From: an uncultured Luminiphilus sp.
GTDB taxonomy: Bacteria; Pseudomonadota; Gammaproteobacteria; Pseudomonadales; Halieaceae
Length of the DNA: 45,183 bases
Assembly (NCBI GenBank): GCA_938084055.1
Contig: CALKDK010000023.1
Span: 1 to 45,183 of the forward strand
Reading direction: 5' to 3'
Position 1 is the first letter of the stretch, and every line of letters begins with the position of its first letter. Both the position numbers and the translations under genes were made by a program. This document shows, piece by piece, positions 1 to 45,183 of this stretch. The notes under the pieces are model-generated. The model had not been told where the DNA came from and did not search any database. It saw nothing but the letters and a program-made list of their open reading frames with translations.

Positions 1-210
1 GGCCTGGATCGCGCCCGCAGGCGGGGTGATCTTGATCGCTTTGAAACAGAGGCCAATAAATTTTTCGAAGTCGTGCGCGAGGGCTACCAACAGCGCGTCA
101 GGCAGTCGCCTGATCGTTGGCGGGTTATTGATGCAGGTAAATTGATGGGTGATGTCGAACTGCAAATCAAAACGGCGCTGGACCAGTGGTTGCGCGATGA
201 CTGTGGTTGA
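1..210 (+). CDS. tmk: Thymidylate kinase, C-terminal fragment
   Basis: This is the 3' end of a gene that begins before the window; about 69 codons are visible, in frame 1, ending in TGA at 208-210. Thymidylate kinase phosphorylates dTMP to dTDP in the cytoplasm. The visible tail includes the segments RGDLDRFE and VREGYQQRV and then an amphipathic helix. This matches the usual Tmk ending, in which the LID-region aspartates (D-RFE) are followed by a Y-x-x-R/L helix. The next gene, holB, begins 14 bases before this stop, and tmk-holB-pilZ is a standard gammaproteobacterial order. The catalytic P-loop lies outside the window, so the call rests on the tail and on synteny. Confidence 0.85.
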   Translation, partial: GLDRARRRGDLDRFETEANKFFEVVREGYQQRVRQSPDRWRVIDAGKLMGDVELQIKTALDQWLRDDCG

Positions 211-1159
211 TGTGGAAGCGAATTGGCCTCCCGGGCCGCTGCCCTGGCAGGTGCCGCTCTACGAGCGATTCTGTCGGATCGCGCGTGGCGGCACCGTGCC
301 CCACGCAGTTCTTCTTCACGGCGCCGAGGGTCTTGGAAAGACGCGGCTGGCCGCCGCGTGGGCCACCGGCCTTTTGTGCAAGAGGACGCCTCCCAGTCCC
401 TGTGGCGACTGCGACAGCTGTGTGCTCGTGAAGGGCGGAGCCCATGCGGATATGCGATGGCTGAGGCCAGAGGATGGTAAGCGTGCGATTGGTGTAGAGG
501 CGATTCGAGCCGCCGTCGTTTTTATGCAGAAAACACCCAGTCATGGGGGTTATAAAGTTTTAATCATTGAACCCGCAGAAAGTATGACGCCCGCTGCGGC
601 CAATGCACTGTTAAAAACATTGGAAGAGCCGCCCGGTCAGGCACTACTGATACTGGTGAGTAACCGTGTCGGTGCACTTCTTGCCACGGTGCGCTCCCGG
701 TGCCAATCTAGTGTTGTGTCCAAACCGGGCCCTGTTGAAGCCGCACATTGGATTGCTGAGCAGGCGGCGTGCTCGGATGAGACCGCCGCGCAGGCTCTTG
801 ACATAGCGGCGGGTAGCCCCCTCGCAGCCCTGGAACTGATTATCCAGGACAGGCTGGCTGGGCGACTTGCGCTCTTCAAGCTGTTTGACCAGTTGACAGC
901 TGGCGAACTGCGCGTTTCCGAGGCGGTTCCTGAGTTTGCACCGTTTGATGTTGATGTGCTGCTCGAGACGGCGTTGCAGAGCGCTGAGGGGCAGCTCCGT
1001 AGCTGTAGCGGGAGCGATCGGCATCACGAGGGGTTTTATCGCCGCGATAGACTGCTCTCGCTGGTGAGTGCACACCGCCAGGGCATTAACTTTGGCAGGG
1101 AGACCCTGGTGACCGAGTTGGCGCGAATTCTTGCTGGACGGGCTGAGGAAGGGATGTAA
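197..1159 (+). CDS. holB: DNA polymerase III subunit delta'
   Basis: This is the clamp-loader subunit that works with gamma/tau and delta to load the beta sliding clamp on DNA. The protein is about 320 residues. An intact P-loop (HGAEGLGKT, residues 41-49) is followed by four zinc-binding cysteines at about 61, 69, 72 and 75 (CGDCDSC). The sensor region ANALLKTLEEPP is also present, typical of the clamp-loader AAA+ fold. I chose the ATG at 197 because the protein then starts MTVVDVEANW, just before the conserved PWQ motif; an upstream in-frame ATG at 149 would add 16 residues lying inside tmk. The gene overlaps tmk by 14 bases and is probably cotranscribed with tmk and pilZ. Confidence 0.95.
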   Translation: MTVVDVEANWPPGPLPWQVPLYERFCRIARGGTVPHAVLLHGAEGLGKTRLAAAWATGLLCKRTPPSPCGDCDSCVLVKGGAHADMRWLRPEDGKRAIGVEAIRAAVVFMQKTPSHGGYKVLIIEPAESMTPAAANALLKTLEEPPGQALLILVSNRVGALLATVRSRCQSSVVSKPGPVEAAHWIAEQAACSDETAAQALDIAAGSPLAALELIIQDRLAGRLALFKLFDQLTAGELRVSEAVPEFAPFDVDVLLETALQSAEGQLRSCSGSDRHHEGFYRRDRLLSLVSAHRQGINFGRETLVTELARILAGRAEEGM

Positions 1160-1204
1160 GTTTCTCGCACTATTGGTACTCTCGTGCAGAGGGGTGCAAA
1201 CACT

Positions 1205-1549
1205 ATGAATGATAGCGGTCGCCAGGGCATTTTGTCACTGACCATCAAAGACAAAGCGGTTCTCTACGCGGCCTACATGCCGTTTCTTGAGAACGGCGGG
1301 CTCTTCGTGCCCACCAACAAGCAGTACAGCATCGGCGACGAAGTTTTTATGCTCCTTACTTTGATGGATGAGCCCGAGAAGATTCCGATTGCAGGCCGTG
1401 TCGTTTGGATTACGCCGATCGGGGCCCAGGGAAGCAGGCAGGCAGGTGTGGGTGTTCAGTTTTCTGAACAGGATGCTACCGCTAACGCCAAGATAGAAGT
1501 TCATCTAGGCGGCGCACTGAATTCGGAGAAACAAACCCACACTATGTGA
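1205..1549 (+). CDS. pilZ: Type IV pilus assembly protein PilZ
   Basis: A 114-residue, single-domain PilZ protein. It resembles Pseudomonas PilZ closely: an early GILSLTIKDK segment, then AAYMPFLENGGLFVPT, then MDEPEKIP and a VVWITP-x-GAQG strand. In that family PilZ is needed for type IV pilus assembly and twitching. It acts with FimX and PilB and does not itself bind cyclic-di-GMP. In agreement, the N-terminal RxxxR arginine motif of c-di-GMP-binding PilZ domains is missing here. The start at 1205 is preceded by AGAGGGG at 1188-1194; an in-frame ATG at 1184 lies upstream of that site. The gene lies 45 bases after holB and is closed by an intrinsic terminator at 1574-1600. Confidence 0.92.
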   Translation: MNDSGRQGILSLTIKDKAVLYAAYMPFLENGGLFVPTNKQYSIGDEVFMLLTLMDEPEKIPIAGRVVWITPIGAQGSRQAGVGVQFSEQDATANAKIEVHLGGALNSEKQTHTM

Positions 1550-1573
1550 TGGGATGGTCTGTCGCTGCGGCTT

Positions 1574-1600
1574 AAAAAAAGGCCCCTGAACGGGGCCTTT
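1574..1600. terminator. Intrinsic terminator after pilZ
   Basis: GGCCCC, a TGAA loop and GGGGCC form a strong hairpin. It is flanked by seven A on the left and TTT on the right, so it could also work from the opposite strand. It lies 25 bases after the pilZ stop and should end the tmk-holB-pilZ transcript. Confidence 0.8.
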
Positions 1601-2018
1601 GCAATGACTTTAAGAGTAGTGGGCTTCGCTTGATTCTCTGACAGCTTATCCTCCGGCCAACCCATGGGCCGACCGTTGCGGCTTGGCAGCGCTAAATACC
1701 AGCCGACACGTCTAGTATGCATGACGATGCCGGGGGGCTGTCTACCCGGAGGCCGCCAAGAGTTAGAACATTATGCGATATACAGACTGCCATTCCGCAG
1801 TTGGGGGCTTAAGAGAGCTTTTGCAATAACTAACATTACATATTTATCGTAAGTAATTGTATATATTGATTTTCTAATTATTTTGCTTCAAGGGGAAGGT
1901 GACGTAATCTCCCGTGGGGTTTTCTAATGGCGGCTGAATATTGCAAGAACCCTGCCCCTGTGAGAGTATCCGCGCCCTTGGAATCGCCGCGCTGCGTCGA
2001 CGCCCCTAGTAAAACCCC
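1601..2018. other. Gene-free stretch with AT-rich island
   Basis: I find no credible gene here; a 62-codon frame at 1664-1852 has no recognisable features. The segment at about 1817-1895 is strikingly AT-rich compared with its surroundings and contains runs such as ACATATTTATCG and TATATATTGATTTTC. The 100 bases before tRNA-Leu are GC-rich and must hold its promoter. TTGCAA at about 1940 with a poor downstream -10 is the best candidate, and it is weak. A GC-rich GCGCCC stretch near the expected start would suit a stringently controlled tRNA promoter. Confidence 0.5.
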
Positions 2019-2103
<85 letters not shown>

Positions 2104-2173
2104 TTTCATGAACCTGGGTGCAATAGACGTCGTCACCAGCCTCGGCAAACATTACGATTTTCAGGAGCACTCC

Positions 2174-3499
2174 ATGCGGGTATCGATTGAAACCATCTCA
2201 GGGCTCGAGCGGCGCCTCACCATCGGTGTGCCTGCCGAGAGGGTTGACGGCGCTGTGTCCAAGCGCCTGCAGGAAGCAGCGCGCAACGTCCGCCTCCCGG
2301 GATTCCGGCCCGGCAAGGTCCCTATGAAAGTCATGCAGCAGCGCTTCGGTGTCGGTGTGCGGCAGGAAGTCATTGGTGAGGTCATCAGCCAGACGTTCCA
2401 GGAAGCCGTGATATCGGAGAAGTTACGTCCTGCGGGCCAGCCGAGGATTGAGCCTCGGGCACTCGAGGCGGGCCATGATGTGGAGTACACGGCTACCTTT
2501 GAAGTGTTCCCCACGCTTGAAATTAATGATGTTGAGGGCCTCTCAATTACGCGACCCGTCGCCGATGTGACCGAAGCCGATGTCGATGAGATCATCGAGA
2601 TTTTCCGCAAGCAGCGTGGTGAGCTCAAAGAGGTCGACCGAGCCGCGGAAGACGGCGACACGGTGGTAATAGACTTTCTGGGAACCCGGGATGGCGAGCC
2701 CTTTGACGGAGGTGCAGGTGAGGACCACACGCTTGAGTTGGGCAGTGGCAAGATGATCCCCGGCTTTGAAGACGGCATCGTTGGCATGGCTGCCGGTGAG
2801 GAACGGTCCATTAACGTCACTTTTCCTGATGATTACGCCAGTGAAGAACTGCAGGGCGCCCAAGCGGACTTTGCCATCACCTGCAAGGCAGTCAAGGCGC
2901 TTGAACTGGCCCCACTGGACGAAGAGCTGTTTGCCAGCTACGGAGTGGAAGAGGGCGGAGAGCCGGTTTTTCGTGACGAAGTTCGCAAGAATATGGATCG
3001 AGAACTCCGCAATGCAGTTCAGGCCCATATCAAGAACCAGGTCATGGATGCCATTGTCGCGGCGCACGCTGACGTAGAAGTCCCCTCCAGCCTGGTGGCA
3101 CAGGAAATCGAAGGCATGCGTGGGCAAATGTTTCAGCAATTTGGGGGCCAGCCCAGCCCCGAGATGGACCTCAAGAGTATCCTCCCGGACGACATGTTCC
3201 GTGAACAGGCCGATCGGCGTGTGAAGCTGGGTCTGCTGCTTGGGGAGATGATCAACAAGTTTGAATTGCACGCGGATCCGGCTAAGGTGCGCGAGACGAT
3301 CGAGGATATTGCCTCCACCTATCAGGAGCCTGAAGAGGTCATCAACTGGTATTACAGCGAGAATGAACAGCTCGCGCAGGTTGAGTCCCGTGTTTTGGAA
3401 GACCAGGTCGTCGAAAGGGTGTTAGCGGACGCCCAGATCGAGGATCAGCAGAGCACATATCAAGATGCGCTGGCGGCCGCGCGCCCAGCCCAGTCATGA
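2174..3499 (+). CDS. tig: Trigger factor
   Basis: A ribosome-associated chaperone and peptidyl-prolyl isomerase that meets nascent chains at the exit tunnel. The protein has 441 residues, close to the family norm. The ribosome-binding signature GFRPGKVP is at residues 43-50. An FKBP-type isomerase domain follows (about 150-245; [16 protein letters not shown]), then the helical chaperone domain with glutamate-rich arms. The start at 2174 ([10 protein letters not shown]) has AGGAG at 2163-2167. An earlier in-frame ATG at 2108 would give an atypical 22-residue extension beginning beside the tRNA. It heads the tig-clpP-clpX-lon cluster, and clpP follows after 22 bases. Confidence 0.97.
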
Positions 3500-3521
3500 A
3501 CCCCCGAGCCCGGAGTTGCAA

Positions 3522-4157
3522 ATGATCAATGACAAGCCCATGCAGGACGTAACCGGCCTCGGTTTGGTGCCCATGGTGATAGAGCAGACCTCCCGTGGGG
3601 AGCGGTCCTTTGACATCTACTCACGCCTGCTCAAGGAGCGGGTTATATTTGCTGTCGGTCCCGTTGAGGACCAGATGGCAAACCTTATTGTTGCGCAGCT
3701 GCTGTTTCTGGAGTCAGAAAATCCGGACAAGGACATACACCTTTACATCAACAGCCCGGGCGGATCGGTTACCGCAGGCCTGTCAATCTACGACACCATG
3801 CAGTTCATCAAGCCGGATGTCAGCACAATGTGTATCGGCCAGGCGGCATCGATGGGCGCTTTTCTACTTAGCGGCGGCGCAGCTGACAAGCGCTATATAT
3901 TGCCGAACGCCCGCACCATGATTCACCAGCCTTCAGGTGGTGCACAAGGGCAGGCGACGGACATAGATATCCAAGCCCGGGAGATACTTATTATTCGTGA
4001 GCGCCTCAACCGCTTAATGGCGCAGCATACGGGCCAGGCACTTGAGGTGATCGAGCGTGATACGGAGCGGGATCGGTTTATGGATGCCGAGCAGAGCAGA
4101 ACTTATGGGCTGGTGGATCATGTAGTCAACAGCCGTGAGAGCGCCCCGGAGGCCTGA
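3522..4157 (+). CDS. clpP: ATP-dependent Clp protease proteolytic subunit
   Basis: The serine peptidase of the ClpXP/ClpAP complexes, assembling as a barrel of two heptamers. The protein has 211 residues. The catalytic triad is Ser110 (in AASMGA), His135 (in MIHQPSGG) and Asp184 (in ERDRF). The N-terminal residues before [11 protein letters not shown] probably form the short propeptide that is removed autocatalytically in the family. The start ATG at 3522 follows CGGAG at 3511-3515. It lies 22 bases after tig and 89 bases before clpX, and the latter gap carries a perfect inverted repeat. I see no clear heat-shock promoter directly upstream. Confidence 0.97.
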
Positions 4158-4174
4158 CAAGGCCCAATATTGCC

Positions 4175-4209
4175 TTGCAAACGACGCGTAAACCTATCAT
4201 CGTTTGCAA
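4175..4209. repeat. Perfect 10-bp inverted repeat between clpP and clpX
   Basis: TTGCAAACGA (4175-4184) and TCGTTTGCAA (4200-4209) are exact reverse complements separated by 15 bases. No T run follows, so it is not an ordinary terminator. It could be a stem-loop that protects or separates the clpP and clpX messages, or a regulator-binding site. Its right arm ends 25 bases before the clpX ribosome binding site. Confidence 0.7.
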
Positions 4210-4246
4210 TGTTAGACGGTAATGTCCCCGTGAAAGGAAGGGTGTG

Positions 4247-5527
4247 ATGGCAAAAGATGGCGCTGACAGTGACAAGCTTCTGTACTGTTCGTTCTGCGGC
4301 AAGAGCCAAAATGAAGTGCGCAAGCTCATAGCAGGACCTTCGGTCTTTATCTGCGATGAGTGTGTGGACCTCTGCAACGACATTATCCGGGAAGAAGTTC
4401 AGGAAGCCGCCAGTGAGTCGGGCTCTGAGCGGCTGCCTATTCCCCACGAGATCAACGAAATACTCGATCAGTATGTTATTGGACAGCAACGCGCCAAGCG
4501 CGTGTTGGCGGTCGCGGTCTACAACCATTACAAGCGGCTGCGGTACACGCCCGATAGCCGTAGCGGCGATGACGTGGAGTTGAGCAAGTCAAATATTCTC
4601 CTTGTTGGACCTACCGGGTCGGGCAAGACGCTGCTGGCAGAGACCCTTGCCAGACTCTTGGATGTGCCGTTTACCGTAGCCGACGCCACCACGTTGACCG
4701 AGGCGGGGTACGTGGGGGAAGACGTCGAGAATATCATCCAGAAGTTGCTGCAAAAGTGCGACTACGATGTAGAGCGTGCCCAAATGGGTATCGTTTACAT
4801 CGATGAGATAGACAAGATCTCCCGGAAGTCGGATAACCCATCCATCACCCGGGATGTGTCCGGGGAAGGAGTGCAGCAAGCACTGCTGAAGTTGATCGAG
4901 GGCACAGTCGCGTCGGTGCCACCCCAGGGTGGTCGCAAACATCCCCAGCAAGAGTTTTTGCAGGTGGACACCAGTAACATTCTGTTCATCTGTGGTGGCG
5001 CCTTTGCGGGGCTGGACAAAATCATACGCAATCGCTCAGAGAAAGGCGGTATAGGCTTCAATGCGGAAGTGAAAAGCAAGGACGAGACCCGACGCTTCGG
5101 CGAGATGCTGTCAGACCTGGCGCCTGAAGACCTGGTTCAGTATGGCTTGATTCCCGAATTCGTCGGGCGTCTGCCGGTTATTGCGACCCTCGAGGAACTC
5201 GATGTCGAGGCATTGGTCAGGATTCTCACCGAGCCTCGCAACGCCCTGACCAAGCAGTACGCCAAGATGTTCGATATGGAGGGCGTGGAAATCGATTTCA
5301 GGGAAGACGGCCTGCGAGCCGTGGCCGAACGCGCCATGGAGCGCAAAACCGGTGCCAGGGGACTCCGCTCCATTCTCGAAAACGTCCTTCTTGAGTCCAT
5401 GTACAATGTACCCTCGCAGCAAAATGTGGCGAAGATCGTCGTGGATGAAAGCGTGATCCAGGGGGAATCCGAGCCTCTGCTAGTCTACGAGAACAGCGAA
5501 ACAGCACGGGCCGTCGCTGAGGACTGA
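4247..5527 (+). CDS. clpX: ATP-dependent Clp protease ATP-binding subunit ClpX
   Basis: The hexameric AAA+ unfoldase that recognises substrates, for example ssrA-tagged ones, and feeds them to ClpP. The protein has 426 residues. The N-terminal zinc domain has cysteines 14, 17, 36 and 39. Walker A is GPTGSGKT (121-128) and Walker B is VYIDEIDKI. The pore loop GYVG, a VSGEGVQQ segment and the ClpP-docking IGF loop (GGIGFNAE) are all present. The start is the ATG at 4247, with AGGAAGG at 4235-4241; a GTG one codon earlier is a possible alternative. No key residue is missing. Confidence 0.97.
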
Positions 5528-5551
5528 CCTGACCGGAGTTGCACTCCCATT

Positions 5552-5565
5552 CGGCACCTGTGCCG
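5552..5565. repeat. Short hairpin after clpX
   Basis: CGGCA, CCTG loop and TGCCG form a compact hairpin. It is nested inside a wider GGAGT...ACTCC pairing (about 5535-5574) just after the clpX stop. There is no T tract, so an intrinsic terminator is not supported; it may stabilise the 3' end of the clpX message. Confidence 0.4.
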
Positions 5566-5595
5566 CAATACTCCGTGACCCTGGGTCATCCGCCC

Positions 5596-5624
5596 CTTGA
5601 TAAGGCCGCGTACTAACCCCATGT
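5596..5624 (+). promoter_or_regulatory. Heat-shock (sigma-32) promoter of lon
   Basis: CTTGAT at 5596-5601 and CCCCATGT at 5617-5624, separated by 15 bases, match the sigma-32 consensus (CTTGAA, 13-17 bases, CCCCATnT) almost perfectly. The -10 element ends 27 bases before the lon start, consistent with a short leader. Heat-shock control of lon is well established in enterobacteria. Confidence 0.82.
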
Positions 5625-5651
5625 ATCAGGTTATAGAAACCGGAGTATTCC

Positions 5652-8063
5652 ATGACCGACGCCGCCTCTACTGAATTGCCGCTGCTGCCGCTTAGGGATG
5701 TAGTTGTCTACCCCCATATGGTCCTGCCTCTGTTTGTGGGGCGCGAAAAGTCCATCCAGGCGCTTGAGCAGGCAATGGCCAGCGATAAACAGGTGCTCCT
5801 GGTGGCTCAGCGTAATGCCTCAGATGACAGTCCCGATGTCGACGATCTGTATCAGGTGGGTACGGTGTCAAATATTCTGCAACTCCTTAAATTGCCTGAT
5901 GGCACGATAAAGGTTCTGGTGGAAGGGGAATTTCGTGCCGCCATAGAGGCGATGAATGACGAGGGAGACTACACGGTTGCCCACGTGAGGCAGATTGAGA
6001 GTGATGAACTGCCCGATGAAGAAGTCGAGGAGTGCGTTCGCTCAACCGTTGAGCACTTTGAAAAATATGTCGGGATGAGCAAAAAGGTCCCCTCAGAGGT
6101 GTTGGCGTCACTATCGGGGATAGACGACCCCGGGCGTCTCGCTGACACCATCGCTGCCCATATGAGTGTCGATCTCGAGGAAAAGCAGCGTATTTTGGAA
6201 ATATCGAGTCTTCGGGAGCGGCTTGATCACCTGCTGGGACTTATGGATGCGGAGATCGATCTGTTTCAGGTCGAAAAGCGCATCCGGGGTCGCGTCAAGA
6301 AGCAAATGGAAAAGAGCCAGCGCGAGTATTACCTAAACGAGCAAATGAAGGCGATTCAGAAAGAGTTGGGGGAACTGGATGACGCCCCCAACGAGTTGGA
6401 TGAACTCCAGACACGCATCGACGAGGCAAAGATGCCCGATGAGGCCCGGGACAAGGCCCTTACCGAACTCAACAAACTGAAAATGATGTCTCCCATGTCC
6501 GCGGAAGCCTCTGTGTTACGTGGCTACATTGACTGGATGGTCACGGTGCCGTGGTCCAAGCGCAGCAAGGTCAAGCATGACCTCCAGCGTGCCGGCACGA
6601 TCCTCAATGCCGACCACTATGGACTTGAAGAGGTCAAGGATCGAATTCTCGAGTATCTGGCCGTGCAGAAGCGGGTGCGCAAAATAAAGGGGCCGGTACT
6701 CTGCCTCGTCGGACCACCGGGGGTGGGCAAGACATCGCTGGGTGAGTCCCTGGCCAGGGCTACAAATCGGAAGTTTGTGCGCATGGCTTTGGGAGGGGTC
6801 CGTGACGAAGCCGAGATTCGGGGCCACCGGCGCACCTACATTGGATCGATGCCGGGAAAATTACTACAGAAGATGGCAAAAGCTGGCGTAAGAAACCCTC
6901 TGTTTCTCCTTGATGAGATTGACAAAATGGGGATGGATCATCGGGGCGATCCGGCATCTGCGATGCTCGAGGTGCTCGATCCAGAGCAGAATCATGCGTT
7001 CAACGATCACTATCTGGAGGTGGATTACGACCTGTCAGATGTCATGTTTGTGTGCACCTCGAATACCATGAACATTCCGGGGCCGCTACTCGACAGAATG
7101 GAGGTTATCCGAATTCCCGGGTACACCGAAGATGAAAAACTTAACATCTGTGAGCGGTATCTGGCGCCCAAGCAGATGAAGCAGAATGGTCTCAAGAAAG
7201 ATGAAATCAGTCTGGGACAGGAGGCCCTTCTGGATGTCATCCGTTATTACACCAAGGAAGCCGGTGTCAGGGGGCTCGAGCGCGAAGTCGCCAAAATTTG
7301 CCGAAAAATGGTTAAACGTTTTGCGGTAGGGGAGCTTGACGGTATAACCGAAGTGACCTGCGAAATGCTGCCTGACCTGCTTGGGGTCCGGAAATTCAAC
7401 TACGGCATAGCCGAAGAGGAGAGCAAGGTGGGACAGGTAACCGGGCTGGCCTGGACCTCTGTGGGCGGCGAACTGCTGACTATCGAGGCGGTTGCAGTGG
7501 CCGGTAAAGGCCGCCATGTTAAAACGGGCTCCCTGGGAGATGTCATGCAGGAATCGATTCAAGCGGCCAGCACGGTATTCCGCTCCCGATCACAGGCCCT
7601 TGGTGTGCCGGCGGCCTACCATGATCGGCATGATACGCATGTTCACGTTCCCGAGGGCGCTACGCCCAAGGATGGGCCCAGTGCAGGTATTGCCATGTGC
7701 ACCGCATTGGTCAGTGTCGCCACGGGTATTGCCGTACGGTCTGATGTTGCAATGACCGGTGAGATTACCCTGCGAGGGGAGGTGCTGCCTATCGGAGGCC
7801 TGAAGGAAAAGCTACTCGCAGCGCGGCGCGGAGGTATCAAAACGGTCATCATACCCAAGGAGAACGAGCGGGATCTGAAGGAAGTTCCGGACAATATCAA
7901 AGAGAATCTGGAGCTCCGGCCGGTCAAGTGGATCGATGAGGTGCTGGCCATTGCCCTTGAACGCGTCCCCGACCCAATTGGCGATGATGAATATCTCGCC
8001 GATACGGTTCTTGCGGGCGGTGCCGGCACCGGTTCAGAAAACATCCGTCCCTCTGCCCATTGA
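5652..8063 (+). CDS. lon: ATP-dependent protease Lon (LonA type)
   Basis: A cytoplasmic homo-hexameric AAA+ protease that degrades misfolded and regulatory proteins. The protein has 803 residues. An N-terminal LON substrate-binding domain (LPLLPLRDVVVYP at the start) is followed by a coiled-coil linker (about 190-300). The AAA+ module has Walker A GPPGVGKT (354-361) and Walker B LFLLDEIDKM. The peptidase domain has the Ser-Lys dyad Ser677 (PKDGPSAG) and Lys720 (GGLKEK). The start ATG at 5652 follows CGGAG at 5641-5645. A sigma-32 promoter lies directly upstream. hupB follows, as in Pseudomonas. Confidence 0.97.
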   Translation: MTDAASTELPLLPLRDVVVYPHMVLPLFVGREKSIQALEQAMASDKQVLLVAQRNASDDSPDVDDLYQVGTVSNILQLLKLPDGTIKVLVEGEFRAAIEAMNDEGDYTVAHVRQIESDELPDEEVEECVRSTVEHFEKYVGMSKKVPSEVLASLSGIDDPGRLADTIAAHMSVDLEEKQRILEISSLRERLDHLLGLMDAEIDLFQVEKRIRGRVKKQMEKSQREYYLNEQMKAIQKELGELDDAPNELDELQTRIDEAKMPDEARDKALTELNKLKMMSPMSAEASVLRGYIDWMVTVPWSKRSKVKHDLQRAGTILNADHYGLEEVKDRILEYLAVQKRVRKIKGPVLCLVGPPGVGKTSLGESLARATNRKFVRMALGGVRDEAEIRGHRRTYIGSMPGKLLQKMAKAGVRNPLFLLDEIDKMGMDHRGDPASAMLEVLDPEQNHAFNDHYLEVDYDLSDVMFVCTSNTMNIPGPLLDRMEVIRIPGYTEDEKLNICERYLAPKQMKQNGLKKDEISLGQEALLDVIRYYTKEAGVRGLEREVAKICRKMVKRFAVGELDGITEVTCEMLPDLLGVRKFNYGIAEEESKVGQVTGLAWTSVGGELLTIEAVAVAGKGRHVKTGSLGDVMQESIQAASTVFRSRSQALGVPAAYHDRHDTHVHVPEGATPKDGPSAGIAMCTALVSVATGIAVRSDVAMTGEITLRGEVLPIGGLKEKLLAARRGGIKTVIIPKENERDLKEVPDNIKENLELRPVKWIDEVLAIALERVPDPIGDDEYLADTVLAGGAGTGSENIRPSAH

Positions 8064-8114
8064 GGCCAACAGCGTCCCTGCCGCTATATTTTTGGAGATT
8101 GTTACGATCTAAGA

Positions 8115-8142
8115 TTGACCCCTTTGGCTCCAGCGGTATAAC
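8115..8142 (+). promoter_or_regulatory. Sigma-70 promoter upstream of hupB
   Basis: TTGACC (8115-8120) and TATAAC (8137-8142) with a 16-base spacer are a good housekeeping promoter in the lon-hupB gap. It would give hupB a leader of about 55 bases. It implies that hupB is transcribed independently of heat-shocked lon. Confidence 0.65.
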
Positions 8143-8205
8143 CTTCGTCCTAGCCCAAAGGGTTTCTGCCCTGGCCCTGCATCAAATCGCCCAAGAGGAT
8201 TCCAA

Positions 8206-8478
8206 GTGAACAAGAATGAATTAATAGACGCAATCGCCGAAGAGGCAGACCTCTCCAAAGCTTCCGCCGGTCGTGCTCTGGATGCCGCTATCAACGCCAT
8301 TACAGGTGCCTTGAGAAATCAGGATACTGTCTCTCTGGTAGGTTTCGGTACTTTTTCGGTCAAGCACCGGGCGGCACGTGAAGGCAGGAATCCCCGCAGT
8401 GGTGAAACGATCCAGATTGCAGCTTCAAACGCGCCTGGATTCAAGGCTGGTAAAGCCCTGAAGGATGCCGTCAACTAA
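8206..8478 (+). CDS. hupB: DNA-binding protein HU-beta
   Basis: A 90-residue nucleoid protein that bends and compacts DNA as a dimer. It starts [12 protein letters not shown]. It contains the family core [18 protein letters not shown] and the DNA-binding arm segment [14 protein letters not shown], ending [11 protein letters not shown]. The start codon is GTG at 8206, preceded by AGAGGAT at 8194-8200. It has its own predicted promoter and is closed by a terminator at 8569-8592. Placement after lon is the conserved order in Pseudomonas and relatives, supporting HupB rather than HupA or IHF. Confidence 0.95.
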
Positions 8479-8568
8479 TAGCACGGACACCCATGGGTAG
8501 CCTGCGTAGCGGTGGGCTCGGTTAGGAAATAAAAGCCCATCCCGGCGGTCAGTCTGGGCAGGGCAGAG

Positions 8569-8592
8569 AAGGCGCTTTATGGCGCCTTTTTT
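8569..8592 (+). terminator. Intrinsic terminator after hupB
   Basis: AAGGCGC (8569-8575), a TTTATG loop and GCGCCTT (8582-8588) form a stem running into six T (8587-8592). It lies 90 bases after the hupB stop. A TATAAT hexamer at 8595-8600 just after it could be a -10 for ppiD, but no convincing -35 accompanies it. The rest of the 8593-8752 gap holds a TTGTTAACAA palindrome at 8654-8663 and nothing else I can name. Confidence 0.85.
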
Positions 8593-8752
8593 CGTATAAT
8601 AAGGTCAGTCAGTCATCAATACGACCGACAGTTGCCATGTGGCCCCCCTTCGCTTGTTAACAACGCCGTGCGGGTGCTGGGGGTCGATGGGAGTTTTTTG
8701 GGGTAAATGATTTTGCTCCAACCCTTAATCAGCTAACGGGAAATTTCAAAAC

Positions 8753-10627
8753 ATGCTGCAGTCGATTCGATCGGGAGCCAAAAGCACCGGCTTTCGTGTC
8801 ATTATTTTCCTGATTATTCTCTCCTTTGCAGGCTTCGGTTTGGAGCAGGTGCTATTCGGGAACGCGGGCACATCCGTGGCAGAGGTAAATGGCACTGAGA
8901 TTTCCCCCCAGGAATTGCAGGCCGCAATCAATGCCCAGAAACGCCAGCTGATACAGATTTTTGGTGATGATATCGATCCAGCCCTGCTGGAGGATGATCG
9001 GATCAGGCCCGGCGCACTCGAGGAGTTGATCGAGCGCACCGTATTGCTGCAGGCAGCGACCGACAATGCGATGGTGGCGTCGGATCGCGCCGTTGGGCAG
9101 ATCGTTGCCTCCGTAGAGGCTTTTAAAGTCGATGGCGTGTTCAGCCCAGATCAATACAAGGTGGTGCTGGCAAACGCTGGTTTCACTCCTGAGCGTTTCC
9201 GGAGGGAGCAGCTGCAGCAAATCATCCTGAGTCAACTCCAAGAGGGCGTGCTCGGCTCCGATTTTATCACCCAAACCGAGTTGGCAGCTGCGGCTAAGGC
9301 CACGGCAGAAGAGCGTGACGTCCGTTATCTAATTGTCCCCGATTCGGTACTGAGTGCGGGTCTTGAAGTGTCTGAAGAGGCGATGAGGCAGGTGTATGAG
9401 GCAGAGCCAGCCCGGTGGACGTCAGAGGCCGGCGTGATCGCCGAGTATATAGAACTGTCGCGCGATGATTTCCTCCAGCCCGTGGATGTCGACCTTCTGG
9501 AGGAACAGTTTGCCGCAGTTAGAGACGAGTACACAGTTGCCGAGCAAACCCTCATTGCCCATATTCTTTTGATACGGGGCGATGATGAAACTCAGGCCGC
9601 ATACGGGAAACGCGTGAAAGATGTTGCTGCCCGACTTGCAGCGGGGGAAGATTTTGCGGCGTTGGCGGCCCAATGGTCTGATGACGTGGGTTCTGCCCCA
9701 ATGGGGGGCGAGCTGGGCTTCACCGATGGCACCGTTTTCCCTGAGCCCATGGAGTTGGCGGTGGCAGAGCTGGATACCGGTGGCGTATCAGGTCCCGTTG
9801 TGACCGACGCCGGCACGCACTTCATCCGCGTCATCGAGCGCGTAGCGGGTGAGACGCCGGATTACGAAGGTCTCAAAGCGGAGCTTGCCCAATCCATGCA
9901 GGAGGCAGATGCCGAACAGACCCTTCTTGTGGTCGTCGATGAGCTTCGGGAGTTGAGTTTTAATGCTGGAGATCTTCAACAGCCGGCGGATGCGCTCGCT
10001 CTGTCAGTGCGTCGCTCTGAAACTGTTTTCCTGAGCGGCGGCGAGGGTGTGTTTGCAGAGGCTGCAGCGCGCGAGGCGCTTTTTTCGGGCGAGGTTTACG
10101 ATGCGGGAAATAATAGCGACATTGTGGAATTGTCCCGCAACCGATTCGTCGTGGTTCGTGTGGCCGAAAAACAGCCTTCGAAACTTCTTCCCTTTGACAG
10201 CGTGGCCTCTACCATCCGAGATGAACTCGAGGCAAGAGCGCAGGTTGCCGCGCGGCTAGCGCTTCTGGAGTCCGTTAGATCCCGTCTTGCCGACGGTGAG
10301 CGGCTTGAGGAAGTGGCCAATGCAGAAGGCTACGAGTGGCGAGTGGAACTAGCAACCCGCAGGGCGGGTAGCCTGCTTCCCGCGGAAGTGTTGAACCTGG
10401 CCTTCAGCATGGAGCTTGGGACGGTTCCGGCACTCGACAAGGTCGACCTGGTTAACGGCGACTTGGCGCTGGTCGAGCTTGCCCGGATTGAGCCCGGAAA
10501 ATTACAGAACTTGAGCTCCTCAGAACAGGCAGCCATGACCACTCAACTGGCAAGGCTACAGGGCCAGCTGTCCATGCTGGAGTACCGTTCTGCGCTGCGT
10601 GCGAGTGCTGCGATTGTCACCCGCTGA
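8753..10627 (+). CDS. ppiD: Periplasmic folding chaperone / peptidyl-prolyl isomerase PpiD
   Basis: A membrane-anchored SurA/PpiD-family chaperone associated with the Sec translocon, which helps exported proteins fold. The protein has 624 residues. A single N-terminal membrane anchor lies at about residues 14-34 (FRVIIFLIILSFAGFGL), and the rest is periplasmic. A SurA-like N-terminal chaperone region is followed by a parvulin domain at about 260-360 (AHILLI, FAALAAQWSDD, GGELGF, GTHFIRV), then a helical C-terminal part. In the enterobacterial protein the parvulin domain is inactive as an isomerase, so chaperone activity is the safer functional claim. The lon-hupB-ppiD order is standard. Confidence 0.93.
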   Translation: MLQSIRSGAKSTGFRVIIFLIILSFAGFGLEQVLFGNAGTSVAEVNGTEISPQELQAAINAQKRQLIQIFGDDIDPALLEDDRIRPGALEELIERTVLLQAATDNAMVASDRAVGQIVASVEAFKVDGVFSPDQYKVVLANAGFTPERFRREQLQQIILSQLQEGVLGSDFITQTELAAAAKATAEERDVRYLIVPDSVLSAGLEVSEEAMRQVYEAEPARWTSEAGVIAEYIELSRDDFLQPVDVDLLEEQFAAVRDEYTVAEQTLIAHILLIRGDDETQAAYGKRVKDVAARLAAGEDFAALAAQWSDDVGSAPMGGELGFTDGTVFPEPMELAVAELDTGGVSGPVVTDAGTHFIRVIERVAGETPDYEGLKAELAQSMQEADAEQTLLVVVDELRELSFNAGDLQQPADALALSVRRSETVFLSGGEGVFAEAAAREALFSGEVYDAGNNSDIVELSRNRFVVVRVAEKQPSKLLPFDSVASTIRDELEARAQVAARLALLESVRSRLADGERLEEVANAEGYEWRVELATRRAGSLLPAEVLNLAFSMELGTVPALDKVDLVNGDLALVELARIEPGKLQNLSSSEQAAMTTQLARLQGQLSMLEYRSALRASAAIVTR

Positions 10628-10644
10628 CACGACACGGCAGCACT

Positions 10645-11262
10645 GTGGTTGAGGAGGAGGGCGACGCGACGCCGCGCGCCCCAGCCAGCAGCGATGCGCT
10701 TGGAAAGCTTGCTGCCTCGGTTGACCGCGGCGGCTCTGGGTCAGTCCAACATGACCTCCTGGCTGGCCCAGACTGGGTCACCGATCGACCCCCACCCCCG
10801 GTCCATCTCTGGCATCCTAAGCACTGCGGTGATATCGGCATGGAAATTCGCTCGGATGGCAGCTGGTGGCATGCCGGCTCGCCCATCCGGCGGGAGGAGT
10901 TGGTCCGGCTGTTTGCGAGCATTCTCAGGCTGGAGCCGGATGGCTATTTCCTGGTGACGCCCGTCGAGAAAGTGGTTGTCCACGTCGCCTTGCACCCATT
11001 ACGCGTGATCGACGCGGAGCCACTCAGGGCGCACGACCCTGAAACACTTGTCCTCACCCTCAATACCGGGGGCACGGTGCCCCTGGACGAACGCCATGGC
11101 CTGACTGCTGAGCCTCGCGCTGGGGACGCCGCCTTCATCACTCTGGACAATGGACTGACGGCCCTATTTACCCGCGCAGCCTGGTATAGATTGGTGGAGC
11201 AAGCAGACGGTGATGGCTGCATCTTCAGTGCCGGCCGCCGGGTCTCGCTGCTGCCGACCTGA
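10645..11262 (+). CDS. DUF1285 family protein
   Basis: A 205-residue protein of the DUF1285 family (PF06938). This family is widespread in proteobacteria and structurally characterised but has no established biochemical role. The family hallmarks are visible: PPPPVHLWHPKHCGDI, then a DGSWWHAGSPI segment, RREELVRLFASIL, and GYFLVTPVEKV. The start is a GTG 17 bases after the ppiD stop, and the first 50 or so residues look poorly ordered, so a later start is possible. It may be cotranscribed with ppiD. It converges with etfD, leaving only 9 bases between the stop codons. Confidence 0.75.
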   Translation: MVEEEGDATPRAPASSDALGKLAASVDRGGSGSVQHDLLAGPDWVTDRPPPPVHLWHPKHCGDIGMEIRSDGSWWHAGSPIRREELVRLFASILRLEPDGYFLVTPVEKVVVHVALHPLRVIDAEPLRAHDPETLVLTLNTGGTVPLDERHGLTAEPRAGDAAFITLDNGLTALFTRAAWYRLVEQADGDGCIFSAGRRVSLLPT

Positions 11263-11271
11263 GGCGTTTAC

Positions 11272-12924
11272 TTACATGTTGGGGTAATTGGGTCCGCCAA
11301 AACCCTCGGGTGTTACCCAGGTAATATTTTGCGCGGGATCCTTGATGTCACAGGTCTTACAGTGCACACAGTTTTGTGCGTTGATCTGGAAGCGTTGGCC
11401 ACCAGCATCCTCGACAATTTCATATACCCCGGCTGGGCAGTAGCGTTGTGCGGGCTCGTCGTAACGGGGCAGATTTTCTGACAAAGGAATGTTTGGATCG
11501 GCCAGTGTCAGGTGGCAGGGCTGGTCCTCTTCATGGTTGGTATTTGACAGGAACACTGAGGACAGCCTGTCAAACGTGATAACGTTATTGGGTTTGGGGT
11601 AGGCAATTTTCTTCGCTTTGTCGGCTTCTTCGAGACAGGCATAGTCTGGCTTTTGATCCCGCAGGGTGAAGGGCAGGCGACCACCGAAAAGGGTCTGGTC
11701 AATCCACACCAGTCCCGCGCCCAGCAGGTACCCAAATTTGTGCATGAATCCAGCGAAATTGCGGGTCGTATAGAGTTCATCACCGAGCCAGGAGGCTTTG
11801 AGTTGCTCTGGAAAGTTAGCGAGGTCTGAAGGGGCGTCATCCCCTGAGGCCAGTGCCGCCATCAGGGTCTCGGCTGCAACCATGCCACTTTTCATCGCGG
11901 TGTGATTTCCCTTGATCTTGACGCTATTGAGCGTGCCAGCATCACATCCGATCAGGAGCCCGCCGGGAAAATGCATTTTGGGTAGAGAGTTCCAGCCGCC
12001 TTTGGCCAGCGCTCTTGCGCCGTAGGCAACACGCGTTGCTCCCTCGAGAACAGCCTGTGTTGTCGGGTGCGTCTTCCAGCGCTGGAATTCCTCAAAGGGG
12101 CTGACATGGGGATTGGAGTAATTTAGATCACATATCAGGCCCAGGTAGACCTGGTTGTTTTCAGCGTGGTAGAGAAACGCGCCACCCGAGGACTTGCTTT
12201 CAGATAGGGGCCAGCCGAGGCCGTGTACCACCTTTCCCGGTTCGTGCTTGTCGGGCGCGATCTCCCAGATTTCTTTTATCCCGATACCGTAATGCTGGGG
12301 GTCAGCGTCCCGGTCCAACTCAAAGCGACTGATCAGCTGCTTCCCCAGATGACCCCGGCAGCCCTCGGCAAACAGCGTGTAGCGCCCATGAAGCTCCATG
12401 CTGGGCACGTAGGTATCCTTGTGTGTGCCGTCCATGCCGACGCCCATTTCACCCGTGGCAATGCCTTTCACCGAGCCATCCTCGTTGTAAAGCACCTCGC
12501 CCGCAGTGAAGCCAGGGTAGATTTCAACCCCGAGCCCCTCAGCCTGTTCGGCGAGCCATCGGCAGACATTGCCCATGGAGACAATATAGTTACCCTCATT
12601 GTGGGTGGGTTTGGGAATCAGGAAATTCGGAAGCTTGGTAGCACCGGAGTCACTGGTATAAAAATAAAAGGTATCTTCAGTCACCGGGGTGTTCAGTGGC
12701 GCTCCGCGGTCCTGCCAGTCAGGCAGGAGTTCGTTGAGCGCGCGGGGTTCCAGTACAGCACCCGATAAAATGTGGGCACCAACCTCTGAACCTTTCTCAA
12801 CGACGCAGACGGTGGTTTCCCGTTCCTGCTCCTGAGCCAGCTGCATGACCCTGATGGCGGCGGAGAGACCCGCAGGTCCAGCCCCAACAACAACAACGTC
12901 AAACTCCATTGATTCGCGTTCCAT
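11272..12924 (-). CDS. etfD: Electron transfer flavoprotein-ubiquinone oxidoreductase
   Basis: An inner-membrane-associated flavoprotein that passes electrons from reduced ETF to ubiquinone. It links acyl-CoA and related dehydrogenases to respiration. The protein has 550 residues. The FAD-binding motif VVGAGPAGLSAA lies near the N-terminus. Typical ETF-QO segments follow (GAHILSGAVLEP, GGLLIGCDAGTLN). The C-terminal [4Fe-4S] domain has cysteines 496, 519, 522 and 525 (CVHCKTC). The first ATG (12924) is preceded by GGGGGT and is preferred over an ATG five codons later. It is transcribed away from etfBA, its partner genes. Confidence 0.96.
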   Translation of the reverse strand: MERESMEFDVVVVGAGPAGLSAAIRVMQLAQEQERETTVCVVEKGSEVGAHILSGAVLEPRALNELLPDWQDRGAPLNTPVTEDTFYFYTSDSGATKLPNFLIPKPTHNEGNYIVSMGNVCRWLAEQAEGLGVEIYPGFTAGEVLYNEDGSVKGIATGEMGVGMDGTHKDTYVPSMELHGRYTLFAEGCRGHLGKQLISRFELDRDADPQHYGIGIKEIWEIAPDKHEPGKVVHGLGWPLSESKSSGGAFLYHAENNQVYLGLICDLNYSNPHVSPFEEFQRWKTHPTTQAVLEGATRVAYGARALAKGGWNSLPKMHFPGGLLIGCDAGTLNSVKIKGNHTAMKSGMVAAETLMAALASGDDAPSDLANFPEQLKASWLGDELYTTRNFAGFMHKFGYLLGAGLVWIDQTLFGGRLPFTLRDQKPDYACLEEADKAKKIAYPKPNNVITFDRLSSVFLSNTNHEEDQPCHLTLADPNIPLSENLPRYDEPAQRYCPAGVYEIVEDAGGQRFQINAQNCVHCKTCDIKDPAQNITWVTPEGFGGPNYPNM

Positions 12925-12985
12925 GGCGATTTACCCCCAAGACCTAATGATTCACCCAGTTGTGTAGTGCGTTTCGACGCGGTGC

Positions 12986-12994
12986 TGGTATAGT
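12986..12994 (+). promoter_or_regulatory. Possible extended -10 for etfBA
   Basis: TGG directly followed by TATAGT looks like an extended -10 element in the 209-base divergent region between etfD and etfB. No good -35 is present. It would give etfB a leader of about 130 bases. TATGTTACACT at about 13079-13089 is an alternative, closer -10 region. Neither is more than a candidate. Confidence 0.25.
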
Positions 12995-13133
12995 CGCGCC
13001 CTGACCAGAAATGTGTCTTTAATCGGCTCCCGGTGCAGACCCAGAACTGAACCTTGAGTCACCTTTTTGAACCTCGGGTATGTTACACTAGAAGGCCCGC
13101 ACAGCACTATTCTAGCAAAGCAACGGAGACCCA

Positions 13134-13886
13134 ATGAAAGCACTTGTCGCTGTTAAGCGCGTGGTTGACTACAACGTCAAGGTACGCGCGAAAGCCGATG
13201 GCAGTGATGTTGAATTGAACAATGTCAAAATGGCCATCAACCCCTTTTGTGAAATTGCAGTTGAAGAAGCTGTCCGCCTGAAGGAGGCCGGAACGGTCTC
13301 TGAAGTCGTTGTGGTTTCCATTGGGGAGAAACCCTGCCAGGAACAGATTCGTACGGCCCTCGCCCTTGGCGCCGATCGCGGCATTCATGTTGAAGTTGAC
13401 GGCCGTCCAGAACCTCTCGAAGTGGCCAAGCTGCTTAAAGGAGTCGTGGACAAGGAGGAGCCACAGCTGGTCATCCTTGGGAAGCAATCGATTGATGGCG
13501 ACAACAACCAGACCGGCCAAATGCTCGGCGCACTGGCAAATATGGCTCAGGGAACCTTTGCGTCAGAAATCAAGGTCGATGGTGACAGCCTTAAGGTCAC
13601 CCGTGAGGTTGACGGTGGTTTGCAGACCTTGAACCTCAAAATGCCGGCTATCGTCACCACGGACCTGCGGCTCAATGAGCCCCGCTATGCCTCGCTGCCC
13701 AATATCATGAAGGCGAAGAAAAAACCGCTGGATGTGATTGCGCCGGCTGACCTTGGTGTCGAGTTGAACAGCCATATTACGCAGCTAGGCGTTGCACCAC
13801 CTCCCGAGAGAGCAGCTGGCATCAAGGTTGAGGACGTTGCCCAGCTTGTCGATAAACTCAAAAATGAAGCGAAGGTGATCTCATGA
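13134..13886 (+). CDS. etfB: Electron transfer flavoprotein subunit beta
   Basis: The small subunit of the AMP- and FAD-containing ETF heterodimer that collects electrons from acyl-CoA dehydrogenases. The protein has 250 residues and begins [18 protein letters not shown], characteristic of bacterial EtfB. It contains the nucleotide-loop segment [15 protein letters not shown] and the recognition-loop signature [20 protein letters not shown]. In animals the lysines of that last motif are methylated by a dedicated methyltransferase. The start ATG at 13134 follows ACGGAGA. It overlaps etfA by 4 bases (ATGA), so the two are translationally coupled. Confidence 0.97.
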
Positions 13887-14812
13887 CTACACTGGTTATT
13901 GCCGAACATGACAACACAAGCCTCAAGCCGGCGACACTCAACGCAGTGGCCGCGGCCCAGGCTATCGGCGGCGATATTGATATATTGGTCGTTGGCGGAG
14001 ACTGCGGCGCGGTAGCTCAGGCAGCCGCATCTATACCGGGCATCGGCAAGGTGCTGTGTGCCGATAACCCGGCCTATGCCCATCAACTGGCTGAAAATGT
14101 TTCCCTGCTGATCGCCGATGTCGCAGCGGCTTACGATAACGTGGTGGCGCCGGCTACGACAGGCGGCAAGAATGTTATGCCGCGGGTTGCTGCTCTGATG
14201 GATGTCGCGCAAATATCAGACATTATTGCTGTGGATGCACCGGATACCTTCAAGCGACCGATCTATGCTGGAAACGTGATTGCGACAGTACAGTCGTCAG
14301 ATGCGAAAAAAGTGATTACGGTTCGTACAACGGCCTTCGACGGCGTTGCAGAGGAGGGCGGCTCTGCGTCAGTGGAGTCGGTTGATGCGGTACACGACGC
14401 GGGACTCTCGAGCTTTGTTTCGGAGGAGGTGGCGGTGTCTGATCGACCCGAGCTAACCGCTGCCTCGGTGGTCATATCTGGTGGTCGCGGAATGCAAAAT
14501 GGCGACAACTTCCAGCTACTTGAAGGTATTGCTGACAAGCTCGGCGCAGCGATAGGTGCTTCACGGGCGGCAGTGGATGCTGGTTTTGTGCCCAACGACT
14601 ATCAGGTTGGCCAGACGGGTAAGATTGTCGCCCCTGACCTGTATATAGCGGTGGGTATTTCCGGAGCCATTCAGCACCTGGCGGGCATGAAGGATAGCAA
14701 GGTTATCGTTGCCATCAACAAGGACGAGGACGCGCCTATTTTCCAGGTGGCAGACTACGGACTGGTGGCTGACCTGTTTACGGCATTGCCCGAATTCGAA
14801 GCTGCTATCTGA
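13883..14812 (+). CDS. etfA: Electron transfer flavoprotein subunit alpha
   Basis: The large ETF subunit, which carries most of the FAD site. The protein has 309 residues. The N-terminal half holds [18 protein letters not shown]. The C-terminal FAD domain shows [33 protein letters not shown] and [14 protein letters not shown], all conserved FAD contacts. It is coupled to etfB by a 4-base overlap. It converges with the dmpG-like gene across an 86-base gap that contains GC-rich self-complementary sequence but no clear T-tailed terminator. Confidence 0.97.
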
Positions 14813-14898
14813 GTGAGAGGGCGTTGCGCTGTCAGTGGCATCTCGCTGTGCAGCGCCTTATTCCAGCCGCCTAAAACGCGCACCGCGTTGGGGCTGTG

Positions 14899-15924
14899 TT
14901 AGGGGGCAGATTGCTTTGACATCGTCAGGGCGAGGTCCTCTATCATATCTTCCTGACCCCCTACAGTACCCCGCCGGCCCAGCTCGACTAGTAGATCTCG
15001 GGCCGGGATACCGTATTTTTCTTCGGCGCGCTTGGCAAACAATAAAAACGAACTGTAGACGCCGGCATAGCCCAGAGTGAGCGCATCCCTGTCTATCCGT
15101 ATCGGATCGTCCATTATGGGCACGACGTGGTCCTCTGCGGCATCCATGATCTTGTACAGGTCGATACCGTCCTCTACACCCATCCGGTGTAAGACCGCGA
15201 CAAAGACCTCGAGCGGCGTATTGCCCGCCCCAGCGCCAAGTCCCGCTACAGACCCGTCGATCCGGTGGGCCCCGGCCTCGATTGCCGCGAGAGAATTGGC
15301 AATACCCATACCAAGGTTGTGATGCCCGTGAAAACCGATTTCAGTCGCTGGCTGGAGTGCGGTGCGCAATGCCCCAATTTTTTCAGTGACCTCGTCGGGC
15401 AGCATATAGCCCGCGGAGTCCGTGCAGTAGATGCAGTTAGCCCCGTAGCCCTCCATTAGCAGTGCCTGTTGCACCAAATGCTCTGCTGGAATCATGTGCG
15501 CCATCATGAGAAACCCGACCGTATCAAGTCCAAGTGCTGCGGCCATGCCGATGTGCTGTTCTGATACGTCGGCCTCAGTGCAATGTGTGGCCACCCTTAA
15601 GGTGCTAACGCCGAGATCAAAGGCCATTTTTAGGTGGTCGATGGTGCCAATTCCAGGAAGCAGTAGCGCCGAAATCCTTGCCTGACGCATCTTGGGAATG
15701 ACGGCGCTCAGGTAATCCCGATCGCTGTGTGCCGGAAATCCGTAATTCACGGAGGCGCCACCCAAGCCGTCGCCATGGGTAACTTCGATCAACGGCATCC
15801 CAGCATCATCGAGGGCCTGGGCAATATCGACCATTTGCTCAAGGGAGATCTGGTGTCGTTTTGCATGCATACCGTCCCGGAGGCTCATGTCGTGCAAAAT
15901 AACGCGCTTTCCTGAGAGATCCAT
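14899..15924 (-). CDS. 4-hydroxy-2-oxovalerate aldolase (DmpG/MhpE type)
   Basis: Cleaves 4-hydroxy-2-oxoacids to pyruvate plus an aldehyde (acetaldehyde, or propanal for longer substrates) in the last part of meta-cleavage pathways. The protein has 341 residues. The Mn-binding and catalytic residues of the family are in place: Arg16-Asp17 in MSLRDG, and His199 and His201 in GFHGHHN. The family's C-terminal communication domain is present. The start at 15924 has AAGGAG eight bases upstream. In the family this enzyme forms a channelling complex with the acylating aldehyde dehydrogenase, encoded here 12 bases upstream. Acetaldehyde versus propanal preference cannot be read from the sequence by eye. 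Confidence 0.92.
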
Positions 15925-15936
15925 GTGGCGGACTCC

Positions 15937-16845
15937 TTAAGACGATCGGGGGGGAAGGACGAAGTTGCCCGCAGCGACTTCCTCGGCAAAGATTTCTGCG
16001 GTTCGCAATCCCGCGGCCGTCATGATATCGAGGTTGCCCGCATAGGTCGGTAGAAAATCGCCGAGACCCGCCACCTCCAGAAAAATTGACACGCGACTGC
16101 CATCAAAAATGGGACCATTAATCAGGCGATAACCGGGTACGTAGCGCTGCACTTCTGCGATCATGTCATGTACCGATGACGTAATTTCCGACCTTTTGGG
16201 CTCTCCCACAACGAGGCAGTGCACGGTATCACGCATGATCAGTGGTGGCTCAGCGGGATTGATAACAATGATGGCTTTGCCTTCCTCAGCTCCACCCACC
16301 TCAGCGATTGCCGATGCCGTTGTGCGCGTGAATTCATCAATATTTTTGCGCGTGCCGGGTCCGACTGATCGCGAACTTACCGTAGCTACAATCTCCGCAT
16401 AGGCCACGCCCTGAACCCTTGAAACGGCTGCCACCATAGGTATCGTGGCCTGCCCCCCGCAGGTCACCATGTTGACGTTCATTGAGAGGGATTTGGTGTG
16501 GTCCGCCAGATTAACGGGAGGAATACAGAAGGGCCCAATGGCGGCCGGCGTCAGGTCGATCGCAATGATGCCATGTTCTTCGAGCACCCTGGCATGCTCC
16601 TTGTGGGCGCCTGCAGAGGTTGCATCAAATGCAATCCTTACCTCATCTTCCAGAAGGCCAGATAGAGCACCTGCCAATCCCGCGGAGGAGGTTTTTAATC
16701 CACGCTCCCTCGCCCTGGTGATACCCTCTGACGCCTCGACGCCTACCATCCACACAGGATTGATCCATTCGGAGCGCAGGGCTTTATACAATAGATCGGT
16801 TCCAATGTTTCCGGGACCAATGATCAAGGCGTTTAATTTTTGCAT
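15937..16845 (-). CDS. Acetaldehyde dehydrogenase (acylating), DmpF/MhpF type
   Basis: Converts the aldehyde released by the aldolase, with NAD+ and CoA, to an acyl-CoA (acetyl- or propanoyl-CoA). The protein has 302 residues. The Rossmann motif is [10 protein letters not shown] (9-18). The catalytic thiol is Cys129 in [10 protein letters not shown], and a [17 protein letters not shown] segment typical of the family follows. It lies between the hydratase gene (16 bases) and the aldolase gene (12 bases) in the order seen in dmpEFG. The paired genes normally encode a heterotetramer with an internal aldehyde tunnel. Confidence 0.93.
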
Positions 16846-16861
16846 CAGGAATTTCTCAAAT

Positions 16862-17644
16862 CTATGTGAAGTTAACGGTGCATTCGCCTACACCCAACAC
16901 ACGCACTGTCATAACGTCTCCTGGCACGACTGGTTCAAGTGGCACAAGGCTCCCGGACAGTATGATGTCTCCCGCATCGAGGCTAATGCCAAATTCTCCC
17001 AAGGTATTTGCCAGCCACGCGACACAGGTAATTGGATTTCCCATGGCGGCGCTTCCTTTTCCTGTGGAAATCACGGTTCCATTTTTCTCCACTTCCATGC
17101 TCAGTGCAGCCAAGTCTGTTGCCGATGGATTTATACCGGCACTGTCGTTGTATGCAAACAGTCCGCATGACGCGTTGTCAGCCACGGTATCCTGAATTTT
17201 TATACGCCAGCTTTCTATTCTTGAATCGACAACTTCAAAGCAGGGAAAAACGGCCTCCGTTGCGGCGATGACATCCGCCTCAGTAATGCCCGGTCCTTGC
17301 AGTGTGCCCCCCAGGCGAAAGGCGAGCTCGCCTTCTGCCCGGGGCTGTATCAGTAGCTGGGAAATAGGCATTTCAGAACCAAATTGCATCGCATCGGTCA
17401 GAAAACCAAAGTCCGGCTGATGGACATTGAGCATATCCATGACTGCAGCGCTTGTAACGCCAATTTTTTTGCCAATGATGCGTTCACCGGCAGCAAGTCT
17501 TTGCTCCAGGAATTTCAGTGAGATTCGGTAGGCGTCAGGAATAGAAACGTCGGCGTGGGTGTCAGTGATGGGGTCTATGACCCTGCGATTGATCAGCGCG
17601 TCGTGCAACTGCCCTGCAATAGTGTTGACGGTCTGTTGATCCAT
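16862..17644 (-). CDS. 2-oxopent-4-enoate hydratase (DmpE/XylJ/MhpD type)
   Basis: Adds water to 2-hydroxypenta-2,4-dienoate-type products of ring cleavage, giving 4-hydroxy-2-oxoacids for the aldolase. The protein has 260 residues. It resembles DmpE and XylJ across its length: [59 protein letters not shown] and [12 protein letters not shown] are all typical. Decarboxylases of the same fold (DmpH/XylI) are the main alternative, but gene order and motifs favour the hydratase. It is the first gene of the three-gene module and follows ppx by 80 bases on the same strand. A steroid-type HsaE/TesE function is also possible. Confidence 0.88.
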
Positions 17645-17724
17645 ACCCGAACCCGTGCTTTCCGCGAAAGGGCACCATGGTCTACCGGGGATTGGGTGTG
17701 GTCAACGGCAATACGGATTAAAAA

Positions 17725-19287
17725 CTAGTCCAGTTGCAGTGTGACGCCCAACTTGCCGATACTCGGGATCGCTGCCCGAAGTTCTGAAGTGGTCAGGGGG
17801 TGGCTGTCATACCAGTCGTGGGGGAAGCTAAGTTGGAGTTTGTTGCTCTTGGCGGTCACGGTACAGCTGGCTAAATCCTCAAATCGTTCTACCCATTTGA
17901 AAACAACTGCCAGCCGCAGCAGCACCAGCATTTTGGTTACCCTTGCGCGCCTCTGCTCGGGAATAACATCCATTAGATCCTCGCTCAGTTTGCCGCGCTG
18001 GCCCCTGACCAGGGTGCCGAGTAATTCCTGTTCACCCTGCGAGAAGCCGGGTAGATCACAGTTCTCCAGCAGATAGCCCGAGTGCCTGTTGTAGTGCTTT
18101 GCTGAGATACCAGTGCCAATCGCGTGGCAGCGCCCCGCCCAGCAAAGCAGTTCAGTGTCCGTGGACGTCAGCTCCCAAACGTCCGCTACGCAGCCTGTTA
18201 ACCAAGCGGTACTTTGGGCAACCATTTCCGCCTCCGCTGAATCACTGGAGTAACGGCCAACAAGCGCATTGATCGAACGTTCCCGCACATCCTCGTGTTG
18301 TAAGCGGCCCACCAGATCGTAGATTAGTCCCTCGCGCAGTGCCCCGGTGGAGGTGCGCATGCTGCTGATATTGAGTTCTTCGAAAATGGCCATCGCAATT
18401 GCTATCCCTGCCATGAGCACCCGGCGGCGCTTGTCGCTTAATCCCTCGTAGCTAATTTGATCTGCATGTCCATATTTCAGAAGTCGCTTGCGCAACTTGT
18501 CCAGGGACTTACCATCGATACCTGTCTCCCGCCAGCCCTCTAATGCAATGAGCGCCTCTATCGCCTGAAACGTGCCTGACGAACCCACGGCTTCCTGCCA
18601 GTGTCTTGTGTTGTAGCCTTTGCGTATGTGGGATACCTCCACCCTTGCCCTCTCAAAGGCGGCATTGAAACCCTTTTTGCTAATCTCCCCGTCGGGAAAA
18701 AACTCTCCGGCATAACTCACGCAACCCAGCTGGAGGCTCTCCATGCGCGTAGGTTCAAAGCGCTGACCAACAATGAATTCGGTACTGCCGCCACCGATAT
18801 CGACCACCAGCCGACTGGCCTCGTCATCTGCCAGTGAGTGCGCTACACCGAGATAAACGAGTCGTGCTTCCTCTCGACCATAAACGACATCGATGGGAAC
18901 CCCGAGAATTTGTTCTGCAGGATCGGTGAATAATCGTCGATTCTTGGCCCTGCGCAGTGCGTGTGTGCCGACAACACGGATCTTTGACGGCTCCACACTT
19001 TGTAGCAACTGATCAAACCGCTCGAGGCATGCCAGTCCTCTCTCGATAGCAGCCTCCGACAGCTGTCGGCCACTGAGTCCAGCTGCCAGCTGGACTTTTT
19101 CCGCCAGCGTGTGGATGGGCCTGATTTCACCGTGCTCCAGGCGAGCCACGATCAGGTGAAATGAATTGCTACCAAGGTCCAGGGCAGCAAGAATGCTGCC
19201 GTCTGGTAATGGGGTGGGGATTGAGGGCACAGCAGTCCTTGTTCTGAGTGATGATTGGAGCTTAAAACAAACCTTGGACGAGGTCAT
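17725..19287 (-). CDS. ppx: Exopolyphosphatase (Ppx/GppA family)
   Basis: Hydrolyses terminal phosphates of inorganic polyphosphate; GppA relatives act on pppGpp. The protein has 520 residues. The actin-like ATPase fold starts with LAALDLGSNSFHLIVAR, followed by VVGTHALRRAKN, YGREEARLVYLGV and the phosphate-2 motif VVDIGGGSTEF. A C-terminal HD-like domain is present (CHAIGTGISAKHYNRHS). The 500-residue length and the C-terminal domain favour Ppx over short single-domain homologues. The first 33 residues precede the conserved core and may include a few surplus codons. The gene follows alr by 28 bases on the same strand and may be cotranscribed with it. Confidence 0.9.
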   Translation of the reverse strand: MTSSKVCFKLQSSLRTRTAVPSIPTPLPDGSILAALDLGSNSFHLIVARLEHGEIRPIHTLAEKVQLAAGLSGRQLSEAAIERGLACLERFDQLLQSVEPSKIRVVGTHALRRAKNRRLFTDPAEQILGVPIDVVYGREEARLVYLGVAHSLADDEASRLVVDIGGGSTEFIVGQRFEPTRMESLQLGCVSYAGEFFPDGEISKKGFNAAFERARVEVSHIRKGYNTRHWQEAVGSSGTFQAIEALIALEGWRETGIDGKSLDKLRKRLLKYGHADQISYEGLSDKRRRVLMAGIAIAMAIFEELNISSMRTSTGALREGLIYDLVGRLQHEDVRERSINALVGRYSSDSAEAEMVAQSTAWLTGCVADVWELTSTDTELLCWAGRCHAIGTGISAKHYNRHSGYLLENCDLPGFSQGEQELLGTLVRGQRGKLSEDLMDVIPEQRRARVTKMLVLLRLAVVFKWVERFEDLASCTVTAKSNKLQLSFPHDWYDSHPLTTSELRAAIPSIGKLGVTLQLD

Positions 19288-19315
19288 CTGCCACCGATAC
19301 GTGCCGTTGCGCGGA

Positions 19316-20389
19316 TTAAGAGCGCCAGTTTCGCGGGGTTCTGCCGGTGAGGCGGGTGAGCAGCTCGTAGCCTATCGTGTCTGCGTATTGCGCTACCTCA
19401 TTGACCAGCAGGTGTTGGCCCCAGAGCTCTACCGGCGTGCCAATCTCACAGTCTGGATGATCGGTTACATCGACTGTGATCATGTCCATGGAGACCCTGC
19501 CTGCAACCGGACAGATTCGGTTGCCGACCCGCACCGGTGTGCCATCCGTTGCTGACCTCGGATAGCCATCCCCATAGCCCACGGGAATAGTAGCAATACG
19601 ACTGGCCCGCGTTGTCATCCATCGCCCCCCATACCCTACTGATTCTCCTGCGGGTACCGCCCTCAGCGCCATGACCTGTGAAGTGAGGCTCATGACCGGC
19701 CTTAGCGTTTCAGCATCTGCGGGCTTGGCGTGGGCTGCACCGTACAGCATGATTCCGGGCCGTACCCATTCGCTGTTGGGAGCCAAGCGGTTAATGAGGC
19801 CTGCTGAATTGGCCAGGCTCCCGGTTGCCGAAGCCGTTGGTTGGTGCACCGATTGCCAGCGCGCCTGCTGCCGCACCGTGAGGGCCGAGTCTGGATTTTC
19901 ACCATCTGCGAAATGACTTGTAATGACTACTGGACGAGCACCCTGGCGCTGCAGTTCAGCGACGATTTTAGGAAGTTCCCCAGGATCAAAACCCAGCCGG
20001 TGCATTCCCGTATCCACTTTGATCCAGAGGCTGGGCAGGTTTTGGGTGCCGGATTTTTCCAGTAGATCCAACTGGTGGGGGGCATGCACAACAGACATCA
20101 GGTCATATTGGCCAAGGGCCAGCACATCCTCACCGTCGAAGGGGCCTTCAAGGACCAGAATGGGTAAGTTGATCCCGGCCTCGCGTAGCACCACGGCCTC
20201 CTCGCATACGGCCACCGCAAAGCCATCCACTATAGAGCTCAGGGCTTCACTACAGGGCAATAGTCCATGGCCGTAAGCATCGGCTTTAACTGCTGCCATG
20301 AGCTTGGCTGAGCCCGCCATCGTGGCCGTGCATCGGGCATTGTGGCGCAATGCCGTCAAATCAATTGTTATTTTCGTTGGACGTGGCAT
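19316..20389 (-). CDS. alr: Alanine racemase
   Basis: A PLP enzyme interconverting L- and D-alanine for peptidoglycan synthesis or D-alanine use. With the start at 20389 the protein has 357 residues, the family norm. The PLP lysine is Lys35 (AVKADAYGHG) and the catalytic tyrosine is Tyr253 (VGYGGRW). The C-terminal segments CPVAGRVSMDMITVD and GYELLTRLTGR are also conserved. An upstream in-frame ATG at 20482 would add 31 residues inside the preceding gene, so the 7-base spacing start is preferred. Its position after a D-amino acid transaminase gene and the 5-oxoproline genes suggests a role in D-amino acid recycling as well as cell-wall supply. Confidence 0.95.
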   Translation of the reverse strand: MPRPTKITIDLTALRHNARCTATMAGSAKLMAAVKADAYGHGLLPCSEALSSIVDGFAVAVCEEAVVLREAGINLPILVLEGPFDGEDVLALGQYDLMSVVHAPHQLDLLEKSGTQNLPSLWIKVDTGMHRLGFDPGELPKIVAELQRQGARPVVITSHFADGENPDSALTVRQQARWQSVHQPTASATGSLANSAGLINRLAPNSEWVRPGIMLYGAAHAKPADAETLRPVMSLTSQVMALRAVPAGESVGYGGRWMTTRASRIATIPVGYGDGYPRSATDGTPVRVGNRICPVAGRVSMDMITVDVTDHPDCEIGTPVELWGQHLLVNEVAQYADTIGYELLTRLTGRTPRNWRS

Positions 20390-20396
20390 GCCGCTC

Positions 20397-21251
20397 TCAG
20401 AGGGTAAAGCGGTGACGGGCGAAGAGGGTCTGTGCCTGAGCCCAGACGGCGCCCGGCCGGCCATCACCGACCGGCTCGTCATCGATGGCGATCACGGGAG
20501 CAATTTCCTTGGTCGAGCTGGTGAGCCAGACCTCATCAGCAGCCAGGAGTTTGGCACGGGACACGGTTTCTTCGTAAATGGGCATCCGCTCGTTCCGAAG
20601 AATGTCCACCAGCATGTTCCGAGTGACGCCGGGTAATTTGGCCTGGTCGAGTGGTGGCGTGACAATACGGGACCCCTCCACAACGAACACGTTGCAGGCA
20701 GCGGCTTCTGTGAGCTCATCCTGTTCATTGAAGAGGAGCACTTCATCGGCACCGGCATTGACTCCCTCCATCATATGCAGGACGTTACCAAGCAGTGCGA
20801 CTGACTTGATATCACAGCGCCGCCAGCGCCTGTCGTGGGCTGTAGCCACCCGGTAGCATGCAGCTTCTGCAGGATTGCCGTTGCAGGGGGCATTCACCTC
20901 AAACGGGTAGGCAAATACGGTTTGTCGGCATTCGCTGGGAAATTTGTGGTTGCGGATCAGGGATGTGCCCCGTGTAACCTGAAGATATAAACCCAGATGC
21001 TCGCCTTGATCTTTCTCAATCAGGCTAGCAAGCAAACTCTGCCAGGCTTCTGTGGATAGGGGATTGTCTAGCTGGATAGCGCTTAAACCCTGGTCGAGGC
21101 GCTGCATATGCCGCGCAAAGCCGACCATATTGCCTCCGTAGCTGGGGATGACTTCGTAGATCCCATCCCCGAATAGAAAGCCACGGTCCATGGGTGAGAT
21201 TCTGGCGTCTTCCAGGGGAACAAATTCGCCGTTCAAGTAAGCCGTTGTCAT
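20397..21251 (-). CDS. dat: D-amino acid transaminase (class IV, PLP)
   Basis: A fold-type IV aminotransferase, most probably D-alanine:2-oxoglutarate aminotransferase, which makes or consumes D-glutamate. The protein has 284 residues. It begins TAYLNGEFVP and shows PMDRGFLFGDGIYEVIP, the PLP lysine Lys149 in CDIKSVALLGN, and Glu182 in LTEAAACNVF. These agree better with D-amino acid transaminase than with branched-chain or 4-amino-4-deoxychorismate enzymes. The ATG overlaps the stop of the upstream gene (ATGA) and has GGAGG nearby. Co-occurrence with alanine racemase and a D-glutamate cyclase-like gene supports the D-specific call. Confidence 0.87.
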   Translation of the reverse strand: MTTAYLNGEFVPLEDARISPMDRGFLFGDGIYEVIPSYGGNMVGFARHMQRLDQGLSAIQLDNPLSTEAWQSLLASLIEKDQGEHLGLYLQVTRGTSLIRNHKFPSECRQTVFAYPFEVNAPCNGNPAEAACYRVATAHDRRWRRCDIKSVALLGNVLHMMEGVNAGADEVLLFNEQDELTEAAACNVFVVEGSRIVTPPLDQAKLPGVTRNMLVDILRNERMPIYEETVSRAKLLAADEVWLTSSTKEIAPVIAIDDEPVGDGRPGAVWAQAQTLFARHRFTL

Positions 21252-22093
21252 CGCATACCCCCTCCAATAATAAGCTGTTTGATTTCTTCTATTACGGCTT
21301 CACCCACGCCTGACTCGAAGCCATCTTCGGTCTGGGTCGGTTGATGAGTCACGCCGTCTACTGCACCGAGTTCGATGCAGCGCGCCAATAGCGCACTGCT
21401 ATCCAGCCAATCAAGTATAGGACGCTTGCAGAGCGCCTCTGCAACGCCAATGACGGCATAGGCACCCCAGTTGGAGACGTCGGCGACAATCAGTTCGTCG
21501 CAACCAATTCGGGCAGGTTTGATATTCAGTGACTCAAGGATCGGACCTGCGCGTCCCATGCCCGCTTCATTCCCGCCATCACCGATCGCAATCACTGGAC
21601 ATGTGGCCAATTCCAGCAGGGGTTCGACGGGGCGACATTCTGTGCTTATATCCTCTCCGGCAATATTGTAAAAACGTCCATCTTCTGCCGCGCCGGGTCG
21701 CTCGATGACGACGATAACTGACGGCGCGAGATCCAGAAGGAGTGCCTCCGATTCAGCTCGCGCCCCTTCATAGTCGAAGCTTTGCAGCGCCCAGGTTCGA
21801 ACGGAGGTGCCCAGGGCTCCCGTCACGGTTTCGCCAGCGAGTATCCAGGGTCTTGCTCCCATGGATTCAAGAAAATGATACAGCGCGAATGCGCCGGGAG
21901 GTCCATCGGTCTCGAACGTCCCGCCAACCGGAAAACCCGTGCATATCATGACGTTACCCGATGCCGCTACCAGGGTCTGGGCTGCACGGAGGCAGTAGCC
22001 CGGCTCAAGATGACGACGGACACGTGCCATGCCACGCGGGTTTCTTGACACCAACACCGCCTCGATAGCCGTACTGATCGCTGACGCGTTCAA
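21248..22093 (-). CDS. D-glutamate cyclase C-terminal-like protein (DUF4392)
   Basis: A 281-residue protein of the DUF4392 family (PF14336), which forms the C-terminal part of animal mitochondrial D-glutamate cyclase (DGLUCY, C14orf159). That enzyme converts D-glutamate to 5-oxo-D-proline. The family features seen are an RNPRGMARV start, a CTGFPVGG motif, ETDGPPGAFAL, VVIERPGAAEDGRFYN, a glycine-rich IGDGGNEAGMG loop and DVSNWGAYA. The start codon is TTG at 22093, inside a TTGA overlap with pxpC and with GGAGA six bases upstream, so coupled translation is likely. The other DGLUCY half is encoded four genes upstream. The bacterial stand-alone activity is inferred, not established here. Confidence 0.82.
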   Translation of the reverse strand: MNASAISTAIEAVLVSRNPRGMARVRRHLEPGYCLRAAQTLVAASGNVMICTGFPVGGTFETDGPPGAFALYHFLESMGARPWILAGETVTGALGTSVRTWALQSFDYEGARAESEALLLDLAPSVIVVIERPGAAEDGRFYNIAGEDISTECRPVEPLLELATCPVIAIGDGGNEAGMGRAGPILESLNIKPARIGCDELIVADVSNWGAYAVIGVAEALCKRPILDWLDSSALLARCIELGAVDGVTHQPTQTEDGFESGVGEAVIEEIKQLIIGGGMR

Positions 22094-23070
22094 GACCGTC
22101 TCCAGAGGGTATCCAGTGCTTGCAGGTGTGTTTCCTCGTAATGTTCAGACAGCCACACCAGTTGATCTGCTTCGGTGACACTTACGCTGCGAAAATTGAT
22201 TGCTACGCCGGGGCGGCTCTGCCCAAGTCGAGCACAGTCCTGCGGTATAACGGCTCCCATCTGGGGATAGCCACCCATGGTTTGCCGGTCGTTGAGTAAG
22301 ACGATCGGCTTGCCGTTGGGGGGGATCTGTATGGAGCCAAGACATGTGGCTTCGGACCAGAGCTGGGATAGTCCGGTGTCCAGCGCGTCACCCTCCAGTG
22401 GAATGGCCATGCGGTTGGCGGCACCCGTGACGGTGAAGGTGGCGGTGGCGAGTTTCTCCCTGCAGGATTCCGTCACGTCGTCGTATTGAAATCCTGGTAC
22501 GAAGCGCAGCGTAAGGGGCTCTGGCATTTCCCGGGGGCCCTCTACGGGCGGTGGAACAAAAGCTCGAAATGCACTGTGCGCGGCTGGGGATGTGCCATCG
22601 CAGGAACCAATCGGGAGCTGATCACCTGTGCTCAGGGCCTGGCCGTCGAGACCACCCAACCCTTCGCGGATCACGGTACTGCGACTCCCAAGCGTTGGTA
22701 CTACGTTGATTCCACCCGCTACGGCCATGTACGTGTAAGTGCCGGCACTGCTGGGGCGAACTTCAATCTGCGCGCCGGCAGGCACGGGCAGGGGGCGCCC
22801 CATAAGCTGAGCGTCGCCATTGATAATGACCGGCGCTGTGGCACCACAAAAGGCGACCAGGGTATCGCAATGCACCCTCAGGTCCATTCCTGCCAGCACA
22901 ATCTCCAGCCCCGCCGAGTTGTCTGGATTTCCCAGCAGACGATTGGCGCATCGAAGTGCGAAACCATCCACGGCTCCTCCGTTGGTAATGCCCTGGCCAA
23001 GGAGGCCGGGCCGACCCGCATCCTGGAGGGTAGCGAGGAGGCCCACCTTTGCCACCTCAATGGTTGTCAC
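22090..23070 (-). CDS. pxpC: 5-oxoprolinase subunit C (biotin-dependent carboxyltransferase family)
   Basis: With PxpA and PxpB it forms the ATP-dependent bacterial 5-oxoprolinase, which opens 5-oxoproline to glutamate. The protein has 326 residues of the KipA/YbgK family. It opens with VGLLATLQDAGRPG, then GGAVDGFALRCANRLLGN. An ATAPVIING strand follows, and it carries GGYPQMGAVI near the C-terminus. The start is GTG at 23070 in a GTGA overlap with pxpB, with GGGAGG seven bases upstream. Fused KipI-KipA forms and urea amidolyase modules share this domain, but the pxpA-B-C order settles the call. Confidence 0.92.
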   Translation of the reverse strand: MTTIEVAKVGLLATLQDAGRPGLLGQGITNGGAVDGFALRCANRLLGNPDNSAGLEIVLAGMDLRVHCDTLVAFCGATAPVIINGDAQLMGRPLPVPAGAQIEVRPSSAGTYTYMAVAGGINVVPTLGSRSTVIREGLGGLDGQALSTGDQLPIGSCDGTSPAAHSAFRAFVPPPVEGPREMPEPLTLRFVPGFQYDDVTESCREKLATATFTVTGAANRMAIPLEGDALDTGLSQLWSEATCLGSIQIPPNGKPIVLLNDRQTMGGYPQMGAVIPQDCARLGQSRPGVAINFRSVSVTEADQLVWLSEHYEETHLQALDTLWRRS

Positions 23071-23744
23071 AGAATGCCTCCCAGTTCCAGAAACCGATCC
23101 CTGCTAATGGGTCTGAAGCTGATCTGATCACCCACTGCAATAAGGCCCGGGGGAGACTGTCCCAGGTCAAAAAGTTTTAGCGGGCACAGCCCGATGAGAC
23201 GCCAACCGCCGGGCGAGACGCTCGGGTAGACGGCTGTTTGTCGATCAGCAAGTGCGACACTCCCTGCTGGAACCTCCCGTCGCGGTGCATCGAGGCGGGG
23301 TATTGTGAGGGGTTCGGGCGTATCTCCCAGGTAGCAGAACCCAGGTGCAAAACCGGTCGCGTAGGCGTTGTATACCTCCGAACTGTGCATTTCGACAACG
23401 TCATCTGCAGAGACCCGGCAATACTCAGCAACCGCAGCAAGGTCTATCCCCGACTCTTCGGAATACCAGACCGGCACTTCGATGCGCCGGCCCGAAAGGG
23501 GAACATCGGATCGGTCGGCACCCAATGACTCAACGGTATCCGCCAGCCGATCTCGGGTAATCACTGCGGGGTCGAAGAAGACTGTGAGCGTTTGGTAGCC
23601 CAGCACGCTATCGACAATTCCCCCGGGATGTTTCTCGACGAGCAGTTGCCGCAGGCGCAACAAACTGGCCGTTACGCCAGGGCTGGGCGCGTCATCATGA
23701 CTCAGCCTAAGGCCCGTAACACCTGCAGGACTCCATCGCATCAT
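23067..23744 (-). CDS. pxpB: 5-oxoprolinase subunit B (KipI family)
   Basis: The second 5-oxoprolinase component, related to Bacillus KipI, a histidine-kinase inhibitor. The protein has 225 residues. It shows the family sequence RWSPAGVTGLRL, then HPGGIVDSVLGYQTLTVFF. The signature PGFCYLG is followed by a REVPAGSVALADRQTAVYP segment and SPGGWRLIG. The ATG at 23744 follows the pxpA stop with no gap (TGA ATG ATG), and a second ATG is adjacent. It overlaps pxpC by 4 bases. Confidence 0.93.
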   Translation of the reverse strand: MMRWSPAGVTGLRLSHDDAPSPGVTASLLRLRQLLVEKHPGGIVDSVLGYQTLTVFFDPAVITRDRLADTVESLGADRSDVPLSGRRIEVPVWYSEESGIDLAAVAEYCRVSADDVVEMHSSEVYNAYATGFAPGFCYLGDTPEPLTIPRLDAPRREVPAGSVALADRQTAVYPSVSPGGWRLIGLCPLKLFDLGQSPPGLIAVGDQISFRPISRDRFLELGGIL

Positions 23745-24539
23745 TCAGGCCGGTGGCGTTCGCAATGCGGTCCGGATGGCCTTCAGCATCTCCACAGCGG
23801 CCGGGGTGTCTCCATGCACGCACAGGGTATCAGGGACGATACTGAGTTTATGGCCCTTGACGCTGCGAAGGCTCCCTGAAGCAATATTGGCAGCCTGCGC
23901 GACCGCGGCTTCAAGATCGAGTAGGGCGTCAGGGCTGCTTCTTGGGACGAGGTAGCCGGCCCGCGTATAGCCGCGGTCTGCGAAGGCTTCAAAGCGCAGG
24001 CCGAGGCCATATTCAAAGCCGAGTTCAACCGCTTTTTTGTCCCTCGGCGTGGCAAGCATTACCAGATCAAGTGAGCGATACCATGACGCTACGGCATACA
24101 TAACCGATTTCAGCAGCGCCTCGTCACCGAGCATGTCGTTATATAGCGCACCGTGGGGTTTCACATAGCTCACCCGGGTACCGTGGGATCTCGCCATTCC
24201 GTCCAAAGCTGAGATTTGGTAATGAATGGTATCGATGAGTTGCTGGCCGGTGAGGGCCATGGAGCGTCGTCCGAATCCCTGCAAATCGGGATAGGCCACG
24301 TGGGCTCCAATTTCAACCTTGTGCTTCTTGGCGAGGATCAGGGTCTCGCGCATGACTGAGGGGTCACCACCGTGAAAGCCGCAGGCTATGTTGGCGCTAT
24401 CGATAAGCGGCATGACGGCCTCGTCGCAGCCCATTTTCCATGCGCCGAAGCTCTCACCCAAATCGCAATTGATTTTGATGAGTTTTCGGACTGGTGTCTT
24501 TCGGCTTCTGCGCCGGACAATTCGTTTAACGGCTTTCAC
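23745..24539 (-). CDS. pxpA: 5-oxoprolinase subunit A (LamB/YcsF family)
   Basis: The TIM-barrel-like subunit of the 5-oxoprolinase. The protein has 264 residues. The hallmarks are [43 protein letters not shown], a [15 protein letters not shown] motif and LCVHGDTP near the end. The conserved domain normally begins within two to four residues of the protein start. Here the only usable start is the GTG at 24539, which overlaps the upstream stop (GTGA) and adds about 18 very basic residues ([11 protein letters not shown]). No ATG, GTG or TTG lies in frame between it and the domain. Confidence 0.93.
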
Positions 24540-25339
24540 AGTAGTGCGAGTCCTGCATTTGTTTTGTCGGTGACCAGCATATGCCCGGGCGCATGAGTGA
24601 AGGCAAGCGGAAGTCGCGCATTCTCCAGCGCCACCTGCGGCGTTACGCCGCAGGCCCAGAACACGGGTATTTCGCCCTCCGCGATCGTAACTGAATCACC
24701 AAAGTCAGGGTTGGATACATCCTCGATACCTATCTGGGAGGGATCTCCGAAATGTACGGGTGCTCCGTGCACCGAGGGGAAACGCGTGCAAATCTGTATG
24801 GCTCGGATGGCATCTTTCGGTTTCATGGGGCGCATGCTGACGACTAGATTACCCCAGAATGGACCCGCCGGATGGCAAGCTTGGTTGGTGCGGTACATGG
24901 GTACATTGACCTTTTCGGTGATGTTGCGTATTTCCAGTCCATCCGCCAGGAGAGCCTCTTCAAAGGAAAATGAGCAACCCAACGCAAAAGCGACATGGTC
25001 TTCCTGCCAGTCTGCGCAGAGATCCACGGGCTCTGCCGTGAGTTTTCCCGATTCCCATCGCCTGTAGCGCGGCAAATCTGTTCGCACATCGATATCTTTT
25101 CCGAGCTCAGGAAGGGATGTGTCCCCGCTGCTGGGACTGGTGGCGAGTAGTGGGCAGGGCTTGGGATTGCGGCGGCAGAAGTCAGCAAAATCATGGGCGA
25201 ATTCCGCGGGGACTATGACCAGATTGCACTGCACGAACCCTGCCGCCATGCCACTGGTCGTGCCGCTGAAGTCCCCACTGCGTGCGGCAGCACGAAGCTC
25301 CCCCGGCGTTTTTTGGGTGTCACTGCTGTCCGCTGCCAC
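24536..25339 (-). CDS. UPF0317 / DUF1445 family protein (D-glutamate cyclase N-terminal-like, putative hydro-lyase)
   Basis: A 267-residue member of the UPF0317/DUF1445 family (Bacillus YcsI). Its homologues form the N-terminal part of animal D-glutamate cyclase and are often encoded beside pxpABC. The family features are [55 protein letters not shown], an early N-V-P-M-Y-x-T-N motif, and ITHAPGHM-type sequence near the end. I place the start at GTG 25339, which has a perfect GGGAGGA five bases upstream. Longer in-frame starts up to 25516 run into the divergent gene. It is the first gene of the operon. Confidence 0.85.
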
Positions 25340-25409
25340 GCATTCCTCCCGTACTTTTCCACAGAGCCCTTCTGTATAGTAAGCGCAACATACCATCGGG
25401 AGAGGGTTC

Positions 25410-26945
25410 ATGCCCCACATATCCATAACCGCCGCCGAAACACCGCATAAGCCTGCAATCATCATGGCCAATTCGGGGGAGATGGTCACGTACAAAGAGC
25501 TCGATGAACGCAGCAATCAGGTGGCCCATCTCTTGAGGATTTGCGGACTGAAGGCCGGCGATCACATGGCTATGATGCTGGAGAATTGTCGTCAGTTTCT
25601 GGAGATTACAGCCGGCGCCATGCGGGCAGGCATTATTTTTACCCCCATCAGCACGCACCTGAAAGAGGACGAGACGGCCTATATCCTCGACAATTGCGGC
25701 GCAGATTTGTTTGTTGCGTCCCATACATTGGCAGGCGTTGCGGAGCGGATGGTCACCCAGAACACGGGGGTGAAACATTTCTACATGGTTGGTGGTGTGG
25801 AGCCGGGCTTTCATTCCTGGGAGGAAACGGTAGACGCTCTTCCCAACACGCCTATTGATGACCAGGCCATGGGTACCGCCATGTTGTATTCATCGGGAAC
25901 CACGGGTAAACCCAAAGGGGTGTTTAATCGTCCTTACACCGAGATCTTTGATGAGCCCTTGCCTTTGACGCTCTCCCTGGGCGCGGCCTTTGGATTTGGC
26001 AGTGAAACGACCTACCTTTCACCCGCGCCTCTCTACCACGCGGCGCCGCTCCATTATAATTTGGTGGTTCTGGACACTGGCGGCACGTCGATCATTATGG
26101 AAAAGTTCGACGCAGTGCGAGCCCTCGAACTTATCGAAGAACATCGGGTGACACACAGCCAGTGGGTTCCGATCATGTTTGTCAGGATGCTCAAACTGCC
26201 TGCAGAGGAGCGCGAGCGATTCGATACCAGTTCAATGCAGGTCGCCATTCACGCCGCCGCACCCTGTCCAATCGATGTCAAGGAACAGATGATTGAATGG
26301 TGGGGCCCCGTCATTATTGAATACTACTCATCCAGCGAGGCGGCGGGATTTACGATCATTGATTCCAATGATTGGCTCAATCACAAAGGTTCTGTTGGAC
26401 GGTCATTGTTTGGTGTTCCCCATGTCCTGAACGAGGAGGGGGAGGAGTTGCCCACTGGCCAAGTTGGGACGATCTGGTTCTCCGACATTGCGAATAAATT
26501 CGAGTACCACAACGAACCCGCAAAGACCGCTGAGGCCTACAATGACCAAGGCTGGACGTCGGTGGGCGATATGGGCTACCTGGACGAGGAGGGCTACCTT
26601 TACCTTACCGACCGCAAAAACTTCACCATCATCTCGGGTGGAGTGAACATATACCCCGCGGAAATCGAGAATTTACTTATCAACCACGAGAAGGTCGCGG
26701 ATGTTGCGGTCTTCGGGATACCCTGTGAGGAGTTTGGTGAAGCTGTTCAGGCCGTGGTGCAACCTGCCAACTGGGCCGATGCGACCGATGAAACCGCACT
26801 GGAACTCATGGCCTGGCTGAAAGAAAGACTGTCCCATATCAAGATCCCCCGCAGCCTGGATTTTCTGGAGGAACTGCCGCGGATGGATAACGGAAAGCTC
26901 TACAAGCGGCACCTGATGGAGGCCTATCGAAACCGGGACGCCTGA
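25410..26945 (+). CDS. AMP-dependent acyl-CoA synthetase
   Basis: Activates a carboxylic acid with ATP and CoA through an acyl-adenylate. The protein has 511 residues. The P-loop-like motif [11 protein letters not shown] is at 160-170, A5-type [10 protein letters not shown]7-type [18 protein letters not shown] and A10 NGKLYKR. The [11 protein letters not shown] motif is also present. No membrane segment is seen. It resembles synthetases acting on medium/long-chain, steroid-side-chain or bile-acid-like substrates rather than acetate, but the substrate is not identifiable by eye. It is divergent from the DUF1445 operon across 70 bases, and GGGAGAGG precedes the start. Confidence 0.88.
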
Positions 26946-26951
26946 TCCGGT

Positions 26952-26975
26952 GTCGCCAGGAGCACTAAAGGCGAC
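26952..26975. repeat. Inverted repeat after the acyl-CoA synthetase gene
   Basis: GTCGCC (26952-26957) and GGCGAC (26970-26975) are exact reverse complements with a 12-base loop. They begin 7 bases past the stop codon. No T tract follows, so termination would have to be weak or factor-assisted. Confidence 0.45.
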
Positions 26976-27021
26976 CCCGACGGATAGACCGGTAGATACA
27001 TTCAGGTTTTGTCCCCCGTTC

Positions 27022-27043
27022 ATGGGGTGGGTCGCGACCCCAT
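27022..27043. repeat. Palindrome upstream of the patatin gene
   Basis: ATGGGGT (27022-27028) and ACCCCAT (27037-27043) are exact reverse complements. The 8-base centre contributes to an overlapping 12-bp perfect palindrome GGGTCGCGACCC (27029-27040). The arrangement suits an operator or a hairpin. The following 27060-27115 is AT-rich. Confidence 0.5.
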
Positions 27044-27142
27044 CAAAATAGCGATAATAAGGGTAATAAAGTTCCGGCAAATAATTGATTTAATTAGCTT
27101 ATTAATATTTCGCCTACTGGCTGCCCCGCAATTAGTCGTTTC

Positions 27143-27171
27143 TTGAGTGTACCCGGGGCACCAACAGTAAT
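27143..27171 (+). promoter_or_regulatory. Possible sigma-70 promoter of the patatin gene
   Basis: TTGAGT (27143-27148) and AGTAAT (27166-27171) with a 17-base spacer match four of six positions each. The site lies 39 bases before the GTG start. It is only a candidate. Confidence 0.3.
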
Positions 27172-27209
27172 AAGCTGGGATCTGATTCCCGTCGCGGTGT
27201 GAGGTAAGG

Positions 27210-28838
27210 GTGCGGAAAAAGAGAAAGTTGGTCGAATTAGAACGCGAGATGGCTACTGCAGCTGCTTATCCCGGCTGGCTGGCGGCTGCAAAGCGTCACG
27301 ATGACCTCTCTGGCATGTCGGAGTGGCGGCAGGTTGAGCACACCGAACTCTATGACTATGCGCAAATCAGGCTGCGTCTTGACCGGCTGCGCAATCTCCG
27401 GAGTCGATCTGACCACCAGGGCCTTCTGTACGCGCTCAATGAGGGCATACACGGCAATATGGGAGGGATGGGCAAGGGCGTTTTGTATCGCATGGCCAAG
27501 GCGGGTACCAAGCAGCTCATCGAGGACTATATCGACGAGATAGACGCCTCTCTGAAATTACTTGCTGAACTCGACGAGAGTGAAATTCCTGCGCAACAAA
27601 AAATGGACTTTTTTTACAGGGCCAACATCTGCTTCGGGCGTTCAGCGCTGATGTTGAGCGGTGGGGGCGTACTGGGATTTCTGCATCTGGGGGTTGTCAA
27701 TGTGCTTCTGGAGCAAGGCCTGCTCCCACGGGTGATCTCGGGATCGAGTGCCGGCGCGCTCGTTGCGGGGGTATTGGCATGCCATACCGACGAAGAGATG
27801 GTGGCGCTGAGGGACCCTGCGATTCTCCGCAATGAGGCGAGTCAGGACGTAGGATTTTTCCGTCGCTTGCTGACGGGTGGCGGCCCAAGCATTTCCCTTG
27901 AGGACCTAGAGCAGCTTATCGAGCGTCTCGTGCCTGACATGACCTTTGAGGAGGCCTATGCCAAGACGGGTCGCCAGGTGAGTATCACCATCGCTCCGGC
28001 TGAACCCCACCAGCGATCACGGCTGCTCAATGCCATTACATCGCCCAATGTTTACCTTCGTTCGGCGGTAATGGCCTCCTGCGCCGTTCCCGGGGTTTTC
28101 CCCGCGGTCATGCTGATGGCCCGTAACGTTAATGGAGATCCACAGCCTTATTTGCCTGGACGCCGCTGGATAGATGGGTCGGTCGCTGATGATTTGCCGG
28201 CCAAACGTCTATCGAGACTGTTTGGGACCAACCATCACATCGTCAGCATGGTGAATCCTGTTGCCACGGCTTTCATCCCCAAGGACGAAGACCGTGGTGC
28301 CCTGACCAAGGCCGCAGGTAGCCTTGGCGTGGGACTGGGTCGGGAGTTTCTAAATTTTTACCGCGGCCTGGCGCAGAAACGGGGCGACAGCTGGCCCCGA
28401 TTCAACATGATGATGCACGGCCTGCACGCCCTGATGGACCAGGAGTACACTGGCGACATCAATATCATGCCAAGTTTTCGACTCGCCAATCCGCTGCGGC
28501 TACTGTCCCATATCGACGAGCAGGAGTTGGTCGATATCATTGAGCACGGTGAGCGGGCCTGCTATGAAAAAGTCGAGTCAATACGCCGCTGCACGCAAAT
28601 TTCCCGCACCCTGGAGACCATTCTCTACCGCTTTGAATATGGCGATTTGCGCCCGGATCCGGCCCTCGCTCGACGGCCCCGCTCATCACGGCGCAGGCCT
28701 GCTCCAACCCGAGCCCAGAGGAATGCACTGATGGCACGGTCCGATGACAAAACCGGTCAAAATGGCACGGCAAAACGCCCTCCGCGGGCCGGGAAAAAGA
28801 GTCAAGGGCAGCAGAGGGCGGCGCGCGGCGCACACTGA
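27210..28838 (+). CDS. Patatin-like phospholipase / TAG-lipase-type protein (DUF3336-patatin)
   Basis: A 542-residue serine lipase of the type in which an N-terminal DUF3336 region (about 10-135) precedes a patatin domain. This architecture is shared with yeast Tgl3/4/5 and plant SDP1 triacylglycerol lipases. The oxyanion-hole stretch is SGGGVLG (150-156). The nucleophile Ser180 lies in GSSAG and the catalytic Asp322 in WIDGS. The last 60 residues are very basic and low-complexity (RRPRSSRRRPAPTRAQR), suggesting nucleic acid or membrane-surface binding. No signal peptide is visible. The start is GTG at 27210 after GAGGTAAGG. The natural lipid substrate is unknown. Confidence 0.87.
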   Translation: MRKKRKLVELEREMATAAAYPGWLAAAKRHDDLSGMSEWRQVEHTELYDYAQIRLRLDRLRNLRSRSDHQGLLYALNEGIHGNMGGMGKGVLYRMAKAGTKQLIEDYIDEIDASLKLLAELDESEIPAQQKMDFFYRANICFGRSALMLSGGGVLGFLHLGVVNVLLEQGLLPRVISGSSAGALVAGVLACHTDEEMVALRDPAILRNEASQDVGFFRRLLTGGGPSISLEDLEQLIERLVPDMTFEEAYAKTGRQVSITIAPAEPHQRSRLLNAITSPNVYLRSAVMASCAVPGVFPAVMLMARNVNGDPQPYLPGRRWIDGSVADDLPAKRLSRLFGTNHHIVSMVNPVATAFIPKDEDRGALTKAAGSLGVGLGREFLNFYRGLAQKRGDSWPRFNMMMHGLHALMDQEYTGDINIMPSFRLANPLRLLSHIDEQELVDIIEHGERACYEKVESIRRCTQISRTLETILYRFEYGDLRPDPALARRPRSSRRRPAPTRAQRNALMARSDDKTGQNGTAKRPPRAGKKSQGQQRAARGAH

Positions 28839-28852
28839 GTCGGAACGACGCT

Positions 28853-29872
28853 TCAGGCCTGGGTAAAGGTAAGACCCAACTCGGCAAGTGGATTAACGAG
28901 ATCGCCACGACTCTCGGCTTCAGGGCTTGATGCGGTGCCATCGAGTGCCCGTTTCTTGACGCCCTGTACGATGGCGGCCAGGCGGAAGAAGCAAAATGCC
29001 ATGTAGAAATTCCAGTTCTGGATCTCATCCCTACCCGTGCGTTCACAATATCGGGTGATATAGGCGCCGTCAGATGGAATCCCGAGAGCCTTGCGGTCTA
29101 CGCCTCCCATACCATTAATGCCCGCATCCCGGGGTAGCTGCCAGGCCATGATCTGGTAAGCCAGGTCAGCAATCGGGTTGCCCAGGGTGGACAGTTCCCA
29201 GTCCAGTACTGCAATAATTCTGGGCTCTGTGGGGTGGAACATCACGTTGTCGAGACGATAGTCGCCGTGCACCAAACTTACCCGACCGTCGTCCTCGGGC
29301 ATGCTCTCAACCAGCCATTCCATCAGGCTTTCCATTGCTGGAACGTGCTCGGTCTCGGAGGCTCGATACTGTTTGCTCCAGCGCTTGACCTGTCGTTCAA
29401 AATAGTTTCCTGGTCGGCCATAGTCGGCAAGCCCAACGGCCTCCAAATTGACGCTATGCAAGGCAGCGAGCACTCGATTCATATCGTCATAGACGGCTGC
29501 GCGCTCGCCATTGTTGAGTTCGGGTAGCGCAGGATCCCAGAATACACGCCCTTCCAGGCATTCCATCAGGTAGAACATGGACCCGATGACGCTCTCGTCC
29601 TCACACAGTGCTACTGCTCCGGGAACCGGCACGTCGGTACTTCGCAATGCAGAAATTACCCGGTACTCGCGATCTACTGCATGAGCCGAGGCCAGCAGAA
29701 CCCCCGGTGGCTTCCGTCTGAGCACAAACTGGTTATCACCCGCGGTCAATTTGAAGGTCGGATTGGATTGGCCGCCAGCGAATTTTTCAGCGCTCAGATC
29801 TCCCGCGAAATCAATGACGTGCTCCCGTAGCCAAATAGCGAGGCTAGAAACATCCAGCGTTTGTGTATTCAC
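28853..29872 (-). CDS. Phosphotransferase family protein (APH/ACAD10-11-like)
   Basis: A 339-residue protein with the aminoglycoside-phosphotransferase/choline-kinase fold. It belongs to the subgroup associated with acyl-CoA dehydrogenases, as in the N-terminal part of animal ACAD10/11. It shows GGQSNPTFKL and FVLRRKPPG (ATP-binding lysine region), the catalytic HGDYRLDN at 202-209, and the metal-binding LDWELSTLGNP around 223-233. In animals related kinase domains phosphorylate 4-hydroxyacyl-CoAs; a similar role fits the surrounding CoA genes but is inference. The start is GTG at 29872 with GAGGAAC upstream. It is divergent from the second acyl-CoA synthetase and converges with the patatin gene. 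Confidence 0.85.
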   Translation of the reverse strand: MNTQTLDVSSLAIWLREHVIDFAGDLSAEKFAGGQSNPTFKLTAGDNQFVLRRKPPGVLLASAHAVDREYRVISALRSTDVPVPGAVALCEDESVIGSMFYLMECLEGRVFWDPALPELNNGERAAVYDDMNRVLAALHSVNLEAVGLADYGRPGNYFERQVKRWSKQYRASETEHVPAMESLMEWLVESMPEDDGRVSLVHGDYRLDNVMFHPTEPRIIAVLDWELSTLGNPIADLAYQIMAWQLPRDAGINGMGGVDRKALGIPSDGAYITRYCERTGRDEIQNWNFYMAFCFFRLAAIVQGVKKRALDGTASSPEAESRGDLVNPLAELGLTFTQA

Positions 29873-30028
29873 CCAAAAGTTCCTCGAGGTACAACAAATA
29901 AGCCAGCCCGGGAGTTCACCGGGACGCTGTTAATAATTTGCTCGCTCAGTATGCTGTGGTTATGCTGGCCCGCGCAAGCGTATAGCGGTCAGGAAAGGCC
30001 TGTGCGCAAAGTATGACGAGGAGAGTTC

Positions 30029-31732
30029 ATGAGTAGTATCGCAAATTTTGAATCTGCCCAAAGGCTGGTCACCCAACCGGGGTCCCTACTGCAGGTTGGC
30101 CCAGTCGAGGTGGCTGGCCAGTCACTGCTTGGTTATGTCAACGCGCCGGGAAGCATGCGTGATTTGTGGCAGTTGGCAACAGGCCACGGCGATGCCGAGT
30201 ACATGGTCTACCTGGATGAGCGCCTGTCCTACAGTGACGCTGCCCAGCAGGTTGCAGGATTTGCCAACTGGTTACGTAGCCAGGGGATTGGCGAGGGTGA
30301 TCGCGTAGCTATTGCCATGCGCAACTATCCCGAGTGGATGCTGGCCCATTGGGCAATCAATGCGCTTGGTGCGGTTGTTGTCGGCTTGAATGCCTGGTGG
30401 GTGGCCGATGAGATGGCCTACGCCCTCGACGACTCACAGCCGAAAATCCTGGTGGCAGATGAGCGTCGCCTGGCAATTTTCAGTGAGATCTGTGAGCGAT
30501 TCGATACTCTGCAGCTGGTCTCCGTTCGTGCTGACAACGTGTCGCTACCCGCTACGAGCTGGACCGATGCGATAGCCGTTGGCGGGGAGTTACCCGCTGC
30601 CGAAATCGACCCCGATAGTGAGGCCTGTATCTTCTACACCTCGGGTACGACGGGGCGGCCCAAGGGAGCACAGCTTACGCACCGGGGTTGCGTTGCCAAT
30701 GTCATGAATGTGGCCGCAATGGGTACGATATACGCCACGCATAGAGCGCTGGAAGCGGGTGAGGCGCTTGATGCGCCTATCGCTGCGCCGCCACCGACGG
30801 CACTCGTGGCGACACCTCTTTTTCATGTGACTGCCAATAATTGCATTATGCAGGCTGGCACCGTGGCGGGGGGGCGTTTTGTCCTGATGTACAAATGGGA
30901 TCCCGTTGAGGCTATGAAGCTGATTGAGCGCGAGAAAGTGACCACTATGAGCGCGGTGCCCATGATGAGTCGAGAAATTCTGACGCACCCCGAGCGCGGC
31001 GACTATGATCTGAGCAGCCTGAGCGCCATGGGCGGTGGTGGCGCAGCCATGCAGCCGGACCTGGTCGGCAAAGTGGCGGCGGAGACCGAGCGCGCCATGC
31101 CCGCCCAGGGCTACGGCATGACGGAGGTGTGTGGAATTATCAGTTATATTGCCGGGGCTATTTTCCTCGCCAGACCCAGCAGTGTGGGACCCATGGTGCC
31201 AACGCTTGAGGGACGCTGCGTTGATGACGCGGGTCGGCCTATCCCGGCAGGCGAGGTTGGGGAGGTCTGCGTGCGTGGCACGCCGGTCATCAAGGGGTAT
31301 TTGAATCGACCGGAGGCGACCCAGGAGACCATCGTCGAGGGCTGGCTTCATACCGGTGATATCGGGTATTTCGATGAGGACGGCTTTCTTTACCTTGTCG
31401 ATCGAGCCAAGGACATGATCCTGAGGGGTGGGGAAAATATATACGGCGCCGAAGTCGAAAATGCCATTTTTGATCACCCAGCGGTTCTGGAGTGTGTCGC
31501 CTTCGCGGTGCCTGATGATCGCCTGGGTGAGGAGGTCGGGGCCGCGGTGCACCTGAAGGATGGGGCGCTGTTGGATGCGCCGGGCCTCCGGGAACACCTT
31601 GCCAGTCGCGTCGCTGCTTTTAAAATACCGCGTTACCTCTGGTTTCTCGCCGAGCCGCTGCCCCGCAATGCGAATGGCAAATTTCTGAAGCGTGAACTGC
31701 GGGAGGTGCTGGATCCTGGGAGTGCGGACTGA
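30029..31732 (+). CDS. AMP-dependent acyl-CoA synthetase (long-chain FadD type)
   Basis: A 567-residue adenylate-forming ligase. The motif FYTSGTTGRPKG lies at 202-213, followed by AQGYGMTEVCG, a GWLHTGDIGYFDEDGFLYL stretch, VDRAKDMILRGGENIYGAEVE and NANGKFLKRELRE. These are the standard A3 to A10 motifs. The bulkier N-terminal domain and the LVATPLFHVTA segment suggest a fatty or branched-chain acid, but the substrate is undetermined. GAGGAGAG precedes the ATG. The divergent 156-base region shared with the phosphotransferase gene contains TTGCTC/TATGCT spaced by 17 bases as a weak promoter candidate. Confidence 0.88.
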   Translation: MSSIANFESAQRLVTQPGSLLQVGPVEVAGQSLLGYVNAPGSMRDLWQLATGHGDAEYMVYLDERLSYSDAAQQVAGFANWLRSQGIGEGDRVAIAMRNYPEWMLAHWAINALGAVVVGLNAWWVADEMAYALDDSQPKILVADERRLAIFSEICERFDTLQLVSVRADNVSLPATSWTDAIAVGGELPAAEIDPDSEACIFYTSGTTGRPKGAQLTHRGCVANVMNVAAMGTIYATHRALEAGEALDAPIAAPPPTALVATPLFHVTANNCIMQAGTVAGGRFVLMYKWDPVEAMKLIEREKVTTMSAVPMMSREILTHPERGDYDLSSLSAMGGGGAAMQPDLVGKVAAETERAMPAQGYGMTEVCGIISYIAGAIFLARPSSVGPMVPTLEGRCVDDAGRPIPAGEVGEVCVRGTPVIKGYLNRPEATQETIVEGWLHTGDIGYFDEDGFLYLVDRAKDMILRGGENIYGAEVENAIFDHPAVLECVAFAVPDDRLGEEVGAAVHLKDGALLDAPGLREHLASRVAAFKIPRYLWFLAEPLPRNANGKFLKRELREVLDPGSAD

Positions 31733-31761
31733 TCAACAAAAACCCCCTGAACAGCAGCGCT

Positions 31762-32253
31762 ATGGCATTGGTTCGTCAACGGGTCATTTTGGAGACCCAG
31801 CGGGCCGGCGGTCTACTTGATATTGAACTGGCTGCCATTGATGTGCGTTTTGACCTGGCCGGAAGTGCTGCCGGTATGTATTGCCACAAAGCGGCCTCAC
31901 GCTGGCTAAGATTCAACCCCTGGGTCTTTGCCAAGGATATGCGGTTGCATCTTGCCGACACCGTGCCCCACGAGGTGGCTCACTACGCGATTCACCAGCG
32001 CTTTGGTAACCGGCGGGTCAAGCCCCATGGCCCGGAGTGGCGTGACCTGATGGTGGCTTTGGGAGCCAACCCCAAGGCTACCTACAGCAGTGACCTGAGC
32101 GGCGTGCCGATTAGAAAGCAGCGCCGGCACCCATATGAATGCGCCTGCAGAGAGCACAGCGTGTCGACCACACGCCACAACCGGATCCAGGCCCGACGTG
32201 CTACCTACTGCTGCAATTACTGCAGGGGCGTATTGCGACCACTGAACGCCTGA
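31762..32253 (+). CDS. sprT: SprT family zinc metallopeptidase
   Basis: A 163-residue SprT-like protein. The zinc-protease motif HEVAH is at residues 70-74, inside DTVPHEVAHYAIHQRFG. A C-terminal treble-clef-like zinc ribbon has cysteines 127, 129, 150/151 and 154 (CAC, then CCNYC). The family is related to the SPRTN core, whose eukaryotic members cleave DNA-protein crosslinks; the bacterial function is not established. It starts 29 bases after the acyl-CoA synthetase gene with a poor ribosome binding site. It may depend on that gene's transcript. Confidence 0.88.
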   Translation: MALVRQRVILETQRAGGLLDIELAAIDVRFDLAGSAAGMYCHKAASRWLRFNPWVFAKDMRLHLADTVPHEVAHYAIHQRFGNRRVKPHGPEWRDLMVALGANPKATYSSDLSGVPIRKQRRHPYECACREHSVSTTRHNRIQARRATYCCNYCRGVLRPLNA

Positions 32254-32412
32254 TGGTTTTTGACGTGTGCCAGCGCGTTCGCCTGGGATGGCGTATTTGG
32301 CCATGGGGCTTGAGTGCGGGCGGGGGGAGTGTCACGATCCGTTGCCAACGTGTGTTGCAGTATCAGTTACTCGTGGGCCTCATTACTTAATTATCCTTTG
32401 CGAGAAAAAACC

Positions 32413-33210
32413 ATGTCTGAATATGAGACTTTGAATGTGACTTGTAGCGGCGCCATTGCCCGTGTCGCCTTCAATCGCCCCGGCAGCCTCAATGCCATGA
32501 ATGGACCAATGCGCAGGGAGCTGTTCGCTGCCGCACGCGAGCTTAACCTTGATGATTCCATACGGGTGGTGGTCCTGACTGGCGAGGGGCGGGCCTTTGG
32601 GGCTGGCGCTGATCTTGCTGAAGACGCCGGATCAGGCGGCTTGATGGTGGGTGCCCAGACCCGCGATGACTTGATTCATGAATTCAAGCCCGGGGTTCTG
32701 GCCATAGCTGAGGCACCAAAGGTATGGGTAGCCGCTATTAATGGGCCCTGTGCGGGTATCAGTTACAGTTATGCTATGGCCTGTGATCTCGTACTGATGT
32801 CAGAGGATGCTTATCTCTATCAGCCGTTTTCCGCTATTGGCCTGATTCCTGACGGCGGGTCAACCTGGCTGCTGCAAAAACTGCTGGGCAGTCGCCGTGC
32901 CTACGAACTGATGGTATTGGGTGAAAAAGTTGCTGCGGGAAAGGCGCTTGACTGGGGGCTTGCCAATCGAGTCTTTGCCAAGGAGGATTTCGCCGAACAG
33001 GTACAGGCATTCGCGGAGGACCTCGCGGGACGATCCCCGCTGGCGCTTCGCTATACCAAAGAAGCGCTGCGCTTTGCTGCTACCGCTTCCCTGGGTGATA
33101 CCATTACGCGTGAGGCGCAATTGCAGGAAGTGTGTATTTCCAGTGAGGATTGCCCCAATGCAGTGGCCGCGTTTTTTAACAAAAAGCCCTATCAGTGGCA
33201 GGGCAAGTGA
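32413..33210 (+). CDS. Enoyl-CoA hydratase/isomerase family protein, PaaG-like
   Basis: A 265-residue crotonase-fold protein acting on a CoA thioester. The oxyanion-hole segments are AFGAGADLAED and AAINGPCAG. The two catalytic glutamates of true enoyl-CoA hydratases are replaced, by Ser119 and Phe139. Asp147 lies in GLIPDGGSTWLL, which closely resembles the PaaG segment, so an isomerase or another crotonase reaction is more likely than hydration. I chose the ATG at 32413; an upstream in-frame ATG at 32314 would add 33 residues without family similarity. It follows sprT by 159 bases, and the DUF3604 gene starts 43 bases later. Confidence 0.85.
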   Translation: MSEYETLNVTCSGAIARVAFNRPGSLNAMNGPMRRELFAAARELNLDDSIRVVVLTGEGRAFGAGADLAEDAGSGGLMVGAQTRDDLIHEFKPGVLAIAEAPKVWVAAINGPCAGISYSYAMACDLVLMSEDAYLYQPFSAIGLIPDGGSTWLLQKLLGSRRAYELMVLGEKVAAGKALDWGLANRVFAKEDFAEQVQAFAEDLAGRSPLALRYTKEALRFAATASLGDTITREAQLQEVCISSEDCPNAVAAFFNKKPYQWQGK

Positions 33211-33253
33211 GGTCGATTGCAGCCTGCACAGAATGGATTGGGTGTTGGACATC

Positions 33254-35113
33254 ATGACTAAAAAGATACTGCTAGCACTTGCATTCAATCTCTTCGCGAT
33301 TGGTGCTCATGCTGAAGAAAAGCGGTTGCTCTGGGGTGATACCCATCTTCATACCACCTACTCGTCAGACGCGTTTGCGAATAACAACCTGACCGCCACG
33401 CCCGATATGGCCTACCGTTTTGCCAAGGGAGCACCCGTGGTGCACGCCTGGGATAATCGACGGGTACAGTTGGAGACGCCGCTTGATTTTTTGGTGGTCT
33501 CCGACCACGCAGAGCTCATGGGGGTGATTCGTAGCGTTTATTTCAATGGTGTGACCGGTGATGACTTGTCTCTGCTCGCCAGGGTAAAGGGTTGGATTGC
33601 TACCGCTATTTTACGAGACGCAGTAGACCAGGGCACTGCCCGAAGCCTGTTTCTGGATGTTCTTCCGGAGCCGTCCGACAACATTGCTGAAGCTGCCAGC
33701 AGCTGGAGCGCTGATGTGGGCTGGATCCCGGATATGCCCAGTGTCGAGGCGGACGCCTGGCGAGCCATCACCGAGGCCGCCGATGCCCACAATGCCCCGG
33801 GGGAGTTCTCGGCCCTGATCGGATGGGAATACAGCTCCATTCCGGGTGGCGCCAATTTGCACCGTATAGTCGTGAGTGATATTGACGCCGAGACCGCCCA
33901 GGAATTCGCGCCTTTCGGGCTTGATGACAGCCCTTTTCCAGAAGATCTTTGGCGCTGGCTGGAGACCACTTCGGTATCTACCGGAGGCTCATTTCTGGCC
34001 ATCCCCCATAATTCGAATATTTCCAAGGGTGCCATGTTCGACATGACACCCCTGCGCGGCAGGCCCATGGACCCACGCTATGCAGAAACCCGTCGTTACT
34101 GGGAGCCTATTGTTGAGATTACCCAGATCAAGGGGGATTCCGAGACCCATCCGCAGCTGTCGCCAGCCGATGCCTTTGCAGATTTTGAAACCTACCCCTA
34201 TTACATACAGAAAAAGTGGACCGGATACCAACCCAGGGAGGGTGATTACATTCGCTCGGCACTGCGGCGCGGTTTGGCGCTGGAAACAAGCCTGGGTATC
34301 AACCCGTATCAGTTTGGGGTGATTGGTTCCACGGATGGCCACACCGCGCTTGCCAGTGCCGAGGAGAACAACTTTCAAGGTAAATTCCCTACGGATTCAA
34401 TCCCGGAAAACAAAGCGGGAGGATGGGCAGATCAGGCACAAAGGCCCTTTGGCTGGGCAATGTCGGCATCGGGACTTGCAGCTGTTTGGGCGGAAGATAA
34501 TACGCGGGAAAGTATTGTTGCCGCGATGCGTCGCAGGGAGGTTTACGCCACCAGCGGGCCGCGTATTGGCGTACGGGTTTATGCCGGCTGGGACCTGCCT
34601 GCCGAGGCGCTGGAGTCTGCCGGTTTTCCAGGCAATATCATGTCGAGCGCTGTGCCTATGGGTGGTGAACTGATGCAGGCGGAGGAGGGTGCCCGTCCTT
34701 CTTTCCTGATTGAGGCCACAGCAGATCCCAAGTCAGGCTTCCTGGATCGAATCCAAATGGTCAAAGGCTGGATCAATGCAGATGGCTCAACATCGGAGGC
34801 CATTTATGATGTCGCCTGGGCCGGTTCTGAGCGCCTCCTGGGAGATGGTTCCCTGCGGCCCGTTGCGAATACCGTGGACCTGACCACAGGCCGCGTCGAC
34901 AACTCAGTGGGAGCGAGTCGCCTCACCTCGGCTTGGGTCGATCCTGACTTTAATCCGACCCAGGCCGCGTTTTATTACGTCCGGGTGTTGCAGATACCAA
35001 CAGCCAGGCACTCGCTACTGGATAAACTTGCACTGGGCGGAGGTGTTGATACCCGGCGCCCCGACACCCTCCAGGAGAGGGCGTACACCTCAGCGATCTG
35101 GTACAGGCCCTGA
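33254..35113 (+). CDS. Secreted DUF3604 family protein
   Basis: A 619-residue protein of the DUF3604 family (PF12228), PHP-phosphoesterase-like and of unknown function. A cleavable signal peptide is clear: MTKK, a hydrophobic stretch ILLALAFNLFAIG, and an AHA cleavage site near residue 20. The mature N-terminus carries WGDTHLHTTYSSDA, with metal-binding-type histidines 31 and 33. Further conserved motifs are LDFLVVSDHAE, IGWEYSS, IPHNSN, an IGSTDGHTA segment and REVYATSGPRI. These suggest a periplasmic metal-dependent hydrolase. A much longer frame extends upstream through the crotonase gene, but the signal peptide fixes the start at 33254. Confidence 0.87.
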   Translation: MTKKILLALAFNLFAIGAHAEEKRLLWGDTHLHTTYSSDAFANNNLTATPDMAYRFAKGAPVVHAWDNRRVQLETPLDFLVVSDHAELMGVIRSVYFNGVTGDDLSLLARVKGWIATAILRDAVDQGTARSLFLDVLPEPSDNIAEAASSWSADVGWIPDMPSVEADAWRAITEAADAHNAPGEFSALIGWEYSSIPGGANLHRIVVSDIDAETAQEFAPFGLDDSPFPEDLWRWLETTSVSTGGSFLAIPHNSNISKGAMFDMTPLRGRPMDPRYAETRRYWEPIVEITQIKGDSETHPQLSPADAFADFETYPYYIQKKWTGYQPREGDYIRSALRRGLALETSLGINPYQFGVIGSTDGHTALASAEENNFQGKFPTDSIPENKAGGWADQAQRPFGWAMSASGLAAVWAEDNTRESIVAAMRRREVYATSGPRIGVRVYAGWDLPAEALESAGFPGNIMSSAVPMGGELMQAEEGARPSFLIEATADPKSGFLDRIQMVKGWINADGSTSEAIYDVAWAGSERLLGDGSLRPVANTVDLTTGRVDNSVGASRLTSAWVDPDFNPTQAAFYYVRVLQIPTARHSLLDKLALGGGVDTRRPDTLQERAYTSAIWYRP

Positions 35114-35151
35114 GGTGTTACCGTCCCGGATGGCCGGACCTGCCCCGCGCT

Positions 35152-37905
35152 TCAGGTGGCAACGATCACCCTGAGGGCCTGACTGAATGCCTGGGTGTCT
35201 TCGACGCTTTTCTGGGTCTCAGCCATGCGCGCCTGAAGCTCTTCAACCTCGGCAGGGCGAACGCCGGGATTAACGGTACTCAGGTAAGTGAGGCGGCCGT
35301 ATTCCTCTCCGAGCTGTTCGTTTACCGCTTTGAGGCCCTCCTGCTTTCGCGCCAGTAACACCTGCTCGGCCAGTTTGTCTGCCGCCTGAAGCTGCCGTTC
35401 GAGTAGTGGCCGAATCCTTCGCATCACATTGGCTGCGGTTGCCGGTGGAATCGCGGTCATCATTCGGTTCAGGGCTTCATGTCCAATGACATTCCCACGA
35501 TCCGTGCACTGGGGATCGAGCACCATACGTATGGGCGTCTGCTCTATGTACCTGCCCATCTCCAAATGGGCCGGAGCCAGGCACTCGACGCTGTAAACAC
35601 ATTCAAGCAGCACGGTGCCCCCTGGTATCTTTGGGTGTTTGAAGGTGCCCATGGCTGAGTTTCCCAACTCGCTACTTAAGACCACCGACATCGCCTCTCG
35701 CAGTAAGGGGTGCTCCCGGGTCAAGAACAGCACATCATCCCGCGCCAGTGCAGTCTCACGATCAAAGCTCACCACCGTACCTTCTTCCTCGAGCCCGGGT
35801 AATTGTCCGGTAATCAGCATTTCTGTCGGCTTCAGGATATGGGTCGTTTCGGTATGGTAGTCCTGGCTGATGCCAATGCGATCAAATAGCAGCTCAGAAA
35901 AAGCCATTATTTGTTCTGGCGTTTCTTCGCTTTGGATCGCAGCAATGATGTCCTGGCCCCGCTGGGGGTCGTGGGAGTTCAGCTCGAGTAATCGATCACG
36001 CCCTGCACGCATTTGGCTCTCAAGGGACCGGCGGAGCGAGGCGGAGTCACGGAGTAGCTCGTCACAGGCATTCTTTGGGTGGGCCAAAGCAGCGTCGAGT
36101 TGTTCCTGGCAGTGCTGCATCACGGCGTAGCCAACAGCGCAGCTGTTTTCGAACGCTGCCAAGCCGTCATGATGCCAGTTGAAGAGGACTTCCTGTGCCG
36201 TCGCTGACAGGTAAGGCACATGTATTACCACGTCATCGGTTTGACCAATCCGATCCAGTCGTCCAATCCGCTGCTCAAGCAGATCGGGATTCTTGGGAAG
36301 GTCAAAGCAAATTAAATGATGCGCAAACTGGAAGTTACGGCCTTCACTGCCGATTTCTGAGCAAATCAGGGCCTGGGCCCCGCCAATATCATCGGCAAAA
36401 TAAGCAGCTGCCCGGTCTCTTTCAACCAGGGTCAAACCCTCATGGAAAGCCGCGCAGCGTATCCCCGCACGCAGATGTAAGTGGTGCTCCAGTGCTAGCG
36501 CCGTCTCTGCATGAGCCGCAATCACCAGTACCTTCGCCGGCCTCAGCGTCCGAAGTTGGGCTTCAAGCCAGGTGACCCTGGGATCGGATTCCAGCCAGGC
36601 GTTTTCCGGATGCTGCGTTTCAGGGAATATCTCTGCATCACTGTCTGTGTAAAGCGCCGGCACTTCCAGGGGGTAGGCACGCAACACCCTGTTGGGAAAC
36701 CCGGGGATGGATGCCCGGGTATTGCGGAATAACACCCGCCCCGTTCCATAGCGATCCAGGAGCTGGCGAATTTGCTGATTTTCCCCGGCGGCCCGGTCGA
36801 TACCTGCCGGCAATCCTTCCGGTTGCTCTCCGGCCTGAAGCGCCCCAATCAGGTCGCTCCATTCGGCGAAGCGTTTTTGCTCTTCCCTGAATGTAGGAAA
36901 GTCAGAAAAACGGTCGGGGTCCAGTAGACGCAACCGCTCAAAGTGGCTGGCCACACCGGCTTGTTCCGGTGTGGCGGTCAGCAGAAGCAGCCCGCTTGAC
37001 CGCCCAGATACGGCCGCAACGAAGCGCGTCAGCTCCGCCTCTCCGGGCGTATCGCTATTAAGGTGATGGGCTTCATCCACCACAACCATATCCCACCCTG
37101 CGGACAGCGCGTCTTCCCGCGCCGAAGCATGGTCTGCAAAAAGGGAAAATGGACAGAGGATGAGTTGTTCTGTCTCGAAAGGTGACTCATCGTCGATGTC
37201 GCCCAGGCGATCTTTGTCAAAGAGCGAAAAGATCAGGTTGAAGCGGCGCAACATCTCGATAAGCCATTGGTGGACCAGGGTGTCGGGAACCAGTACCAGC
37301 ACTCGGTTTACGCGACCGGACGCCAATTGCTGAGAGAGAATCAATCCGGCTTCAATGGTTTTTCCCAGGCCCACCTCATCGGCAAGCAATACCCGCGGTG
37401 CGATACGCGCCCCGACCTCACTGGCGATATAAACCTGATGGGATAAAAGCGATGTTCTGGCACCCAGCAACCCCCTCACATTGCTGCCGCAGAAGCGCGC
37501 CCGCTGAATCAAGGTTGCGTACCTGAGCTGGAAATCCATCAGCTTGTCGAGTTGGTTGTTTAGCAGCCGGTCCCTGGGCGAGCGCAGCTGAATGTGCGGG
37601 TCTATGTCGAGCTCCGAAACAAGTTGTCTCTCGGCGTCACTGTCCTCAATGAGGTAGGCGAGAATACCCTCGGTCTCGTGTCGCTCTACCACGGTGTAGT
37701 CATCGCCATTGGCATGCTGAAAGCGATCACCGATCTCCAGGATAAGTCGGGTTAATGGCGCCCTGTCGATGGCATACGTCCGATCTTCCCCTACCGCAGG
37801 AAAGTGGAGGTTAATCCGCCTGCCATCAAGTTCTACGACAATACCCAGTCCCAGCTCGACATCAGCATGACTAACCCAGCGTTGGCCCAGTGCAAATTCG
37901 GTCAT
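35152..37905 (-). CDS. rapA: RNA polymerase-associated ATPase RapA
   Basis: A Swi2/Snf2-type ATPase that binds RNA polymerase and promotes its recycling. The protein has 917 residues, slightly shorter than the enterobacterial form. An N-terminal Tudor-like region (GQRWVSHADVELGLGIV) is followed by motif I DEVGLGKT (176-183) and motif II DEAH (277-280). The C-terminal helicase lobe has SEIGSEGRNFQFAHHLICFD and RIGRLDRIGQ. A RapA-specific C-terminal region (about 540-917) is present. The ATG overlaps the tatD-like stop (ATGA), so the two are coupled. It converges with the DUF3604 gene across 38 bases. Confidence 0.95.
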   Translation of the reverse strand: MTEFALGQRWVSHADVELGLGIVVELDGRRINLHFPAVGEDRTYAIDRAPLTRLILEIGDRFQHANGDDYTVVERHETEGILAYLIEDSDAERQLVSELDIDPHIQLRSPRDRLLNNQLDKLMDFQLRYATLIQRARFCGSNVRGLLGARTSLLSHQVYIASEVGARIAPRVLLADEVGLGKTIEAGLILSQQLASGRVNRVLVLVPDTLVHQWLIEMLRRFNLIFSLFDKDRLGDIDDESPFETEQLILCPFSLFADHASAREDALSAGWDMVVVDEAHHLNSDTPGEAELTRFVAAVSGRSSGLLLLTATPEQAGVASHFERLRLLDPDRFSDFPTFREEQKRFAEWSDLIGALQAGEQPEGLPAGIDRAAGENQQIRQLLDRYGTGRVLFRNTRASIPGFPNRVLRAYPLEVPALYTDSDAEIFPETQHPENAWLESDPRVTWLEAQLRTLRPAKVLVIAAHAETALALEHHLHLRAGIRCAAFHEGLTLVERDRAAAYFADDIGGAQALICSEIGSEGRNFQFAHHLICFDLPKNPDLLEQRIGRLDRIGQTDDVVIHVPYLSATAQEVLFNWHHDGLAAFENSCAVGYAVMQHCQEQLDAALAHPKNACDELLRDSASLRRSLESQMRAGRDRLLELNSHDPQRGQDIIAAIQSEETPEQIMAFSELLFDRIGISQDYHTETTHILKPTEMLITGQLPGLEEEGTVVSFDRETALARDDVLFLTREHPLLREAMSVVLSSELGNSAMGTFKHPKIPGGTVLLECVYSVECLAPAHLEMGRYIEQTPIRMVLDPQCTDRGNVIGHEALNRMMTAIPPATAANVMRRIRPLLERQLQAADKLAEQVLLARKQEGLKAVNEQLGEEYGRLTYLSTVNPGVRPAEVEELQARMAETQKSVEDTQAFSQALRVIVAT

Positions 37906-38714
37906 GGAGCCTCGAAAAACAATGACTGACTGTTGTGCCGCACAATGTGCAACAGATCTTCCACGGGCATCGCCTTAACTTCAGCTACCTTTTCGGCCAC
38001 CAGCGGAAGGTAGCGTGGCGAGTTGGCGCGACCCCGATAAGGCGCTGGGGTAAGGTAGGGTGAATCGGTCTCGAGGAGAATTTTTTCTACCGGCGTGGCG
38101 GCAATGATGGCCCGCACGTTGTCGGCATTGTTAAAGGTGCAAATACCGTTGAAGCCCAGATGAAAGCCCTCCTGGAGACAATACTCTGCAAGTTCGAGAG
38201 AGCTCGTAAAGCTATGGATAACGCCTTTTCTCTTCAGCCCGCCCAGGTGATTGGCGAGGACCGCTCGTGTATCGTCATCAGCATCCCGAGTATGGATGAC
38301 GACCGGCAGATCAAGCTCCCCCGCAAGCGCCAGCTGTTCATCAAAGGCGCTTATCTGTACTTCTCGCCGGGCGTGTTGGTAGTAGTAATCAAGCCCAATC
38401 TCGCCAACCGCAACAATCTTCGGATGGGCCGTACCCCGCACTACGGCTTCGGCTACTGAACTATTCCAGTGTTCGGCTTCATGGGGGTGGATGCCCTGGG
38501 TGCCCCAGACCGATGCGAAGCGCTCCACAAGGTCGAGTACAACGGCAAGATTATCCGGGGATACGGCAATGGTGATCAGTCGCTCTACGCCGGCCGACTC
38601 AATCTCAGCCAAGGCTGCACCCATATCATCAGACGCGAGATAGTCGAGGTGACAGTGTGTCTCGATGATCGGTGTTGCGAACTGGGGGACGGGTCTGCGT
38701 GTGCGTTTCGACAT
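37902..38714 (-). CDS. TatD family metal-dependent hydrolase (deoxyribonuclease)
   Basis: A 270-residue TIM-barrel metallohydrolase. The metal ligands are in ETHCHLDYL (His20, His22). GEIGLDYYY, VVIHTRDAD, a HSFTSS segment and LLETDSPYL are also conserved. Family members act as Mg-dependent 3'-5' DNases, with proposed roles in DNA repair or oxidative stress. It is translationally coupled to rapA. In pseudomonads a tatD paralogue follows pilZ instead; this one is linked to rapA, so it may be a different paralogue (YcfH, YjjV or TatD cannot be separated here). Confidence 0.9.
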   Translation of the reverse strand: MSKRTRRPVPQFATPIIETHCHLDYLASDDMGAALAEIESAGVERLITIAVSPDNLAVVLDLVERFASVWGTQGIHPHEAEHWNSSVAEAVVRGTAHPKIVAVGEIGLDYYYQHARREVQISAFDEQLALAGELDLPVVIHTRDADDDTRAVLANHLGGLKRKGVIHSFTSSLELAEYCLQEGFHLGFNGICTFNNADNVRAIIAATPVEKILLETDSPYLTPAPYRGRANSPRYLPLVAEKVAEVKAMPVEDLLHIVRHNSQSLFFEAP

Positions 38715-38782
38715 GAATTACAACGATGAGGCTCGGCCTGATTATGACACTTCCCACAGCGCATAGAAACTTTGATGTTGCA

Positions 38783-39724
38783 TCAGCCCCTGTGGACTGT
38801 GCGCAGACGCATGCCGCGCACCGTGTCGATAATTTCATTCCATAGCCAGTGGTGCACCAGGGAACTCTGCGTGCGCCGGTGGGCGACAAGAGCATAATCT
38901 ACATACTGCGCATTTTCGCTGGGCAGGGGTAGGGCGACGACGTCCCGGGTTGCTCCGTGATTCCGTGCCAGATAAGCAGGGCAAATCAGCGTAAAATCTG
39001 TTTCCCGGAGTACCTCCAGCGCGGTCAGGAGGTGGGAGGTCTCGAGCATTCCTGTGTTGCCGGTATCGGCCCGGATCTGTGGCAGCGGCGGTAATTCCAG
39101 GTCGTTTCGATCGGATACATAGAGACTAATGGCTGGGAATCGACCGAGGACTTCCAGGGAGAGCGCTTGTCCCACCAATGGGTGGCCCTGGCGAACAAAT
39201 ACAGCCAGTGGAGAGCCTCCCAGTGACTGGTAGCGAAATTCCTCCGGATAATCCTGTCGGGTAAGTTGTACGGCGAAGTCCAATCCGCCGGCCGCCAACT
39301 CGTCGAGTTGTCCCTCAACTCGAGTAATAGTGCGTAAACGCAGACCGGGCGCCGCTTTCTGCAGTCGGGCTATCAGTGGTGGTAGCAGTGAGAGCCCAAC
39401 ATATTCCGAGATCGCGATGGACATTTCGCCCCGGAAGCTGCGCGGGGTGAAATCCCCGGTGTCCAGTAGCGCCTCTACTTCAGCCAGCATGCGGGGTAGC
39501 TCGGCGGCAATGGCTAGGGCCCTTGGCGTGGGCTGGATACCCCGCTTTGAACGTACGAATAGCGGGTCATCGAACGTCTCACGCAGTCTGCCCAGGGTTT
39601 TCGACATTGCAGGTTGGGTGATTGACATACGCCGGGCAGCAGCGGACACACTTCGCTCCTCAACCAAAACCTGCAGAGAAACCAATAGGTTAAGGTCAAT
39701 TTTTGATAATCTTTTTATATTCAT
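38783..39724 (-). CDS. LysR family transcriptional regulator
   Basis: A 313-residue LysR-type regulator. The N-terminal winged helix is clear (LNLLVSLQVLVEERSVSAAARR, with the recognition region TQPAMSKTLGRLRETFDDPLF), and a substrate-binding domain follows. The conserved SVSAAARRMSITQPAMSK-type sequence places it near the NodD/SyrM-like clade, with RGIQPTPRAL after the HTH. The inducer and targets are unknown. It is divergent from the gene at about 39.96 kb. The intervening AT-rich DNA (39721-39780) contains the palindrome TTGATCAA at 39724-39731, which overlaps the start codon and could be involved in autoregulation. Confidence 0.9.
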   Translation of the reverse strand: MNIKRLSKIDLNLLVSLQVLVEERSVSAAARRMSITQPAMSKTLGRLRETFDDPLFVRSKRGIQPTPRALAIAAELPRMLAEVEALLDTGDFTPRSFRGEMSIAISEYVGLSLLPPLIARLQKAAPGLRLRTITRVEGQLDELAAGGLDFAVQLTRQDYPEEFRYQSLGGSPLAVFVRQGHPLVGQALSLEVLGRFPAISLYVSDRNDLELPPLPQIRADTGNTGMLETSHLLTALEVLRETDFTLICPAYLARNHGATRDVVALPLPSENAQYVDYALVAHRRTQSSLVHHWLWNEIIDTVRGMRLRTVHRG

Positions 39725-39771
39725 TGATCAAAGTATGCCACAAAAGAATGTTTATAATAATATAAATACAT

Positions 39772-39799
39772 TTGATTTATGTGAGGGTGGGTGGATACT
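39772..39799 (+). promoter_or_regulatory. Candidate promoter for a terminated leader or small RNA
   Basis: TTGATT (39772-39777) and GATACT (39794-39799), 16 bases apart, each match four of six sigma-70 positions. Some plus-strand promoter is needed between the lysR start and the strong terminator at 39881-39906, and this is the best pair I see. AT-rich TATAAT at 39753-39758 is an alternative -10 without a good -35. Confidence 0.3.
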
Positions 39800-39805
39800 G
39801 CAGGC

Positions 39806-39906
39806 ATCGGAAGACGTGGTGGTTGTTTGCAGTTGCCAGAGGCCGAAGCGGCGCCACTACTCAGGTCCAACGTGTTTTTTGCCCGCCACTGTGCGGGCTT
39901 TTTTTT
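39806..39906 (+). ncRNA. Candidate structured small RNA or attenuator leader
   Basis: A stretch of about 100 bases lies between a plausible promoter and an intrinsic terminator and has no credible gene. It can fold: GTGGTGG (about 39817-39823) can pair with CCACTAC further on (one G-U). Inside this the sequence GCCG-AAG-CGGC makes a small hairpin. The terminator completes the structure. It may be an independent small RNA or the leader of the lipoprotein gene, which begins 50 bases later. I do not recognise a known riboswitch or RNA family. Confidence 0.3.
39881..39906 (+). terminator. Strong intrinsic terminator with no obvious gene before it
   Basis: GCCCGC (39881-39886), a CACTGT loop and GCGGGC (39893-39898) are followed by eight T (39899-39906). 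A TTTTTT run also precedes the stem, so the reverse orientation could work too. On the plus strand nothing but the 150 bases downstream of the divergent lysR start lies before it. Confidence 0.85.
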
Positions 39907-39956
39907 GCCCAGCCGGTTTACACTGGGCCGCATCGAATTATGCGGAGAGGATAGCC

Positions 39957-41189
39957 ATTACTAGCTGGTCGTATCTGTTGGTCGCGGGGTTGATTCTCGC
40001 ATGTCAGAAGGTGCCTGCTGGTGAGCCGCAGCCCTGGGGTATTCATCTGGCCTGGCAGGATGATGGGTTAATGATTGAGCGAGCCAAAGGCGCCTCGCCG
40101 TTGGAGGTAACGCGAGCCCTTTCAGCGACTGCTGCCCGGATACAGGACATGGAAGCAAAATGGGGTCCTTATGCTCCAGAGCTTACTCCGGCCCTGGCCG
40201 CCGCGGGGCGAGAAGCGGAGGAGTACGGGCAGCCTGAAACCGCACTGGAGCTCTACCGCTGGGCGCTGCACAGCACTCGCATCAATCAAGGGCTTAGCAG
40301 CGTGGATCAACTGCCGCTTCTTGAGCGCATAACAGACCTATTGCGCGACAAAGGCGACACGCTCCAGCTGGCCAACCAGATCGATTATTTCTACCGCCTG
40401 CTAGGCAGGGGGGCTAAGCCCTGGAGCGACCAGCGCCTTAGGGCCTCTGTCCGATGGCTGTCGGTGCACAGCGAATTACTGGCCAGCGAAACCTGGGCTG
40501 GTCGTGAATCTGACGTTCTGTTCATCATTAATCATGGTTCCGAACTCTCTGAGGCTGTGTGTGCCGACGAAAACTGGGCCGTGCCCTGGTGCAAGCCGGT
40601 CATTTTGGAATTGCTCAAGCTCTACTACCTCCTTGATTATCGCGTCGACCCATTGGTTGTGGATGAATTTGGGGTGTCACAGGATCGGTACGTCGGCCCC
40701 TATCAGCAGAATGCCAACCAATCTCCGGGGGAGTATCGCCTCAGAGGTCTGGAGAGGTCATTGGCTACGAAGGCGAGGGGACTCATTGACCGTGCTCTTG
40801 TAGTGCACCCCGATGATCATGACCTGCTTTTGGCCAAAGCTGATTGGTTACTGAGCCAGGGGCGTCGCAGCCAGGCGCTATCGATTTATCGGGAGTTGAA
40901 TAGCAGGGGTGATGTTGATTTTTCCAAGCCCCATCCCGTACCACAAGTTCCCGTTCTGCATCGGGATAAACGCTTGAGTAGCGGTACCTCCATCCTCGAT
41001 ATCACCGCTACGGTGACGACGCGGGGGAAACTCCAGGACCTGGAGCTCGAGGAGGTCGCTGGGGAGGAAGAATCGATGGAGGGGTTTGCGCGCCGGCAGC
41101 TCAGGGAGGTGCTCTTCAGGCCCGCGCTGGATGCTTCAGGTCAGCCGGCCGCCGCCATGGTTGACTGGCAGGTAAGGGTGCTGCGTTAA
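39957..41189 (+). CDS. Putative lipoprotein with TPR-like helices and a TonB-like C-terminal domain
   Basis: About 410 residues, not a named family. The N-terminus is a hydrophobic segment ending in a lipobox-like LILAC, so an exported lipoprotein is likely. Helical repeat-like sequence follows (AGREAEEYGQPETALELYRWAL; LLAKADWLLSQGRRSQALSIY). The last 80 residues (LDITATVTTRGKLQDLEL, then LREVLFRPALDASGQP) resemble the TonB C-terminal fold. The start is odd: no ATG, GTG or TTG is in frame near the ribosome site GGAGAGG (39944-39950). The codon at the right distance is ATT at 39957, and the reading frame continues open upstream only through the terminator. It converges with the methyltransferase gene, 4 bases apart. 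Confidence 0.65.
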   Translation: MTSWSYLLVAGLILACQKVPAGEPQPWGIHLAWQDDGLMIERAKGASPLEVTRALSATAARIQDMEAKWGPYAPELTPALAAAGREAEEYGQPETALELYRWALHSTRINQGLSSVDQLPLLERITDLLRDKGDTLQLANQIDYFYRLLGRGAKPWSDQRLRASVRWLSVHSELLASETWAGRESDVLFIINHGSELSEAVCADENWAVPWCKPVILELLKLYYLLDYRVDPLVVDEFGVSQDRYVGPYQQNANQSPGEYRLRGLERSLATKARGLIDRALVVHPDDHDLLLAKADWLLSQGRRSQALSIYRELNSRGDVDFSKPHPVPQVPVLHRDKRLSSGTSILDITATVTTRGKLQDLELEEVAGEEESMEGFARRQLREVLFRPALDASGQPAAAMVDWQVRVLR

Positions 41190-41193
41190 CACG

Positions 41194-41835
41194 CTACTGG
41201 TTGTTGATGACCAGCAGTGCACCACTGGCTTTGGTTTGTCCTGAAATTTTCCACTGAATCAGCTCGCCACCGTGCCGCGCGATCATTTTTTCCGCCATAT
41301 CGTGGAATGTAGGTCGCTCTGGGTCGGCAATGATGATTTGGGAAACGCCCGCACTCAGCGCACGGTCTATCATTTTGCAGACCGGTTTCACCAGTTCGTC
41401 CCAAAAACATACATCAGCCGCTACCAGTAGATCGAAGGCCGCAAGATCCTTTTTCTTCAGTTGCTCGAAGCGTTCGACACGGGGCTCGGTGCCCACGCCA
41501 TTTAGCGCAGCTACCGCGTCCAGGTACGGAAAGACCGCCGGATCGGCATCGAGGGATACAACCGATGAGTGCAGCTTTTTGGCACACCAAATGCCTGTGA
41601 TACCCCATCCACATCCGGCGTCCAGCACGCTGTGGGCTGCCGTGGGTGGATTCTTGTGCAGGTAATCGATAATGAGAAGACTCGATCGCCAAAGTTTTGT
41701 GCCATGGATCGCAGGGTCGTGACCCGCACGCTTAACCTTACGGATTGCCTTGTGGCTCGCCGTTGGGAGGATGACGCCCCGAAATTTCCTTTCCTTGACC
41801 GCTACTGAGCTTTTTTTTGCCCGGCGTTCAGTCAT
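41194..41835 (-). CDS. SAM-dependent methyltransferase (METTL/MTF16-like)
   Basis: A 213-residue class I methyltransferase. Motif I is LDAGCGWGITG (71-81), the acidic post-I strand is SLDADP, and the family-7B-like segment LLVAADVCFWDELVKPV is at about 137-152. That last pattern resembles the protein lysine and nicotinamide methyltransferases related to METTL20/METTL21, but identification at family level is tentative. The N-terminus is basic (KKSSVAVKERKFRG). The ATG overlaps the stop of the upstream membrane cold-shock gene (ATGA), so the two are coupled. The substrate is unknown. Confidence 0.75.
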   Translation of the reverse strand: MTERRAKKSSVAVKERKFRGVILPTASHKAIRKVKRAGHDPAIHGTKLWRSSLLIIDYLHKNPPTAAHSVLDAGCGWGITGIWCAKKLHSSVVSLDADPAVFPYLDAVAALNGVGTEPRVERFEQLKKKDLAAFDLLVAADVCFWDELVKPVCKMIDRALSAGVSQIIIADPERPTFHDMAEKMIARHGGELIQWKISGQTKASGALLVINNQ

Positions 41836-42248
41836 AGGGGTTTGACTTCCTCAGCTTGAGGGCCCCGATCGCTCTGTTTGACAACATAGCTTACCTGCTG
41901 CCCTTCTTTAATGCTGCGCTTGGACAGGCCTTCCACGTTGCGGTAATGAACAAAAACCTCCGCGCCATCATCGCCCACAATGAAGCCAAAGCCTTTAGTT
42001 GCATTAAACCACTTGATCTTGCCGGTTGAGCCTGTGACGCGCTTGGCCTTGACCCCACCGCCAACTGTCGGGCTGGCGACGCTTATGCTTGCGATCAGCG
42101 CACTACCAAGGGCGAGCACCATGAGTGCAATGGCGAATGTGATAGAGGTTAATGGCAGCAGGTGTGCAGCTGCATAAACAAGCGCCGCTAAGACAAAGTT
42201 GGCGAGCAGCCGACCGAGCAGGCTGAGTTGTTGTTGGTTGGGTGACAT
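41832..42248 (-). CDS. Membrane-anchored cold-shock-domain protein
   Basis: A 138-residue protein with two predicted transmembrane helices (about 14-32 and 36-58), a short linker, and a C-terminal cold-shock domain (about 72-138). The RNA-binding motifs are intact: WFNATKGFGFI contains RNP1 (KGFGFI, 85-90) and VFVHY is RNP2 (98-102). Cold-shock proteins normally are soluble 65-75 residue RNA chaperones, so a membrane-tethered version could act on nucleic acid near the inner membrane. With two helices and a short N-terminus, the cold-shock domain should face the cytoplasm. It lies 58 bases after a soluble CspA-like gene and is coupled to the methyltransferase gene. Confidence 0.85.
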   Translation of the reverse strand: MSPNQQQLSLLGRLLANFVLAALVYAAAHLLPLTSITFAIALMVLALGSALIASISVASPTVGGGVKAKRVTGSTGKIKWFNATKGFGFIVGDDGAEVFVHYRNVEGLSKRSIKEGQQVSYVVKQSDRGPQAEEVKPL

Positions 42249-42274
42249 GGGACATCCGGATTACTTGGGCCGGG

Positions 42275-42297
42275 GGAGTCTAGCAAATACTGACTCC
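42275..42297. repeat. Inverted repeat between the two cold-shock genes
   Basis: GGAGTC (42275-42280) and GACTCC (42292-42297) are exact reverse complements with an 11-base loop. They sit in the 58-base gap between the CspA-like gene and the membrane cold-shock gene. No T tract follows on the transcribed strand. It could terminate weakly, stabilise the upstream message or reduce downstream expression. Confidence 0.5.
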
Positions 42298-42306
42298 GTT
42301 GGGGGA

Positions 42307-42519
42307 TCAGCGTTTGGTAACTTCTTCCGCTTGCAGCCCCTTCGGTCCCTCGATAAGGGTGAATTCAACTTCTTCTCCCTCATTGAGGGAGCGGTAGCCT
42401 TCGCCCTGTATCGCGCGAAAGTGCACGAAAATATCTTCCGCTTTGTCTGGGATAGTTATAAACCCAAAACCCTTGGCGTTGTTGAACCACTTCACAACAC
42501 CGCTTTGACGCTCAGACAT
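42307..42519 (-). CDS. Cold-shock protein, CspA family
   Basis: A 70-residue single cold-shock domain that binds single-stranded RNA and DNA. RNP1 KGFGFI is at 16-21 and RNP2 IFVHF at 30-34; the ending [16 protein letters not shown] is typical of the family. The start has AGGAGT about six bases upstream. Only 48 bases separate it from the end of valS, so any long cold-shock-type leader would have to begin inside valS. Whether it is cold-induced or constitutive is not visible. Confidence 0.93.
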
Positions 42520-42567
42520 ACGCCACTCCTATTTTTCTTATACAGCGTTATTAACAGTATCCCAGCC

Positions 42568-45183
42568 TCAGTGCAATCCCTCCAATCGGGACAACTGCGA
42601 GGAAATCTTGTCAAAAGCGTCCTGGGCGGCGCGCTCTTTCGTACGTTCTTTTTCAACGACATCTACCGGCGCCCGGTCGATGAAATTTGAGTTGGCGAGC
42701 TTTTTTTGGAGTCGATCCAGCTCTTTGCGGTATTTTTCGAGTTCTTTAGCGAGGCGACCCTGTTCGGCGGCGATGTCAATAACGCCCGCCATGGGTACCA
42801 GTATTTCAAGATGCCCAAACAGCGCTGACAGGGCCGCCGGTACATTTTCCTCCTGTTCCAGGAGCGTTATCTTCTCGAGCTTTGCCAGTTTCTGCAGCAG
42901 CGGTGCATTTTGTTCAAGTCTCGAAACGTCTACTGCACTGGCGTTTCTTATCAAAACATCCAGTGCCTTTCCGGGCCCCAATTGCGCTTCACCGCGTATC
43001 GTCCGGACGGCAATGATGACGCCCTGCAGCCACTCGACCTCAGCTTCTGCTTCCGGATCATTTCGATTTGGGTCGTGCAGCGGCCACGGTTGCAGCATGA
43101 TCGTGGGCCCAGACACGCCTGCCAGAGGTGCTACGACCTGCCATATCTCCTCGGTAATAAACGGCATAAAGGGGTGCAGCAGGCGCAGTATGCTCTCCAG
43201 GACCTGCAGCAGGGTATGCCGGGTTCCCGAAGCTCTCTCAGGACTGAGATCCTCGTCCCAAAGCACAGGCTTGGACAGCTCGAGATACCAGTCACAAAAT
43301 TCGTTCCAGACAAAGTCGTAAAGCGCCTGGGAGGCAAGGTCGAATCGGTAGTTGCCAATCGCCTGCTCCGCACTTTGTGCGGCAAATTGCAGTCGACTCA
43401 AGATCCACCTATCCGCCAGGGACAACTGCATTGCTGCCACATCAATTTTCTGGTTCTCACAGTTGGCAAGAACGTATCGAGCCGCGTTCCATAGTTTGTT
43501 ACAAAAATTCCGGTAACCCTCCATACGCCCAATATCAAATTTAATATCCCGACCCGTCGAGGCCAGCGAATAGAATGTGAAGCGCAATGCATCGGTACCG
43601 TAACCCGGTATGCCCTCGGGAAAATGCTGGCGGGTCTGCCGGGCAATGCGCTCGGCCATTTTTGGTTGCATCATGCCAGCGGTGCGTTTTGTAACAAGAC
43701 TCTCCAGATCAATACCGTCGATGAGGTCGATGGGGTCGATCACATTGCCCTTGGATTTGGACATTTTCTGCCCTTCCCCATCACGCACAAGACCGTGGAC
43801 GTAGACCGTATGGAAGGGCACTTCGCCGCAGAAATGCAGGGTCATCATGATCATTCGAGCGACCCAGAAAAAGATGATGTCGAAACCCGTTACCAGAACC
43901 GAAGCCGGGTGGAAGATCGCCATTTCGTCGGTTTCTTCCGGCCATCCCAGCGTTGAGAAGGTCCAGAGCGCCGATGAAAACCAGGTGTCCAGAACATCCT
44001 CATCCTGAGTCAAAGCCAGGTCGTCGCTCAGTCCCTGCGCGCTCCTGATAGCAGCTTCATCACTTCCCACATACACATTGCCCTCGGAGTCATACCACGC
44101 AGGAATTCTATGCCCCCACCACAATTGCCGGCTGATACACCAATCCTGAATGTCGTGCATCCAAGCGAAATAGGTATTCTCCCACTGGCGCGGGACAAAT
44201 TTTATGGCACCCGTCTCGACAGCACGAATGGCGGGCTGTGCGAGTTTCTTGGCATCCACATACCATTGCGGGGTCAGCCAGGGCTCTACCACTACGCCAG
44301 ACCGGTCGCCACGAGGGACTTTGAGACGATGCTCTTCAACGCTGTCCAGTAGTCCCAGCGCTTCCAAATCGGTGATCACTTTTTCCCGGGCAGCGTATCG
44401 GTCCAGTTGACGATAGGGCGCCGGCGCTCTGTCGTTGATCGCTGCATGTTGGGTAAGGATATTGATGACGGGTAGCTTGTGGCGTTTACCCACTTCATAG
44501 TCATTGAAGTCGTGGGCAGGCGTTATTTTTACACAGCCTGTGCCGAATTCAGGATCAACGTATTCATCAGCGATAATGGGGATTTCACGGTTACAAAGGG
44601 GTAGGGTAATCGTCTTTCCCACCAGGTCGCGGTATCGATCATCATCGGGATGCACCGCGACCGCGGAGTCACCGAGCATGGTTTCTGGGCGGGTCGTGGC
44701 TACCACAAGGTGGCCAGAACCGTCGCTCATTGGGTATTTGAGGTTCCAGAGGTGCCCCATCTCCTCCTCGGACACCACTTCGAGATCAGAAATGGCCGTT
44801 AGCAGTTTTGGATCCCAGTTTACGAGCCGCTGTCCCCGGTATATCAGGCCCTCCTGAAACAATTTTATGAATACAGTCTGGACTGCGTTGGATAGCCCGG
44901 GATCCATGGTGAACCGTTCGCGCGTCCAATCGGCCGAGGCACCCAATCGACGCAGCTGACGCGTGATGGTACCCCCTGACTGGTTTTTCCAGTCCCAGAC
45001 CTTGTCGATAAAAGCGTCTCGCCCCAACGCCTCTCGCTGTATGCCCTCAGCTTCCAGTTGCCGCTCGACCAGCATCTGTGTGGCGATTCCCGCATGGTCG
45101 GTACCCACTTGCCAGAGCGTGTTGTTACCTTTCATTCGGTGGTAGCGAATGAGCGCGTCCATGATGGCCTGCTGAAAGCCATG
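42568..45183 (-). CDS. valS: Valyl-tRNA synthetase (5' end outside window)
   Basis: A class I aminoacyl-tRNA synthetase that charges tRNA-Val and edits threonine. About 871 codons are in the window, to a TGA stop at 42568; the gene continues past base 45183. The window edge cuts the HxGH region: the first visible residues are [11 protein letters not shown], then [16 protein letters not shown]. Other diagnostic segments are the CP1 editing domain ([14 protein letters not shown]), [15 protein letters not shown], the KMSKS motif in [14 protein letters not shown], and the C-terminal coiled coil (about the last 70 residues, [20 protein letters not shown]). No lesion is seen. Confidence 0.97.

Follow-up and report, generated by a model that had tools for sequence, protein, structure and literature searches.

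Seven consecutive minus-strand genes in the stretch of DNA that we analysed (45,183 nucleotides of an uncultured Luminiphilus sp., hereafter the window) probably form, judging by their sequences and their distribution, an operon for the supply and the drain of D-glutamate in a lineage without MurI. Bacteria need D-glutamate to build their wall, and the glutamate racemase MurI is taken to be the enzyme that ordinarily provides it; here alr and dat would most likely be the source of both the D-alanine and the D-glutamate of the wall, and DUF1445, DUF4392 and PxpABC would most likely constitute an optional drain for D-glutamate. The supply part is the better supported, and the drain part the weaker.

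The seven-gene run

The genes follow one another in the order DUF1445, pxpA, pxpB, pxpC, DUF4392, dat, alr. The first, a DUF1445 / UPF0317 gene (24536..25339, minus strand), starts with GTG preceded by GGGAGGA, and its product, whose solved relatives are 3db9 and 2pif, scores over the cut-offs of both PF07286 ('D-glutamate cyclase') and NF003969 ('putative hydro-lyase'). It is followed, always on the minus strand, by the three subunits of a 5-oxoprolinase: subunit A, of LamB/YcsF type (pxpA, 23745..24539; PF03746; NF003816 317.3 bits, cut-off 213; solved relatives 2xu2, 1v6t, 2dfa and 1xw8 ybgL), subunit B (pxpB, 23067..23744; PF02682; TIGR00370 164 bits, cut-off 145.55; solved relatives 2phc and 5dud YbgJ) and subunit C (pxpC, 22090..23070; PF02626; solved relative 5dud YbgK). 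PxpA and PxpB are therefore over their NCBIfam cut-offs, and PxpC is over that of TIGR00724 (237.8 vs 230.2). These are the same three subunits, in the same order A, B, C, as in the known PxpABC 5-oxoprolinase (E. coli YbgL/YbgJ/YbgK; C. glutamicum pxpTABC), from which the window differs in that its PxpC is far under the cut-off of the equivalog NF045499 (195.5 vs 500) and in that the genes of the cyclase, Dat and Alr come after it. The run is completed by a gene with the DUF4392 / D-glutamate cyclase-like C-terminal domain (21248..22093, minus strand; PF14336 192.6 bits, cut-off 27.9), by dat, for a D-amino-acid transaminase-like protein of fold-type IV (20397..21251, minus strand; PF01063), and by alr, for alanine racemase (19316..20389, minus strand; PF01168/PF00842; TIGR00492 323.5 bits, cut-off 168). 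Overlaps of 4 bases join DUF1445 to pxpA, pxpB to pxpC, pxpC to DUF4392 and DUF4392 to dat, there are 0 bases between pxpA and pxpB, and 7 bases separate dat from alr, whose ATG lies at 20389. Coordinates and Pfam searches, in which all seven products exceed their cut-offs, thus agree with the families, order and tight junctions (4-base overlaps or gaps of 0-7 bases) given in the initial annotation.

A search between 17500 and 25700 found no sigma-70-like site, against 4.2 expected, and the 8 terminator-like sites are near chance (6.2 expected). A ppx/gppA gene (17725..19287) lies on the same strand 28 bases downstream of alr, and the gap is of 50 bases or less in 29 of the 61 family neighbourhoods in which both genes were matched; it is possibly co-transcribed with the run, and is outside the proposed pathway. 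Among the matches listed in our literature search, we found no published description of this operon.

Conservation in relatives

The initial annotation had proposed a survey of gene order in related genomes. We retrieved 97 neighbourhoods from genomes of the window's GTDB family (the named relatives being Luminiphilus and other Halieaceae) and searched them by tblastn with the window proteins; the same seven genes stand in the same order in 74, and seven more are broken by contig ends, so that the run is not peculiar to the window's genome; these neighbourhoods were selected by a dat match, and loss of dat cannot be shown by them. The full run is also held by 58 of 80 named loci of the DUF4392 profile, which are the best 80 of 312 and overlap the family sample, many coming from the same genomes. 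The run is thus more than chance: it is standard within its family, and other families of the order have it too. At the level of the class PF14336 is rare (3 of 370 genomes, the window's own included).

Within the family, alr comes right after dat in 95 of the 97 neighbourhoods, the other two being contig ends, and in 11 of the 97 the dat-alr pair stands without the cyclase/pxp block. A profile search of these 11 genomes found PF14336 nowhere in them, and on the Dat tree two changes are needed to account for the dat-alr-only state.

Three variants of the run were considered and set aside. Where it has no pxpB, PxpB cannot be said to be lost, as a PF02682 protein is encoded elsewhere in all five genomes tested (G001, G002, G003, G471 and G508), and also in G584 and G729. 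In other families an extra gene stands between DUF4392 and dat; a candidate for a further pathway enzyme, it reads as a LysR regulator in the five loci inspected (L229, L233, L260, L275 and L278), and a profile match bears this out in L229 and L233, the two that were scanned. Finally, G478 has a gene that separates pxpC from dat; a candidate for a substitute cyclase, it is by sequence reading a phosphoribosyltransferase.

The proposed supply of D-glutamate

No match to MurI was found in the window's genome, which is 82.75% complete; among the 101 genomes of the family one has a MurI over the cut-off and eight more have weak matches only, and the same search gave matches in 10 of 14 control genomes, 8 of them over the cut-off. 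The four weak matches scanned, of the eight, are by their sequences other Asp/Glu-type racemases, putative as to substrate: a TIGR00035 amino-acid racemase (L009), a cysteate racemase CuyB (L011) and two PF01177 proteins (L010 and L013). For the one MurI of G099, a possible contaminant, the GC contents compared are 0.686 and 0.655, against 0.715. The family-type Dat, for its part, is encoded by the window, and 97 of the 100 other family genomes have it as well; the three genomes with neither MurI nor this Dat (G004, G064 and G068) perhaps owe this state to incomplete assemblies.

The two enzymes co-vary in the order as a whole. In a sample of 293 genomes a Dat-like transaminase occurs in 65 of the 74 without MurI, against 40 of the 219 with it, and, when the window's own family is left out, in 51 of 60 against the same 40 of 219; permutation within the 12 families in which both states occur (108 genomes) gives p <= 5e-5, with kinship inside families uncorrected. 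In these counts the MurI-less genomes take in 12 with weak matches only (E > 1e-20, the strongest being 8.5e-15 in G618), the MurI-bearing ones take in G626 (2.6e-30) and G663 (2.0e-21), and Dat-bearing means a best match below 1e-40, plus G608, whose Dat is divided between two contigs (3.2e-28 for the best piece). The nine MurI-less genomes without a Dat-like gene, seven of them in one family, imply that some other source of D-Glu exists in the order.

In the window's genome dat is the sole Dat-like gene found and alr the sole alanine racemase: PF01063 matches two more of its proteins, IlvE and one that is nearest to branched-chain transaminases and below every cut-off, and PF01168 matches three more, YggS, LysA and a LysA-like protein that does not reach the LysA cut-off. 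The window Dat is below the NCBIfam cut-offs for Dat (NF005209 239.7 vs 320; TIGR01121 220.2 vs 277.45), although these are its best-scoring families. Aligned to solved D-amino acid aminotransferases, it presents K149, Y32 and R100-N-H102, which we take to be, respectively, the PLP lysine, the Tyr31-like residue and the R-x-H carboxylate trap (R100/H102); among the 158 loci with a match, of 159 given, the R is kept in 158, the H in 152, the K in 156 and the Y in 157. In Alr K33 and Y251 (alignment numbering), presumably the catalytic Lys and Tyr, are both kept in all 120 loci with a match, again of 159.

MurD, the enzyme that would receive the product, carries Asp where E. coli has Asp182 and Lys where it has Lys348; this is so in the window's genome and in all 30 of the other family loci examined. 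According to the available part of PMC8788868, the L-Glu-adding MurD2 has Glu and Arg at those two sites; these residues are found neither in the MurD of the window's genome nor in any of the 30 loci, and by its residues this MurD is of the D-Glu type. In these residues the family differs from the MurD2/MurL route of Xanthomonas and its relatives, which, in the same text, likewise provides D-Glu for the wall without MurI. That source names MurI and D-amino acid aminotransferases as the general sources of D-Glu; the aminotransferase supply that it describes has no tie to a cyclase/5-oxoprolinase operon, whereas here it would be family-wide, in a marine gammaproteobacterial clade.

Since alr and dat are the sole such genes found, MurI was not found, and dat-alr is kept where the cyclase/pxp block is missing, the pair looks like wall supply, and not like part of the dedicated recycling unit that the initial annotation saw in the whole run. 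Alr would make D-Ala from L-Ala, and Dat would pass the amino group of D-Ala to 2-oxoglutarate, yielding D-Glu for MurD.

An alternative, which we regard as unlikely, is that the run scavenges D-amino acids, with D-Ala and D-Glu from wall turnover or dying neighbours being converted through Alr, Dat and the cyclase into pyruvate and glutamate. The gene content fits; 12 genomes of the order hold the cyclase together with MurI, so that a supply role is unneeded there; and on a Pseudoalteromonas replicon an alr-less short version immediately follows a gene of glycoside hydrolase family 3. However, the family is without MurI; its runs have no gap over 300 bases and thus no room for a further gene; and dat, in all 97 of the dat-selected neighbourhoods, is followed by alr unless the contig ends, whereas the cyclase/pxp block is missing in 11. 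The same 12 genomes, with the 41 of the 74 MurI-less genomes in which the cyclase is missing, indicate that the drain is not tied to the loss of MurI.

The proposed drain and its stereochemistry

In the mammalian D-glutamate cyclase (mouse 9030617O03Rik and human C14orf159, which we take to be DGLUCY) DUF1445 is fused to DUF4392, whereas in the window each has a gene of its own, beside those of Dat, Alr and PxpABC in a bacterial operon, and is a putative cyclase. The mammalian enzyme shares the DUF4392 family, and the mouse protein converts D-Glu into 5-oxo-D-proline, as described in the accessible portion of PMC5339696. The window's DUF4392 protein has no match among NCBIfam models, and TON_0340 is the sole kind of solved relative that it matches. 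By alignment to TON_0340, whose metal-ligand positions were taken from the part of PMC5132392 available, the six metal-binding acidic residues are matched by E61, D63, E131, D172, E176 and D246, all kept in the 115 loci with a DUF4392 match (of 159 given). With catalytic residues kept and the genes conserved as a unit in relatives, the earlier view of the run as one D-Ala/D-Glu/5-oxoproline gene set holds.

In the drain, surplus D-Glu would be closed to 5-oxo-D-proline by DUF4392, probably together with DUF1445, and 5-oxoproline would be carried onward by PxpABC with ATP; such a drain, placed beside a reversible transaminase, would hold D-Glu at a set level. We infer every reaction of supply and drain alike, as well as the direction in which Dat works and what becomes of 5-oxoproline, its handedness included. 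Closing and opening the ring preserve the stereocentre, and D is not turned into L, so that a drain of this form may amount to a futile loop: hydrolysis of 5-oxo-D-proline would return D-Glu at ATP cost unless some enzyme inverts the centre. Thus the route of the initial annotation, from D-Ala and D-Glu through 5-oxoproline to glutamate, stands as far as its gene set is concerned, but its loop fails to close, given that the cyclase product is 5-oxo-D-proline (PMC5339696, in the portion cited).

The operon could also be a second route of exchange between D- and L-glutamate, through the closed ring, in cells that have abandoned MurI, a reading that we consider distinctly doubtful: DUF4392 would close D-Glu, the ring would be inverted, with DUF1445 or PxpA as candidates for this step, and PxpABC would open 5-oxo-L-proline to L-Glu with ATP, in such a way that Dat would supply D-Glu and the branch would remove it, thereby setting its level.

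It is improbable, in turn, that the block serves damage repair, in which D-Glu and L-Glu would cyclise spontaneously, PxpABC would reopen the product, and DUF1445 and DUF4392 would be, instead of cyclases, metal-dependent enzymes, such as phosphatases, acting on a related small molecule. TON_0340 is indeed described as a weak Mn-dependent phosphatase (in the part seen of PMC5132392), and C. glutamicum pxpTABC is described for 5-oxo-L-proline (in the part seen of PMC13274462); against this, the mouse DUF4392 protein produces 5-oxo-D-proline from D-Glu, and the cyclase accompanies Dat in 44 of the 45 DUF4392 carriers of the order sample (G556, with one PF14336 match below the cut-off, being left out), which repair alone does not predict. 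That the pxp block and dat-alr adjoin through inheritance only, with no functional link, is hardly credible, even if the block is missing in the 11 neighbourhoods that keep dat-alr, because DUF4392 and Dat lie 1.5 kb or less apart in 29 of the 31 carriers outside the family, also where the run is without pxp genes or alr.

Implications

If we accept the supply-and-drain reading, a family of coastal marine bacteria seemingly without MurI would have as its likely replacement Dat and Alr, in an operon shared with putative D-Glu-destroying enzymes. This offers a concrete and testable function for bacterial DUF1445 and DUF4392, and raises the question of how the level of D-Glu is set in a cell without a dedicated racemase. 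Within one order, MurI is exchanged for Dat inside several of the families, which provides a natural comparison.

Results

The seven minus-strand genes lie at 19316-25339 in the order given by the initial annotation, as the window annotation and profile matches both bear out: DUF1445 (GTG start at 25339, preceded by GGGAGGA), pxpA, pxpB, pxpC, DUF4392, dat and alr (ATG start at 20389). Their tight spacing is likewise real, with 4-base overlaps at four junctions and gaps of 0 and 7 bases at the others, and ppx/gppA follows 28 bases downstream of alr. A search for sigma-70-like sites between 17500 and 25700 gave none, where 4.2 would be expected by chance, and the eight terminator-like sites there are near the chance expectation of 6.2. 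Three further minus-strand genes at 14899-17644 look, from their translations, like an aldolase, an acylating aldehyde dehydrogenase and a hydratase of a lower pathway for aromatic meta-cleavage. The window, contig C23, belongs to a 2.92 Mb draft genome, 82.75% complete.

In Dat the PLP lysine and the tyrosine are conserved, as is the R-x-H pair, with another residue in place of H at 6 of 158 loci. Alr keeps its Lys and Tyr, and DUF4392 retains all six TON_0340 metal ligands.

Beyond the window's own genome the family sample counts 100 genomes, 97 of them with a family-type dat, and in all 97 the surroundings of dat were compared by tblastn with the window proteins. The survey of relatives that had been proposed as a check finds all seven genes, in order, in 74 neighbourhoods; 11 hold dat-alr alone, three lack pxpB and pxpC within the run, two lack DUF1445 there, and seven are truncated at contig ends, with no contrary gene order. 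Gaps among the seven genes in the family are mostly of 50 bases or less, and none exceeds 300. The dat genes of two genomes (G019 and G045, loci L117 and L143) appear as two overlapping match pieces, either through a frame break or through faulty assembly. Among 80 named DUF4392-profile loci, the best 80 of 312 and in part from genomes also in the family sample, the complete run occurs in 58 and dat stands behind DUF4392 in 76. The best named matches to the alignment of the window DUF4392, at 72-83% identity, come from Luminiphilus, which NCBI assigns to Halieaceae, from marine gamma proteobacterium HTCC2080 and from further Halieaceae.

Several other families of the order carry the run or portions of it. 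In some of these loci a LysR-type regulator, absent there from the window, lies between DUF4392 and dat, confirmed by profile in L229 (5162-6082) and L233 (7757-8737), and read from sequence in L260 (7218-8114), L275 (7270-8175) and L278 (7623-8528). Two genomes (G584, G729) have DUF1445-DUF4392-dat without the pxp genes and alr, and in Pseudoalteromonas donghaensis (L374, NZ_CP032091.1, an 843 kb replicon) a gene for a family 3 glycoside hydrolase is followed by a short DUF1445-pxpA-DUF4392-class IV aminotransferase run that lacks pxpBC and alr. At L222 (genome G478, 5127-10070) a single run joins pxpABC, a phosphoribosyltransferase-like gene, dat and alr, with no cyclase gene matched.

The glutamate racemase (MurI) model has no match in the window's genome at its 82.75% completeness, and exceeds the cut-off in one of 101 family genomes (G099:C53:14851-15513, locus L008) versus 8 of 14 control genomes. 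This single family match may be genuine or a contaminant, the GC content of its contig being compatible with either. Weak matches occur in eight further family genomes; the four scanned were a TIGR00035 amino-acid racemase (L009), a cysteate racemase (L011) and two PF01177 proteins (L010, L013). In the order sample 231 of 293 genomes have a MurI match (216 over the cut-off), and none of the 14 of the window's own family. Dat, scored as present where the best match to the window protein fell below 1e-40, with one split gene added, is found in 65 of 74 MurI-less genomes, 12 with weak matches alone being included here, versus 40 of 219 MurI-bearing ones. Since relatives are not independent, the count was repeated within the 12 families holding both states (108 genomes), giving 43 co-occurrences versus 33.9 expected (permutation p <= 5e-5, kinship inside families ignored). 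Within one genus (g344, family f206), G525, G634 and G652 have Dat and no MurI match, while G596, G615 and G670 have MurI and no Dat.

Actual synthesis of D-Glu would call for a MurD of the D-Glu-adding type. The MurD of the window's genome has Asp and Lys aligned to E. coli Asp182 and Lys348, as do 30 of 30 further family loci in the alignment, and 96 of the 101 family genomes have a match above the cut-off of the murD model; the L-Glu-adding MurD2 has Glu and Arg at the two sites (PMC8788868). Apart from alr and dat, PF01168 occurs in the genome in YggS, LysA and one LysA-like protein, and PF01063 in IlvE and in a protein that comes closest to branched-chain transaminases but scores below every cut-off; thus, in the available draft, the window alr is the sole alanine racemase and dat the sole Dat-like gene found.

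Discussion

A simple exchange of MurI for Dat is counted against by the 40 MurI-bearing genomes with Dat and the nine MurI-less genomes without it. Seven of these nine belong to family f200 (G502, G531, G557, G601, G639, G692, G739), with neither a MurI match nor a Dat-like gene, and as a first guess their D-Glu could come from MurD2/MurL.

The initial annotation had joined the genes into one route, in which Alr and Dat interconvert D-Ala and D-Glu, a cyclase forms 5-oxoproline and PxpABC reopens it to glutamate. Lactam closure and hydrolysis leave the alpha carbon untouched, and D-Glu passing through 5-oxo-D-proline and back is again D-Glu. Such a route would therefore be a futile loop, or would end at 5-oxo-D-proline, or would hide an inversion. 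The pxpTABC of C. glutamicum is described for 5-oxo-L-proline (PMC13274462).

PF14336 has no match anywhere in the 11 genomes whose neighbourhood holds dat-alr alone, and on a tree built from 94 Dat proteins these genomes require two changes, both being losses should presence be the older state. In the order sample 44 of 45 DUF4392 carriers have Dat, and 29 of the 31 carriers from other families have the two genes within 1.5 kb of each other. Taken together, the absence of PF14336 and this co-occurrence and closeness suggest that alr-dat is the fixed part, a putative supply of D-Ala and D-Glu, and that the cyclase/pxp block is an added, dispensable part, a putative drain, dependent on Dat.

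No published description of this operon was found among the titles and abstract openings listed, most subscription literature lying outside their coverage. Each kind of enzyme is already known; what appears to be new is the joining, in one conserved operon, of a drain for D-Glu to a supply that likely replaces MurI.
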